Under the pieces are notes generated by a model. The model was given only the letters and a program-made list of their open reading frames with translations. It was not told the DNA's origin and ran no database searches. DNA of 43,570 nt. It comes from a virus. The stretch's first letter is position 1; each line of letters begins with the position of its first letter. Location of the stretch: the IMG/VR virus record IMGVR_UViG_3300030099_002399, positions 1 to 43,570 of that record; one strand, 5' to 3'. Below are positions 1 through 43,570 of the stretch, piece by piece. Position numbers and translations under genes: made by a program.

Positions 1-413
1 CCAGCAAGTTTAGACATACCTCTTGCTTCTGACATTTGATTCATCAAGCGTTTCCTGTCAGCAGCGCGTTGTGCTTCTGTGCGTAGATTACGCGGAGCCA
101 TGCCCTTTGTCGGATTCTTACGATAATCAGCTAGCTTTTGTGCATCAGTCTTTGCTGGCTTTTTAGCTGCGGGTTTCTTTGCAACAGGCTTCTTTGCGGT
201 CGGTGCTTTGGCAACAGTCTTTCTGACAGGCTTGTTCATTGTTATCTGAACCTTTGTCCTGCCTCTTGTCGGTGTTGACCGAGTTACTGGGCCTTTCTTA
301 ATGTTGGCGCGTGCTTGAGCCAGCGTCTTCTTGCGATCAGCTCGACGTTTTGCGCCAGCCCGTGCAATTTCCATGAGGCGTTGTCCGCCTTTTTTACGTT
401 TACCGTATGCCAT
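1..413 (-). CDS. Lys/Ala/Pro-rich basic protein (N-terminal 137 residues; gene crosses the window ends)
   Basis: The frame opens with MAYGKRKKGGQRLMEIARAG at 413 and is still open at base 1. Joined to 43570 it continues in the same frame to a TGA at 43471, giving 170 aa. Residues about 70-90 form an AKKPVAKKPAAKKPAK-like tract resembling the tails of histone H1-like and other DNA-binding proteins, and the whole protein is strongly basic. The start overlaps the upstream 54-aa gene by 14 bases. It opens a run of small basic late genes continuing at 43474-42956. Function is unknown; DNA or RNA binding in the capsid or nucleoid is an inference from charge only. Confidence 0.75.
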   Translation of the reverse strand, partial: MAYGKRKKGGQRLMEIARAGAKRRADRKKTLAQARANIKKGPVTRSTPTRGRTKVQITMNKPVRKTVAKAPTAKKPVAKKPAAKKPAKTDAQKLADYRKNPTKGMAPRNLRTEAQRAADRKRLMNQMSEARGMSKLA

Positions 414-564
414 TGTTTTTGTTGATTAGTTCTTTAATTTTTAGGATTATGTAAATTAATGATGCAAGTGATATGGCAACTTTAAGTACGAGGTCAATAG
501 AAACCATCCAGTTTCCGATCCCCGTTGCACTAGCAATTGCCACTTTAATGTCGTCAAAATTCAC
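400..564 (-). CDS. Small single-pass membrane protein (holin-like candidate)
   Basis: A 54-aa frame with a GTG start at 564 that overlaps the TGA of the upstream lipoprotein gene (GTGA), a typical coupled arrangement. The N-terminal half is polar and the C-terminal half holds one hydrophobic helix (VLKVAISLASLIYIILKI, about residues 27-44), followed by a short basic/polar tail. Size and single helix resemble small class II-type phage holins such as the T7 one, and neighbours include a lipoprotein and an MscS-like membrane protein. No sequence motif proves holin function. The end overlaps the basic-protein gene start by 14 bases. Confidence 0.6.
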   Translation of the reverse strand: MNFDDIKVAIASATGIGNWMVSIDLVLKVAISLASLIYIILKIKELINKNNGIR

Positions 565-758
565 TCCTTTGCGCCCTCATATTCGATGTCAAAAAATGGT
601 GTATCAACTTCTAGTGTACCGGGAAGTGACTTGCATCCACTCATTATCAAAATAAACATGGAGAGTAGCGTCACGACCGCAAACCGCTTGAGTCGCGAAT
701 CCAGACATTCCCCTCGGCAAGTATCCTCAAAACAATTAGGGTTCTCACACTTCTTCAT
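561..758 (-). CDS. Small lipoprotein with Cys-rich cytoplasmic N-terminus
   Basis: A 65-aa protein. Residues 1-20 carry four cysteines (C4, C9, C14, C18) in a metal-site-like spacing. Residues about 26-41 are hydrophobic and end in MSGC, a lipobox-like site with C42 as the candidate acylated residue, followed by a short periplasmic-type tail. A lipoprotein signal is normally at the very N-terminus, so a 25-residue Cys-rich leader is odd; M34 could instead be the true start, but no better start signal is seen there. It overlaps the MscS-like gene by 14 bases. Such small lipoproteins in phage lysis clusters are often outer spanin subunits, but that role is inferred from position only. Confidence 0.6.
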   Translation of the reverse strand: MKKCENPNCFEDTCRGECLDSRLKRFAVVTLLSMFILIMSGCKSLPGTLEVDTPFFDIEYEGAKE

Positions 759-1137
759 TTATTACCTCCACTTTCATTACACCGCCTTCATCGCCTTTCG
801 GCAAGTAGGCTTGACCACCATTAACAGGCAGCTTCTTCTCTACAACAAGAGCCTTTAACTGCTCATTCGGCACGATCATCTTGGTCTGCCTGTCTGTCAT
901 AAAAAATGTAGTAGACGTTAAGCCAAGGCGAATGACTCGCGCTTGTCGTCCACTAATGTAAAGTATCTCATCATTTTCAAAGTCGCTGCCCCAGTAGATC
1001 AGCAAGCCTTGGGCGAAGTTAAATAAGATGTCCTTAAACAGCAGCGCACAAAACGCAGCAATAAGCAACCAGCCGTAATGACCGATTGCTTGTTCTGCTA
1101 CGCGATCAATTACTGCATGATCTAGGACATTAGTCAT
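745..1137 (-). CDS. MscS-like mechanosensitive channel fragment (pore helix plus beta domain)
   Basis: A 130-aa protein. Residues 21-35 form a hydrophobic helix and residues 36-48 (KDILFNFAQGLLI) align by eye with the end of TM3 of MscS. Residues 50-100 resemble the MscS beta domain: an F..D+I.I.G..A.V..+GL.ST.F.T pattern and then IVPN at 88-91, matching the family signature IxxPN. Canonical MscS has three membrane helices and about 286 aa; this protein lacks TM1-TM2 and the C-terminal cage. It starts inside the stop of the upstream gene (ATGACTAA) and overlaps the lipoprotein gene. It could act as a small membrane pore in lysis or osmotic release, but only the domain resemblance is supported. 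Confidence 0.7.
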   Translation of the reverse strand: MTNVLDHAVIDRVAEQAIGHYGWLLIAAFCALLFKDILFNFAQGLLIYWGSDFENDEILYISGRQARVIRLGLTSTTFFMTDRQTKMIVPNEQLKALVVEKKLPVNGGQAYLPKGDEGGVMKVEVINEEV

Positions 1138-1591
1138 TCAACGTACTCACGCTTGTCCACGCAGTCTGCCAAGTAGCGTATGCGGGATTTGCAGTTGGTT
1201 CTGCCTCGTCATCCACTACTTCTACCGAGCGCGTCGTTTCGTTGCCTTCCTCGTCGGTGATGGTTTCCTCGACGGTTTTCATAACAGGCAACGTCTCACT
1301 CGGCTTGCCTTTGCGAACCACTTCAAAATTGTTCGTCAAATCAGTCGCACCGGCAATTGTCACTTGAGCCGCGTCATACTCGGCCCACGCTTGGAACGGT
1401 CGCTCCGTCTCGTTGCCGTCTGCATCTGTCTCGGTGACGGTTCTCGGAATGTCGCCGTCTGGTTCTGGAACTTGTCGCGCTGCCTCAAGTGCCTCAACGT
1501 CTGCAAGTGCTTGGCGAATACCGGCGTTGCGTTCGCTCTGCGCGTCAAGCGTGGCTTGTTCGGTGTCAGCTACGGGATAAGCATCTTGCAC
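1130..1591 (-). CDS. Tail-associated hypothetical protein, C-terminal 153 residues (probably frameshifted)
   Basis: An acidic protein rich in Glu, Asp, Thr and Ala, with the first clear helix at ADVEALEAAR (about residues 31-40) and then short acidic beta-like stretches. The only usable start is a GTG at 1591, with no Shine-Dalgarno. The frame is open upstream as far as 1708 without an ATG, GTG or TTG. The preceding small frame at 1683-1570 overlaps it and reads naturally into this one if one G is added near 1591, giving RYAVQDAYPV at the junction. This gene therefore looks like the larger part of a single 184-aa protein. It follows the fibre genes, so a tail or fibre accessory role is possible but not shown. 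Confidence 0.6.
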   Translation of the reverse strand: MQDAYPVADTEQATLDAQSERNAGIRQALADVEALEAARQVPEPDGDIPRTVTETDADGNETERPFQAWAEYDAAQVTIAGATDLTNNFEVVRKGKPSETLPVMKTVEETITDEEGNETTRSVEVVDDEAEPTANPAYATWQTAWTSVSTLND

Positions 1592-1683
1592 GCATACCGC
1601 TTGGCCGCTCGATTCGCTGATACTCCACCGGCGTAAGAATTGGCCCGACTTGTATGTGGTTGGATGTCGGTGCTGCGAATCAT
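1570..1683 (-). pseudogene. N-terminal fragment of the frameshifted tail-associated gene
   Basis: A 37-aa frame whose ATG (1683) follows directly on the TAG of the upstream gene. It reads MIRSTDIQPHTSRANSYAGG and then VSANRAAKRYA before leaving the shared frame and stopping at TAG 1570. The frame shift relative to 1591-1130 equals one missing base. Either the genome carries a true one-base deletion, or the assembly lost one G of a GG pair, or ribosomes slip back one base here. I see no strong slippery heptamer or downstream stem, so slippage is the least supported. Confidence 0.5.
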
Positions 1684-1947
1684 CTATTCGCCTCCCTCTG
1701 CCGGTTCTTCAGCCGGTAGACTCGCTTGGTACTGCGCCTTCACCTCGTCCGTCCAAAGCGAGTTTGCAACTGCTTGAACCCGCGCATCTTCGCCGCTGAT
1801 ATCATCAGTCGGTGTGATAACGTGCCGGTGAAAACTGCGGCTAACTTCTACGCCATCGTCTTGGATGACTGTATCTGTGCGAACCGAAATGACGGAGTTC
1901 GCACCCACGTTCATCTCGCCAATTTCTGTTATTTTTTCTAATGCCAT
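1684..1947 (-). CDS. Conserved phage hypothetical protein (87 aa) in fibre cluster
   Basis: An 87-aa protein starting MALEKITEIGEMNVGANSVI, followed by an RTDTVIQDDGVEVSRSFHRH segment that looks like a two-strand beta unit. The C-terminal half is helical (DARVQAVANSLWTDEVKAQY) and ends acidic. I recognise the general pattern from small proteins next to fibre genes of other phages but know no function for it. It lies 3 bases after the fibre gene at 1951-2613 and ends one base before the ATG of the next frame, so it belongs to the same late operon. Confidence 0.65.
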   Translation of the reverse strand: MALEKITEIGEMNVGANSVISVRTDTVIQDDGVEVSRSFHRHVITPTDDISGEDARVQAVANSLWTDEVKAQYQASLPAEEPAEGGE

Positions 1948-1950
1948 TTG

Positions 1951-2613
1951 TTAAACTAGATAACTTCCGCTGACTTGAAAAACGGTATTGTTCTGCACAT
2001 TGTCAGCTAAATTAGAAGTGTAGGTTCCCGTCTGTTCCTCAATGCGCCCTCCTGCGCTGTTGCTAAAAAGTCTGCAAATTACCGACTCGACTGCGCTTCC
2101 GAGTGCGCTGTATCTGACGGTTAAAGCGGTGTTAAAAGACGAATCAACATTTGCTGACGTAAATGGCATACCGGCAAACCCAACTGCCCCGCTCGCGCTG
2201 CTTACGCCGGTGCATTTTATTGAAAACGAAACGTGAACCATATTGCCAACGCGAGTGTATCGCCCAAATTGTTCAGTTCCGTTTATTGTTCCATTTTCTG
2301 CTGAAATTGTTGGAGTGAATGTGCCAGTTTCGTATGAATCAAGCGTGTACCCCGTGCCGGTTCCGCTGCCAGTTGTTGCTGATTGGAACGCTATGCCTTG
2401 CTTGAATGTCACCAACCCACTCGCCGCAACCTCAAACGCAACTGTGTCGCCCGATGATGAGTTTGAAGTCTGAAAGCGGGTTACACCGCCGGTTTTGTAG
2501 TTGCTGATGTATGCGGGATGTCGGTGTAACGCTAGACCGTTTGACTCACTAACTTTTGCGTAGTCCGACCCGTTTACCGCACTAAACTGTCCTGCTTCTA
2601 ATTCTGATGCCAT
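1951..2613 (-). CDS. Tail fibre/spike-like protein with C-terminal beta domain
   Basis: A 220-aa protein of mainly Ser, Thr, Gly and Ala with beta-type alternation. A YETGTFTPTISAENGTINGT segment (about residues 94-113) followed by FGRYTRVGNMVHVSFSIK is the recurrent fibre C-terminal motif in which GYRYTRVGN-like strands trimerise. The N-terminal 90 residues contain an ALHRHPAYISN stretch and a repeat-like FQTSNSSSGDTVAFEVAASG segment, suggesting a short shaft. It lies 9 bases after the 819-aa fibre gene. The inferred role is host receptor binding or a fibre tip; the receptor is unknown. Confidence 0.7.
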   Translation of the reverse strand: MASELEAGQFSAVNGSDYAKVSESNGLALHRHPAYISNYKTGGVTRFQTSNSSSGDTVAFEVAASGLVTFKQGIAFQSATTGSGTGTGYTLDSYETGTFTPTISAENGTINGTEQFGRYTRVGNMVHVSFSIKCTGVSSASGAVGFAGMPFTSANVDSSFNTALTVRYSALGSAVESVICRLFSNSAGGRIEEQTGTYTSNLADNVQNNTVFQVSGSYLV

Positions 2614-2622
2614 TGTAAAATC

Positions 2623-5082
2623 CTATCGTTCGTATGTTTTCTCGCTGATGCGTTGCACCGTTATATCCGCTGCCCACTCAAACCGCATACCAGCAACGCC
2701 GGTAACTTTTAATCTCGCGGTGTTGCTTGCAGTATCGCGCTCCCATACAACATCAAATGTTGTTGAGTATTGTTCGTCTGACAGTTTGCGTAGTTCAATT
2801 GGCGTGTTAACATCATCGCCAATTTTGCGAACAAATTGCGCGTCCACTTCAAACGAAGCGCGTTCGCTGGTTTTCGCGTTGTACTTCCCAGCGTTGACCA
2901 CCGACTTAATGTAAAGGTGTTCATCTTCAGCAATCGGGATATGACCAATAACAGTCGGAGTCGCGTTCGTAGTCACGCCGGTGAAATGAATCTTCCCGTC
3001 GTCTGGTAATTTGCTGTCGGCGATATTTGTATCACCCCGCACATCGAATGGCGGGAGGTCAACGATTACGCCGCCGGTTCCGCTTGTTCTGCCATACACT
3101 GAAACGCCGCCAGCGGCAGCCAGTTTATGCGTAGTATTAGCTGACCAATCTGAATAATCATCGGCTTGGAAACTTGAAACTTTTTCAAGACCACGAAAAT
3201 TCACAACACCGTCTTGGCCGGTTGTCGCGTCTTGTCCTACGCTAAGAAGTCCGGTCGAATTGTCATAAGCCAAGTCTTTGACTACATTCGCGAAAAGCAA
3301 ACACTTCGCCCCGCTTCTGAACAGCTTCGCCTCTTCGCGATAGATGTCTGCCACTTGCGTCGGAGTGGGTGCGGTTGCGCTGATGCGAACGAGGGAGAGA
3401 GAGCCGTTTGTTAGCGGACTGGTAGTGCTGCCATTAACTCCAAGTCGTCCAATTTCTAAAACGGCCGAGCTGTTGTCCATATTACCGGCAGCGTTAGTCG
3501 AACTGCCGATTTCTCTCCCGTCGATAAAAAGAGCGGTTCTACCGCTACGCCGTAAAAATACAATTTGATGCCAAGTTGCGTCGTCTATCGTTTGCGTTGA
3601 CGTAACTAACGCCTCCGTAGAACCATCGTTTGAAAACCAAGTAGTTGTTCCGTTGGTATTAACTCTTCCGTAAAAGCCGGGGTGCGATGACGAACCGCTT
3701 GTACTGCGCGAGATAATATATTCGTCTACGCTATTCGACGCTTCTTTAATCCAAAGCATTATCGAGAAATCACCCGTCCCAAAATCAAAGTCGGCGTCGT
3801 AGGCGCGGGTTAAATAGTTGTCTGTGCTAAAATTGCTGTATGCTTTCAATTCAGCGTTTGTGGCAACTGCCGTTTTTTCAACATAGTCACTAGCACTAGC
3901 GTTGTGTACCGTGAGGAGGTTGCCTTTCACCGAACGGTCTGCGTTTGCCACGTCCGTCAACCCAGCAAACCGAATATCACCCAGCATATAGCCGGTGTTG
4001 TAGCTGCTGGTGATGTAGGCAACTGCGCTTTCTTCGTGGTCGCCATCGTTAAACAGCACTTGAGTCAGTCCCGATGAACTACCACCAGCGAAGCCGTTAT
4101 CAGTAATTGCTAATGAGTCTGTGTTACCAACTAAACTTGGAATGCTGGCATTTGCGAACTCTCTAATAGTTACAAGCGTTCCATTGTTTTCGTATACATT
4201 AAGATAAACATTGCTTGCGTCTGCATATAAAGTGCTTAAATCAAAACGACTAATGTACTGACCTTGACCGGCATACAAGTTCCCGTCTTTATCAAATTCA
4301 ACAAGAGTTGCCGCCGCTGAAGTTGTCGCTTTGTCGTACACATCACCATTCGGATGAATGACTGACAAACCGCCAGAAGAACCAGAACCACAAGCAACTG
4401 CAACCGTAGGAATTGGCAAACCCAGCGCACCTATCTCCGCGCCCTCGACGATTGTTGCGGCTATGTCGTTGACGCTGTTGTTGGCAAGTTTCTTTGCAGC
4501 GTTCACGGGAATCGCCAACCAGTCGTGAACTGCATTACGGTCGCTTGACGGACTGACTCGTTCACCGTCACCAGCATTGGTGATTGAGTATGTATCTGTT
4601 GTTAAATTGCATTCACGCAAACCGTAGAAGTCACCGCCACTTGAAGTACCAAAATAGATTCTGCCATTCAGCGCATAAACGCAGCTAATTTGGTCGTCAG
4701 TTGAACATAAACTCTGTGAATTAACAGACGTTCCGCTTTTACTGAAAACCATAAACATCGGCATCGACGGGTCGTCTAAATCGTAGACCGTGATGCCTCC
4801 CGCGCCCGTCGCGTTATCTGCGACCAAAAGCGCAACACTCGGAAACTCACGCCGTCCGCCTCGCGTTGCGGTGTTCAGCGTTTCGTCAAACCAACTCAAC
4901 CCAGCGCACTTCTTCCTCCACGCGCCACCGTCTGAGTCGTTGCGTGTGTCATAAATGAAAACTGCACCGACTGTCGTGGCCGATGTGACCGACTTGATCG
5001 CGGCTTCAAACTCGTTGACCTGTACGCCAGTCTCACCAGAACCAGCAACCTGTATAATGCCCTGCTGAACAATCCGTGCCAT
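2623..5082 (-). CDS. Large tail fibre/adhesin with LamG-like (concanavalin-type) domain
   Basis: An 819-aa protein. Residues 1-380 show repeated short beta segments with Gly/Asp turns (VAVACGSGSSGGLSVIHPNG, YAGQGQYISRFDLSTLY), consistent with a propeller-like region. Residues about 430-585 look like a LamG/pentraxin-type jelly roll: DFSIMLWIKE, then DDATWHQIVFLRRSGRTALF, then IDGREIGSS, then VLEIGRLG. That is the usual order of LamG strands and suggests glycan binding. The C-terminal 230 residues are also beta-rich. It starts 2 bases beyond the stop of the 117-aa gene in the transcription order. The likely role is host surface recognition, inferred from domain type and position. Confidence 0.75.
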   Translation of the reverse strand: MARIVQQGIIQVAGSGETGVQVNEFEAAIKSVTSATTVGAVFIYDTRNDSDGGAWRKKCAGLSWFDETLNTATRGGRREFPSVALLVADNATGAGGITVYDLDDPSMPMFMVFSKSGTSVNSQSLCSTDDQISCVYALNGRIYFGTSSGGDFYGLRECNLTTDTYSITNAGDGERVSPSSDRNAVHDWLAIPVNAAKKLANNSVNDIAATIVEGAEIGALGLPIPTVAVACGSGSSGGLSVIHPNGDVYDKATTSAAATLVEFDKDGNLYAGQGQYISRFDLSTLYADASNVYLNVYENNGTLVTIREFANASIPSLVGNTDSLAITDNGFAGGSSSGLTQVLFNDGDHEESAVAYITSSYNTGYMLGDIRFAGLTDVANADRSVKGNLLTVHNASASDYVEKTAVATNAELKAYSNFSTDNYLTRAYDADFDFGTGDFSIMLWIKEASNSVDEYIISRSTSGSSSHPGFYGRVNTNGTTTWFSNDGSTEALVTSTQTIDDATWHQIVFLRRSGRTALFIDGREIGSSTNAAGNMDNSSAVLEIGRLGVNGSTTSPLTNGSLSLVRISATAPTPTQVADIYREEAKLFRSGAKCLLFANVVKDLAYDNSTGLLSVGQDATTGQDGVVNFRGLEKVSSFQADDYSDWSANTTHKLAAAGGVSVYGRTSGTGGVIVDLPPFDVRGDTNIADSKLPDDGKIHFTGVTTNATPTVIGHIPIAEDEHLYIKSVVNAGKYNAKTSERASFEVDAQFVRKIGDDVNTPIELRKLSDEQYSTTFDVVWERDTASNTARLKVTGVAGMRFEWAADITVQRISEKTYER

Positions 5083-5084
5083 GA

Positions 5085-5438
5085 CTAGGAGACGTTAGGT
5101 AAATTAGTGTGTGATGTGTCTGGAGCAGCAAGTGTTAAAACAACTTTACCTCCAGCGGCACTAGAAATTGCGTTTAGACTACTGCGAACTGTATCAGTTA
5201 ACTCTACTTGCGTGCCGGGAGAAACTTTGGTGTGATAAACTGATGTAGTTGCAGCACCTCCATAGCGTAAGTAGATGTCTGTAGAACCTACGTTCTGCAG
5301 CAATGCATAACGATAATCTACATTAGAGTCCCAACCAAGAGACGAGTCTGCAACATTTGATGTACCAACAGTTACCTCAGAAGGTGTGTTGTAAGTAACA
5401 TCGTAATTTCTGTGAACCTGTGCTTTTACAATAGCCAT
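5085..5438 (-). CDS. Small head/decoration-type hypothetical protein
   Basis: A 117-aa protein beginning MAIVKAQVHRNYDVTYNTPS. I take the ATG at 5438 rather than an upstream in-frame start, because the upstream extension runs back through the terminator hairpin and the capsid gene end. The sequence is beta-rich (YALLQNVGSTDIYLRYGG) and resembles the small beta-sandwich proteins often encoded next to capsid genes as decoration or stabilisation factors, but I recognise no named family. Its start lies 4 bases after the U-tract of the terminator and has no Shine-Dalgarno. Confidence 0.6.
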   Translation of the reverse strand: MAIVKAQVHRNYDVTYNTPSEVTVGTSNVADSSLGWDSNVDYRYALLQNVGSTDIYLRYGGAATTSVYHTKVSPGTQVELTDTVRSSLNAISSAAGGKVVLTLAAPDTSHTNLPNVS

Positions 5439-5441
5439 AAT

Positions 5442-5469
5442 AAAAAAGGGGGGAGGAAAGCCTCCCCCC
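5442..5469 (-). terminator. Rho-independent terminator after capsid gene
   Basis: On the minus strand GGGGGGAGG (5469-5461) pairs perfectly with CCTCCCCCC (5456-5448) around a CTTT loop, and six Ts follow (5447-5442). It lies 9 bases after the capsid stop, so it probably sets high capsid mRNA levels from the sigma54 promoter at 6991-6975 and reduces read-through to the fibre genes. Confidence 0.9.
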
Positions 5470-5478
5470 ATGTTAGAA

Positions 5479-6888
5479 TTAAGAGGTACGACGACGACGA
5501 AAGATAATTGGTAAACAATGTCTTGCGTCACCGGGAATACCACCGTGAATTGTCTGCGAGATAAACTTCAAGTAATCACCGTAGACGTTCAAGTCCCAAG
5601 ATGTGTCATTAGTTACATCCGTTGTGTCAGCAGTCGGAACCAAGAACTGATCAGTCAAATCAATCTGACCATTCCAGTTCATGCCGTACAACTTCTTCTT
5701 GGAGATGTTCTTACCAGCAAACTCGCGAGGCGGTGGGCCAACGGAGATTGTCTTGAACGCATCTGCACCACACAAGAACGCAACCTCGTTAGAGGCGATG
5801 CTATTGCTAGCTGTTGCGCTAATCTTGGTGTAGTTCGAGTTCGGAACAACCTTGTTACCAGAAACAGCCTGTGGAGCAACAAAGTCGCCACCCGTTGTAG
5901 CAAGATCAGTAAACCGAAGCGGATACGGATCAAACTTGACTGTAATCTTGCCGAACAAGTCACCAGCAAAACCGTCTTTAAGGAAGTCACGACTCGTGGA
6001 AGCAAGTGCTTGACCAGTACCGTGCTTCTTCAAGTCGTCATCCCACAAGAGCGATGCCCAAGCCTCTGTAGAACAAACAAGAACATACTTGCCCTTGATC
6101 ATTTCAGAAGTTTTAGGAACGCCGAACTGACGATCAAACGTCGGAGCTTGTACGTCTTCCTGCAAGACAAGCATAGCTTTATACAAGTCTTTAAGAGTCA
6201 ACGCACCTGCGCGGTTAGCAGATGCAGTCGCACCAATGCTAATTGCACGTCGAAAGATTTGACCTTTCTTCTGCGAAACTGCTGCTGATGCGCCAGAAGT
6301 TGAATCATCATCACCGTCGATTGTCCGGATTTGATCCTGCGTCAACGCGCCAACCGCGGCAGAGTCCTGTAACGTCAGACTGCTGGCGAGATCACCAGCA
6401 CCATCTTGAGCAATGTAAACATCCGGTGTCTGATAGTACATGAGTGTACGAACAAACTGGTTGTTTGCATTCTGAATCTGACGAACAATGTCAGCATGAG
6501 CGTAAGACAACTGATCGCGCCAGAAAGCCTCAAAGCTATTCAAGAAACGAAAACGCGTACTCTCATACCGATGGTAAGAAAGTTTTGCGGACTCATTTCG
6601 TTCGCCAACTTTGTAAATGTCCTTTAACGGTGCATCAGCAAGCACATTCGGTGCAAACGTAGACCGTGAAACGGGACTCGGAGTCGGAGTCAACCCTTGA
6701 AGGGTGTCTCCCATATTAGGTTCCCACTTGATTGAACCGTACATGGAATCATAAACATTCCATTTCGGAAATAGGGCAACCTCGTTTTTAACTAGGTAGA
6801 AATCCAACTTATTAAAGTTGTTGGATGCTGCCGTAGTACCCATTGCTTGTCCAAGAGTACTAGATGGATCAACTGCTGTTACTGCCAT
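5479..6888 (-). CDS. Major capsid protein
   Basis: A 469-aa protein in the canonical place after scaffold and before small head and fibre genes. The N-terminus is MAVTAVDPSSTLGQAMGTTA. It then has many aromatic/charged helices (SFEAFWRDQLSYAHADIVRQ) and a long domain with GDLFGKITVKFDPYPLRF and SVGPPPREFAGK segments, fitting an HK97-type coat protein. Length is normal for that fold. It has its own sigma54-type promoter 75 bases or so upstream of the ATG and a strong terminator just after the stop, as expected for the most abundant virion protein. No Shine-Dalgarno is seen before the ATG (leader ends ATATAGTAAA). The call rests on synteny and size more than on a recognised signature. Confidence 0.8.
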   Translation of the reverse strand: MAVTAVDPSSTLGQAMGTTAASNNFNKLDFYLVKNEVALFPKWNVYDSMYGSIKWEPNMGDTLQGLTPTPSPVSRSTFAPNVLADAPLKDIYKVGERNESAKLSYHRYESTRFRFLNSFEAFWRDQLSYAHADIVRQIQNANNQFVRTLMYYQTPDVYIAQDGAGDLASSLTLQDSAAVGALTQDQIRTIDGDDDSTSGASAAVSQKKGQIFRRAISIGATASANRAGALTLKDLYKAMLVLQEDVQAPTFDRQFGVPKTSEMIKGKYVLVCSTEAWASLLWDDDLKKHGTGQALASTSRDFLKDGFAGDLFGKITVKFDPYPLRFTDLATTGGDFVAPQAVSGNKVVPNSNYTKISATASNSIASNEVAFLCGADAFKTISVGPPPREFAGKNISKKKLYGMNWNGQIDLTDQFLVPTADTTDVTNDTSWDLNVYGDYLKFISQTIHGGIPGDARHCLPIIFRRRRTS

Positions 6889-6912
6889 TTTACTATATAA
6901 TTAAGTGTTAAA

Positions 6913-6952
6913 CGTGTGATGCCCTTCACAAGTAGAAGCGTGCCATGCCCTT
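6913..6952 (-). repeat. Direct repeat in capsid mRNA leader
   Basis: On the minus strand AAGGGCATNNCACG occurs twice (6952-6939 with GG, 6926-6913 with CA), spaced 26 bases apart, inside the roughly 75-base leader between the sigma54 promoter and the capsid ATG. It could be a protein-binding or RNA-structure element; no function is known. Confidence 0.5.
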
Positions 6953-6974
6953 GGCGTAGAAGCGTATGTATTCT

Positions 6975-6991
6975 AGCAAACTTCGTGCCAC
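6975..6991 (-). promoter_or_regulatory. Sigma54 promoter for capsid gene
   Basis: The minus strand reads GTGGCACG-AAGT-TTGCT (6991-6975), with the required GG-N10-GC spacing and only one departure from the consensus YTGGCACG-N4-TTGCW. An A/T-rich ATAAAAT stretch precedes it, as at the late promoter. The predicted start is about 6963, giving a leader of about 75 bases before the capsid ATG. It lies in the gap between scaffold and capsid. Confidence 0.85.
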
Positions 6992-6995
6992 TATT

Positions 6996-8087
6996 TTATG
7001 AGAAATAGTCTGCCATGTCGTCTGAAATAGAAATTATGTCGTCGTCTTCTACACCAGATGTTGTTGCTTTGGGTTCTCCGCGAAGCATATCTTTCTTGTT
7101 TGTGTTCTGCTTCTTGATCTTTTGAGTTAATTCATGCTGCTGTTTAGCAAGAATCTGGTTCATTACCCAAAGATTCGTGGCAAGTTCTGACATAGGATGG
7201 TTTGTGAATACTTTGGGAATAGCTTCACTAAATGTCTTTCTGAGCTTATTTATCGAGGTTTTTCCGAGATTCGGTATGTCGATAACTTTCTTGCCCATCT
7301 CCTTATCTTGTAGCCACTTGAACTGTTTACGCTGTTCTTCCTCCAGCATATCAGTAGACTCTTTGTAGTCTTTCGTGTGGTTCTTCTGAATGTCGTGCGC
7401 ACGTTTGCTGTAGCTTTTACTCAATGTTTGAGCTTCTGTCAGCGCAGACTGCACATCAATTTCAGATTCACCTGTTGGCTTGTATTCTTCTTTGCCAAGT
7501 ACAAGTTTACCGTTCTTGTCGTAGCCTTCAATTGATCGCCAAGAATCTCCGTTACGAATAGCAACAAGCTGACGCTTCCAATGCGCTTGCTCTTGCGATG
7601 CTTTATCGTAGTCGGTAACAAGTTCTTGATACTCTGGATTTAACGTGTACGCCTCTGGATGAGACATTAAATCCTGCGTTTCTTCCGCTGCTTCTTTTTT
7701 GGCCTTTAATTCCTTGAGCTTTTTCGAGAAGTGTTCATACGCATTGTTAGACATCTGCTTTGCGTATTGTTTATCTTCATCGTCAAAACCTTCATAGTTT
7801 CGACCATCAGACTTTTCTTCTTTTTCCTCTAGCGGGTCACCAAGAATATCTTCAGCAGATAGTTCTTCACTAGATTCTTCGGACGAATCTTCGTTGGATT
7901 CTTCAGATTCTTCTGTAGATTCTTCCGCGGGTTCATTAGATTCTTCGCTGGATTCTTCAGAACTTTCTTCAGAACTTTCTTCAGTTTCCGCTGATTCTTT
8001 AGCATCTAATTCTTCGGGTTCCAAAGAATCACCTACTTCGATGTCGCCAAAGTTGAACTCAACTTCCTTTGTATCTGTTTCTGTCAT
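6996..8087 (-). CDS. Capsid scaffolding protein
   Basis: A 363-aa, very acidic, helical protein between portal and capsid. Residues about 33-80 are low-complexity Glu/Ser repeats (EESSEESSEESNE). Residues 105-330 are charged coiled-coil (SKKLKELKAKKEAAEETQDL and further) and the C-terminus is mixed-charge. Composition, position and absence of any enzymatic motif are typical of scaffolding proteins, which direct capsid assembly and then leave or are degraded. The Glu/Ser repeat is encoded by tandem 8-9-base units, which can expand or contract. Its start overlaps the end of the 74-aa gene by 29 bases. Confidence 0.8.
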   Translation of the reverse strand: MTETDTKEVEFNFGDIEVGDSLEPEELDAKESAETEESSEESSEESSEESNEPAEESTEESEESNEDSSEESSEELSAEDILGDPLEEKEEKSDGRNYEGFDDEDKQYAKQMSNNAYEHFSKKLKELKAKKEAAEETQDLMSHPEAYTLNPEYQELVTDYDKASQEQAHWKRQLVAIRNGDSWRSIEGYDKNGKLVLGKEEYKPTGESEIDVQSALTEAQTLSKSYSKRAHDIQKNHTKDYKESTDMLEEEQRKQFKWLQDKEMGKKVIDIPNLGKTSINKLRKTFSEAIPKVFTNHPMSELATNLWVMNQILAKQQHELTQKIKKQNTNKKDMLRGEPKATTSGVEDDDIISISDDMADYFS

Positions 8088-8283
8088 TTATGGTTTCTAT
8101 TATGTCGTCTGTTGTTTTTAATTGTGCAGCAATAATACGAACTTCCGAGTCCGATACTCCACGCTTAACCGCAACATATTCTATATCTTTGACCAACCTT
8201 TCGCGTTCCTGTTTAAGTAAGTTTAGGAATACTCTTGTAGTTGGGTCATCAAGCCATTGTCTGTGGGCTTGCTCCTCCAGCAC
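8059..8283 (-). CDS. Small helical head-assembly-region protein
   Basis: A 74-aa helical protein between portal and scaffold (LLKQERERLVKDIEYVAVKR and a DDIIETIND C-terminus). I choose the GTG at 8283 because AGGAGG, one of the few clear Shine-Dalgarno sequences in the genome, lies 11 bases upstream (8300-8295). A longer ATG form from 8346 would overlap the portal gene by 98 bases. The overlap is then 35 bases with portal and 29 with scaffold. No family recognised; small helical proteins here are common in podovirus head modules. Confidence 0.6.
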   Translation of the reverse strand: MLEEQAHRQWLDDPTTRVFLNLLKQERERLVKDIEYVAVKRGVSDSEVRIIAAQLKTTDDIIETINDRNRYKGS

Positions 8284-9949
8284 CTTTCTGGTCGCCTCCT
8301 GAAAGTGCTTGGACTTGTTGTTGTAATTGTTGTAGCTGTTGGGCATACGGTTGTGCTTCTTGGTTTAGTTGTCCTGTTTGTGGGTCTGTGACTAGACTCT
8401 GAATTATTGTCATCATCTGCTGAATCAATTGTGCGCGAGCCGTATCCTCTTGCATCATGTTGATGTATTTTGGTGCTTCGTCAGGGAATAGCATACTCAG
8501 CATATCCTTCATGTAGTCTACTGCAAGTGCGCTATTCTGTTGAATTACCGGCCAAACTTGCAGCATCTTTGACGCTTTCTCCTGCCGCTCTACAACATCG
8601 GTGTCACCTGCTGGCTTCATGTTGTACTTGTGATCGGTAAAGTATTCTAGCGAGATGTTTGGTTCAATTAAGCCGTCAAGAACGCGAGAGTTATATATGT
8701 CAAAACACTTTTCGTAGATGCGTTTGATGGCGATGCTGAATAGCGCAACTTGTGTTGCCGATAACATTTGTGCTTCGGCGGTTGCTGTCTGAATCTCTGT
8801 TGCCGTCTTGCGTGAGTCTTGTCGATTCATCGCAGCATAGTTCATCTGAGATTGCTCCTGTGCATTCTGTGTTACCAATGTTTGTATCGCTGATAACATC
8901 TGTGCATTAGGTGGTGACAGTTGGAATTGCCTGACGTTTGAGTCTATTAGTGCGCCGGGAACAAACTGTACATTTGTTTGCTCGTTGCTTTGATTCGGAT
9001 CATCAGAGTCTTTGGCAAAGTAAAAGTTAGACGCACGACGATGCGCAGTCACAAACGATGACATCATTGAACTGACTGCTTCTTGTGTATGCTTGTCTAG
9101 GAAGGCACGACCAACAGAGTTCTTGATGGTCATGTCCTCCGCTATTGTATAATGGAATACAACGTATGGATATTCTGTCTCGTAGATTTCTCCTTCTGCA
9201 TCTCGCTTGCCCAAAAAGAGGGGACGTGGCTTGCGCAACCAGTCGTTGCATCTAGCTGCGCAAGACCACCCCACTTGAACTATCCCCTTGCTTCTAAACA
9301 TGACCTTTTCGATTTTAAACAAGGATTCCGTCTGCTCGTCTACAGGCTCGCCTACTAAAGCCTCGACTTCCGATTTGCTAAAGTCTCGTGTCTTAACCAT
9401 GTCCAACAGTTGCTCACGAGTAAAGTAATGTCGATGGACTAGCATACCACACGCTTGTATGTCGCGAGTGTCATCTGGAAATGCAATGTCCTCGTAGTTT
9501 ACAGATTCTATTCCGAAATGGCCGGGCTTTGTGTCGTCGAATTCTACTTCTGCAATACAGTAGCCATGCAACTGCATACAGTCTATGACTCGGAATAATG
9601 GTATCTGCCAACCATCGTAACGTGAGCGTTCTGTAAAGTCTCGCTCTAGTGGGCCAGTATTAAACGCTGGGTCTGTCGAGCTTGAGAAGATCGCTGTGCG
9701 TCTTGAGTTTACGATGTATGAAACATACTTGGCTTGTTCGCGACGAATGTTTGTGTCAATGATATGCGTTGGTATGTAAATCTCATCCGGTGCTAGATAG
9801 CCATCGCGACGTTCTAAATCGAGATCGACATTAAGACGGCGTTGCTGACGTTGGTCGTTGGCACGAACACTTTGGACATCACATATACCGACTAACTTGT
9901 GTATGTTAGTTGCGGCTTCTTGATAATTCTTGTAGTTGTTGTATTTCAT
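8249..9949 (-). CDS. Portal protein
   Basis: A 566-aa protein directly after TerL. The N-terminal half carries the mixed alpha/beta wing (DEIYIPTHIIDTNIRREQAK and a GYCIAEVEFDD segment). Residues about 350-420 show the long stem helix region rich in Gln, Asn and Ala (QSQMNYAAMNRQDSRKTATE then IQTATAEAQML), like T7/HMO-type portals where ExxxRxTATE-like motifs precede the stem. The C-terminus is Gln-rich coiled-coil and ends in GGDQKGAGGASPQ. The portal forms the 12-fold DNA entry ring. Start overlaps TerL by 44 bases. Confidence 0.85.
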   Translation of the reverse strand: MKYNNYKNYQEAATNIHKLVGICDVQSVRANDQRQQRRLNVDLDLERRDGYLAPDEIYIPTHIIDTNIRREQAKYVSYIVNSRRTAIFSSSTDPAFNTGPLERDFTERSRYDGWQIPLFRVIDCMQLHGYCIAEVEFDDTKPGHFGIESVNYEDIAFPDDTRDIQACGMLVHRHYFTREQLLDMVKTRDFSKSEVEALVGEPVDEQTESLFKIEKVMFRSKGIVQVGWSCAARCNDWLRKPRPLFLGKRDAEGEIYETEYPYVVFHYTIAEDMTIKNSVGRAFLDKHTQEAVSSMMSSFVTAHRRASNFYFAKDSDDPNQSNEQTNVQFVPGALIDSNVRQFQLSPPNAQMLSAIQTLVTQNAQEQSQMNYAAMNRQDSRKTATEIQTATAEAQMLSATQVALFSIAIKRIYEKCFDIYNSRVLDGLIEPNISLEYFTDHKYNMKPAGDTDVVERQEKASKMLQVWPVIQQNSALAVDYMKDMLSMLFPDEAPKYINMMQEDTARAQLIQQMMTIIQSLVTDPQTGQLNQEAQPYAQQLQQLQQQVQALSGGDQKGAGGASPQTMA

Positions 9950-11408
9950 CTTGTAACCACGGATTCGACCTTACGTTAAAGCCGAATACCGCTCTTTGTC
10001 TGTTTGATGTTAAATTAAATTGTTTTGGTGTAAATTTTTCTGTGCGCTTTTTGCGCAACTTCTTGGGCTTGATACCACGGTAGTCTGCGAACGCAAGTAC
10101 GAAAGCATCTGCTCTGTCAGGCGATACATGACCCTTTGATCGTGCCTGTTTCTTGCTTTCGAGTTGCAGTTTGTTTTGCGGTGTCACCATGAAGTAGCGG
10201 GATGCTAACTGTTTGCGGAGCTTTGATTCCTTGGGAACCATGATTTCTCCATATTCTATTAACTTGCCCACGCTGAACCAAAGTTCTGCGCCACGGTTTA
10301 AGTAGGCTAAATTGTTGTATGGCTTTGCTTGGTTTAAGACGTAGGTGACGTTCCAGTTTGCTTTTAGTTGGTCGAGTATAGGTTTGCCTAAACCTCCTGC
10401 ATCACCGTAGATTACTGACTGTTCGTGATCTAATTTGTACTTTCTGAATAGATGTTCTAGGTGATTTATTAAGGCAACTGTATCGCGAAAGTTAAATGCT
10501 TCGACTGCAAGCGTTTTGTTGCCGTTTCGGATTACTAAGACTTGCTCGTCACCTCCTGCTGATAAATCAAGGCCAGCTACATTGTAGTCTTCTTCTAGGT
10601 GTTCTATTTCGTGCTTGTCCAAGTCTACAAGTTTCTGGTGATTTATTACGACTTGCTCGTCCATACCACCAAACTCAGCAAGTATCATGGACTTGTATAA
10701 AGCAGAGGTTTCTCCATATGAGTCTTTGATTTCATTGATATATTCTTCTGATAGATGGGGGCAGTCAAAGGCTGTGACATGGTATTGATTCCAGTTACCT
10801 CCAGTACACATATTGTAGAAGTGACCGGAAGGTGGGCCGGGACTAGATACGTCTACTCGTTTGGTGAAACCTGTGCAACGAGCCAACGCTGTAAATATAT
10901 CGTCCGGTACTGACTTGGCCTCCGAAACAAATATTGCTAGTTCCCCGCCGGGAACTACCGGATGCCAACCCTCTGCTCTACCGGCTTCATCCGTTACGAA
11001 TAACTCGATTGTTGAGCCATTTAGTAGGTTTGTGTAATGCCGATAATTCATCTTCCAGACTTGTGTACCAAACATCTTGTTAATGGTGTTCATTAGCTGT
11101 TTGATGTACTTGTCTGTTTGGCGATCTAGCTGATTACCGGATGCGGTTGTAACTATCGCAACTGCATTAGCTGATGCCATGCAAGTCCATAAGGCGCAAG
11201 GGGCTATAACAAATTGATCTTTTCCAGAACCATTCGCCGCTCTTACTGCGGCCTTGAATGGTTTACTGGCATCTGATGGCTTGCCGTAATCCTCTAGGAT
11301 TTCACGTTGCCATTTGTGTAGAGAAATGCGTCCCTCCAAGATGTCGTCGTCAATAACGGTCAACATCTCGTAAGGGTCTTTGAACTGTATGTTACCGCTT
11401 TTCTCCAT
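9906..11408 (-). CDS. terL: Terminase large subunit (ATPase-nuclease)
   Basis: A 500-aa DNA-packaging motor. The ATPase part has a Walker A-type ANGSGKD at 58-64 (K63) and a Walker B-like ELAIFVSEAK at 156-165, where the usual Asp before the catalytic Glu is Ser (S162-E163). The nuclease part has a RuvC-like GLDLSAGGDE with D281, YGDAGG with D336 and SPDRADAFVLAF with D431/D434, the three expected acidic positions. Length is normal. It overlaps SNase upstream and portal downstream, fitting a tightly coupled packaging operon with the TerS candidate at 12316. Confidence 0.92.
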   Translation of the reverse strand: MEKSGNIQFKDPYEMLTVIDDDILEGRISLHKWQREILEDYGKPSDASKPFKAAVRAANGSGKDQFVIAPCALWTCMASANAVAIVTTASGNQLDRQTDKYIKQLMNTINKMFGTQVWKMNYRHYTNLLNGSTIELFVTDEAGRAEGWHPVVPGGELAIFVSEAKSVPDDIFTALARCTGFTKRVDVSSPGPPSGHFYNMCTGGNWNQYHVTAFDCPHLSEEYINEIKDSYGETSALYKSMILAEFGGMDEQVVINHQKLVDLDKHEIEHLEEDYNVAGLDLSAGGDEQVLVIRNGNKTLAVEAFNFRDTVALINHLEHLFRKYKLDHEQSVIYGDAGGLGKPILDQLKANWNVTYVLNQAKPYNNLAYLNRGAELWFSVGKLIEYGEIMVPKESKLRKQLASRYFMVTPQNKLQLESKKQARSKGHVSPDRADAFVLAFADYRGIKPKKLRKKRTEKFTPKQFNLTSNRQRAVFGFNVRSNPWLQDEIQQLQELSRSRN

Positions 11409-11745
11409 AGGTTTCTGCGTAACCTTCTTCTACCAGAGTCTCGTTTAGGTTTTTGTCGTCGATGAATAATGTGCCTAGTACACGACCGTATTTACCTTTC
11501 TTGTCGAGTGATGTTTTTATAATGCACTTGTTTTTGTTTTCTTTGAGCATCTCAGCCAAGCGACGAGTCGCAGCTTTACCATGCTTCTTCTCGATCAAGT
11601 CGCGAGTCCGTGTCTCCGGTGCGTTAATACCGTAAAGACGTACACGCTGCTTTGAATGCAGATCAAAACCAAGATCAATAAAAGCGTCAACAGTATCACC
11701 GTCAACAACTCTGGTAACTTCTGCTTTATAATTGTATAGTTCCAT
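11392..11745 (-). CDS. Staphylococcal nuclease-like endonuclease (SNase/TNase fold)
   Basis: A 117-aa OB-fold nuclease. VTRVVDGDTVDAFIDLGF (10-27) is the metal/beta-turn segment, QRVRLYGINAPET (33-45) carries the catalytic R36 and E44, and KYGRVLG (85-91) carries R88. All three match the R/E/R catalytic set of micrococcal nuclease (R35, E43, R87). No signal peptide, so it acts in the cell or virion. It is coupled to TerL (17-base overlap) and to the small gene before it (TAATG). Possible roles are DNA trimming around packaging or host DNA breakdown; the packaging link is only from position. Confidence 0.88.
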   Translation of the reverse strand: MELYNYKAEVTRVVDGDTVDAFIDLGFDLHSKQRVRLYGINAPETRTRDLIEKKHGKAATRRLAEMLKENKNKCIIKTSLDKKGKYGRVLGTLFIDDKNLNETLVEEGYAETYGEKR

Positions 11746-11963
11746 TAATCAAGCCAGTCAGTTAACAGGTCTTTTTCGAGCAAGTCTTCTGGATTATCTT
11801 CAGCCCGTTTTCGTGCCACTCGTAACTGACTTGGCGTGAATAAGTAGGGTAACTCGTTGTCACCGTTACTGTCTTCAAGGTACGTGAATACGTATTTGTT
11901 TGTAGCACCGAATTTTCGGCTCTTGTTCTTTACGGCAAATAACCGTCCGTTTTTTACTGTCAT
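11745..11963 (-). CDS. Small conserved hypothetical (72 aa) in packaging operon
   Basis: A 72-aa protein with a basic N-terminal half (MTVKNGRLFAVKNKSRKFGA) and a C-terminal helix LFTPSQLRVARKRAEDNPED, a pattern I associate with small phage proteins without assigned function. It starts 3 bases inside the TerS-like gene end and its stop shares a base with the SNase start, so it is translationally coupled. Could be a packaging accessory; nothing in the sequence proves it. Confidence 0.65.
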   Translation of the reverse strand: MTVKNGRLFAVKNKSRKFGATNKYVFTYLEDSNGDNELPYLFTPSQLRVARKRAEDNPEDLLEKDLLTDWLD

Positions 11964-12316
11964 ACTTCTATGGCTTTATTCATAACCTCTCGCGCTTTCT
12001 CTAGTCGGAGGTTAAAATCTGATATATTCACGTTGGTTGTACCATGAGGTGTCTTGAGTCCCTGCCTCTGGTCAAGAACGTAGAAAGCAGCTTTCAACGC
12101 AGGAGCATTCGCTGTTCCTGTTTGTAGCGCAACACGAACTACGTCTAGTGCCGTGTCTTCTAGTTCCTCAAATTTTTTGGCTAATGGAGTATCTTTAGCT
12201 TTCTTGTTTCCTGCTAGTATTAACTCGACGTTCTCACGCTCATACCCAAGGTCTTCTACAATTTCTTCAACTGAGAAACCTTCCTTCGCTAATCTAACTA
12301 CTTGATGACTACTCAT
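11960..12316 (-). CDS. Terminase small subunit candidate
   Basis: A 118-aa protein whose N-terminus (VVRLAKEGFSVEEIVEDLGY, residues 6-25) is a helix-turn-helix of the type used by TerS proteins. It is followed by helices (DTALDVVRVALQTGTANAPA) that could form the oligomerisation core and a basic C-terminal helix. It lies two genes upstream of TerL in the same operon. TerS recognises the packaging site and loads TerL; the call rests on the HTH, size and position. Confidence 0.65.
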   Translation of the reverse strand: MSSHQVVRLAKEGFSVEEIVEDLGYERENVELILAGNKKAKDTPLAKKFEELEDTALDVVRVALQTGTANAPALKAAFYVLDQRQGLKTPHGTTNVNISDFNLRLEKAREVMNKAIEV

Positions 12317-15300
12317 GGACTAGGTGGATCATCTAAATCAATTGTTTCGCCGTAAACCGGAGCGTCAAGATCAGAGGCTTCCATTATACCTTGTATAGTG
12401 TTTGGTCGTCGCTTACTTGAGCCAGAACCTTCGGCTGTTTTGTCAGGCCCATATTCTAGTGCGCCGCCTTTATATTTTTCTAAAAATTCTGCGTCATCCT
12501 CGCTGATGTATGCGTAGCCTTTAATCTTACCTTCTTTATCCTTTTGAGGAACAATCCTGCCATCACCACCTTTATGTAAAATTTGTAGACCTCCTTCTGT
12601 CTTGGCAATTTTATCAGCAAGTTCTACTTGCGCATCTGCTTCCTCCTGCGTCATCAACCCCCATCTAACAAGTCGATCTCGGTCAGTTTTTAGATAACCT
12701 TTAAGTGCGGTTAGAATTTTCTCTGCTCTTTCTTGCTCTTGTTTTTCTAATTCTTTTCTGCGTTCCTCTTGCTCTTTATCGAATTTCTTCCATTCTTCAA
12801 ATTCTTGTTCAGCTTTCTCGCTACTTAATCTACCTTCTTCAGATTCTTTTATTATATTTTCTGCAAATGCATCAGCAAGTTTAGACCGAAAATCTTGTGA
12901 ACTTTGTTCGTAATTAGCTTTGCTTCTGTCTAATTGATCTTCTTGTTGTTGTTTTGCTTTTGTGTAGTAATCATTAAACATTTCAAGCGATTCTTCTGCT
13001 GAATATCCATTAGCATAAAACTGCATCGGTGACGGAATCTTTACCGGCTGTATATTTTGTAATTGAAACTCTAAATCTTGTATTTCAAATTCTTTGTCGG
13101 TTGCTTCTGCGTATAACCCCATAGCGTTTAACTGCATTATTTCTGCGTTTACATCGGCAATACGGTTTTGAATCTGGCTGTATTGAAGCGGGTCTATGAA
13201 CTCAAAGTCTTGTGTTCCATAGTTGAACCAATTCATAGATTGGTTATTAAGTTTACCGTCGCGAAGTTTTTCAAGTTCGCCTTCTTCAAAACTTGGAAAT
13301 CCTTGACTTTGTATTTCAGCTTGTCGCTGATCGGCTCTTGAAAGTCTGGCAAGTTCTGCTAGTGCATCTGCGTCTAGTGTTGTGCCTTTTTGTTCTTTTT
13401 GCTTTTCGGGTTTTGTCGGTTTAACTATTTGGCCTTCTTCACCTTTAAGTGTTTTTGTTACTGGTAATTCAGCTAAATCTAATTCTGCCGTTTCTATGTT
13501 TGATGTATCTATTTCAGTTAAACCTTTTTCTAAATCTTTAGCGTCTCTAATTGTTATTCCTCTTGGTGCAGTTTTTTCGTCTGTGCCTCCTTGTATTGTT
13601 ATTGATTTAGGATCAGCAACTTCTGGTTGTATTGCTGGCGTTTCTAGTCGAGGTGTTTCTGCAAATTCTATTTCGTCTGTTTTGCCTGTCGGACTTACTA
13701 CTATTGGGTCTATCGTTTGAGCTTTAACTGGTTGCTTGTAGCGTAAGTCTAGGTCTGCTGTTTCTATTTTTTGTGGATCAATATCGCGAACAATATCTTC
13801 CGCTTCCTCGATTGTTATTCCTTTAGGAATTTCTGTTATTGTTCCATCTGGTGTTATGGTAATAGATTTTGCATCAGTTTGCTCTATGCCCGGTTCTGGT
13901 ACTGTTAATTGAGGATTCTCAGCAAAAGTTTCTTGAGGTGTTGATACATTTGTAATTGGCGCAACTGTAATGGGTCTTGCTGTCTCAGAGTATGTTGGCC
14001 GAAGTTCGCCTATCGTTTCTATCTCAGGTCGAGTGGGTGCTGTTGTTATGTCTCCTACATCTCGAATTGTGATGCCTTGTGGTGCTTCTACTGTTGTTGT
14101 GTCAGTTGTCGGCGTAACTGTAAGTGCTTCGCGAGTTCCGACTTCTGGTCGTGTGCTTATTGTTTGTGAGACAGGTGTATCACCAGTTGGTCTTGTTGTT
14201 CCTGGTACACCTCTGCCTATGTTTCGGACGCTTATTGGTCTAGCTGTTGCTGCTTCTACCTCTCGGACAAAAGGTTCTGGTTCTGTCGCGGATGGGTATT
14301 GTTTGCGCTCTGTGGGTGTTTCGGGTTCTGGTATTGTTATTGTGCCATCGGGGTCGGGCATTGAAATTACGGCTTTTGTACCCATAGTAGGACGACGAGG
14401 GGCTTTCATAAACTCGTCGATGTTTCCTAGCTTGTCCTTTATCCGTGTATCTTTGATCTTGGGTAAGACTTGGCCGACTGTGTTGTTGTAGGTTTTTTGT
14501 AGAGTTTTGCCGAGTACCCATGTTGTGCCATGTATGAAGTCTTGTATTGGGTTTCCTGCCATTTCAGGACTTTTGGCGAACATATTGTTCATGCCTGACA
14601 TAATGTCGTCCGAGGCTGTAACTAACACGGGGATTGCGCCACCGATTGCACCATACTGGCTGATTAAAGCTGCCGTGTTTAATGCAGCAAGTAGCTGAAG
14701 GTCGCCATATTCTTGTGTGCGTATATTTTCTTCGTTCTTGAGTATGCGAGCAAAATTGGCCAGCATCTTGCCGTATTTCGGGCCAACAGGAGCGCGTCCT
14801 GTCGTTTCTGACGGTATGCCTTTAGTCTCCCATAACTTAAATTGTTCTTCAGTTAAGCCATCTGACCAATCTTTGAACTTTTTGAGTGTGTCAAATGTTT
14901 GACGTTCATCTTTGCGTAATGGGCCTTCTGCATCATAACGTGTTTTACCAAAAAGTATTCTTGCTGGCTTTTCTGTTGCAGAGAATATGTCTTGTAATGT
15001 TTGTGCCGCTTTATCTCCTAGTGTTGGCTTGAATATTCCTGTTGTATTTTTTGGAGTTGCTTTTGCTGGAGGTAAATCTGGTTTCGGTATTCCTCTTGGC
15101 GTAATCGAAATTCTTGGACGATCCTGCTTTGGTTGCGGTGTCCTTGGTGTTATTTGCTCTGGTCTAAACCCAGCAGGAACTTGTATTGGCTCAAAATTGC
15201 GGTCTGCGCTGATTAGGTCGCCTTCTAGGAAGTCAGGGTCATCTTTAGGGTCGTAGCCGGTATAGCCAATATCACTGGTGTCCCATCTGATTTCCGGTAT

Positions 15301-15642
15301 TGGTATGTCAATACGCTGTTCTGGTAAATCAATTGTGTAGTTTGGTGTATTAAAAATTGGCTCCTCATCAACTACAACTTTGGGTGGCGGGATTTGTGTT
15401 GGAGGTTCTGTAGGCGGTTCTGTTGTGGGCTTTGTTGCGGGTGTGACGAGTTGACCCCAAAACTCTTGGTCACCGAATTGGGCGCGAGCAGGTGGTAATC
15501 CAGTTGTCTCAGCCCGGAATTGGGCAAAACCGCCGGGATTGTACTTTATGAGTGGGCCTTCAGCTACTTTGCCGAATGCGTCAACGGTGTCAGGAGTTGG
15601 CCCTTCAGCAAACTCTTGAACAATGTTAGACTCGGTAGGCAT
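12313..15642 (-). CDS. Very large repeat protein (1109 aa), first gene of the late operon
   Basis: I do not recognise a family. Residues 60-200 are Pro/Thr rich. Residues 330-350 hold a hydrophobic Gly/Ala segment (AALISQYGAIGGAIPVLVTA). Residues about 440-760 carry an 85-87-residue repeat marked by GITI at 523, 608 and 695, each followed by an acidic helix and then IETADLDL or related text. Residues 800-1020 are coiled coil (EEWKKFDKEQEERRKELEKQ). The C-terminus is acidic. It lies directly downstream of the late sigma54 promoter and overlaps the TerS-like gene by 4 bases. A virion, ejection or host-interaction role is possible; the large size at the front of a packaging operon is unusual. 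Confidence 0.7.
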   Translation of the reverse strand: MPTESNIVQEFAEGPTPDTVDAFGKVAEGPLIKYNPGGFAQFRAETTGLPPARAQFGDQEFWGQLVTPATKPTTEPPTEPPTQIPPPKVVVDEEPIFNTPNYTIDLPEQRIDIPIPEIRWDTSDIGYTGYDPKDDPDFLEGDLISADRNFEPIQVPAGFRPEQITPRTPQPKQDRPRISITPRGIPKPDLPPAKATPKNTTGIFKPTLGDKAAQTLQDIFSATEKPARILFGKTRYDAEGPLRKDERQTFDTLKKFKDWSDGLTEEQFKLWETKGIPSETTGRAPVGPKYGKMLANFARILKNEENIRTQEYGDLQLLAALNTAALISQYGAIGGAIPVLVTASDDIMSGMNNMFAKSPEMAGNPIQDFIHGTTWVLGKTLQKTYNNTVGQVLPKIKDTRIKDKLGNIDEFMKAPRRPTMGTKAVISMPDPDGTITIPEPETPTERKQYPSATEPEPFVREVEAATARPISVRNIGRGVPGTTRPTGDTPVSQTISTRPEVGTREALTVTPTTDTTTVEAPQGITIRDVGDITTAPTRPEIETIGELRPTYSETARPITVAPITNVSTPQETFAENPQLTVPEPGIEQTDAKSITITPDGTITEIPKGITIEEAEDIVRDIDPQKIETADLDLRYKQPVKAQTIDPIVVSPTGKTDEIEFAETPRLETPAIQPEVADPKSITIQGGTDEKTAPRGITIRDAKDLEKGLTEIDTSNIETAELDLAELPVTKTLKGEEGQIVKPTKPEKQKEQKGTTLDADALAELARLSRADQRQAEIQSQGFPSFEEGELEKLRDGKLNNQSMNWFNYGTQDFEFIDPLQYSQIQNRIADVNAEIMQLNAMGLYAEATDKEFEIQDLEFQLQNIQPVKIPSPMQFYANGYSAEESLEMFNDYYTKAKQQQEDQLDRSKANYEQSSQDFRSKLADAFAENIIKESEEGRLSSEKAEQEFEEWKKFDKEQEERRKELEKQEQERAEKILTALKGYLKTDRDRLVRWGLMTQEEADAQVELADKIAKTEGGLQILHKGGDGRIVPQKDKEGKIKGYAYISEDDAEFLEKYKGGALEYGPDKTAEGSGSSKRRPNTIQGIMEASDLDAPVYGETIDLDDPPSP

Positions 15643-15732
15643 CGAATAGGTTCGGGTTGAAGAAGAGGGCGTACTGAATTAGGGGCGTTGATTTGCAGAT
15701 TTCGATTGATCGTTCACACATAGGACGATTGA

Positions 15733-15749
15733 AGCAGAGTTCGTGCCAG
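15733..15749 (-). promoter_or_regulatory. Sigma54 promoter for the late operon
   Basis: The minus strand reads CTGGCACG-AACT-CTGCT (15749-15733), a full -24 element and a -12 element with one change (CTGC for TTGC), with exact GG-N10-GC spacing. ATAAAAT lies just upstream as at the capsid promoter. The predicted start near 15721 gives a leader of about 78 bases to the ATG at 15642. It is the only promoter I can see for the whole 15-kb and onward late region. Confidence 0.82.
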
Positions 15750-15841
15750 AATTTTATAAGATAAAGTATGTTTTGTCTCATAGTGTTTTTTGGGTCATTT
15801 TTTCAGAGAGGGTTATAGTCCAGTAGCGGCACGACTTCTGG

Positions 15842-15869
15842 CCCCCCTCCCCCTTTGATCCCCTCCCCC
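15842..15869 (-). other. G-quadruplex-capable tract upstream of late promoter
   Basis: On the minus strand four G-runs of 5, 4, 5 and 6 bases (15869-15865, 15863-15860, 15853-15849, 15847-15842) are separated by loops of 1, 6 and 1 bases. It lies about 95-120 bases upstream of the late sigma54 promoter, where enhancer sites for sigma54 activators usually sit, and just beyond the terminator of the 75-aa gene. The rest of the 15643-15954 gap holds the late leader and promoter and otherwise nothing I recognise. Confidence 0.55.
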
Positions 15870-15878
15870 TCTAGGCAC

Positions 15879-15905
15879 AAAAAAAGCCCCTCAACTGAGG
15901 GACTT
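15879..15905 (-). terminator. Terminator of the minus-strand early gene
   Basis: On the minus strand AAGTCCCTC-AGTT-GAGGGGCTT folds into a stem (core GAGGG/CCCTC, with flanking AAG/CTT pairs), followed by seven Ts (15885-15879). It lies about 50 bases after the stop of the 75-aa gene and separates that early transcript from the late operon. Confidence 0.85.
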
Positions 15906-15954
15906 GATTATTACAATTATTATAAAGCCCAGCAAAAAGCATAGGCAGAATTTA

Positions 15955-16182
15955 TCAGTTCGATTCATCGGCTTCTACTGGTTCTGATGCCATGCCGGTT
16001 TTCTCAAGGATAAGCTCAAGGTTGCGACGTTCCTTGCTAGCATCTTCCCACCAGCCATAATACAAGTCTTTATCCCGCTTGTAGGCTTCGCATTGCTTCG
16101 CCAGTTCATCCTCACGTGCGATTGACTCATTTAACAATTTGGCCAATGCGTGTACGGTTATTTTTAGGTTTTCTATTGTCAT
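15955..16182 (-). CDS. Small early helical protein, divergent from main early operon
   Basis: A 75-aa, largely helical protein (ALAKLLNESIAREDELAKQC then EAYKRDKDLYYGWWEDASKE) with an acidic tail. Helix heptads suggest a coiled coil. It is the only minus-strand gene with an early-type promoter (TTGACA at 16237-16232, -10 TACTTT) and its own terminator, so it forms a one-gene early unit divergent from the 39-aa gene. No function is known; small early phage proteins often bind host proteins, but nothing here shows a target. Confidence 0.7.
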   Translation of the reverse strand: MTIENLKITVHALAKLLNESIAREDELAKQCEAYKRDKDLYYGWWEDASKERRNLELILEKTGMASEPVEADESN

Positions 16183-16190
16183 AACATTAT

Positions 16191-16237
16191 GCGGTGTTAC
16201 CGCACCCCCAAAGTACCAGAATCAAGAATTGTGTCAA
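16191..16237 (-). promoter_or_regulatory. Early promoter P0 with 5'-terminal hairpin
   Basis: On the minus strand TTGACA (16237-16232), 16-base spacer, TACTTT (16215-16210), six bases, then GCGGT-AAC-ACCGC hairpin (16203-16191), eight bases, ATG. Same layout as P1, P2 and P3, with a different stem sequence. A host housekeeping-sigma promoter is inferred. Confidence 0.75.
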
Positions 16238-16260
16238 CCAATTTATTTTTTATTTTTGTG

Positions 16261-16304
16261 TTGACTTGTTATGGATGGTTGATACTCTGTCCCTGCCTTC
16301 GGGC
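16261..16304 (+). promoter_or_regulatory. Early promoter P1 with UUCG hairpin leader
   Basis: TTGACT (16261-16266), 16-base spacer, TACTCT (16283-16288), six bases, then GCC-TTCG-GGC (16295-16304) and four bases before the ATG. From the hairpin to the start codon it is identical to P2 over 18 bases. With P0 it forms a divergent pair whose -35 boxes are about 23 bases apart. Confidence 0.75.
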
Positions 16305-16308
16305 TATT

Positions 16309-16428
16309 ATGAGAAAACGTCTAATGATGAAATACGCAGGGCGCAAATTTCTGTTTCCGCGCAATCCGCGCCAAACGGACATCATGCGCAGAGCAGTAAA
16401 GAAGTTGCAGAAACGCAACAGGTCATAA
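16309..16428 (+). CDS. Small basic early protein (39 aa)
   Basis: A 39-aa, strongly basic protein (MRKRLMMKYAGRKFLFPRNP then a KKLQKRNRS end). The ATG at 16309 is chosen because it follows P1 and its UUCG hairpin by four bases, exactly as at 17513; an upstream in-frame start would lie in front of the promoter. There is no Shine-Dalgarno. A terminator follows 4 bases after the stop, so it is a single-gene unit. The charge suggests nucleic-acid or RNA polymerase binding, but no family is recognised. Confidence 0.6.
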   Translation: MRKRLMMKYAGRKFLFPRNPRQTDIMRRAVKKLQKRNRS

Positions 16429-16432
16429 CATT

Positions 16433-16458
16433 GGTGGGGGCTTCGGCCCCTGCCTTTT
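16433..16458 (+). terminator. Terminator with UUCG loop after 39-aa gene
   Basis: GGTGGGGGC (16433-16441) and GCCCCTGCC (16446-16454) form a nine-pair stem (two G-U pairs) closed by TTCG, followed by TTTT (16455-16458). Read in the plus direction it ends the P1 transcript. Confidence 0.85.
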
Positions 16459-16484
16459 CTACTGAGACGAAACTACAAAATGTA

Positions 16485-16583
16485 ACTAACTAATTGTTCC
16501 TTTCAGTCACCTCTGCCGAGTCCCTTCGGGTATTAGTTAGTACAGCCCGAGGGAGCTTCGCTCCAACCAGACGGGCTGTTCCA
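16485..16583. ncRNA. Candidate structured RNA in early control region
   Basis: Two adjacent perfect stems: ACTAACTAAT (16485-16494) with ATTAGTTAGT (16532-16541), then ACAGCCCG (16542-16549) with CGGGCTGT (16572-16579). They abut at 16541/16542 and could stack. The second encloses GGAGC-TTC-GCTCC (16552-16564); the first encloses a small CCC-TTC-GGG hairpin. No reading frame over 20 codons fits here and no U-run follows, so it is not a terminator. The strand is unknown. The rest of 16459-16636 shows nothing else. Confidence 0.45.
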
Positions 16584-16636
16584 GAGAAACGCAACCCCTA
16601 AATGCATTTTACATGAAGTTTTTTCTTTCATAAAGT

Positions 16637-16681
16637 GTTGACATATTTGTTGTTTATGTCAACCTGTCTTTGCCGCATGGC
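16637..16681 (+). promoter_or_regulatory. Early promoter P3 overlapped by a 9-bp inverted repeat, with hairpin leader
   Basis: TTGACA (16638-16643), 16-base spacer, weak -10 CAACCT (16660-16665), six bases, then GCC-GCAT-GGC (16672-16681) and seven bases to the ATG. The perfect inverted repeat GTTGACATA (16637-16645) / TATGTCAAC (16655-16663) covers both the -35 and the -10, so it looks like an operator. Confidence 0.7.
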
Positions 16682-16688
16682 ACTAAAT

Positions 16689-16907
16689 ATGAACAAAGAA
16701 ACTACAGAAAAAATTGAGAGTCTCTCCGATTACTTTGTAAGGGAGATGATCCAGATCATCCAGAAGGCAATTGAAAAGAAGGTTGACGAACTGGATGCAG
16801 AATTCGACACCGCAGATCGGACTGCTGATCGACGCGAAGAAATCCGAACCGTTGTTCGCGACATGGTAAACGACGGAGACATCAGCGTCTCACTCGACTG
16901 GTCGTAA
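16689..16907 (+). CDS. Small acidic early protein (72 aa)
   Basis: A 72-aa helical protein: MNKETTEKIESLSDYFVREM, then helices with IIQKAIEKKVDELDAEF and a DRREEIRTVVRDMV segment. The ATG at 16689 is preferred to the in-frame ATG at 16677, because the latter lies in the loop of the conserved leader hairpin. No Shine-Dalgarno. It is first in the P3 unit and is followed at 5 bases by a GNRA-loop terminator. No family recognised; acidic small early proteins of phages often inhibit host enzymes, which is speculation here. Confidence 0.7.
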   Translation: MNKETTEKIESLSDYFVREMIQIIQKAIEKKVDELDAEFDTADRTADRREEIRTVVRDMVNDGDISVSLDWS

Positions 16908-16912
16908 TAACC

Positions 16913-16934
16913 GGGGGCGCAAGCCCCCTTTTTT
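16913..16934 (+). terminator. GCAA-loop hairpin and U-tract between early genes
   Basis: GGGGGC-GCAA-GCCCCC (16913-16928) followed by TTTTTT (16929-16934). The next ATG lies only 3 bases further on, so the element ends most P3 transcripts yet forms the leader of the next gene in read-through RNA. Confidence 0.92.
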
Positions 16935-16937
16935 CTT

Positions 16938-17195
16938 ATGAACAAAGAACAATTATTCAAGGCAAGCGGATTGAGCGGCACGTTCGATTCTGCTCTGCCG
17001 CAAATACTATTCGACAAACTGTCCGAAGTGCTACGACTTTGCGACCATGAAAACCAGTTGAACATTAATCCCCTTGAGTTGTTTATCTGGTGGTATCCTG
17101 ACAGAGAAGACAAAGAATATCAATTCGGCGGAAAAATGCTGCCAATATCAAGACTCTATGCGCTGGCTGAAGAGCGACGAGAATATCCCGAGTAA
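16938..17195 (+). CDS. Early hypothetical protein (85 aa)
   Basis: An 85-aa protein starting MNKEQLFKASGLSGTFDSAL. It contains a Trp-rich LELFIWWYPDRED segment at about residues 46-58 and an acidic helical C-terminus. The ATG is 3 bases past a terminator U-tract and lacks a Shine-Dalgarno. A second GCAA-loop terminator overlaps its stop codon. I do not recognise the family. It appears to be expressed by read-through from P3. Confidence 0.65.
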   Translation: MNKEQLFKASGLSGTFDSALPQILFDKLSEVLRLCDHENQLNINPLELFIWWYPDREDKEYQFGGKMLPISRLYALAEERREYPE

Positions 17196-17215
17196 CCCCC
17201 GCAAGGGGGTTTTTT
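17194..17215 (+). terminator. GCAA-loop terminator before the origin-like region
   Basis: AACCCCC (17194-17200), loop GCAA, GGGGGTT (17205-17211), in a T-run to 17215. It uses the last two bases of the upstream stop codon in its stem and would insulate the AT-rich region that follows from early transcription. Confidence 0.9.
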
Positions 17216-17246
17216 CTTGTATAGTTAATATAAATAAACGGGGCAA

Positions 17247-17403
17247 GGTTGATAAACAAGATTATTTATTTACATTAATCAACCTACCCCCCATTGATAC
17301 GCTGACAAAACTAAAAAAAAAGATACATATTTATATATATATAGACTAGCGTAAGGGGATACCTATGGTTGATTAATGCTTATAGATAATCTTGTTAATC
17401 AAC
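17247..17403. repeat. Dyad-symmetric AT-rich element, candidate replication origin
   Basis: GGTTGAT at 17247-17253 and ATCAACC at 17278-17284 flank a 24-base spacer; GGTTGAT at 17367-17373 and ATCAAC at 17398-17403 flank another 24-base spacer, exactly 120 bases away. The two units are also reverse complements of each other: CATTAATCAACC/GGTTGATTAATG is perfect and ATAATCTTGTT-ATCAAC matches 17 of 18. TACGCT (17298-17303) and AGCGTA (17348-17353) continue the dyad about the same centre (17325). The core holds A9 and an alternating TA tract. No gene lies in 17216-17512, and strand-switch and replication genes are nearby. Confidence 0.7.
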
Positions 17404-17464
17404 ACAACCATAAGCAAATCAATATATACAAAAAATAATTTTTTCAATAAATCTCATATAAGGG

Positions 17465-17508
17465 TTGACACCCTTTCCCCCTCTGCTAATCTTGTCTCGC
17501 CTTCGGGC
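17465..17508 (+). promoter_or_regulatory. Early promoter P2 with UUCG hairpin leader
   Basis: TTGACA (17465-17470), 16-base spacer, TAATCT (17487-17492) with a TG just before it (extended -10), six bases, then GCC-TTCG-GGC (17499-17508) and TATT before the ATG. AGGGT/ACCCT flank the -35 as a short inverted repeat. It is the best-scoring of the early promoters by eye and drives the long early operon. Confidence 0.8.
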
Positions 17509-17512
17509 TATT

Positions 17513-18103
17513 ATGAAAACTAAAATCATAACAAACGAAAACGGCAAGGCCCAACTAGCCTTGGTTAACAACAAAGAAACACTCGCGAACCTCGACTTGA
17601 CTCTCCTTGAGTCAACCAAGGGAAAAGATGGCCCATTCAAATACTGGGCGCATGAGACAGGCTCCGAGTCAACCAACGACCTAAACGACATCCGCGATTG
17701 GATCACGGCACTAAACGAAGCCGGAGTACTAGACAACGATGCCGACTCATGGATAAAGGACGCTTGCTTGTATCGCCTCAATAACGGCAAATACAAAACC
17801 GTACAAAAGAAGTCAATCGACGGCAAGAGAACAGACTCGTACACCGACGACGAGAAACTCTCAAACATTGCGCAAGCACTAGACGGGGATGCATTCAAGG
17901 AACGCGCAAAATCAGACGGCAAGGCTGCTCTCACCAAGAAGCTCGAAGCCTCCGAGAATCGCGCCCAACGGATGCAAGAAATATTCGCGGAACGCCGCGC
18001 CCTTGAAGCTAAACACCGCAAGGAAAAATCAGCCGAAAAAGCTGACGCAATCCAAGCCAAGATTAATGCCCTCGATGTCGAGGCAGACGCACTATTCGCC
18101 TAA
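17513..18103 (+). CDS. Early hypothetical protein with C-terminal coiled coil (196 aa)
   Basis: Starts MKTKIITNENGKAQLALVNN; the ATG at 17513 follows the P2 hairpin by four bases. The middle contains an acidic region with DIRDWITALNEAGVLDND. Residues 130-190 are highly charged helix (ERAKSDGKAALTKKLEASEN and further Lys/Glu/Ala repeats), likely coiled coil. No enzymatic motif. No family recognised. A strong hairpin terminator follows 7 bases after the stop, so this should be among the most abundant early products, which suggests a host-takeover role without proving one. Confidence 0.75.
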   Translation: MKTKIITNENGKAQLALVNNKETLANLDLTLLESTKGKDGPFKYWAHETGSESTNDLNDIRDWITALNEAGVLDNDADSWIKDACLYRLNNGKYKTVQKKSIDGKRTDSYTDDEKLSNIAQALDGDAFKERAKSDGKAALTKKLEASENRAQRMQEIFAERRALEAKHRKEKSAEKADAIQAKINALDVEADALFA

Positions 18104-18110
18104 ACTCAAT

Positions 18111-18132
18111 GGGGGGAGCAATCCCCCCTTTT
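18111..18132 (+). terminator. GCAA-loop hairpin and U-tract before zinc-ribbon-like gene
   Basis: GGGGGGA-GCAA-TCCCCCC (18111-18128) with TTTT after it; the ATG of the next gene lies at 18139. As no promoter is visible downstream, the early operon up to the sigma54 promoter depends on read-through here. Confidence 0.9.
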
Positions 18133-18138
18133 CTTCTT

Positions 18139-18417
18139 ATGAAATTCACAATCTGCACCGACTGTCACGCGCTTAACGCAACCGGCGATGCATCTTTCCT
18201 CGACTACCACTACCAAGGAAAAGAAGCGCAAACAAGATACACCGAAATAAATAACGGTCTCGATAAACTAGCCAAGCACGGTTACCTAATCACCGGAGAC
18301 AAGACAGACGACTTCTCAAAAGAACCATGCGATTCATGCTTAACTAATCTCGCAGGTGAACGCTACTCTCTCACAACTTACACAACTTTAACAAATACTC
18401 TATATGAAAATGTCTGA
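18139..18417 (+). CDS. Small two-CxxC (zinc-ribbon-like) phage protein
   Basis: A 92-aa protein with CTDC at 6-9 and PCDSC at 63-67, two CxxC knuckles that could bind one zinc. Between them DASFLDYHYQGKEAQTRYTE and a NGLDKLAKHGYLITGD segment follow the pattern of a widespread phage hypothetical family in which the second knuckle sits in a PCDxCxxxLAGxR context. No catalytic residues. The ATG at 18139 is chosen over an upstream in-frame start inside the terminator. Function unknown; zinc ribbons usually mediate nucleic-acid or protein contact. Confidence 0.72.
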   Translation: MKFTICTDCHALNATGDASFLDYHYQGKEAQTRYTEINNGLDKLAKHGYLITGDKTDDFSKEPCDSCLTNLAGERYSLTTYTTLTNTLYENV

Positions 18418-18787
18418 ATCTATAGTTAAACTAGAAATACTATCCCAAAAGATAAGTAAACAAGTCGAAGAACGCGAGTCTCTTATGAGAGAATTAAGTC
18501 GCAGCATCGCACTACAAGCCGCACTAGGTAAAGACATTTGGGGCGATGGTAAAATATCAACCACAATATACAGACAGCATAGCGGCTTCTCTAACAAGCT
18601 ATCAAGTACGCAACCTGACTTCAGCTTCAGCAATAAATTCAGGATCAAGATCAGTTCGCCGGTAAAGACGCTATACGATATCACTTTATCCGATCTCTAC
18701 AACGACAACAAAGAACTATACGATTGGGTAATCAATCACCCCTTAAATAAAGACTACAAAAACTACAAAAACAAAAACTACAAATGA
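18404..18787 (+). CDS. Early hypothetical protein (127 aa)
   Basis: Starts MKMSESIVKLEILSQKISKQ with an N-terminal coiled-coil helix to about residue 35. It is followed by beta-type sequence (KFRIKISSPVKTLYDITLSD) and a lysine/asparagine tail of imperfect DYKNYKNKNYK repeats. It overlaps the zinc-ribbon-like gene by 14 bases and the next gene by 4 (ATGA). No family recognised. Confidence 0.65.
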   Translation: MKMSESIVKLEILSQKISKQVEERESLMRELSRSIALQAALGKDIWGDGKISTTIYRQHSGFSNKLSSTQPDFSFSNKFRIKISSPVKTLYDITLSDLYNDNKELYDWVINHPLNKDYKNYKNKNYK

Positions 18788-19128
18788 GAAAAATAACACA
18801 AGACGCAGCACGCGCATTCAAACAAGGTAAGAAATTCAGCCGTGACAACACTCGAGTCGAAGTCAAAAAAGACCTGCGATTCGCAGATGACAATGTCACG
18901 CAACTCTACTTGCATGGGCATTGTATCGCAGAACAGACAGTAAACTCGCTCCATATTTCACTTTGTGGCTGGCCCACAATGACAACACGCGAGAGACTGA
19001 ACGGATTACTCGACACGTTAAACATCCAGAAACACTTATACCAAAAGAAACATGAGCAATACATCTTTGACCGTAGCACTCAAACATCCGAGCCGTTCCC
19101 GTCTAATGGCTATCAACGTGTTGCATGA
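18784..19128 (+). CDS. Conserved phage hypothetical (ITxDAxRAF / GWPTxTTRERLN family)
   Basis: A 114-aa protein with MRKITQDAARAFKQGKKFSR, TQLYLHGHCIAEQT and LCGWPTMTTRERLNGLLDTL, which together match a common marine and soil phage hypothetical family with no assigned function. The N-terminal part reads as a short helix followed by a small beta sheet; the C-terminal half is helical and ends IQKHLYQKKHEQYIFD. ATG overlaps the upstream stop (ATGA). Confidence 0.75.
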   Translation: MRKITQDAARAFKQGKKFSRDNTRVEVKKDLRFADDNVTQLYLHGHCIAEQTVNSLHISLCGWPTMTTRERLNGLLDTLNIQKHLYQKKHEQYIFDRSTQTSEPFPSNGYQRVA

Positions 19129-19366
19129 ATGCAACTTGTATGGATACGGGCCTGATATTCTACGCAAGCATCCTGACTGGCATAGCTACCACAAAGAACA
19201 TCTTGTCCATTGCGACCTACCAGACATGGAGATACTATTCCCGCCAGACTACTCTATACAAGGTAACGAACATTACCTAGATAGAACGTCAGCGAAGTGG
19301 GTACACAATCTATTTTACAAAAGTCCTAACTACCTGAAATTCAATGAAAGCTATAACAATAGTTAA
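19106..19366 (+). CDS. Early hypothetical protein (86 aa)
   Basis: Starts MAINVLHECNLYGYGPDILR if the ATG at 19106 is used; a longer form from 19052 would overlap the upstream gene by 77 bases and is less likely. The protein is rich in His, Tyr and Asp (HPDWHSYHKEHLVHCDLPDM), possibly a metal-binding surface, without a recognised motif. It overlaps the next gene by 23 bases. Confidence 0.55.
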   Translation: MAINVLHECNLYGYGPDILRKHPDWHSYHKEHLVHCDLPDMEILFPPDYSIQGNEHYLDRTSAKWVHNLFYKSPNYLKFNESYNNS

Positions 19367-19526
19367 CGGAAACGTCGAACTGGTAGACATACCAGACAGA
19401 GCAAGAAGCTGGACTAAACTAGAAAGTCCAAGCGTTACTGAAAATCCTAGTCAATCCTTACGACAGGACAACTGGAACGCAGCATTGACACGTTGCATCA
19501 TCAAAGCAAAGACACGCAAACGATGA
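19344..19526 (+). CDS. Early hypothetical protein (60 aa)
   Basis: A 60-aa protein: a beta-type N-terminus (MKAITIVNGNVELVDIPDRA), a polar middle and a basic end (IIKAKTRKR). Its start overlaps the upstream gene and its stop overlaps the next start as ATGA, so it fits the tightly packed operon. No family recognised. Confidence 0.5.
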   Translation: MKAITIVNGNVELVDIPDRARSWTKLESPSVTENPSQSLRQDNWNAALTRCIIKAKTRKR

Positions 19527-19678
19527 AAGAAGCACGAAACCGTAACAACCTGTTCAAAAGGCAACCTTATTACACCAAGAGACAGGCGCAAATGCTAAAA
19601 ACGGGTAAGTCAAACACGCGTTCTGCCAATTCAAACAGAACTAAATCAACGAACCGTACAAAACCAAAGAAACGATGA
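19523..19678 (+). CDS. Small basic early protein (51 aa)
   Basis: Starts MKEARNRNNLFKRQPYYTKR at the ATG that overlaps the upstream TGA; longer in-frame forms are less likely. The C-terminal half is Asn, Ser, Thr, Lys and Arg repeats (SNTRSANSNRTKSTNRTKPK), low complexity and probably disordered. The stop overlaps the next ATG (ATGA). Nucleic-acid binding is possible from charge alone. Confidence 0.5.
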   Translation: MKEARNRNNLFKRQPYYTKRQAQMLKTGKSNTRSANSNRTKSTNRTKPKKR

Positions 19679-20208
19679 ACATCTTCGTAACTGATGATGA
19701 CCCGATTGTTGCAGCGCGTAATCTCTGCGACAAACATATAAACAAGATGATCGTTGAGTCAGCGCAAATGCTGGCCAACGGTTTTCCTTTATCCAGACTC
19801 GCAGCAGACGACTGCCCTCGTAATGCAGTAGGTCGCGCTAGAGTACATAGCTATCGCTACCATCCATGCACGCAATGGACATTCAAGACTCAAGACAACA
19901 TGAGCTGGCTGATAAGTCACGCCCTTGAGATGGGCGAAGAACGTCGATACCGTTGGGGTAAAGACCATTACACTCTCGACTTTATTGCTTGGTGCTACGA
20001 GAACCTCCAAGATTCTTACGCACCTATCGGATCAAGAACCGAGTTCGCTGTAGCCATAGCGAAGGACATGAACTGTCGCAAGCAACCAAACTTTGATGAT
20101 CTACCAATAGTAGAAAAATATAGATTGTACATACAACTAGACAAACCATTCGCACGATGGACACGAAGAAAGAAACCAACATGGCACACACTTACATCTG
20201 GCAAGTAA
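19675..20208 (+). CDS. Conserved phage protein, MNIFV-type family (sometimes annotated as pyrimidine-dimer glycosylase-like)
   Basis: A 177-aa protein starting MNIFVTDDDPIVAARNLCDK, then HINKMIVESAQMLANGFPL, then a YRYHPCTQWTFKTQDNMSWL block, and ending RLYIQLDKPFARWTRRKKPT. This order (MNIFVLD-x-ExAxxxCDKHxxKMIxExAQ, HPCxxW, YRxYYxxDKxxFAxW) is a widespread phage family. Some database entries label it pyrimidine dimer DNA glycosylase, from weak similarity to T4 endonuclease V; catalysis is not shown by anything in this sequence. H, C and K residues in the CDKHINKM motif look conserved and may be functional. Confidence 0.7.
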   Translation: MNIFVTDDDPIVAARNLCDKHINKMIVESAQMLANGFPLSRLAADDCPRNAVGRARVHSYRYHPCTQWTFKTQDNMSWLISHALEMGEERRYRWGKDHYTLDFIAWCYENLQDSYAPIGSRTEFAVAIAKDMNCRKQPNFDDLPIVEKYRLYIQLDKPFARWTRRKKPTWHTLTSGK

Positions 20209-20417
20209 ATCATCTTGAACCTAGTGACGTTGAAATGTTACAAAGTGAAATTGGACTCATTGTAATATCCGATGAAGACCAAACAATCGACACAATCTAT
20301 CAGACAGGTACAGCAGAATGTTGTACAAGTGATAACAAATTTTTGTTTTATCAATTCGATAAAGCATTAACACAAAACCAAGTAAAACTAATCGAACAAT
20401 GTATGAGTTCAATGTAA
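20181..20417 (+). CDS. Early hypothetical protein (78 aa)
   Basis: Starts MAHTYIWQVNHLEPSDVEML at 20181; an upstream in-frame ATG (20157) would lengthen the overlap with the previous gene to 52 bases. The sequence alternates short strands and helices with a CC pair in the centre (TAECCTSDN). No family recognised. Its stop overlaps the start of the DUF932 gene. Confidence 0.55.
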   Translation: MAHTYIWQVNHLEPSDVEMLQSEIGLIVISDEDQTIDTIYQTGTAECCTSDNKFLFYQFDKALTQNQVKLIEQCMSSM

Positions 20418-21178
20418 AGAGTCGTCCCGTATTAAATATACGAGGACAAGTAATCGAAGGACATCGCGAGAACTTTCGCGAGGATACGGGTGAGCATCTT
20501 GCTCTTGTTTCTGATAAGTACAAGATAGTCCATCATAAAGAAGTAATAGACAGAGTTGAATCCTGTCTGAAACTCGGTGAGTTTCAGAGGAAAATCTATT
20601 GTCCCAACAATGGAGCAAGACTTTATGCAGTCTATGACTTCAAAGAACAGCGTGCTGAAGTAACAAAGGGAGACATCATCGGGATGCGCGTCACGATACG
20701 CAATTCATACGATGGTTCTTCTGGCATACCAATAGATGCAGGGGCATTACGTCTTGTTTGCACTAATGGTATGACATCACCATGCATGAACACCAAGCAG
20801 TCAGGTAGACATTCAATGAACCTAGACTTGGACTACATCAACGACGCGATCAATTCAGCCAAGCGTGAGTTTGACGCATCAGTTGAAGGCTACAGAGTCT
20901 TGCATGGTTTCAAGATCACCCAACAAAAGGGCGAATCGCTCATCGAGAAACTGGTAGAAACCAAGAAGATCGGTGAAAGGCGAGGCAAGGACATCTTGGA
21001 TATATGGCGCAATCCCACATACTCGCAAGATAAAGACCGCAACATATACAATCTATACAATGCGGTAACGCAAAACCTAACACCAGAGATGGACAAAAGT
21101 TTTGAATTAGTAGCAAGAACCAATCGCAGCGTACTCAAATTCTTACAGCATGAATCAAATGAACTTCACACAGCATGA
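20399..21178 (+). CDS. DUF932 (phage/plasmid-like) protein
   Basis: A 259-aa protein with the DUF932 order: VSDKYKIVHHKEVIDRVESC near residue 40, then GARLYAVYDF, then GMRVTIRNSYDGSSGIPIDA and LRLVCTNGMTSP near 115-130, then an alpha-helical C-terminal half. DUF932 members are common in phages and plasmids, often near recombination or replication genes; the molecular role is not established. The gene precedes the small 67-aa gene and the sigma54 activator in the same operon, so all are expected to be early. Confidence 0.82.
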   Translation: MYEFNVKSRPVLNIRGQVIEGHRENFREDTGEHLALVSDKYKIVHHKEVIDRVESCLKLGEFQRKIYCPNNGARLYAVYDFKEQRAEVTKGDIIGMRVTIRNSYDGSSGIPIDAGALRLVCTNGMTSPCMNTKQSGRHSMNLDLDYINDAINSAKREFDASVEGYRVLHGFKITQQKGESLIEKLVETKKIGERRGKDILDIWRNPTYSQDKDRNIYNLYNAVTQNLTPEMDKSFELVARTNRSVLKFLQHESNELHTA

Positions 21179-21353
21179 TGCATGGGGTCAGCGAGAGAAC
21201 CAAAACCCTCCGCAACACGACGAAACCGAGCTAGAGACAGTTGAAGTACATCTCAAGTTCAAGTGGAATCCTAAAGTACACGAACACCCACAAGATTGGA
21301 AGTGGGATGACATATTAGACGCAGAAGTCATAGAAGTCACATGGAAGAACTAA
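21150..21353 (+). CDS. Small hypothetical protein (67 aa) before the activator gene
   Basis: An acidic, His/Trp-containing protein whose C-terminal half (VEVHLKFKWNPKVHEHPQDW then KWDDILD) resembles small phage proteins with an HPxxWDWxxLLD pattern. It overlaps the DUF932 gene by 29 bases and the activator gene by 13, so translation of the activator is probably coupled to it. It could be a partner that supplies the missing DNA-binding or sensing function of the activator, but this is purely from adjacency. Confidence 0.55.
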   Translation: MNQMNFTQHDAWGQRENQNPPQHDETELETVEVHLKFKWNPKVHEHPQDWKWDDILDAEVIEVTWKN

Positions 21354-22048
21354 TCACAGAAGACAAGTTCATGCTAGAGCAAATCTACCATGCGCACATT
21401 CTGTCCAGCCACGATTCCCCCGTCCTAGTGATGGGGGAGTCTGGCACGGGTAAGGAGACTATCGCTCAAATCTTACATGGAGATAGACAAGCTGCATCGA
21501 ACGCTAAAATACAAAACAACTTCGTTCCTGTAAATGTAACTACACTCCAAGAAGACTTGTTTGAATCGCTTCTTTACGGACACCTCAAAGGCTCTTTCAC
21601 GGGAGCGACCAGAGACACAACTGGTTTCGTCCAACGAGCGCACAAAGGCACGTTATTCCTAGATGAGATCGGAGAACTTCCCTTACACCTACAGCCCAAG
21701 CTACTACGCTTCATTCAACACAAGAAGTATAGTCGCATAGGCGAAGCCGAGGAACACAACGCAACTTGTCGCTTCGTGTTCTCAACCAACAAGGACTTAC
21801 GCAAAGAAGTCGAGGCAGGAAATTTCAGACTCGATCTCTACCACCGCATATCAACCTTTATCATCAAGACATCGCCACTCCGAGATAGAACAGACGACAT
21901 AACTCTCTACCTCAAGAAACAAGAAGTCGAAGACCCCGAAGGATTGATGCTGCAAATCCTAGATCAAACTAAACTCACCGGCAACTATAGAGAACTACAA
22001 TCTATACTTGCACGTTACAAGACACTAGGTAAATTAATCATCTATTAA
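21341..22048 (+). CDS. Minimal sigma54-dependent transcription activator (AAA+ domain only)
   Basis: A 235-aa protein that is essentially one enhancer-binding-protein AAA+ module. Walker A GESGTGKET is at 32-40, the sigma54-contacting loop GSFTGA at 84-89 (within GHLKGSFTGA), Walker B TLFLDEIGELP at 104-114 (D108/E109), sensor I N150, the arginine-finger stretch FRLDLYHRI at 162-170, PLRDRTDDI at 179-187 and sensor II LTGNYREL at 212-219. The GSFTGA loop is diagnostic for this class. There is no N-terminal receiver, GAF or PAS domain and no C-terminal Fis-type HTH, so it may act from solution or through a partner. A near-perfect sigma54 promoter lies 22 bases after its stop. Confidence 0.93.
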   Translation: MEELITEDKFMLEQIYHAHILSSHDSPVLVMGESGTGKETIAQILHGDRQAASNAKIQNNFVPVNVTTLQEDLFESLLYGHLKGSFTGATRDTTGFVQRAHKGTLFLDEIGELPLHLQPKLLRFIQHKKYSRIGEAEEHNATCRFVFSTNKDLRKEVEAGNFRLDLYHRISTFIIKTSPLRDRTDDITLYLKKQEVEDPEGLMLQILDQTKLTGNYRELQSILARYKTLGKLIIY

Positions 22049-22069
22049 TATCACCTACCCCCCAAAAAG

Positions 22070-22086
22070 TTGGCACGAAGGTTGCT
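22070..22086 (+). promoter_or_regulatory. Consensus sigma54 promoter for the replication block
   Basis: TTGGCACG (22070-22077), four bases AAGG, TTGCT (22082-22086): an exact match to YTGGCACG-N4-TTGCW, with an AAAAG flank also fitting the extended consensus. GG and GC are 10 bases apart. The predicted start near 22097 leaves about 18 bases before the ATG at 22115. The upstream ACCTACCCCCCA (22053-22064) recurs in the origin-like element. Confidence 0.92.
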
Positions 22087-22114
22087 TATATATTAACCGT
22101 CATATTTTTTGAAA

Positions 22115-22516
22115 ATGACCTATAAAAAAGAACAGTTTATCGACGGGGATTTCAAGGGTTTCGGGTTTTATACTCCGGTCTTTGAGTCTATTGATGAAGT
22201 TGTTGAGGCTTACGGCGAGAAAACAACAATCGCCCTTATAAATCAACAAGCTCAGTTACGCATTCGTGCCAAGGTTAAGAATGGTTTACCAAAGAACCTA
22301 CCGACATCAGACTTGGAGAGATTCAAGGATGAATTATACCGTGAGAAACCGGATGGAATTCTTTTCTCGCAGGATGAAGCTGCAAAGTGGACTCCTTCAC
22401 TCAAAGAACTTTCAGCCAAGAAACTCTTCTTGCTGGCACAAGCAGAACTAGCAAAGGGTAATAAAGAAACTGCTGCTAAATACATGGATCAATGCAAATC
22501 GAAAACCTTACAATAG
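22115..22516 (+). CDS. First gene of the sigma54-driven middle operon (hypothetical, 133 aa)
   Basis: Starts MTYKKEQFIDGDFKGFGFYT at the ATG at 22115, preferred to a TTG six bases before it. No Shine-Dalgarno; the leader is short and AU-rich. The protein is mixed alpha/beta with a helical C-terminus (KELSAKKLFLLAQAELAKGN then KETAAKYMDQC) resembling a helical hairpin. No family recognised. It overlaps the next gene by 25 bases. Because it is directly behind the sigma54 promoter, it should be the first middle-phase product. Confidence 0.7.
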   Translation: MTYKKEQFIDGDFKGFGFYTPVFESIDEVVEAYGEKTTIALINQQAQLRIRAKVKNGLPKNLPTSDLERFKDELYREKPDGILFSQDEAAKWTPSLKELSAKKLFLLAQAELAKGNKETAAKYMDQCKSKTLQ

Positions 22517-23001
22517 AAAAAGCAAAACCGAATCGGTCTAGTTATAGTCCGAACTCAGCTAAACAAGTACAACCAATCCTAGATCGTTTAATGGAAACAG
22601 GTCAGGATGTTTACGTCAACGCCCAGCAAACCGGATACACAGCAAATACTTTGTACGTCAAGTTCAACGATGGATTTAAGTTTATCCTAGATAACTTTGA
22701 TGAAGACAAGTATTCAATACTCCGAACTAAAGTAGCTATTCGCAAAACTGATGACGGCATTATTATCTACTTCAAGGAAACTATAAACAATTCCCTTAAA
22801 TCTAAAGCAATAGACTATGAGTTTAATGATTCAATGACATGGAAAAACGATCTTGAAACTTGGTACAAGACTGCCAAGGACACAGAACTCTTTGAACGTA
22901 ACGTCTCTGTCTCCGAAGCTGATCGTGAATTCGTATACAATCTAGTCAATGAAGATTCAGAAGTAGATATTACCGACACTTCTGTTCGCGTAATGAAATG
23001 A
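22492..23001 (+). CDS. Middle operon hypothetical protein (169 aa)
   Basis: Starts MQIENLTIEKAKPNRSSYSP. The N-terminal half contains a VQPILDRLMETGQDVYVNAQ segment followed by short strands (TLYVKFNDGFKFILDNF, DDGIIIYFKETI). The C-terminal half is acidic and helical. No recognised motifs. Its TGA overlaps the ATG of the 28-aa membrane peptide (ATGA). Confidence 0.65.
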   Translation: MQIENLTIEKAKPNRSSYSPNSAKQVQPILDRLMETGQDVYVNAQQTGYTANTLYVKFNDGFKFILDNFDEDKYSILRTKVAIRKTDDGIIIYFKETINNSLKSKAIDYEFNDSMTWKNDLETWYKTAKDTELFERNVSVSEADREFVYNLVNEDSEVDITDTSVRVMK

Positions 23002-23084
23002 TTTACTTCGACATCTTATGCGCACTCGGACTGCTCTACTTTATATTCGCTACAATCTGCGCAATTCTATCGGGACTTGAATGA
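22998..23084 (+). CDS. Tiny membrane peptide (28 aa)
   Basis: A 28-aa frame coupled on both sides (ATGA with 23001 and ATGA with the next gene). It consists almost entirely of one hydrophobic helix (ILCALGLLYFIFATICAILS) with two cysteines. It is too regular and too tightly coupled to be chance overlap, though no homologue is known to me. It may anchor a replication or nucleotide-metabolism component to the membrane or act on the host envelope. Confidence 0.5.
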   Translation: MIYFDILCALGLLYFIFATICAILSGLE

Positions 23085-23245
23085 CAATAGAACAACTGCT
23101 GGAGATTTCAGTCGAGGAACTAGAGGCAATGCCTGACTCAAAGTTGCAAGAATACCTAGCACCTTACTTAAAAATCTCAAGACCGGACGAGTTAGAAGAA
23201 CTAAAAGTACAAAAGAAAACCAGAGGAAAGATTAAACTTGATTAA
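23081..23245 (+). CDS. Small acidic/basic hypothetical protein (54 aa)
   Basis: A 54-aa protein: an acidic helical half (MTIEQLLEISVEELEAMPDS) and a lysine-rich C-terminus (VQKKTRGKIKLD). It overlaps the membrane peptide (ATGA) and the Cas4-like gene (TTG start 8 bases before the stop). Such small proteins are common in front of phage nucleases; no function known. Confidence 0.55.
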   Translation: MTIEQLLEISVEELEAMPDSKLQEYLAPYLKISRPDELEELKVQKKTRGKIKLD

Positions 23246-24143
23246 ACTAGAAAAAGCCGAAGACCGCTACATTCTTCGCATAGACGCATCTGCCTACAAA
23301 GAATCTGCCTGTTCCCTCAAGTTCTACTACACAACTGTAAGAGGTTTGCGTAGTAGTTACATGAATCACAAGATGGAATACGGCACGGCGTACCACAAGG
23401 CACTAGAGACTTACTACGCAACTGGCGATAAAGCCAAGTCGCTGAACGAGGCACTAGAGCATTTCTCTAATCCAGACATCCATGTTCCTGAGAATGACTG
23501 GCGTACTCAAGGGCATCTTGCCAACTGTATCACGCAATACTTTGACCACTACTCGGATGTAGACGGACTCAAGGTAGAGAAACACGAAGGCGAAGCACTA
23601 CTCGAAATGAAGTTTGCTTATCCATTCTACACGAACGGATTCATCGACATCATTCTTTGCGGAACAATCGACTTCATTGGTACATACTTTGGCCAGAATG
23701 TTATCTGCGATCACAAGTCAACGGCAGTCACAACAATTGACCGTTACTTGGCTTCATACGAAATGTCTACGCAACTCATGTTGTATACCTTGGTGATGCG
23801 CAAGCTGTTCCCTGACAGGAATTATCAAGCACTCATCAACGGCATTTTCTTGTCTCGCTCTGGTCGCAACAAGTTTCAGCGAAGCGCAATCCTAGATTAC
23901 TCGGATCAGAAGCTCGGATACTTTGAGCAGCATCTTACTGAGACTCTCGTCAACTTTGTTGAGCTACTCACCAAGAACATCAAGGAAGATAAACAATACT
24001 TCCTGCCTAACTTTAACTGCTGCGAAACCAAATTCGGAATGTGCAAGTTCGCTAAAATCTGCAACGCAGGAGACTTTGGCGAAGCTGTAATCGAGAACGA
24101 TTTCTACACTAAAAAATATAACCCACTAAACTTCAATGAATAG
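23238..24143 (+). CDS. RecB/Cas4-like PD-(D/E)XK exonuclease with Fe-S cysteines
   Basis: A 301-aa nuclease with a TTG start. H53 (GTAYHKALE), D145 (CGTIDFIG), D158-H-K160 (VICDHKST) and Q179 (YEMSTQLMLY) give the H...D...DxK...Q order of the RecB-family PD-(D/E)XK fold. One cysteine near the N-terminus (C25) and three near the C-terminus (C262, C269, C275) fit the 4Fe-4S cluster of Cas4/AddB-type enzymes. These are 5'-to-3' or dual exonucleases that make single strands for recombination. It is followed by a DUF1599-like gene, a Sak4-like ATPase and an ssDNA-binding-like protein, so it probably works in phage recombination or replication rather than CRISPR adaptation; no CRISPR array is present. 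Confidence 0.88.
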   Translation: MIKLEKAEDRYILRIDASAYKESACSLKFYYTTVRGLRSSYMNHKMEYGTAYHKALETYYATGDKAKSLNEALEHFSNPDIHVPENDWRTQGHLANCITQYFDHYSDVDGLKVEKHEGEALLEMKFAYPFYTNGFIDIILCGTIDFIGTYFGQNVICDHKSTAVTTIDRYLASYEMSTQLMLYTLVMRKLFPDRNYQALINGIFLSRSGRNKFQRSAILDYSDQKLGYFEQHLTETLVNFVELLTKNIKEDKQYFLPNFNCCETKFGMCKFAKICNAGDFGEAVIENDFYTKKYNPLNFNE

Positions 24144-24531
24144 TTTCGAGAGAGAAACCAAAATGACCATGAACGCAATGGACGGTGAACAACCAAAAGT
24201 CAACATCGACATTTCGCTAATTACAATTGCTGGCAATCAAGCATTTCTAAACGCACTCGATTGTGTTAAGTTGCTTGATGCGAAACAACTGGACTACGGG
24301 CCATTGAACATTTCATCCGAGGGACTACTCGGATTGAAGACTCGGCTCGTCGATAAAATTTTCAGGCTCAAGAATCTACTTGAGAGCAATCGCGAACCGA
24401 ACAACGAATCACTTGCTGATACTTTTCAAGACATAGTGAACTATGGATTGATCGGCCAAATGCTTCTCGACAACACTTGGCCAACAACAGAACAAACCAA
24501 ACCTCGCAACATCGAGATTACAATTATATGA
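24136..24531 (+). CDS. DUF1599-like (nucleotide-modification-associated) protein
   Basis: A 131-aa protein. Residues 45-115 follow the DUF1599/Nmad1 pattern: LLDAKQLDYGPLNI, then LKTRLVDKIFRLKNL, then NESLADTFQDIVNYGLIGQM. The DYG, RLxDKIxRLxNL and ESLxDTxxDIxNY motifs match closely. This family has a MazG-like helical look and is associated with modified-nucleotide metabolism in phages, but no biochemical role is shown here. The N-terminal 30 residues are polar. It overlaps the nuclease gene by 8 bases and the ATPase gene by 4. Confidence 0.75.
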   Translation: MNSFERETKMTMNAMDGEQPKVNIDISLITIAGNQAFLNALDCVKLLDAKQLDYGPLNISSEGLLGLKTRLVDKIFRLKNLLESNREPNNESLADTFQDIVNYGLIGQMLLDNTWPTTEQTKPRNIEITII

Positions 24532-25172
24532 ACAAACCTATCATCGGAATAGTTGGGGGTAGTGGCACGGGCAAATCAACATCCCTGCGCAATCTACCGG
24601 CAGACAAGACAACCATCATCGACCTAGAACGCAAAGGCTTCCCATTCAAAGAAGCGAAGTCGTTCGACATCATATCGGTAGACAAGATACCTGATGTTAA
24701 TCCTGCCATCGAAAAGGCAATCAAGAACTCAGATATTGTTGTCTTCGAATCCTTCACCAAATACTGCGAACAACTATCCAGTTACGCCAGTAAGATGTAC
24801 AAGGGTTACGATGTCTGGTCGTACTACAACAAACAGATTCGTGACCTACTCGACAAGGTGAAAAATGAAAAAGCCATCTTCATATTCACAGCAATTGACG
24901 AGATCGTGCGCGTCACTCAGCCAACTGGCGGTGAGTACAATACTCGACGCATCAAGGTGCAAGGCAAGCAACACGAAGGTTGCATCGAGAAGGAACTACT
25001 GATGGTTCTATTTACAGAAGTTCGTAAGGGAGAGAACTCAATCGACTACTGTTTCCAGACAAACTCTGATGGAGTGACATCTGCGAAGACTCCTCTTGGT
25101 ATGTTTGATGATCTCTACATACCCAACGATCTCAACGAAGTCATCAAGTCTTGTAACGAGTATTACGAATAA
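24528..25172 (+). CDS. Sak4-like RecA-fold ATPase (AAA_24-type)
   Basis: A 214-aa protein with Walker A GGSGTGKST at 9-17, a DLERKGFPFKEAKSFD segment, and a Walker B-like VVFESFTKYCEQLSSYASKM near residue 70, the order of AAA_24/Sak4-type phage ATPases. Sak4 proteins are single-strand annealing/strand-exchange factors that cooperate with an SSB and an exonuclease, both of which flank this gene. Start ATG overlaps the upstream stop (ATGA). The role in recombination is from family and context; the strand-exchange activity itself cannot be read from the sequence. Confidence 0.85.
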   Translation: MNKPIIGIVGGSGTGKSTSLRNLPADKTTIIDLERKGFPFKEAKSFDIISVDKIPDVNPAIEKAIKNSDIVVFESFTKYCEQLSSYASKMYKGYDVWSYYNKQIRDLLDKVKNEKAIFIFTAIDEIVRVTQPTGGEYNTRRIKVQGKQHEGCIEKELLMVLFTEVRKGENSIDYCFQTNSDGVTSAKTPLGMFDDLYIPNDLNEVIKSCNEYYE

Positions 25173-25174
25173 GA

Positions 25175-25300
25175 ATGAATTTCAGACGGGTACATACTGC
25201 TATTAAGATGCAGACAGGTTTAAGGGTTGCTGGTTTTCCTAAGTTCGCCAGTATACGTCCCTGCATTGATCGCCCGTCGATACTTTCTCACACGAAGTGA
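25175..25300 (+). CDS. Possible small basic protein (41 aa) in the gap before the SSB-like gene
   Basis: The 143-base gap after the Sak4-like gene is open from ATG 25175 to TGA 25300 and reads MNFRRVHTAIKMQTGLRVAG, then basic and Pro-containing text. It lacks a Shine-Dalgarno and a recognisable family. The same bases contain a weak GG-N10-GC (25217-25230, -12 TTGCT but a poor -24) and a CTCAC/GTGAG hairpin at 25287-25301 in front of the next start. Either a small gene or a regulatory leader is possible; I lean slightly to the leader. Confidence 0.35.
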   Translation: MNFRRVHTAIKMQTGLRVAGFPKFASIRPCIDRPSILSHTK

Positions 25301-25315
25301 GGATAACTGGTAAAA

Positions 25316-25819
25316 ATGCCTACTATTAACCTAAATGATGTAAAGGAGAACGCTCGTCCGTTTCTGCCTTCGAACAACTACACTATTCGTGTAGCCGATA
25401 CCGAAACCCGTCAGTCACAGAGCGGCAACCCGATGGTTGTCCTGACTTGGGAAATCGTTGCACCTGAGTCTATCGAAGATCCAGACTTGGGAAATGTACG
25501 GATTGCTGGTTTGCAATTCCGTGAGTACCTCGTGTTTATCGAGAAGATGGCATTGCGCATCAAGCGTAATCATCGTGTTCTCGATTTGCCTTTCGAGTTG
25601 AACTGTTCCGATGAGAGTGACCCTTGGGGTACTGTCGAGCCGGATGGTTCTATCTACAAGGGCAAGGCTGCCTATGCAACCATCAAGACCGAGAAGGTTG
25701 TAAGGAAGAATGCGGAAGGTGAAGCAATGGTAGATCCGTCTACCGGCGACCCGATCACCTTCAACTCGTATTCAGTTGGGGAACTGATCAGTAAAGCACC
25801 CGAACACGATCTTGCGTAA
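25316..25819 (+). CDS. ssDNA-binding-like protein (DUF669-type)
   Basis: A 167-aa, acidic, beta-rich protein starting MPTINLNDVKENARPFLPSN and continuing YTIRVADTETRQSQSGNPMV VLTWEIV, which resembles the DUF669/SSB-like proteins found beside Sak4-type ATPases. The C-terminus ends GELISKAPEHDLA. The strand order and the partner genes suggest binding of single-stranded DNA during replication and recombination; no aromatic signature is distinctive enough to be certain. A strong terminator follows 6 bases after the stop, so it is probably abundant. Confidence 0.68.
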   Translation: MPTINLNDVKENARPFLPSNNYTIRVADTETRQSQSGNPMVVLTWEIVAPESIEDPDLGNVRIAGLQFREYLVFIEKMALRIKRNHRVLDLPFELNCSDESDPWGTVEPDGSIYKGKAAYATIKTEKVVRKNAEGEAMVDPSTGDPITFNSYSVGELISKAPEHDLA

Positions 25820-25825
25820 CCACAT

Positions 25826-25853
25826 GGGGGAGGGTAAAACCTCCCCCTTTTTT
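25826..25853 (+). terminator. Terminator after SSB-like gene
   Basis: GGGGGAGG (25826-25833) and CCTCCCCC (25840-25847) pair perfectly around GTAAAA, followed by TTTTTT (25848-25853). The next ATG is 2 bases beyond, the same arrangement as at 16934, 18132 and 5442. Confidence 0.92.
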
Positions 25854-25855
25854 CC

Positions 25856-26089
25856 ATGAAAGTCTACGACCTAGAAGTAAACAAGGAAGACATTGATAGA
25901 AAATTTAAGAAATTTGCGCGACGGCATGGACTTAAACCCAGCGAAGTTGGCCATCACGAAAGTCGCACAATGGATTACAAAGTAGATTTTCCGCACAAGA
26001 AGCGGCGAACTGCTGAAGTAAGAAAAAGATACGGAACACCTGACTACGTTAAAAGAAAATATTGTGAAAGAATTAACAACCATAATTGA
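25856..26089 (+). CDS. Small basic hypothetical protein (77 aa)
   Basis: Starts MKVYDLEVNKEDIDRKFKKF directly after the terminator U-run, with no Shine-Dalgarno. A RRHGLKPSEVGHHESRTMDY segment and a Lys/Arg-rich C-terminus suggest nucleic-acid binding. No family recognised. It overlaps the next gene by 26 bases. Confidence 0.6.
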   Translation: MKVYDLEVNKEDIDRKFKKFARRHGLKPSEVGHHESRTMDYKVDFPHKKRRTAEVRKRYGTPDYVKRKYCERINNHN

Positions 26090-26336
26090 CGACATTCGTA
26101 CTGACGACAATGCACAAGCATTAGAGCGGCTACGAATCAAGACAACTGAAATGCAAGCCGAGGCTTTAGCAGACGGTTATCTATCGGGAATCCATGATGC
26201 AATCCTAATGCTACAAGATTACATCAAACAGGATTCAATCAAGGACAAGCTCAAACAAGAAGCACTCAAGGCGCGTGAGGCACAAACCAAGTCTAAAGTA
26301 CAGCGGTCTAACGGTAATTCTCGAAAGTCCAAGTAG
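26064..26336 (+). CDS. Helical hypothetical protein (90 aa) before DNA polymerase
   Basis: A GTG start (26064) reading MKELTTIIDDIRTDDNAQAL, entirely helical with heptad spacing (DYIKQDSIKDKLKQEALKAR). It overlaps the polymerase start by 62 bases, the longest overlap in the operon; one of the two starts may be shifted. No family recognised. Confidence 0.55.
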   Translation: MKELTTIIDDIRTDDNAQALERLRIKTTEMQAEALADGYLSGIHDAILMLQDYIKQDSIKDKLKQEALKAREAQTKSKVQRSNGNSRKSK

Positions 26337-28641
26337 GTTCGACAAGGGTAGTCTAATCTCAGGCTACGCTGGTCATCTATTCCAAAACGCCCTTGGTATT
26401 CCGAGACAATCCTGCGACATCAGATTGCTCAATACCTTGGGCGAAGGTTTTCTCCCCGACACAAAAGTAATTTTGTTGTTGGGCGAGAAGGCTCTTAAAA
26501 CTTTCAAGAACTCAAAACTCGGTGGTCAACGTGGCTGTCCTTGGATTGTACATGGACGCACCTACATTGCTACGTTCGCTCCGCAAAATGCCATTGATCG
26601 TAAGGCATACTTCAATCCGCTTGCGCACGAAACCGAGTACGATTACGACGAAACCGAGAGACACGGCAAAACCAAACGATCCAACTGGCGATACTGGATG
26701 CAACGGGATGTATCAAAAGCTGCTGGTTATCTCAAGACTCCACCTAATCCTATCGAAGGTGAGAGTGACATCTATCCCAAAGCATCCGAAGTTATAGATT
26801 TACTAACAAACACTAAAGGCAAGGATATGTTCTTTGACATCGAGACAAATCCTAGCCTTGAGATGACTTGTTTCGGATTCTCGTTTGGCGGCAAAGGTTA
26901 CTGCGTACCAATGCTGCGAATAAACTACTACCATTACGACGAGACTCACCAAATTTTACGCGCACTTGCTGTTGCATTCAGAGACAACACAGTAGTCATA
27001 CACAACGCACTCTTTGACTTGTTTGTCCTTGTGTATCGCTATGGGATTCCTGCGCCTCGCAAAGTCTACGATACAATGCTGGCGCATCACAGGCTGTTCC
27101 CCGAAATAGAGAAGTCTCTCGGACATTGCATATCACTTTACACAGATCAACCTTATCACAAGAACGAAGGTTGTTACAATCCGCAGAACGCAGGAGAGTT
27201 TGATCGACTCTATGAATACAACATTAAAGATGTACTCACGATGGCGTTGATTAAACCATCCATTGACGAACTTGCAGTTACGATGGGCGCAACTAAATCC
27301 ATTGAACAGGCTAACTCAATGGTAGTGCCGTACCTTACTGCGATGTGTCAGGGACTCCGCATCAATACAGCAGAGAAGAAGAAGATTCTGATGCGCAACG
27401 AGCGACACAAGAATCAACTTCGTAGAATGCTGAGTCTCCTTGTCGGTCACGATCTAAATCCAAACAGCCCGAAGCAAGTGTCTGTCTATTTGTATGACCG
27501 AATGAAGCTCAAGAAACCGGCGAAGGATTTAACAAACGAGAAGACTCTGCTTCAACATCGACTCAAATATGATCTTCCAGCGATCTCAATAATTCTCAAG
27601 TACCGATCAATCGCCAAGGAGTCAGGCCAACTCAAGTACAATCCTTATGATGGTCTATACAACGTACCAATGGTTGATCGAATCACGACTTCGTACAATT
27701 TGGCTGGTACATCTACATTCAGATTGGCAAGTCGCAAGCTACTCGGTCGCTGGGGTACGAACATCCAGAATATACCAAAGAAGTTGCGGCATCTGTTCAT
27801 CGCTGACGAAGGCAAGGTTCTTGTGCAAGCTGATCAAGCAGGAGCAGAGGCGATGATCGTTGGCTACTTATGTACACAAGGCAACTTCCGCACACTATTC
27901 CTTGAAGGCATCAAGTCTCATGTGTTTGTTGCCATGCGCTTGTTTCCCGATGTCTGGTCTGCTGAACTTGGTAGAAGCATCGACGAATTCTGCGAAGCCC
28001 CCATCCATGAACTCAAGAACATCAAGGGTTGGGATGAACTCAACAATGTAATTAAGGATAGCGACAATTGGACTGCTGATAAACGCTATTACTTCATGGC
28101 CAAGATGGTATGCCATGCATCGAACTATGGTATGAAGGCTCCGACATTTCGCACGAATATGTTGCAGAAGTCTCAGGGCGCAATCGCTCTTGAGTCAAAG
28201 GAGGCTAAACGATTTCTCAATACCTATCACAAGTTGTTCCCTGAGATAAACCAATGGCACAACGAGACTGTCGAGCGACTCAAGGAAACGCGAACGCTCA
28301 AGAACCTGTTTGGCTATCCCCGATACTTCACCGGCATCATTGATGAATCAATGTACAAGGAAGCGTATGCATTCGTGCCTCAATCGACTGTCGGATGTAT
28401 TACGAACCTAGCATTTGTCGAGCTACAGAACCGACAAGATTTGCAAGAGTTAGGAGTTGACGTACTCCAGAACAACCATGATAGTGTGCTGCTTCAATGC
28501 GCACCTGAGCATTCAGAATTCGTTGCCCAAGAAGCAATGAAACATCTGAATCGTGAAATGATTTCTCCCCGTGGCGAACGATTCTCCATGAGATCAGAAG
28601 CAATGATCGGGGATAACTGGAAGGAAATGATAGATGTCTAA
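26275..28641 (+). CDS. Family A DNA polymerase with degenerate UDG-like N-terminus
   Basis: A 788-aa replicative polymerase. Residues about 13-110 resemble a family 4-type uracil-DNA glycosylase fold (VILESPSRFDKGSL, GYAGHLFQNAL, ILLLGEKALK, YIATFAPQNAI), but the usual His of the HPxxxxR motif is Ala, so activity is doubtful. The 3'-5' exonuclease follows: DIE at 188-190, HNALFD with D248, YNIKD with D319. Polymerase motif A is ADQAGAEA with D520, motif B AKMVCHASNYG with K610 and H614 at the position equivalent to E. coli F762, and motif C NNHDSVLLQ with D736. All catalytic acids are present. GTG start; ends inside the next small gene. Confidence 0.95.
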   Translation: MRHKPSLKYSGLTVILESPSRFDKGSLISGYAGHLFQNALGIPRQSCDIRLLNTLGEGFLPDTKVILLLGEKALKTFKNSKLGGQRGCPWIVHGRTYIATFAPQNAIDRKAYFNPLAHETEYDYDETERHGKTKRSNWRYWMQRDVSKAAGYLKTPPNPIEGESDIYPKASEVIDLLTNTKGKDMFFDIETNPSLEMTCFGFSFGGKGYCVPMLRINYYHYDETHQILRALAVAFRDNTVVIHNALFDLFVLVYRYGIPAPRKVYDTMLAHHRLFPEIEKSLGHCISLYTDQPYHKNEGCYNPQNAGEFDRLYEYNIKDVLTMALIKPSIDELAVTMGATKSIEQANSMVVPYLTAMCQGLRINTAEKKKILMRNERHKNQLRRMLSLLVGHDLNPNSPKQVSVYLYDRMKLKKPAKDLTNEKTLLQHRLKYDLPAISIILKYRSIAKESGQLKYNPYDGLYNVPMVDRITTSYNLAGTSTFRLASRKLLGRWGTNIQNIPKKLRHLFIADEGKVLVQADQAGAEAMIVGYLCTQGNFRTLFLEGIKSHVFVAMRLFPDVWSAELGRSIDEFCEAPIHELKNIKGWDELNNVIKDSDNWTADKRYYFMAKMVCHASNYGMKAPTFRTNMLQKSQGAIALESKEAKRFLNTYHKLFPEINQWHNETVERLKETRTLKNLFGYPRYFTGIIDESMYKEAYAFVPQSTVGCITNLAFVELQNRQDLQELGVDVLQNNHDSVLLQCAPEHSEFVAQEAMKHLNREMISPRGERFSMRSEAMIGDNWKEMIDV

Positions 28642-28819
28642 ACCAACAATAAGCTACAACGTGGGAGATACTGATGTAAGTGTCTCAATTGATAACTTCT
28701 TCGATGGAGATGAAAACCAACCTATACTATTCATCACGGTAAACGGGACGCTACATCCTGCTTTAACCTTTGAGCAGTATTCAATAATCGCAAAACTAAT
28801 AGAAACACTTGATGACTAA
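28634..28819 (+). CDS. Small beta-type hypothetical protein (61 aa)
   Basis: Starts MSKPTISYNVGDTDVSVSID at an ATG 8 bases before the polymerase stop. Short and beta-rich (PILFITVNGTLHPALTF) with a C-terminal helix. It overlaps the ATPase gene by 8 bases. No family recognised. Confidence 0.55.
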   Translation: MSKPTISYNVGDTDVSVSIDNFFDGDENQPILFITVNGTLHPALTFEQYSIIAKLIETLDD

Positions 28820-30050
28820 TCTTGAGAAGTGGCGGCACTATCTCAAAGATTTGGAATCACCCGATCTATTTATTGATTGGAGTTTCTACAGTTTGATAAG
28901 TGCTGCGTTACAGAGGCGAGTCTGGTTGTATCCAGACTCAATGTCTATATATCCGAACATCTTTACGTTGCTTGTCGGGCCTCCTGCTGCTGGTAAGTCT
29001 CGCGTGATCTCGCAAGTTACCGACATCATAAAGAGCGAGAAGCTGATGGAATTCGACGTTGAGAAAAACGAGATGGTTCCGATGTATCCTTACGGTGCAG
29101 ATACAACTACGCAAGAATCGTTGCTTCGTTATATGCGTGATGATTGTATGCGGACGTTTACGATACCCGATACTCGTCTTGGTGGAAGTGCGCTCAAGAA
29201 CAAGTCGCATCATTCCATCTGCTTTATGATTGAGGAACTCGGTGTACTCTTTCGTAAGAACTCCGAGGACATGGTGAATATGCTGAACCAGTTTTATGAT
29301 TCACGCAGCTATCATTACAAGAGTAAACACCAAGGCTCGGACGACATCACGAACATCTGCGTAACAATGCTGGGAGGAACAACACCTTCATTCATTCGCG
29401 AAGCATTTAGTGATAGGATTATTTCGCAGGGTTTTACTTCTCGCGTCATCATTGTATTCGGTCACGCACCTAGATTCTTTCGTCAGTTTCCCGGTCTATC
29501 GGACGAGCAGATACGTTGCCGTAACGACATTATCAGTTGGCTGTATGCGATGCGCAAAATCTCAGGTGAATGTAAGTTGGATGACGAAGCGTCTGAGTGG
29601 CACAAGCATCTTTATGAGTCAGGAGAATTATCTGACAAGCGTGTGAATAAAGATCCGCGACTCGATAATTATTATGGCAGGAAGAATGTTCATCTGTTGA
29701 AGACTGCTATGCTGATGCATTTCGCTGATAGCACGACGAAGGAGATTTCATTGTCGCAGATCAAACGTGCATTCAAGTTGTTGACTATAACGGAACACAA
29801 GATGCATGAAGCGTTTAATACTGTTGGACGTAATCCGATTGGTGAAATCACCAAGCACATTTTAAGATATATTATTGACTCGGACTCAGGCGTTCGCTAC
29901 AAAAAGTTATGGCTGAAATTTGTATCTGAAGTTACGAAACAGGAACTAGACCAAGTATTAGAGTTCCTTGTAACTACGGAGCAAATTGAGAATACCGGAG
30001 GATGGTTTAGACCCTTGGTTGACGATGTTTACGATAGCCTTAACTTCTAA
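28812..30050 (+). CDS. DUF3987/YfjI-type ATPase, probable replicative helicase
   Basis: A 412-aa ATPase starting MTNLEKWRHYLKDLESPDLF. Walker A GPPAAGKS is near residue 56, in TLLVGPPAAGKSRVISQVTD, the DUF3987 pattern. Downstream are SICFMIEELGVLFRK (Walker B-like), a LNQFYDSRSYHYKSK segment and TTPSFIREAFSDRIISQGFT SR, the family's sensor region. The C-terminus is a small winged-helix-like domain. In several phages this family replaces the DnaB-type helicase; with PolA next to it and no other helicase or primase in the window, it is the best helicase candidate here. No separate primase is seen. Confidence 0.78.
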   Translation: MTNLEKWRHYLKDLESPDLFIDWSFYSLISAALQRRVWLYPDSMSIYPNIFTLLVGPPAAGKSRVISQVTDIIKSEKLMEFDVEKNEMVPMYPYGADTTTQESLLRYMRDDCMRTFTIPDTRLGGSALKNKSHHSICFMIEELGVLFRKNSEDMVNMLNQFYDSRSYHYKSKHQGSDDITNICVTMLGGTTPSFIREAFSDRIISQGFTSRVIIVFGHAPRFFRQFPGLSDEQIRCRNDIISWLYAMRKISGECKLDDEASEWHKHLYESGELSDKRVNKDPRLDNYYGRKNVHLLKTAMLMHFADSTTKEISLSQIKRAFKLLTITEHKMHEAFNTVGRNPIGEITKHILRYIIDSDSGVRYKKLWLKFVSEVTKQELDQVLEFLVTTEQIENTGGWFRPLVDDVYDSLNF

Positions 30051-30125
30051 ACTGGGTCAGGCATTTGTAGCGATGTCTGTTTGCGGGTCTTGTTTTTCTT
30101 GGTTTTCCAAGGCTCGACCAGTTTT

Positions 30126-30332
30126 ATGAAACCGCCAAGAGGAACAACACATCTGCGTCTTGATACAAACGGCAAACGTGCCGTTGAACTAATCAAAGAT
30201 AAAGATTGTATGGCAGGATGCGAGGGTAAGATTACTTACCTGCGGAAGCAGGGTAAGTCTTATAAAGAACTAGGCTCATTCGACTTTGATGGTAGCCTTG
30301 AGTCTTTCAGCCAACTCGATAGCGCGGAGTAG
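30126..30332 (+). CDS. Small basic hypothetical protein ending the plus-strand block (68 aa)
   Basis: Starts MKPPRGTTHLRLDTNGKRAV at 30126; a longer form from an upstream TTG (30081) adds a hydrophobic stretch but is less likely. Contains CMAGCEGKITYLRKQGKSYK and ends acidic. It overlaps the minus-strand 41-aa frame by 57 bases, a convergent overlap at the boundary of early and late regions. No terminator was found here. No family recognised. Confidence 0.5.
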   Translation: MKPPRGTTHLRLDTNGKRAVELIKDKDCMAGCEGKITYLRKQGKSYKELGSFDFDGSLESFSQLDSAE

Positions 30333-30401
30333 AATCTTACGCTGACCTCTAGTCTTTGCGATTTGTAGTGCTTCATGTAGGTTTTCTATTAATTCATTCA
30401 T
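30276..30401 (-). CDS. Small helical protein coupled to the nuclease gene (41 aa)
   Basis: A minus-strand frame starting MNELIENLHEALQIAKTRGQ whose ATG overlaps the nuclease TGA (ATGA), so it looks like the last gene of the late operon. It is one amphipathic helix pair with a basic middle (RGQRKILLRA). It converges with the plus-strand 68-aa gene; one of the two may be untranslated. No family recognised. Confidence 0.45.
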   Translation of the reverse strand: MNELIENLHEALQIAKTRGQRKILLRAIELAERLKATIKVE

Positions 30402-30790
30402 CGTAGCAAGTCCCATGCGCCTTCGTATTCGTGATACTTCTTGCCGTCTCTAAATATCTTCAAAGTCTTCGTAGTAACATCCTCTACTGGCACGATCCAA
30501 AAGCGGTTGCCATCAATAACACAACAAATGAAAAAATCAATGTGTTCTTTCGTGTACGCTTCTTTATTAAAGTTGCCGTGACTTAGACTAAACGAGTAAT
30601 GCGGCCCGTGATGTTGAACTGTTAATGAAACTTTCTCAGTACACTTAACTTGAATACGACAAAAGTGATGAGACTTTTCTGCAATTAAATCGTAATGACA
30701 ATTATCTCCGTAAGGAAAGGACACGTTCCAATCACGTTGCATCAACTCTTGCGCAACGATAAGCTCCCCCCTTGCCCCCAATGTCTTCAC
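30398..30790 (-). CDS. PD-(D/E)XK endonuclease (PDDEXK_11-like)
   Basis: A 130-aa nuclease. GARGELIVAQELM (E9), YDLIAEKS (D34) and RIQVK (Q47-V48-K49) give the E...D...QxK triad of the restriction-endonuclease-like fold; the order and size match small Holliday-junction- or intron-type PDDEXK proteins such as PDDEXK_11. Metal-dependent DNA cleavage is expected. It ends the late operon, next to the 2020-aa ejection protein, so it may act on host DNA after entry or on packaging intermediates; that is inferred from position. Confidence 0.82.
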   Translation of the reverse strand: MKTLGARGELIVAQELMQRDWNVSFPYGDNCHYDLIAEKSHHFCRIQVKCTEKVSLTVQHHGPHYSFSLSHGNFNKEAYTKEHIDFFICCVIDGNRFWIVPVEDVTTKTLKIFRDGKKYHEYEGAWDLLR

Positions 30791-33700
30791 AACAACTTAC
30801 CTTTAGATCCGATGTATCTATAGATGAGTGCTTTCTTTTGTTCCTTTAGTCTCTCGAAATCTTTCTCAGTTTTGATTAAGCCTTCTGCCTGTTCCCGCTC
30901 AATGATTGTACCGGCCAGCATCTTTGAACCAAACTTCCGAGATAACATTGCGCCCTTCTCGCTTCGGTTGACTGTTGCCAAGTCGGGGAACCTCGCTAGA
31001 TCAGCTTTGCTTGGTTCGATTCCAAGGTACTGAATACGATCCTTCTGCCTTACATACTCTCTGGTAGATGGTAACGCAGGAGTTGTTCTCCAGTTGCCCG
31101 TCCAAAGTGCATTTAGATTATTCTTAAATGCAAGTTGTTGTGCAGCAAGATTGTCTGGATGTTTCTGCATCGCATCACGCGCTGCTTCACGAACTGCTGC
31201 TGGTAGAAGTTTTCTTGCGTCAGCTATGTTGTTGGCTTTTCTGAATTCCCTTCGTGCTGGGTTTGTGTATTCATTGCCGACATCTGATGGAACTGCTTGA
31301 GCGTCTTTATCTGTTGTCAGTCGCTCCCACTTACGCAGACTCGCCCGTGCGTTAAACTCAGACATATCTTCAGACAACAGCAGATGATTTGCTGCGTAAC
31401 GAGTTGTCTGATTCAAGTCAGTAAATGTTTTGCGGATAAACTTTGTCCAGACTGTTCCGAAGTTCTCGCCTGTCATTTCGCCTGACGAAAAGAACTTGGA
31501 GAAGTCTTGTACAATCTTTGATGCTTGATCGAACGCAGGGAAAGTAAAGCCGCCGGGAATACCATCCATTACACCAAATCGCGAAGTCTTGACTAGGTCA
31601 TAAATCAACGCGGACTGAAACCCAAAGAAACCTGCGTACTGCATGGAGTTAAGAACAGCATAAGCTAGTTCCTTATCGTTCTCCATGTGTAATGCTTCTA
31701 TGATCTTTGGATCGCTTTGCATCTTGTTCGCAATCTGCTCCGAGATATACTTTAATGCTTCGCCTCCAATGACTGCACCAATCGTTGCTTTAACTAATGG
31801 CAATGGATCGCCCTGAGTCTTCAATGGGCCGATGACATCCTTGACCATGCGGTCTGATTTCTCGATAGACCAACGTGACAATGAAGTCACCATGCTAAGA
31901 ACACCGCGCTGCGTGAATTTCGGCAACCCTCTTGCATCGTAGGTTCCTTGATTTATCTCAACCCATGCAGCAGCAGCTTTGTCCATCAACTCGTCTGGTG
32001 CTTTAGTGCCGCGACCAACATAGTCCATCAAGTTCTGCTTCTTGCCGTTGATGACAACGTCACCCATCTGCTTCTGTAAATTGTTTAGCAGTCTGTTTGC
32101 AGTCCAATCTGTTGTGATTGCATCGAGTGGACGCATATGAAGTGCGGCCCAAGTAATCTGCTTGCCGAACGCAAACTGTAATGCGCGAGTACCTTGCTCA
32201 AGAATGTTACGACCACCAACACGAAGCGCAGTATCAGCGGCTCGGTTTGCGTAATCAGCAATCCGATTGATACTCTCAGCCTTATACTCAAGATTGTTTA
32301 AGTTGGTCTTGTTGATTCCATACTCAAAACTCTTGCGCCATGCATCTCGTATATCCAACAAGTGAGTTGCAAGAATTGGTAAGTCCTGCAACCTCATGTA
32401 AGGCAAAGCAAATAAGTAAGACGAAAAGAAATCACGAACACCAGCACCAGCACCCAACCAACTAGATGTAACTAACCTATTGAATGTACGAATGGCTAGA
32501 TCATAACCTTCGTAGTATCCGATGTAGTTCTCCATGACTGCCTCGATCTCGTTTGAGTCATAGAGTGCCTTGCCGCTTTTTACTTTGATGTTTTCCTTGT
32601 CGTATGTTGGCAGATTGAACGGGCCTCCGTTCTCCATGCCGTCAAGGTCATACTCTGTAATGTACTTACCTTCTTGATCTGGCATACCAAGAATCTGTCT
32701 GGCTTTCGGATCAAGTTCTATGTGTTTGAACATCGCCATGTCTTTAGCAAAGCGAACAACGTAACGAGTCATACGCTGAACTGCGTTTGCCTCAACCCAA
32801 GCAGCAGGAATACCTAGCTTGCCTGTCGCAACACGGAGTGCCTTGAACTTGTGTGAACCTATCTGCTTGTCGGTCGCTCTTAATGCGCCAGCAAAATTAT
32901 CAAAAAGTATCTCTAGCTTCTCGTCGTTGGTCTTACCCTTTTCACTTGGTAGCGAAACATTGTCACTCTCATCCTTGATTCCTGCTTCCTCTGACTGCTT
33001 GACTGCGTCATTAAATTCTTCGTCAGACATATCCTTGGATATGGACTTCCAGTAATCAATGAGTTGCTTCTTTAATTCTTGATACTCTTTGCTTTGCTTC
33101 TCGCCTCGCATCAAGATTCGGCGTTTGTCTTGAGCAATAATTTCAGGAGTATATTCAAGTGTGTGTTGACCGGGAACATACTGTGGCTCTCCGTTGCGAT
33201 AAACCGCAACTTTCAATCCAAGGTCATTCTGTAATGTACGAGTATCACGATAAACGCTTTCTATCATACGATCATAGTAACGTATGCGTGCGTTACTGTT
33301 GTATGCTTTAGCTAGATCATCATCTATCTTGTCAATTAAACCTAGCTTTGTGTGCCAACGCTCTGTCTGGTATCGGCCTAACGTAGCCATTTCGTCGCCT
33401 GACAAATGCACTTCGCTTAACGCAAGCATGGTTCGTTCTAGGTAACGACCAACCATCTCACGTTCTTCTGCGTGTACTGATTCAAATTTTGACGCGATGT
33501 ACCCTGCCAGTTCCTTGGACTTGCCTTCACCAAGTTCACGAATCCGATCTATAACAGGACGAAAGTTTCTTGTGAATCTTCTACCAAGTTGCCATGTACT
33601 TGGTTCACCAAAGTTTGGTGCAGGAATTCTGCTGTATCGTTTCTGTTCATAACGATCTACACCAGACAATCCTTTCGGAGTTGAATCCATTGGGATTGGA

Positions 33701-36700
33701 GTCTCTTCATCAATCTTACCAATTGGATCAGCACCACTTTCCTCTGACGCTAGTTTGCTGACGCTCCAGAGTTCTTCAAAATCTGTTTGTCTTGGCCTCG
33801 GAGGTTGTGGGTTGTGCGTTAGAATATCGAGCTTTGTACCTACGATTTCCTCGGCAGTTTCGAAAAATTTGCTGCGCATACCACCGGCAAGAACATCATC
33901 AACAGAAATTTTCGTGTCAGCCCACAATGCTTCTAGTCGATCAAACTGGTAGTAGATGGCTGATCCCTCATCTTTGACGCGGTCAAAGATCGTCTTGCTG
34001 CGATCAATTACATTGAAGGTTTCGTCATTGACGAAGTTCTCCAGTATTGCTTGAGGCGACCGTTGCATATCATCAAAGTTCTTACGAACCGATGAACCAG
34101 CAATACCGTAGCTATCAAGTAATGTATCAAAAAATTCTACGTACTCATCGTTGGACATACCAAGTCCATCAACAGGTGCAACACGGCGAGCAAACTCCTG
34201 CTTAACATCAAGAGGCAACGCCTTAAAGATTCCATGCAGCGCATCGCCCTGATGCATGATACGAGTATCGTACTGTTGATAACGACCGATATTGGTTCTG
34301 TAATCGCCTCTTGGTACTTCCAACTCAAGATGGTTTTGGTAGTAACGCAATTTGGCTTTGACTGCATCGTCCAGCTTGTTGTTGGTGTTCAATGCGTAGT
34401 CCATGAACTTGGCTACCATGTAAGGTTCATAGTTCTTAAACCACATACCCGACTTGGCTACCATCTGCCATGCACTAGCCAGTTGATTGTTCATGCGAAC
34501 ATCACCGAGCAACTTGTGATACGTCAGATAACGAGCGAGAGTTGAATCAAAAGTTTCGTTGATTGTCGGAACACCGATAACAATCTTGTCGTTCTCAAAG
34601 TAACCGGCAGCATCTTCTGGTCTGCGTGTGCGTAAAATTATCTGAGGCTTGTTGTCGAGTGACTTGTACAGTTTCTTTAGCGGACTGTTCTTACGCACCG
34701 CATTCATAAACTGATCGAAGTTGGTTTCATCAATCATGTAACCATCAAGATATTCGACGGTTGAGTTGTACGAATGATTTTTATCGAGTGCGATCTTGAA
34801 CTCGTTTAAGTCTTCTGCGTAGTTCTTCGCAAATTCTTTTGGTCGCTCCGGTAATCCAAGAAGTTCTTCAACTTCTTTAGGCATATCAAACACCTCAACC
34901 GATGACTCGTACTTCGTGCCATCAACAGTCTTTGATGCAGTCGCGGCTTGTCCACCAATTTGTTTCGGCTTCTTTATTCCGATGTACTCGGCGTAATCAA
35001 TACCGTCTCTGAGCCAAAGATCGTTATCGAATAAAGCAGCAGGGTCTAGTTCAAGTCTTTGTGCAATGTAATCTAGTATATCGTTTACTGCTGCTTTGCC
35101 GTACTTAACTTTCTGGCCTCGACGAACATCAGCATACCAACGCCGCATCTTATCGAACGTACCTTTCGGTAAATTACGAAGACGCTGCTCAAGTTTTTTA
35201 CCGCCTTCTTCAGCAAGAAACTCATCAAGGTACGCTTCATCCTTCTCAAAGTTGTAGCCTTTCGCCTTAAACTTTTCTTTTACCTTGTTGAGATCAAACG
35301 ATGAATCGTTGCTGAGTAATTCTTTGTACCAACCACGCGCAAGTTTCTGGTCAACCTCGTTAGATGACTCAAACAAATCACGAACAAACCGATGAACAGT
35401 TTCGTGTAATGGTGTCTCAAGGTTGAGATCGTCAAGACTCAAAACCATTTCGGGGTCTGTAACACGATTATTCTTGTTATGCAGAAATCCAAGAGCGCGT
35501 CCTTGTGCATTATCAACTAGCTTGTCTACTGCGACACGCATGGTGATGTTGCGACGATTGGCCAAGTTTCTTGCAGTCTTAAATAAGTCTGCTGGTAGCT
35601 TGGTTTCAATCTCAGCCATCAACTCAGCGCGAGCATCCTCAATGGACTTGTTTTGATTCTGAAGAAACCTCGTAGATACTTCGGCGCGTTTACGCTGATT
35701 AAGTCTGGCGAATGCACGGGCAACATCCTCGTTGGACATTGCTGAAATTTTAGACTCGATCTTCTTCTTACCTTCTTCGCTGATCTTTACTTGATCTTCT
35801 TTAGATGGCTTTTGTTTCTTCTCAAGTTCTCTGAGTGCTTTATCAATCTTCGGGTCTTTGTTGATTTTCTCGAACTCACCCTCAATAGATGTTTTCGGAT
35901 TCTCGGAAGTCTCTCGGATTGCATCAGCATCTTGTTGAACTTTAAGATTTGTTTTAGACGCAGCTTCCAAGTCATCTGCGACTTTTTCAAGCATATCATC
36001 AACAAGAGTCCTACGACCTATCCCTGCGTCTTCACCTTTAACAATTGAACGAGCAAGAAGTGCCTCTTGTACTGGCAAATCTTTAATGTCCTTTAAGTCC
36101 TCGCCTACTTGTATTCCAAATTCAACTGGTCTTTCTGGTGCGTCTGACGGTGGAGGTGCTGTTGTGCCGAGTAACTTGCGCCCAAGACCGAATGGCTCAG
36201 TAAACAATGCGCCGCCTGTCATTGCTGCGCCTAATGCTGTTGGCTGAAAGTCTCCTTCTTGAAGTTGTCTTGCACCTTCTACTGCACCACCGATACCAGC
36301 ACCAACAACTGCCTGACCAACGGCATACTTTGCAGCTTCGGATTGTTTAGCGCGTGTACCAAAACCAGACTTAACTGCTTCGCCTAAACCTTTTGCTGTC
36401 TTTAGTGATGGAGAAACGCCACCGCCAAGACCACCCCCAATAATTTCACCTGTAACTGATGCAATAGGTTGTGCTTTGCGCCCAGCAGCAAGTTCACGCT
36501 CTGTCTCTCTAACTGCTTCTTCACCGCGAATCGCCTCGTCTACTTCTGTCTGAGCTATGTCTCCAGCAATACCACCAACGATTGCGCTACCCAACATACC
36601 AACGCCTTTGGCGATTGCTGTAGGTACATTACGCGCTGGTACTTTTGCAAGTGCCTTACTTGCTGCTGCCATTGCGCCGAGACCAGTAAGACCCGGGACT

Positions 36701-36849
36701 ACTGATCTTGTTGCTGACTGAAATCCGACTTGAAGCGCAGAACGATCTTCTGCTTCTGCAATGTCGTATTCTTCCTGCGTTAGAATTTCAACATTATCTG
36801 GAATGTTGTATTTATCACGCAGTCTACGCTTTTCTTCTTCTAGCGTCAT
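30787..36849 (-). CDS. Giant virion/ejection protein (2020 aa) with HExxH metalloprotease-like motif
   Basis: One of the largest phage proteins of this type. The N-terminal 230 residues alternate charged helices and Gly/Ala-rich hydrophobic segments (VVPGLTGLGAMAAASKALAK; LGSAIVGGIAGDIAQTEVDE), as in internal virion proteins that enter the membrane. HETVH at 482-486, in LETPLHETVHRFVRDLFESS, with a downstream acidic DEFLAEEGG (E543/E547) fits the HExxH-plus-Glu layout of zinc metallopeptidases in large polyvalent proteins. Residues 1500-1700 have further hydrophobic helices (FFSSYLFALPYMRLQDLPIL; VKATIGAVIGGEALKYISEQ). It is the best ejection-channel candidate. Starts by TAATG coupling with the 304-aa gene. 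Confidence 0.85.
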   Translation of the reverse strand: MTLEEEKRRLRDKYNIPDNVEILTQEEYDIAEAEDRSALQVGFQSATRSVVPGLTGLGAMAAASKALAKVPARNVPTAIAKGVGMLGSAIVGGIAGDIAQTEVDEAIRGEEAVRETERELAAGRKAQPIASVTGEIIGGGLGGGVSPSLKTAKGLGEAVKSGFGTRAKQSEAAKYAVGQAVVGAGIGGAVEGARQLQEGDFQPTALGAAMTGGALFTEPFGLGRKLLGTTAPPPSDAPERPVEFGIQVGEDLKDIKDLPVQEALLARSIVKGEDAGIGRRTLVDDMLEKVADDLEAASKTNLKVQQDADAIRETSENPKTSIEGEFEKINKDPKIDKALRELEKKQKPSKEDQVKISEEGKKKIESKISAMSNEDVARAFARLNQRKRAEVSTRFLQNQNKSIEDARAELMAEIETKLPADLFKTARNLANRRNITMRVAVDKLVDNAQGRALGFLHNKNNRVTDPEMVLSLDDLNLETPLHETVHRFVRDLFESSNEVDQKLARGWYKELLSNDSSFDLNKVKEKFKAKGYNFEKDEAYLDEFLAEEGGKKLEQRLRNLPKGTFDKMRRWYADVRRGQKVKYGKAAVNDILDYIAQRLELDPAALFDNDLWLRDGIDYAEYIGIKKPKQIGGQAATASKTVDGTKYESSVEVFDMPKEVEELLGLPERPKEFAKNYAEDLNEFKIALDKNHSYNSTVEYLDGYMIDETNFDQFMNAVRKNSPLKKLYKSLDNKPQIILRTRRPEDAAGYFENDKIVIGVPTINETFDSTLARYLTYHKLLGDVRMNNQLASAWQMVAKSGMWFKNYEPYMVAKFMDYALNTNNKLDDAVKAKLRYYQNHLELEVPRGDYRTNIGRYQQYDTRIMHQGDALHGIFKALPLDVKQEFARRVAPVDGLGMSNDEYVEFFDTLLDSYGIAGSSVRKNFDDMQRSPQAILENFVNDETFNVIDRSKTIFDRVKDEGSAIYYQFDRLEALWADTKISVDDVLAGGMRSKFFETAEEIVGTKLDILTHNPQPPRPRQTDFEELWSVSKLASEESGADPIGKIDEETPIPMDSTPKGLSGVDRYEQKRYSRIPAPNFGEPSTWQLGRRFTRNFRPVIDRIRELGEGKSKELAGYIASKFESVHAEEREMVGRYLERTMLALSEVHLSGDEMATLGRYQTERWHTKLGLIDKIDDDLAKAYNSNARIRYYDRMIESVYRDTRTLQNDLGLKVAVYRNGEPQYVPGQHTLEYTPEIIAQDKRRILMRGEKQSKEYQELKKQLIDYWKSISKDMSDEEFNDAVKQSEEAGIKDESDNVSLPSEKGKTNDEKLEILFDNFAGALRATDKQIGSHKFKALRVATGKLGIPAAWVEANAVQRMTRYVVRFAKDMAMFKHIELDPKARQILGMPDQEGKYITEYDLDGMENGGPFNLPTYDKENIKVKSGKALYDSNEIEAVMENYIGYYEGYDLAIRTFNRLVTSSWLGAGAGVRDFFSSYLFALPYMRLQDLPILATHLLDIRDAWRKSFEYGINKTNLNNLEYKAESINRIADYANRAADTALRVGGRNILEQGTRALQFAFGKQITWAALHMRPLDAITTDWTANRLLNNLQKQMGDVVINGKKQNLMDYVGRGTKAPDELMDKAAAAWVEINQGTYDARGLPKFTQRGVLSMVTSLSRWSIEKSDRMVKDVIGPLKTQGDPLPLVKATIGAVIGGEALKYISEQIANKMQSDPKIIEALHMENDKELAYAVLNSMQYAGFFGFQSALIYDLVKTSRFGVMDGIPGGFTFPAFDQASKIVQDFSKFFSSGEMTGENFGTVWTKFIRKTFTDLNQTTRYAANHLLLSEDMSEFNARASLRKWERLTTDKDAQAVPSDVGNEYTNPARREFRKANNIADARKLLPAAVREAARDAMQKHPDNLAAQQLAFKNNLNALWTGNWRTTPALPSTREYVRQKDRIQYLGIEPSKADLARFPDLATVNRSEKGAMLSRKFGSKMLAGTIIEREQAEGLIKTEKDFERLKEQKKALIYRYIGSKGKLL

Positions 36850-37763
36850 TAGTTAAACTCTCGCGATTCAACTTGTGTTGGACGTAAGTAAAATCCAGTA
36901 CCACCTTCACCTTGCATTTGCTGTGGCGCACCTTGCATAGCTTGTTCAACTTCAACGTTAACGAAGCCCGCTGGGTTTTGTCCAAGTCCCATTGCACCAC
37001 TTGTTCTTGAACCTTTACCTAACGCACGAAGTACGTTGTCAATTGTTGTCTCAGCTTGTACTCGTTGAGTTGGTGTCGTAGTTGGATCAAGTAAAATCTG
37101 GAGCTGCTCATCCAAATTGCGTGCGGCTCTTTCTTGCAGTTGCGAATTTGCTACAACTTCTGGAAGTTTAGCTTTGGCTTCTTCAACTTTAAGTTGTGCA
37201 GCTTCAATAGATGCGTCAACAGTACCTTCTGCTTGTCTAGCAGCAGCGTCTCTTGCGCGTGACTGCGCCATCTGCATTTCAATTGCACGCTGTCGCGCCC
37301 ATTCATCCAGCGATAAAGAATCTGGTCTAGCTGGAACAGGCATACCCTGTGAACGCAAGAACTCCGCTGCACCACCAGTATCAGTACCGCGAGTTGTGTA
37401 CTCCGCGTAACTACCTGGCCCCTCTCCTGCAACTGCTCCCGGTGCTCTAGTGATTGCTAAGTTTTTTGCAAGTCTGTCTGTCTCAGCTTGCTGTGCTTGC
37501 TCTGCCCGTGCTGCTGCGTCTTCAGCTTGCATCGCGTTCATGCCGCGAGCCATCAATGATCTGCGCAATGCGTCACCTTCCTCCAACTGACGCTGTAGTT
37601 CGCCTCGTTGTAGAATTGGACTAGCTGATGGTTCTTGGTAGTAACGATCAAAGAACTCACGCTCTGATTCAGTTGCACCTTCGCGAAACCGATCAGCAAA
37701 CTCCTGCGCTCGCCGCCTCCTCTTTGTTAGTTCAAATAAATTAGCCACCTGTGATTCCTCCAA
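36849..37763 (-). CDS. Ejection/internal virion protein B (304 aa)
   Basis: A 304-aa helical protein rich in Ala, Glu, Arg and Gln (RRRRAQEFADRFREGATESE; AAARAEQAQQAETDRLAKNL), with a Gly-rich C-terminus. Composition and place directly before the 2020-aa protein are typical of the middle internal virion proteins of podoviruses. No enzymatic motif. It overlaps the preceding gene by 23 bases and the next start as TAATG. Confidence 0.68.
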   Translation of the reverse strand: MEESQVANLFELTKRRRRAQEFADRFREGATESEREFFDRYYQEPSASPILQRGELQRQLEEGDALRRSLMARGMNAMQAEDAAARAEQAQQAETDRLAKNLAITRAPGAVAGEGPGSYAEYTTRGTDTGGAAEFLRSQGMPVPARPDSLSLDEWARQRAIEMQMAQSRARDAAARQAEGTVDASIEAAQLKVEEAKAKLPEVVANSQLQERAARNLDEQLQILLDPTTTPTQRVQAETTIDNVLRALGKGSRTSGAMGLGQNPAGFVNVEVEQAMQGAPQQMQGEGGTGFYLRPTQVESREFN

Positions 37764-38832
37764 GTATTACATTGCTGAGTAAATCTTTGCCTTTAGTGCC
37801 TTGACCTTGCATTGTTGCTGTAGTGCTAATTGGTGCAAGTGCTTGTGCTGCTGTGTTGCCAAACGAAGCAACTTGTCCCGGCATCGTTGGCATTGTTGTT
37901 GTACCTTCACCAAAGACTACGCCGGGATTTATGTTTGATTTCAGACTAGGAACAACGCTGCCTGTTTGGCCGAGTGCTTGACCAAGACGTTGTTGCTTCG
38001 CAGCTAACGCATCACCAAATGTCATCGCAGCACGGTACTTGTCCATCTCAGATGTACGACCAATGCCGAGTCCCATTCTACCAAGACCGCGTTCTACTTG
38101 CGCTTCCTCTGCGCCAGACAACCTAGTTGGGTCTTGTGCTGCAAGTAGTCCACGAAAACTTCGCCCGACTTGGCCTTGAGTTTGCTGAACTTCCGGTGAA
38201 AGCGTTTGCTCCATGCGACGAAGTCCTTGCGCCAATGGCTGACCTGACTGCGCCAACTGATCTACTCTCGTTGCTGTTCTAGCTAAATCACCAAGACGCT
38301 GCTGTTCACGTTGCGCTTCACCGGCTCTTTGAACTAGGCCGGGTCTACCTGTGCTTACAGTTTTAGGATTGCCTGTTTGCTGATCAATAACAACATTACC
38401 GCTCGCATCAACCTCATACTGCGGTTTGACTCCATATAGCTGCTCATACTCAAGATCAACTTTACCACCCAATGCTTCTTGTTTACGACTTATAACCTGA
38501 CCTTGATCATTACGCTTTGTAACAACGCCATAATTTAATAAGTCATTCAGATCGGAAAGCGCAGTCTGCTCCATCTTACCCGCAGCAACTTTCTGCTCAA
38601 CATACTTTGGCAGAAAATCCATAAACTGTTTTTGCAGTTTTTTAGCTGCTTCTTTCGATGGTTCGTCTTTGCCTAGTATCTCACCTAAACCAAAGACCAG
38701 CATAAGCTGGCCAATATCACCCATACTTAATGCACCATCATCACTAAAAGTACCTAGAATACTTTCGGCAATTTTTTGCCCCGCTCCTGTGAGTCCTCCT
38801 AATGCTTTACCTAGTAATTGTCCTATATCCAT
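37741..38832 (-). CDS. Ejection/internal virion protein A (363 aa)
   Basis: A 363-aa Gly/Ala/Gln-rich protein with an N-terminal GQLLGKALGGLTGAGQKIAE segment, a hydrophobic GDIGQLMLVFGLGEILG helix and Gln-rich helices with QREQQRLGDLARTATRVDQL. The C-terminus (GKDLLSNVILGGITGG) is hydrophobic. It is the first of the three ejection-type genes after the nozzle and the 107-aa gene. No family name recognised; the ejection role is by composition and synteny. Confidence 0.68.
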   Translation of the reverse strand: MDIGQLLGKALGGLTGAGQKIAESILGTFSDDGALSMGDIGQLMLVFGLGEILGKDEPSKEAAKKLQKQFMDFLPKYVEQKVAAGKMEQTALSDLNDLLNYGVVTKRNDQGQVISRKQEALGGKVDLEYEQLYGVKPQYEVDASGNVVIDQQTGNPKTVSTGRPGLVQRAGEAQREQQRLGDLARTATRVDQLAQSGQPLAQGLRRMEQTLSPEVQQTQGQVGRSFRGLLAAQDPTRLSGAEEAQVERGLGRMGLGIGRTSEMDKYRAAMTFGDALAAKQQRLGQALGQTGSVVPSLKSNINPGVVFGEGTTTMPTMPGQVASFGNTAAQALAPISTTATMQGQGTKGKDLLSNVILGGITGG

Positions 38833-38838
38833 GATGTT

Positions 38839-39162
38839 TTATGTTAGTATTCCTGCTGTGCGTAAGACGCTTTTGAGGTGATTGATTGTTTCTACAATGT
38901 CTACGACAGTTGCTTCTATTTCTGCTGCTGTTGGGTGTGTACCAGAAATGTTAATGGATATTGTAGCATTCGCATTTGCGCCAACAGAAGTTGATCCAAC
39001 TGTTGTTGTATCTGCTGAAGCTGCTGCTTTTTTGACTACTCCGTCTGTACTGGTAGTTGCGTCCGGTACTGTTAGATTATCTAGCATTGCGTTAGCTGAT
39101 GCTAGATTTGTGAACAGCGTGGTTGCGTCTGTAAAGTTATTGTGTGATACGTTAACTGACAT
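38839..39162 (-). CDS. Small beta/helical structural hypothetical (107 aa)
   Basis: Starts MSVNVSHNNFTDATTLFTNL; the middle is Thr, Ala, Val and Asn rich (TTSTDGVVKKAAASADTTTV), like small fibre-base or head-fibre connectors, and the C-terminus is a helix (ETINHLKSVLRTAGIL). It overlaps the nozzle gene by 11 bases. Tail or head accessory role is likely from position; no family recognised. Confidence 0.6.
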   Translation of the reverse strand: MSVNVSHNNFTDATTLFTNLASANAMLDNLTVPDATTSTDGVVKKAAASADTTTVGSTSVGANANATISINISGTHPTAAEIEATVVDIVETINHLKSVLRTAGILT

Positions 39163-40909
39163 AAGCCTGTGATAACATTGGATTCATTGGTGTAATGTTT
39201 TGTGTTTCTAACTGTAAATTCGATAACGTGATTCCGTTAGTCCATGTCAGGGCGTAAGATATTTTCCAACCCTGCTGACCGCTTTGGAAATTGTAAAGTA
39301 AGTTTTGTATTTGCTTTGGCCCACTCCAAACAACTGGGAACGTGACAGGATAATCAATGTTTATTGCCGGAGCTGCTAAAGTTTTTGTTTGAGTTCCTGC
39401 TGATGAGTCTGGTGTAACTTCATCGTTTACACGTTGAATTGCTTTAACTGACGAGGCCGATTGTACCTTGTTAAATAGTATGCGTAACTCTTGTGGCTTT
39501 TGCTCAATGCGAGTGTCGTTGGTGCAAAATGCGCGGGTTTCAACGTAGGCTGTTTCATATCCAGCACCCTCATAAAGTTTAACGCATTTGTATACGGGTT
39601 CGCCACTTGAAGTAGTTGTGCCATGTGTAATAGCAAAAAGTTCTCGTTTGTTGTTTGTCTCTACTTTTGCAAATTCCATGATCGGCCCGATGTTTCCTGC
39701 CGCATCGGTAAACTGATCAAAACTTACAAACTGTTGCGTAAGAATGTCATAAACCAAAATGCCGTGACCGTATATAGTGTTGCAAGCAAAGAGCGCATAA
39801 TCATCAAATGTGATTGCGGCGCATTTGCTGGAGACTTGAACAACGTCTTTGAATAGTCGTGCGACCTTGAGCGAAAATACTGAATTACGCGCTTCATTCT
39901 TCGACTGCCTTACTGCATTAAACGAACGCAAACCTTCTGGATCAATGAATGCAAAATCGCCGAGTAACTCAATAAATGATTTCTGGTTTATTGAGTTGGC
40001 TGTAAATAAAAACTGCTTGTTAAATGATGGCTCACCAAAAACCGTAAACTGGTAGTCAAGACTTACTGCATACGAACCGCCTTCAGTAGACACAAACAAA
40101 GACTCATTGTTCAAAGGCTTGAGTGCTGTAATTACATTATAGCCTACTGTGTATGATGTGGCTGGTGCGCCTCCAATGGTTTCGTCTGTATTTATTTTTT
40201 GTCCTGATGTATTTACCGGAATGACAAAATCCAAAGGACGACCACTAACGCTATGGTAAATTTCTGTACCGTCAGGACTAACAACAAAAAGTTTGTTGTT
40301 AAAGAAAGCCATTTGACGGCCAACTGGAACATACTCTCGGGATGTGTAAGTTGAATTCTTCCATTGAGAATATGTTTTTGCTGCTCTGTCAGAGGCAACA
40401 CCACCTGACACTTCGATTATTCTTGGAGTGTTTACTCCATCTTGAACTACGACTGATGCAACAGTTTTTTGTACTGTTTGCGTTGTGTCTAGTGAGATTG
40501 CTGATCCGTCAACTGCGGAGTTTCCTAATGCTGTAGTTGTTGACTTACGAAGAAAGTTTTTTGTGGAGGCTGGAATAGCTTGAACAAAGATTTCGCTGTG
40601 ACGCTGCATTGTTCCAGCAGAATAAAGAACTGACCAAGTTGAATCTGGATTGTTTGGCTTTCTGTATTTACATCCACCGTCAAAAAACAAAAAGACAAAT
40701 TCGCCAAGTGTGTATATTGCCTGTGTTGGTGGATTACTTGTAAATGAACCTATGTCACTAGATATATCAACAGCTTGTTTAACTCCTTCAAGAACGCCGA
40801 ATCGGTTGCGAACATTGTGAGCAAACTTGTACTCATCTTCTGTAAGACGAGTATCATCCACCGACATATTCATGCCGCCAGAAAACGATGTTTGTACATA
40901 ACTAGCCAC
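39152..40909 (-). CDS. Tail nozzle (tail tubular protein B-like)
   Basis: A 585-aa beta-rich protein. The N-terminus SFSGGMNMSVDDTRLTEDEY then KFAHNVRNRFGVLEGVKQA is the signature beginning of T7 gp12/P22 gp10-type proteins (SGGxNxxxDDxxLxxDEx...NxxNxxGxLxxR). The rest is repeated short strands with DG/NG turns (LGEFVFLFFDGGCKYRKP; FVVSPDGTEIYHS), fitting a propeller. It forms the nozzle of the short tail and is followed by ejection genes in the usual order. Confidence 0.85.
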   Translation of the reverse strand: MASYVQTSFSGGMNMSVDDTRLTEDEYKFAHNVRNRFGVLEGVKQAVDISSDIGSFTSNPPTQAIYTLGEFVFLFFDGGCKYRKPNNPDSTWSVLYSAGTMQRHSEIFVQAIPASTKNFLRKSTTTALGNSAVDGSAISLDTTQTVQKTVASVVVQDGVNTPRIIEVSGGVASDRAAKTYSQWKNSTYTSREYVPVGRQMAFFNNKLFVVSPDGTEIYHSVSGRPLDFVIPVNTSGQKINTDETIGGAPATSYTVGYNVITALKPLNNESLFVSTEGGSYAVSLDYQFTVFGEPSFNKQFLFTANSINQKSFIELLGDFAFIDPEGLRSFNAVRQSKNEARNSVFSLKVARLFKDVVQVSSKCAAITFDDYALFACNTIYGHGILVYDILTQQFVSFDQFTDAAGNIGPIMEFAKVETNNKRELFAITHGTTTSSGEPVYKCVKLYEGAGYETAYVETRAFCTNDTRIEQKPQELRILFNKVQSASSVKAIQRVNDEVTPDSSAGTQTKTLAAPAINIDYPVTFPVVWSGPKQIQNLLYNFQSGQQGWKISYALTWTNGITLSNLQLETQNITPMNPMLSQAYVS

Positions 40910-41960
40910 GGTGATAATGCCAACGACGACCTAATGTTAAATTGTCATGGGGATGACGACCAAACTGCATCTTGCGTTCTTGGCCTCGTTCCATATCTGC
41001 GATCTTTCTACCTAGATCACGATTCACTTTGTTCTCAAAAACGAGTGCCTCTTGTATCTTGCCTTGTTCTTCAAGAAACAGTTGCATCGCTTTATGCATC
41101 ACAATGTTCTCGTATCCTGTTAACGGAAACGGATCGCCATCTTTTGTTAAATAGGATAAGCGTTTCTTGTAGAGAACTTGTAACGTATGTTCGTCGTCTT
41201 GCGCTGAGTTCTCGTCCCATGGAAATTCCGATACATCTACAATTAGATATTTAGATTCTGTCTGGCGGCTGTCCATTTCAGCGTAGACTTTAGTTGGATC
41301 GGCTGTGTCAACCAGCCAGACAACTCCAGAAAGAACATTTGCACCACCATACTTTTCATTATTTGTGCTGTATCTACGAATAGCTTCAATACCAGAAATT
41401 GCGTATGAACTGGATAATCCTAAATTACGGGTTGAAAGCAAACCGCCTCCTGCTTGTATAACATAAGTTACTGTATGTAACCCTTCTATTGGATTAGACT
41501 GAAACGATGATATATTAAATGTAATGTCGAGTTTTTCATCTGTGTTTATTGTGCCGTGACTTTTAGTCGTTAAGCCAACATCTGTGCCGCTTCTTGCTCC
41601 TATAATAGCTGCGGATAAATCCTGCTTAATTGGGCTGTAACCAACTATGCGAAAACAACGACTGTCACTATTCCAATTGTTGTAATTGTATTCAGAGATT
41701 AGATTCTGTGACTTCCATGGGAGTTTTGATTCTTTCTCCCGCATTGCACGAATTGATTGAACGTCGCGACTCATTGCGATACGTTTATTTCCTGCAACGT
41801 AAAATTCTTCTTCAATTAAGGAGCCGGGAATATCTACATATTCGTAGACTGATTGCAGTGCCTCGTTAATAAAATCAAGAATAACATAACGCTGATTATC
41901 ATCGCCGGGATTTAATCCAACCTTTCTGCCAAATCTCTCTATAATGTATTCTGTACTCAT
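40902..41960 (-). CDS. Head-to-tail adaptor (tail tubular protein A-like)
   Basis: A 352-aa protein that directly precedes the nozzle gene, where podovirus adaptors lie. The N-terminus YIIERFGRKVGLNPGDDNQR and the ILDFINEALQSVYEYVDIPG helix resemble gp11-type adaptors that dock on the portal; a FPLTGYENIVMHKAMQLFLE segment forms the C-terminal helical part. Between them is a beta insertion (residues 130-250) not expected in the T7 protein, which is shorter. Adaptor role is from synteny and the N-terminal helices. Confidence 0.68.
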   Translation of the reverse strand: MSTEYIIERFGRKVGLNPGDDNQRYVILDFINEALQSVYEYVDIPGSLIEEEFYVAGNKRIAMSRDVQSIRAMREKESKLPWKSQNLISEYNYNNWNSDSRCFRIVGYSPIKQDLSAAIIGARSGTDVGLTTKSHGTINTDEKLDITFNISSFQSNPIEGLHTVTYVIQAGGGLLSTRNLGLSSSYAISGIEAIRRYSTNNEKYGGANVLSGVVWLVDTADPTKVYAEMDSRQTESKYLIVDVSEFPWDENSAQDDEHTLQVLYKKRLSYLTKDGDPFPLTGYENIVMHKAMQLFLEEQGKIQEALVFENKVNRDLGRKIADMERGQERKMQFGRHPHDNLTLGRRWHYHRG

Positions 41961-42499
41961 CGTTTTGTTATCGGTGTAATTACGGCTTCTTTATCCAGTA
42001 TTTTAGAAAATTTAACAGGCACAAGACTAGCGTCAATCGTTAAAGACTTATTTGATCCTGCTGTTGCTAACACAAGATACATAACATTTCCGGTAGAAAC
42101 TGTCGCTGATGTTACAAAAGTTACACGATTAAATCCTGTTGTAACTGTATGAATATCTGTAAATGAAGAATCGGCATTCTGGTAACGTAATCTGTATGTT
42201 GATCCTGAGCCTATCGCGCTTACTTTGAACTGTACTTGGTATTCTTGATTTGCCTCAAAATTTTCTTTTTCAAATTGAATTCCTTCATTAGTTGTTGAAG
42301 GGGTCATCAACATTACATTATTTGCGATATTAAAATTAACAGCGCCGTTAACTTTATAGTTACCATCATATTGTAAATTCATTGCTGCTACATCTGCAAC
42401 AACAAAACCACTTGTTATGTCGGAACTAAAGTCAGTTCCTACACCTGTAACTAATTCGGTTGTGAGAATCTGCCTTGTCTTATTTACGATAGGTGTCAT
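41957..42499 (-). CDS. Beta-sandwich-type virion hypothetical (180 aa)
   Basis: A 180-aa protein, MTPIVNKTRQILTTELVTGV, then alternating strands including FEANQEYQVQFKVSAIGSGS TYRLRYQN and VTFVTSATVSTGNVMYLVLA, the order of a carbohydrate-binding-type beta sandwich. It overlaps the spanin-like stop (ATGA) and the adaptor start. A neck or capsid surface role with sugar binding is possible; no family named. Confidence 0.55.
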   Translation of the reverse strand: MTPIVNKTRQILTTELVTGVGTDFSSDITSGFVVADVAAMNLQYDGNYKVNGAVNFNIANNVMLMTPSTTNEGIQFEKENFEANQEYQVQFKVSAIGSGSTYRLRYQNADSSFTDIHTVTTGFNRVTFVTSATVSTGNVMYLVLATAGSNKSLTIDASLVPVKFSKILDKEAVITPITKR

Positions 42500-42687
42500 T
42501 TACGTTCCAGTTCGTATTCAAGTCGAGCTATCGTTCGCATCGCTTGCCTTGTGAAGTCCGGTGCGTGAAACGCTGCTCTCGGGAATTGGGGATGTGCCGT
42601 CAGCTCCTTGACGTTCTCGTACTTTGGAGTCGTCTGGCAACCCGTGGACGCGCAAAGCATTATCAATATGAGTAAGTTTATCCTCAT
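42496..42687 (-). CDS. Small lipoprotein, outer-spanin-like (63 aa)
   Basis: Starts MRINLLILIMLCASTGCQTT at 42687: a short hydrophobic signal ending ASTGC with C17 as the lipidation site, then a polar domain ending in a helix (AMRTIARLEYELERK). It lies almost entirely inside the 92-aa gene in another frame, like Rz1 within Rz. The -3 position is not the usual Leu, so lipidation is likely but not certain. An outer-membrane o-spanin role is inferred from this nested layout. Confidence 0.6.
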   Translation of the reverse strand: MRINLLILIMLCASTGCQTTPKYENVKELTAHPQFPRAAFHAPDFTRQAMRTIARLEYELERK

Positions 42688-42796
42688 ACCTTTTCGCTGC
42701 GTTAGCTTCTTTAACTGCATCTGATATATGCATAAAAAGCCTCTCCAAAGTAGGAAAGGCTTTGAACAATGCAAGTATGGCTTTAATTAGCCCCAC
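42518..42796 (-). CDS. Small helical protein, inner-spanin-like candidate (92 aa)
   Basis: Starts MGLIKAILALFKAFPTLERL; the N-terminal 21 residues are an amphipathic to hydrophobic helix, followed by a charged helix (ISDAVKEANAAKRYEDKLTH) and a polar C-terminal third. The lipoprotein gene is embedded in another frame. An i-spanin normally has a clear membrane helix and long coiled coil; this one is short and its helix is weak, so the assignment is tentative. Starts 14 bases inside the holin-like gene end. Confidence 0.5.
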   Translation of the reverse strand: MGLIKAILALFKAFPTLERLFMHISDAVKEANAAKRYEDKLTHIDNALRVHGLPDDSKVRERQGADGTSPIPESSVSRTGLHKASDANDSST

Positions 42797-42956
42797 TCGT
42801 ATCGCTCTTTACGCCTTTCCGTAGAAACACGGCAAGCAACGATGTAACAACAATGTTTATCATCGTACCCATTTCCATGTCTCCAGAGAAGTATGCACCT
42901 ACAGCCGCGAGAATACCACCAGCGGCAGTCATGTATGTTTTCTTTCCTGACAACAT
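42783..42956 (-). CDS. Two-helix membrane protein, holin candidate (57 aa)
   Basis: Starts MLSGKKTYMTAAGGILAAVG, with one hydrophobic helix at about 7-24 (TYMTAAGGILAAVGAYFS) and a second at about 31-46 (TMINIVVTSLLAVFLR), a short loop between them and a polar C-terminus. The pattern of two helices, a Gly/Ala-rich first helix and a lysine-rich edge matches the small two-TM holins often listed beside spanin genes. It directly precedes the spanin-like pair, so it is the better holin candidate of the two in this genome. TAATG coupling with the 37-aa gene. Confidence 0.65.
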   Translation of the reverse strand: MLSGKKTYMTAAGGILAAVGAYFSGDMEMGTMINIVVTSLLAVFLRKGVKSDTSGAN

Positions 42957-43069
42957 TATTTCTTCTTTCGTTTATTCGTTATTTTCTGACCAGTTTTCTT
43001 GGCAGCTTTTTTAGCCGCTGCCATTCCGCGCTTTGTGTAACTGTAATGTTTACCACCAACTTTAGGCAT
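42956..43069 (-). CDS. Tiny basic protein (37 aa)
   Basis: Reads MPKVGGKHYSYTKRGMAAAK and then a Lys/Ala helix ending KRKKK. Nearly every second residue is basic. Stop and start share bases with both neighbours (TAATG twice). I recognise similar tiny proteins in other aquatic phages; no function is known. Packaged or RNA-binding role is speculation. Confidence 0.65.
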   Translation of the reverse strand: MPKVGGKHYSYTKRGMAAAKKAAKKTGQKITNKRKKK

Positions 43070-43335
43070 TATTTTTTCTTTCTCTTTGCAACAGAGACTC
43101 GTCTTGGCTTTCCTGCTGGTTGTCCTAAACGCTTCTTCTGCGAAATTCTTTTGCGTTTTTCTGCTGCGGTCATCTCACTTGCAGTTTTTGGAGTCTTACT
43201 TGTGACTCGTTTTTTCGGTCTGCAATATGGTGTGCCACGTTTCTCGCCTTTCTTCCTGCCACAAGGCTTTCCTGTTCTAACATCAGTCCATTCTTCTTTG
43301 AACCAACGAGTCAAGCCTTGCATCGGTTTAGGCAT
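43069..43335 (-). CDS. DUF5872-like basic protein (88 aa)
   Basis: From the ATG at 43335 (chosen because it overlaps the upstream stop as ATGCCTAA; a longer form to 43383 is possible) it reads MPKPMQGLTRWFKEEWTDVR, then PCGRKKGEKRGTPYCRPKKR. The WFKEEWxDxRxGKPCGRKKxxxRxxPYCRP pattern is typical of DUF5872-type phage proteins with two cysteines that may bind zinc. The C-terminus is Lys/Arg rich. Function is unknown. Confidence 0.68.
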   Translation of the reverse strand: MPKPMQGLTRWFKEEWTDVRTGKPCGRKKGEKRGTPYCRPKKRVTSKTPKTASEMTAAEKRKRISQKKRLGQPAGKPRRVSVAKRKKK

Positions 43336-43474
43336 TCTTCCATCTACCTCCCATTTTCTTGTACTCTTTGGCAGCCCACGCATTTGCGTAAGCTGATGGA
43401 TACACCTTAAATTTTCCTTTGGCCATTGACTTCGCTTTTGACCACAACGCCGGTCTTGTCGGTTTTGGTTTCAT
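43328..43474 (-). CDS. DUF5872-like small protein (48 aa)
   Basis: Reads MKPKPTRPALWSKAKSMAKG, then KFKVYPSAYANAWAAKEYKK and MGGRWKNA. The VYPSAYANAWA-KxYKxxGG motif is common to a phage hypothetical family, often next to the WFKEEW type that follows here. ATG overlaps the stop of the wrap-around basic gene (ATGA). Function unknown. Confidence 0.68.
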   Translation of the reverse strand: MKPKPTRPALWSKAKSMAKGKFKVYPSAYANAWAAKEYKKMGGRWKNA

Positions 43475-43570
43475 CCTTTTTTCCACTTACTAGAACTTGA
43501 CTTTGTTTTGCTTGGACTCCATTTGACCTTGTCTGCCCAAAAAGCCGCAGACATTTTTCCGCGAGCTATG
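43471..43570 (-). CDS. C-terminal part of the Lys-rich basic protein (continues at 413-1)
   Basis: In the frame of the gene at 1-413 the minus strand from 43570 reads IARGKMSAAFWADKVKWSPS, then a Ser/Lys tail (KTKSSSSKWKKG) and TGA at 43471. The tail looks like a natural C-terminus rather than random extension, and the TGA overlaps the next ATG (ATGA), as elsewhere in this operon. This supports circular closure of the window. Confidence 0.7.
   Translation of the reverse strand, partial: IARGKMSAAFWADKVKWSPSKTKSSSSKWKKG

Follow-up and report, generated by a model that had tools for sequence, protein, structure and literature searches.

The question raised by this locus is how about 29 kb of late genes on the minus strand of a virus are switched on. 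The DNA analysed (the window) comprises the 43,570 nucleotides of IMG/VR record IMGVR_UViG_3300030099_002399, in which a preliminary description had noted a sigma54 promoter at the head of the late genes. This element (P2; CTGGCACG-AACT-CTGCT, 15733..15749, minus strand) was followed up using pattern scans, matrix scans and comparison with related phages. The minus-strand letters of positions 15749-15733 read CTGGCACGAACTCTGCT, confirming the site, its strand, its orientation and its exact GG-N10-GC spacing. P2 has the GG at -24 and the GC at -12, exactly 10 bp apart, that mark a sigma54 promoter, and differs from the consensus YTGGCACG-N4-TTGCW by a single mismatch, with a C replacing the first T of TTGC. 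The reading with the best support is that of a predicted sigma54 promoter in front of the virion genes, and P2 is very probably a true sigma54 (RpoN) promoter belonging, with two others, to a sigma54 circuit encoded by the phage.

Exactly three matches to the pattern TGGCACG-N5-TGC are present in the window, at 6976-6990 (minus strand; P3), 15734-15748 (minus strand; P2) and 22071-22085 (plus strand; P1), and all three sites are intergenic and correctly oriented. For ten fixed bases, 0.083 matches are expected on both strands of 43.6 kb, and the recount thus agrees with the earlier figure of about 0.08 expected and three seen; the reversed-pattern control gave 0 matches in the window. Using a matrix derived from 29 published Salmonella intergenic sites (PMC3844500, Table 3), which may not suit the true host, P1-P3 were the top three matches in the window (21.3, 20.9 and 16.0), with P2 the weakest of the three and equal to the training-set minimum. 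The next match (14.5) is intragenic and recurs only in one near-identical contig. The preliminary description had named such a scan as the point at which its claim could fail, and no intragenic match was equal to or better than the three sites. Shuffled windows contained 0.24 matches scoring at least 16 per window, and three such matches in 1/200 shuffles. P2 alone is thus not significant, while the trio is, and the earlier rarity argument stands for the three sites together and not for the 15.7-kb site by itself. A second matrix, constructed from the sites of relatives only and excluding both the window and the record G007, placed the same three sites first (20.9, 18.9 and 17.4; next match 10.8), and three such scores were obtained in 0/300 shuffles.

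The transcription start predicted for P2 from established sigma54 geometry, 12 nt past the C of the -12 element, is 15722 (minus strand). The preliminary description had put the distance between P2 and the first late gene at 91 bases. This does not hold, as a conserved, unannotated 31-codon microprotein ORF (MCERSIEICKSTPLIQYALFFNPNLFDAYRV; 15626..15721, minus strand) comes between, the ATG of which lies at the predicted +2. The microprotein is conserved in the near clade with a C-x-x-T-P-L core, and its ATG is found 1-5 nt past the predicted +1 in 11/12 near relatives, while short ORFs begin 0-11 nt past P2 in several far relatives. Given an ATG at or near the predicted +1, the late message is predicted to have little or no leader. 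The end of the micro-ORF is overlapped by the first large late gene (12313..15642, minus strand), the 1109-aa product of which has no family match in Pfam and PHROG scans. The terminase large subunit (9906..11408, minus strand) is encoded further along the late block, as is an SU10-adaptor-like protein with a weak match below the Pfam cut-off. In G007, the two ends of the window adjoin in the same orientation, approximately 1.1 kb apart, and the minus-strand regions from 15.7 to 0 kb and from 43.6 to 30.4 kb can thus be read as one late block of 29-30 kb, in agreement with the extent proposed earlier. Among the selected window genes that were scanned against Pfam and PHROG, none matched an RNA polymerase or a sigma factor. 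Upstream of P2 lie a conserved element (TCTGAAAAAATGACC; 15793..15807, minus strand), present approximately 45 bp away in one copy per phage, and an intrinsic-terminator-like hairpin (15884..15905, minus strand), which separates P2 from a small upstream minus-strand gene and would insulate it from read-through.

P1 (TGGCACGAAGGTTGCTTA; 22071..22088, plus strand) starts 22 bp past the activator gene discussed below and precedes the replication and recombination genes (22115..30050, plus strand), which include a PD-(D/E)XK exonuclease, a Sak4-like annealing protein, an SSB-like protein, DNA polymerase A and a primase/helicase-like protein. This linkage recurs in all of the assembled activator-bearing records (31/31, with DNA polymerases 60-98 % identical and representing 17 activator clusters at 90 % identity), where P1 starts at most 42 bp from the activator stop or overlaps it by one base. 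Lying downstream of the activator gene, P1 would not allow the activator to drive its own synthesis.

P3 (TGGCACGAAGTTTGCTAG; 6973..6990, minus strand) lies within the late block, which therefore has a second promoter-like element, contrary to the earlier claim that P2 was the only one. It stands in front of a putative major capsid gene (5479..6888, minus strand; 469 aa), an assignment which is based on a fold search with a model of low confidence (pLDDT 56.7), all PDB matches of which at E<=0.001 are phage capsid proteins. Relatives of this protein were found in neither PHROG, Pfam nor the 50,697 INPHARED records, and from the last of these the phage family seems to be uncultured. The P3 leader contains two small hairpins, each with AAGGGCAT (6919..6952, minus strand), which recur at this position in G012, G021, G025, G033, G029, G035 and G038, and also in G044, G073, G059, G070, G071 and G056. 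Their stems vary among the phages (GCC/GGC, GGT/ACC, GTG/CAC and GCG/CGC) with complementarity kept. The leader RNA does not fold more stably than shuffled versions (z=0.88), so the case for the twin hairpins comes from conservation and not from energy, and an Rfam scan of the window, these hairpins included, returned no RNA family; they are possibly a translational operator. Approximately 10 bp past the putative capsid stop there is a strong intrinsic-terminator-like hairpin (5448..5469, minus strand), which is kept in the near clade (G012, G021, G025 and others). The capsid gene would thus form its own unit, as in T7, where phi10, gene 10 and T-phi are served by the phage's own single-subunit polymerase. 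The window and near clade share with T7 an extra late promoter before the capsid gene and a terminator after it, but differ from it in that the promoters predicted here are of the sigma54 type.

A DNA polymerase search of IMG/VR identified 77 loci with 56-98 % identity, mostly metagenome contigs and some of them fragmentary. P2 and P3 recur at homologous places, at the head of the late genes and before the capsid homologue, respectively, in phages with 60-89 % identical polymerases. The GG and GC of P2 are invariant, with exact spacing, in 9/9 divergent phages whose polymerases are only approximately 60 % identical. The motif columns of P2 have a mean conservation of 0.93 against 0.44-0.51 in the flanks; for P2 and P3 together the TGGCACG and TGC columns reach 0.93-0.96, against 0.44-0.57 in the flanks and 0.58-0.60 in the spacer. 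Conservation of the motif with divergence of flanks and spacer argues for selection on the element rather than shared recent descent. The P2 of G021 and G051, with AGC at -12, has a score of 13.5. A wider search with the activator recovered far relatives of 35-56 kb that have the whole gene plan in common, with 33-52 % identity in the polymerase, 25-47 % in the capsid and 32-54 % in the terminase. In all of the phages examined (22/22), the 450 bp upstream of the capsid homologue have a sigma54 element as their best site, with P3-type sites scoring at least 14.6 in 20/22 (a shuffled window attains 14.5 at a frequency of 0.0024); the P3 of G068 is weak (10.4). P2-like sites occur upstream of the terminase in most far relatives, while G059 and G068 have no P2 site scoring at least 13. 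The same arrangement of activator and three predicted promoters thus appears to be kept throughout a large uncultured virus family. One contig of this family, JAKLES010000002.1, belongs to the Deltaproteobacteria MAG RA.bin139, which has RpoN; this is the one piece of support for a host that supplies sigma54, although binning is no proof of a host.

The gene preceding P1 (21341..22048, plus strand) encodes a predicted 235-aa sigma54 activator consisting of an AAA+ domain only, with the motifs GESGTGKE, GSFTGA, LFLDEIGE, FRLDLYHR and GNYREL. It matches Pfam Sigma54_activat (PF00158) at E=5.6e-54, as well as PHROG 7998, which is labelled 'unknown function'. Its nearest solved proteins by sequence are the AAA+ domains of FleQ, NtrC1, NifA and PspF, and a Foldseek search with its AlphaFold2 model (pLDDT 84.8) returned the same structures (FleQ, NtrC1 and PspF AAA+; TM 0.75-0.82). 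It is encoded in 34/47 records examined, including every long one, the remaining records being fragments. Among 23 aligned activators, with 41-99 % identity to that of the window, PF00158 is present in 23/23, and little or no variation is seen in Walker A, the L1 loop, Walker B, the arginine-finger stretch or sensor II (GNYRE), with the loop being GSFTGA in the window and GAFTGA or GSYTGA in relatives. The protein thus has the AAA+ sigma54-interaction domain with Walker A/B and GAFTGA-type loop of a bacterial enhancer-binding protein (bEBP). A C-terminal helix-turn-helix (HTH) and an N-terminal regulatory domain are usual in bEBPs but not universal. None of the 23 activators matches any HTH family at E<=0.1, with the C-terminal end being reached approximately 19-34 residues beyond the start of the GNYRE motif, and none has a family match to an N-terminal regulatory domain, Walker A starting approximately 30-75 residues from the N-terminus. 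In the activator tree the bacterial and phage sequences separate, with weakly supported deep forks and an arbitrary root. Together with the retention of P2 at the late-gene head of diverged phages, a phage-encoded activator supports the earlier proposal that the sigma54 circuit extends to virion genes. The picture given by the preliminary description is widened to three predicted promoters, a clade-wide activator with only an AAA+ domain, a first late ORF that would be nearly leaderless and a separate promoter for the putative capsid gene.

Several other explanations of the three sites can be weighed against this evidence. Chance matches in a 43.6-kb sequence might be suspected where P2 alone is not significant and where matches to the pattern with two mismatches occur at chance frequency. 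Three perfect sites are nevertheless far above expectation, their three scores with the relatives-only matrix were not matched as a trio by any shuffle, and they are kept at the same places in diverged phages; this conservation is taken to exclude chance, which retains next to no credibility. The late genes might also be transcribed mainly from a sigma70-type promoter at the upstream edge of P2 (15779-15751; GAGACA-17-TAAAAT, matching 9 of 12 hexamer positions) or by read-through, making the sigma54 site secondary. Such hexamer pairs are found at or below chance frequency (15 against 20.6 expected), the AT-rich -10-like stretch is absent from G033, G029 and G035 while their sigma54 element is intact, and the terminator-like hairpin upstream of P2 speaks against read-through, which makes this explanation very unlikely.

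A further reading accepts the sigma54 promoters but has host activators of the nutrient, flagellar or envelope-stress type acting alongside the phage protein or in its place, in which case host physiology would time the late genes. Any active bEBP nearby can in principle open E-sigma54 promoters, a conserved, unique element is present approximately 45 bp upstream of P2, and TAGAAGAT repeats precede all three promoters in the subclade of G033, G029 and G073. The activator gene is, on the other hand, found in most of the records and tightly linked to P1, and no upstream motif beyond chance is common to P2 and either P1 or P3 in the window, which makes this reading, in either form, improbable. 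Alternatively, the AAA+ protein could interfere with sigma54 regulation in the host as a decoy or inhibitor, being a captured NtrC-like domain by which E-sigma54 is blocked or misdirected, with the phage sites titrating sigma54. While a free AAA+ domain would be expected to act on host sigma54 promoters also, as does DctD250 (PMC3844500), the phage protein retains all of its ATPase, L1-loop and sensor motifs, and the sites stand at the heads of operons, a few bases before start codons, and do not form decoy arrays, so that a decoy role is highly improbable.

Under the preferred reading, that of sigma54 promoters opened by the phage's own activator, the early plus-strand region would presumably be read by the host's main RNA polymerase (sigma70), giving rise to a minimal bEBP-type ATPase, the AAA+ domain alone. 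Host E-sigma54 would already be bound to P1, P2 and P3 as an inactive closed complex. Being restricted to the AAA+ domain, like DctD250, the activator is expected to work from solution, and the lack of an upstream motif shared by P2 with P1 or P3 fits an activator that acts without an enhancer. Remodelling of sigma54 by this ATPase would open the promoters, with P1 giving expression of the replication and recombination genes, P2 that of approximately 29 kb of virion genes, with the leaderless micro-ORF first, and P3 that of the putative capsid. As the promoters would need the phage ATPase, middle and late genes are predicted to be silent until the activator appears. It is likely that this sigma54 programme defines a large uncultured family of tailed phages, in which an AAA+ activator with neither sensor nor DNA-binding domain would be the sole switch for both replication and virion genes, and that ATP-gated promoter opening represents an undescribed class of viral transcription control.

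The phage late switches known to us employ sigma70 activators, phage sigma factors, antitermination or phage polymerases. With Mu C, Ogr of phage P2, T4 MotA and gp55/gp45, and lambda Q, an early phage product turns the host RNA polymerase towards promoters or genes used later. These rely on sigma70, a phage sigma factor or antitermination, whereas host sigma54 and ATP-driven opening are proposed here. Promoters of E-sigma54 are tightly off until an ATPase arrives. Among bacterial proteins, FleT is the only bEBP known to lack both the regulatory and the DNA-binding domain (PMC7175178), while FlgR and CtcC are group 5 bEBPs without a DNA-binding domain (PMC7175178, PMC7482065). Like the phage protein, all three have a sigma54-activating AAA+ domain with a GAFTGA-type loop and no HTH of their own, and FleT resembles it further in the absence of both accessory domains. 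They differ in being bacterial genes with bacterial regulons, whereas the predicted targets of the phage protein are viral genes; FlgR and CtcC, furthermore, have a receiver domain under kinase control, whereas the phage protein has no sensory domain. DctD250, a truncated form of DctD in which the AAA+ domain is constitutively active, opens many sigma54 promoters and needs neither enhancer nor signal (PMC3844500). It is likewise an AAA+ domain only and of nearly the same size (approximately 250 aa against 235 aa), but it is a laboratory construct, whereas the phage version is natural and conserved family-wide. The open-access literature, in which a subscription or preprint report could be missed, contained no description of phage promoters being driven by a sigma54 activator that a phage encodes. 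The parts, a phage-encoded late activator and an AAA+-only bEBP, are of known kinds; what appears to be new is that they serve as the late switch of a virus. If correct, this would show the use of sigma54 to a virus, its promoters staying tightly off before the ATPase is made, and would restrict the hosts to rpoN-bearing bacteria, whose nitrogen, flagellar and envelope regulons could be disturbed by infection. It would also provide biochemistry with a natural minimal enhancer-independent sigma54 activator, and the promoter grammar would allow the operons of many uncultured phages to be read straight from sequence.

Some further features of the window and its relatives were observed. The gut phage MT121960, which encodes a PF00158 protein, was rejected as a relative, having a single scattered matrix match. 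JAKLES010000002.1 encodes an activator and has a sigma54 site in front of the g22109 homologue, and its polymerase match is interrupted by approximately 2.3 kb, with the break falling between query residues 449 and 469. The window (755-1140) and G033 (1359-1744), the polymerases of which are only approximately 62 % identical, share a 386-bp stretch with 93 % identity, and its protein is 91 % identical in G073 (near 8071); this looks like a recent horizontal exchange. The TAGAAGAT repeat is present in 12-13 copies per record (approximately one expected) in G033, G029 and G073, some located immediately before each of the three sigma54 promoters and others in the early region, and looks like the site of a second regulator in this subclade. 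Strong terminator-like hairpins occur between the small early plus-strand genes of the window (16433-16454, 16913-16928, 17194-17211 and 18111-18128, plus strand), and the region 12000-25000 contains 33 terminator-like sites, against 10.6 expected.
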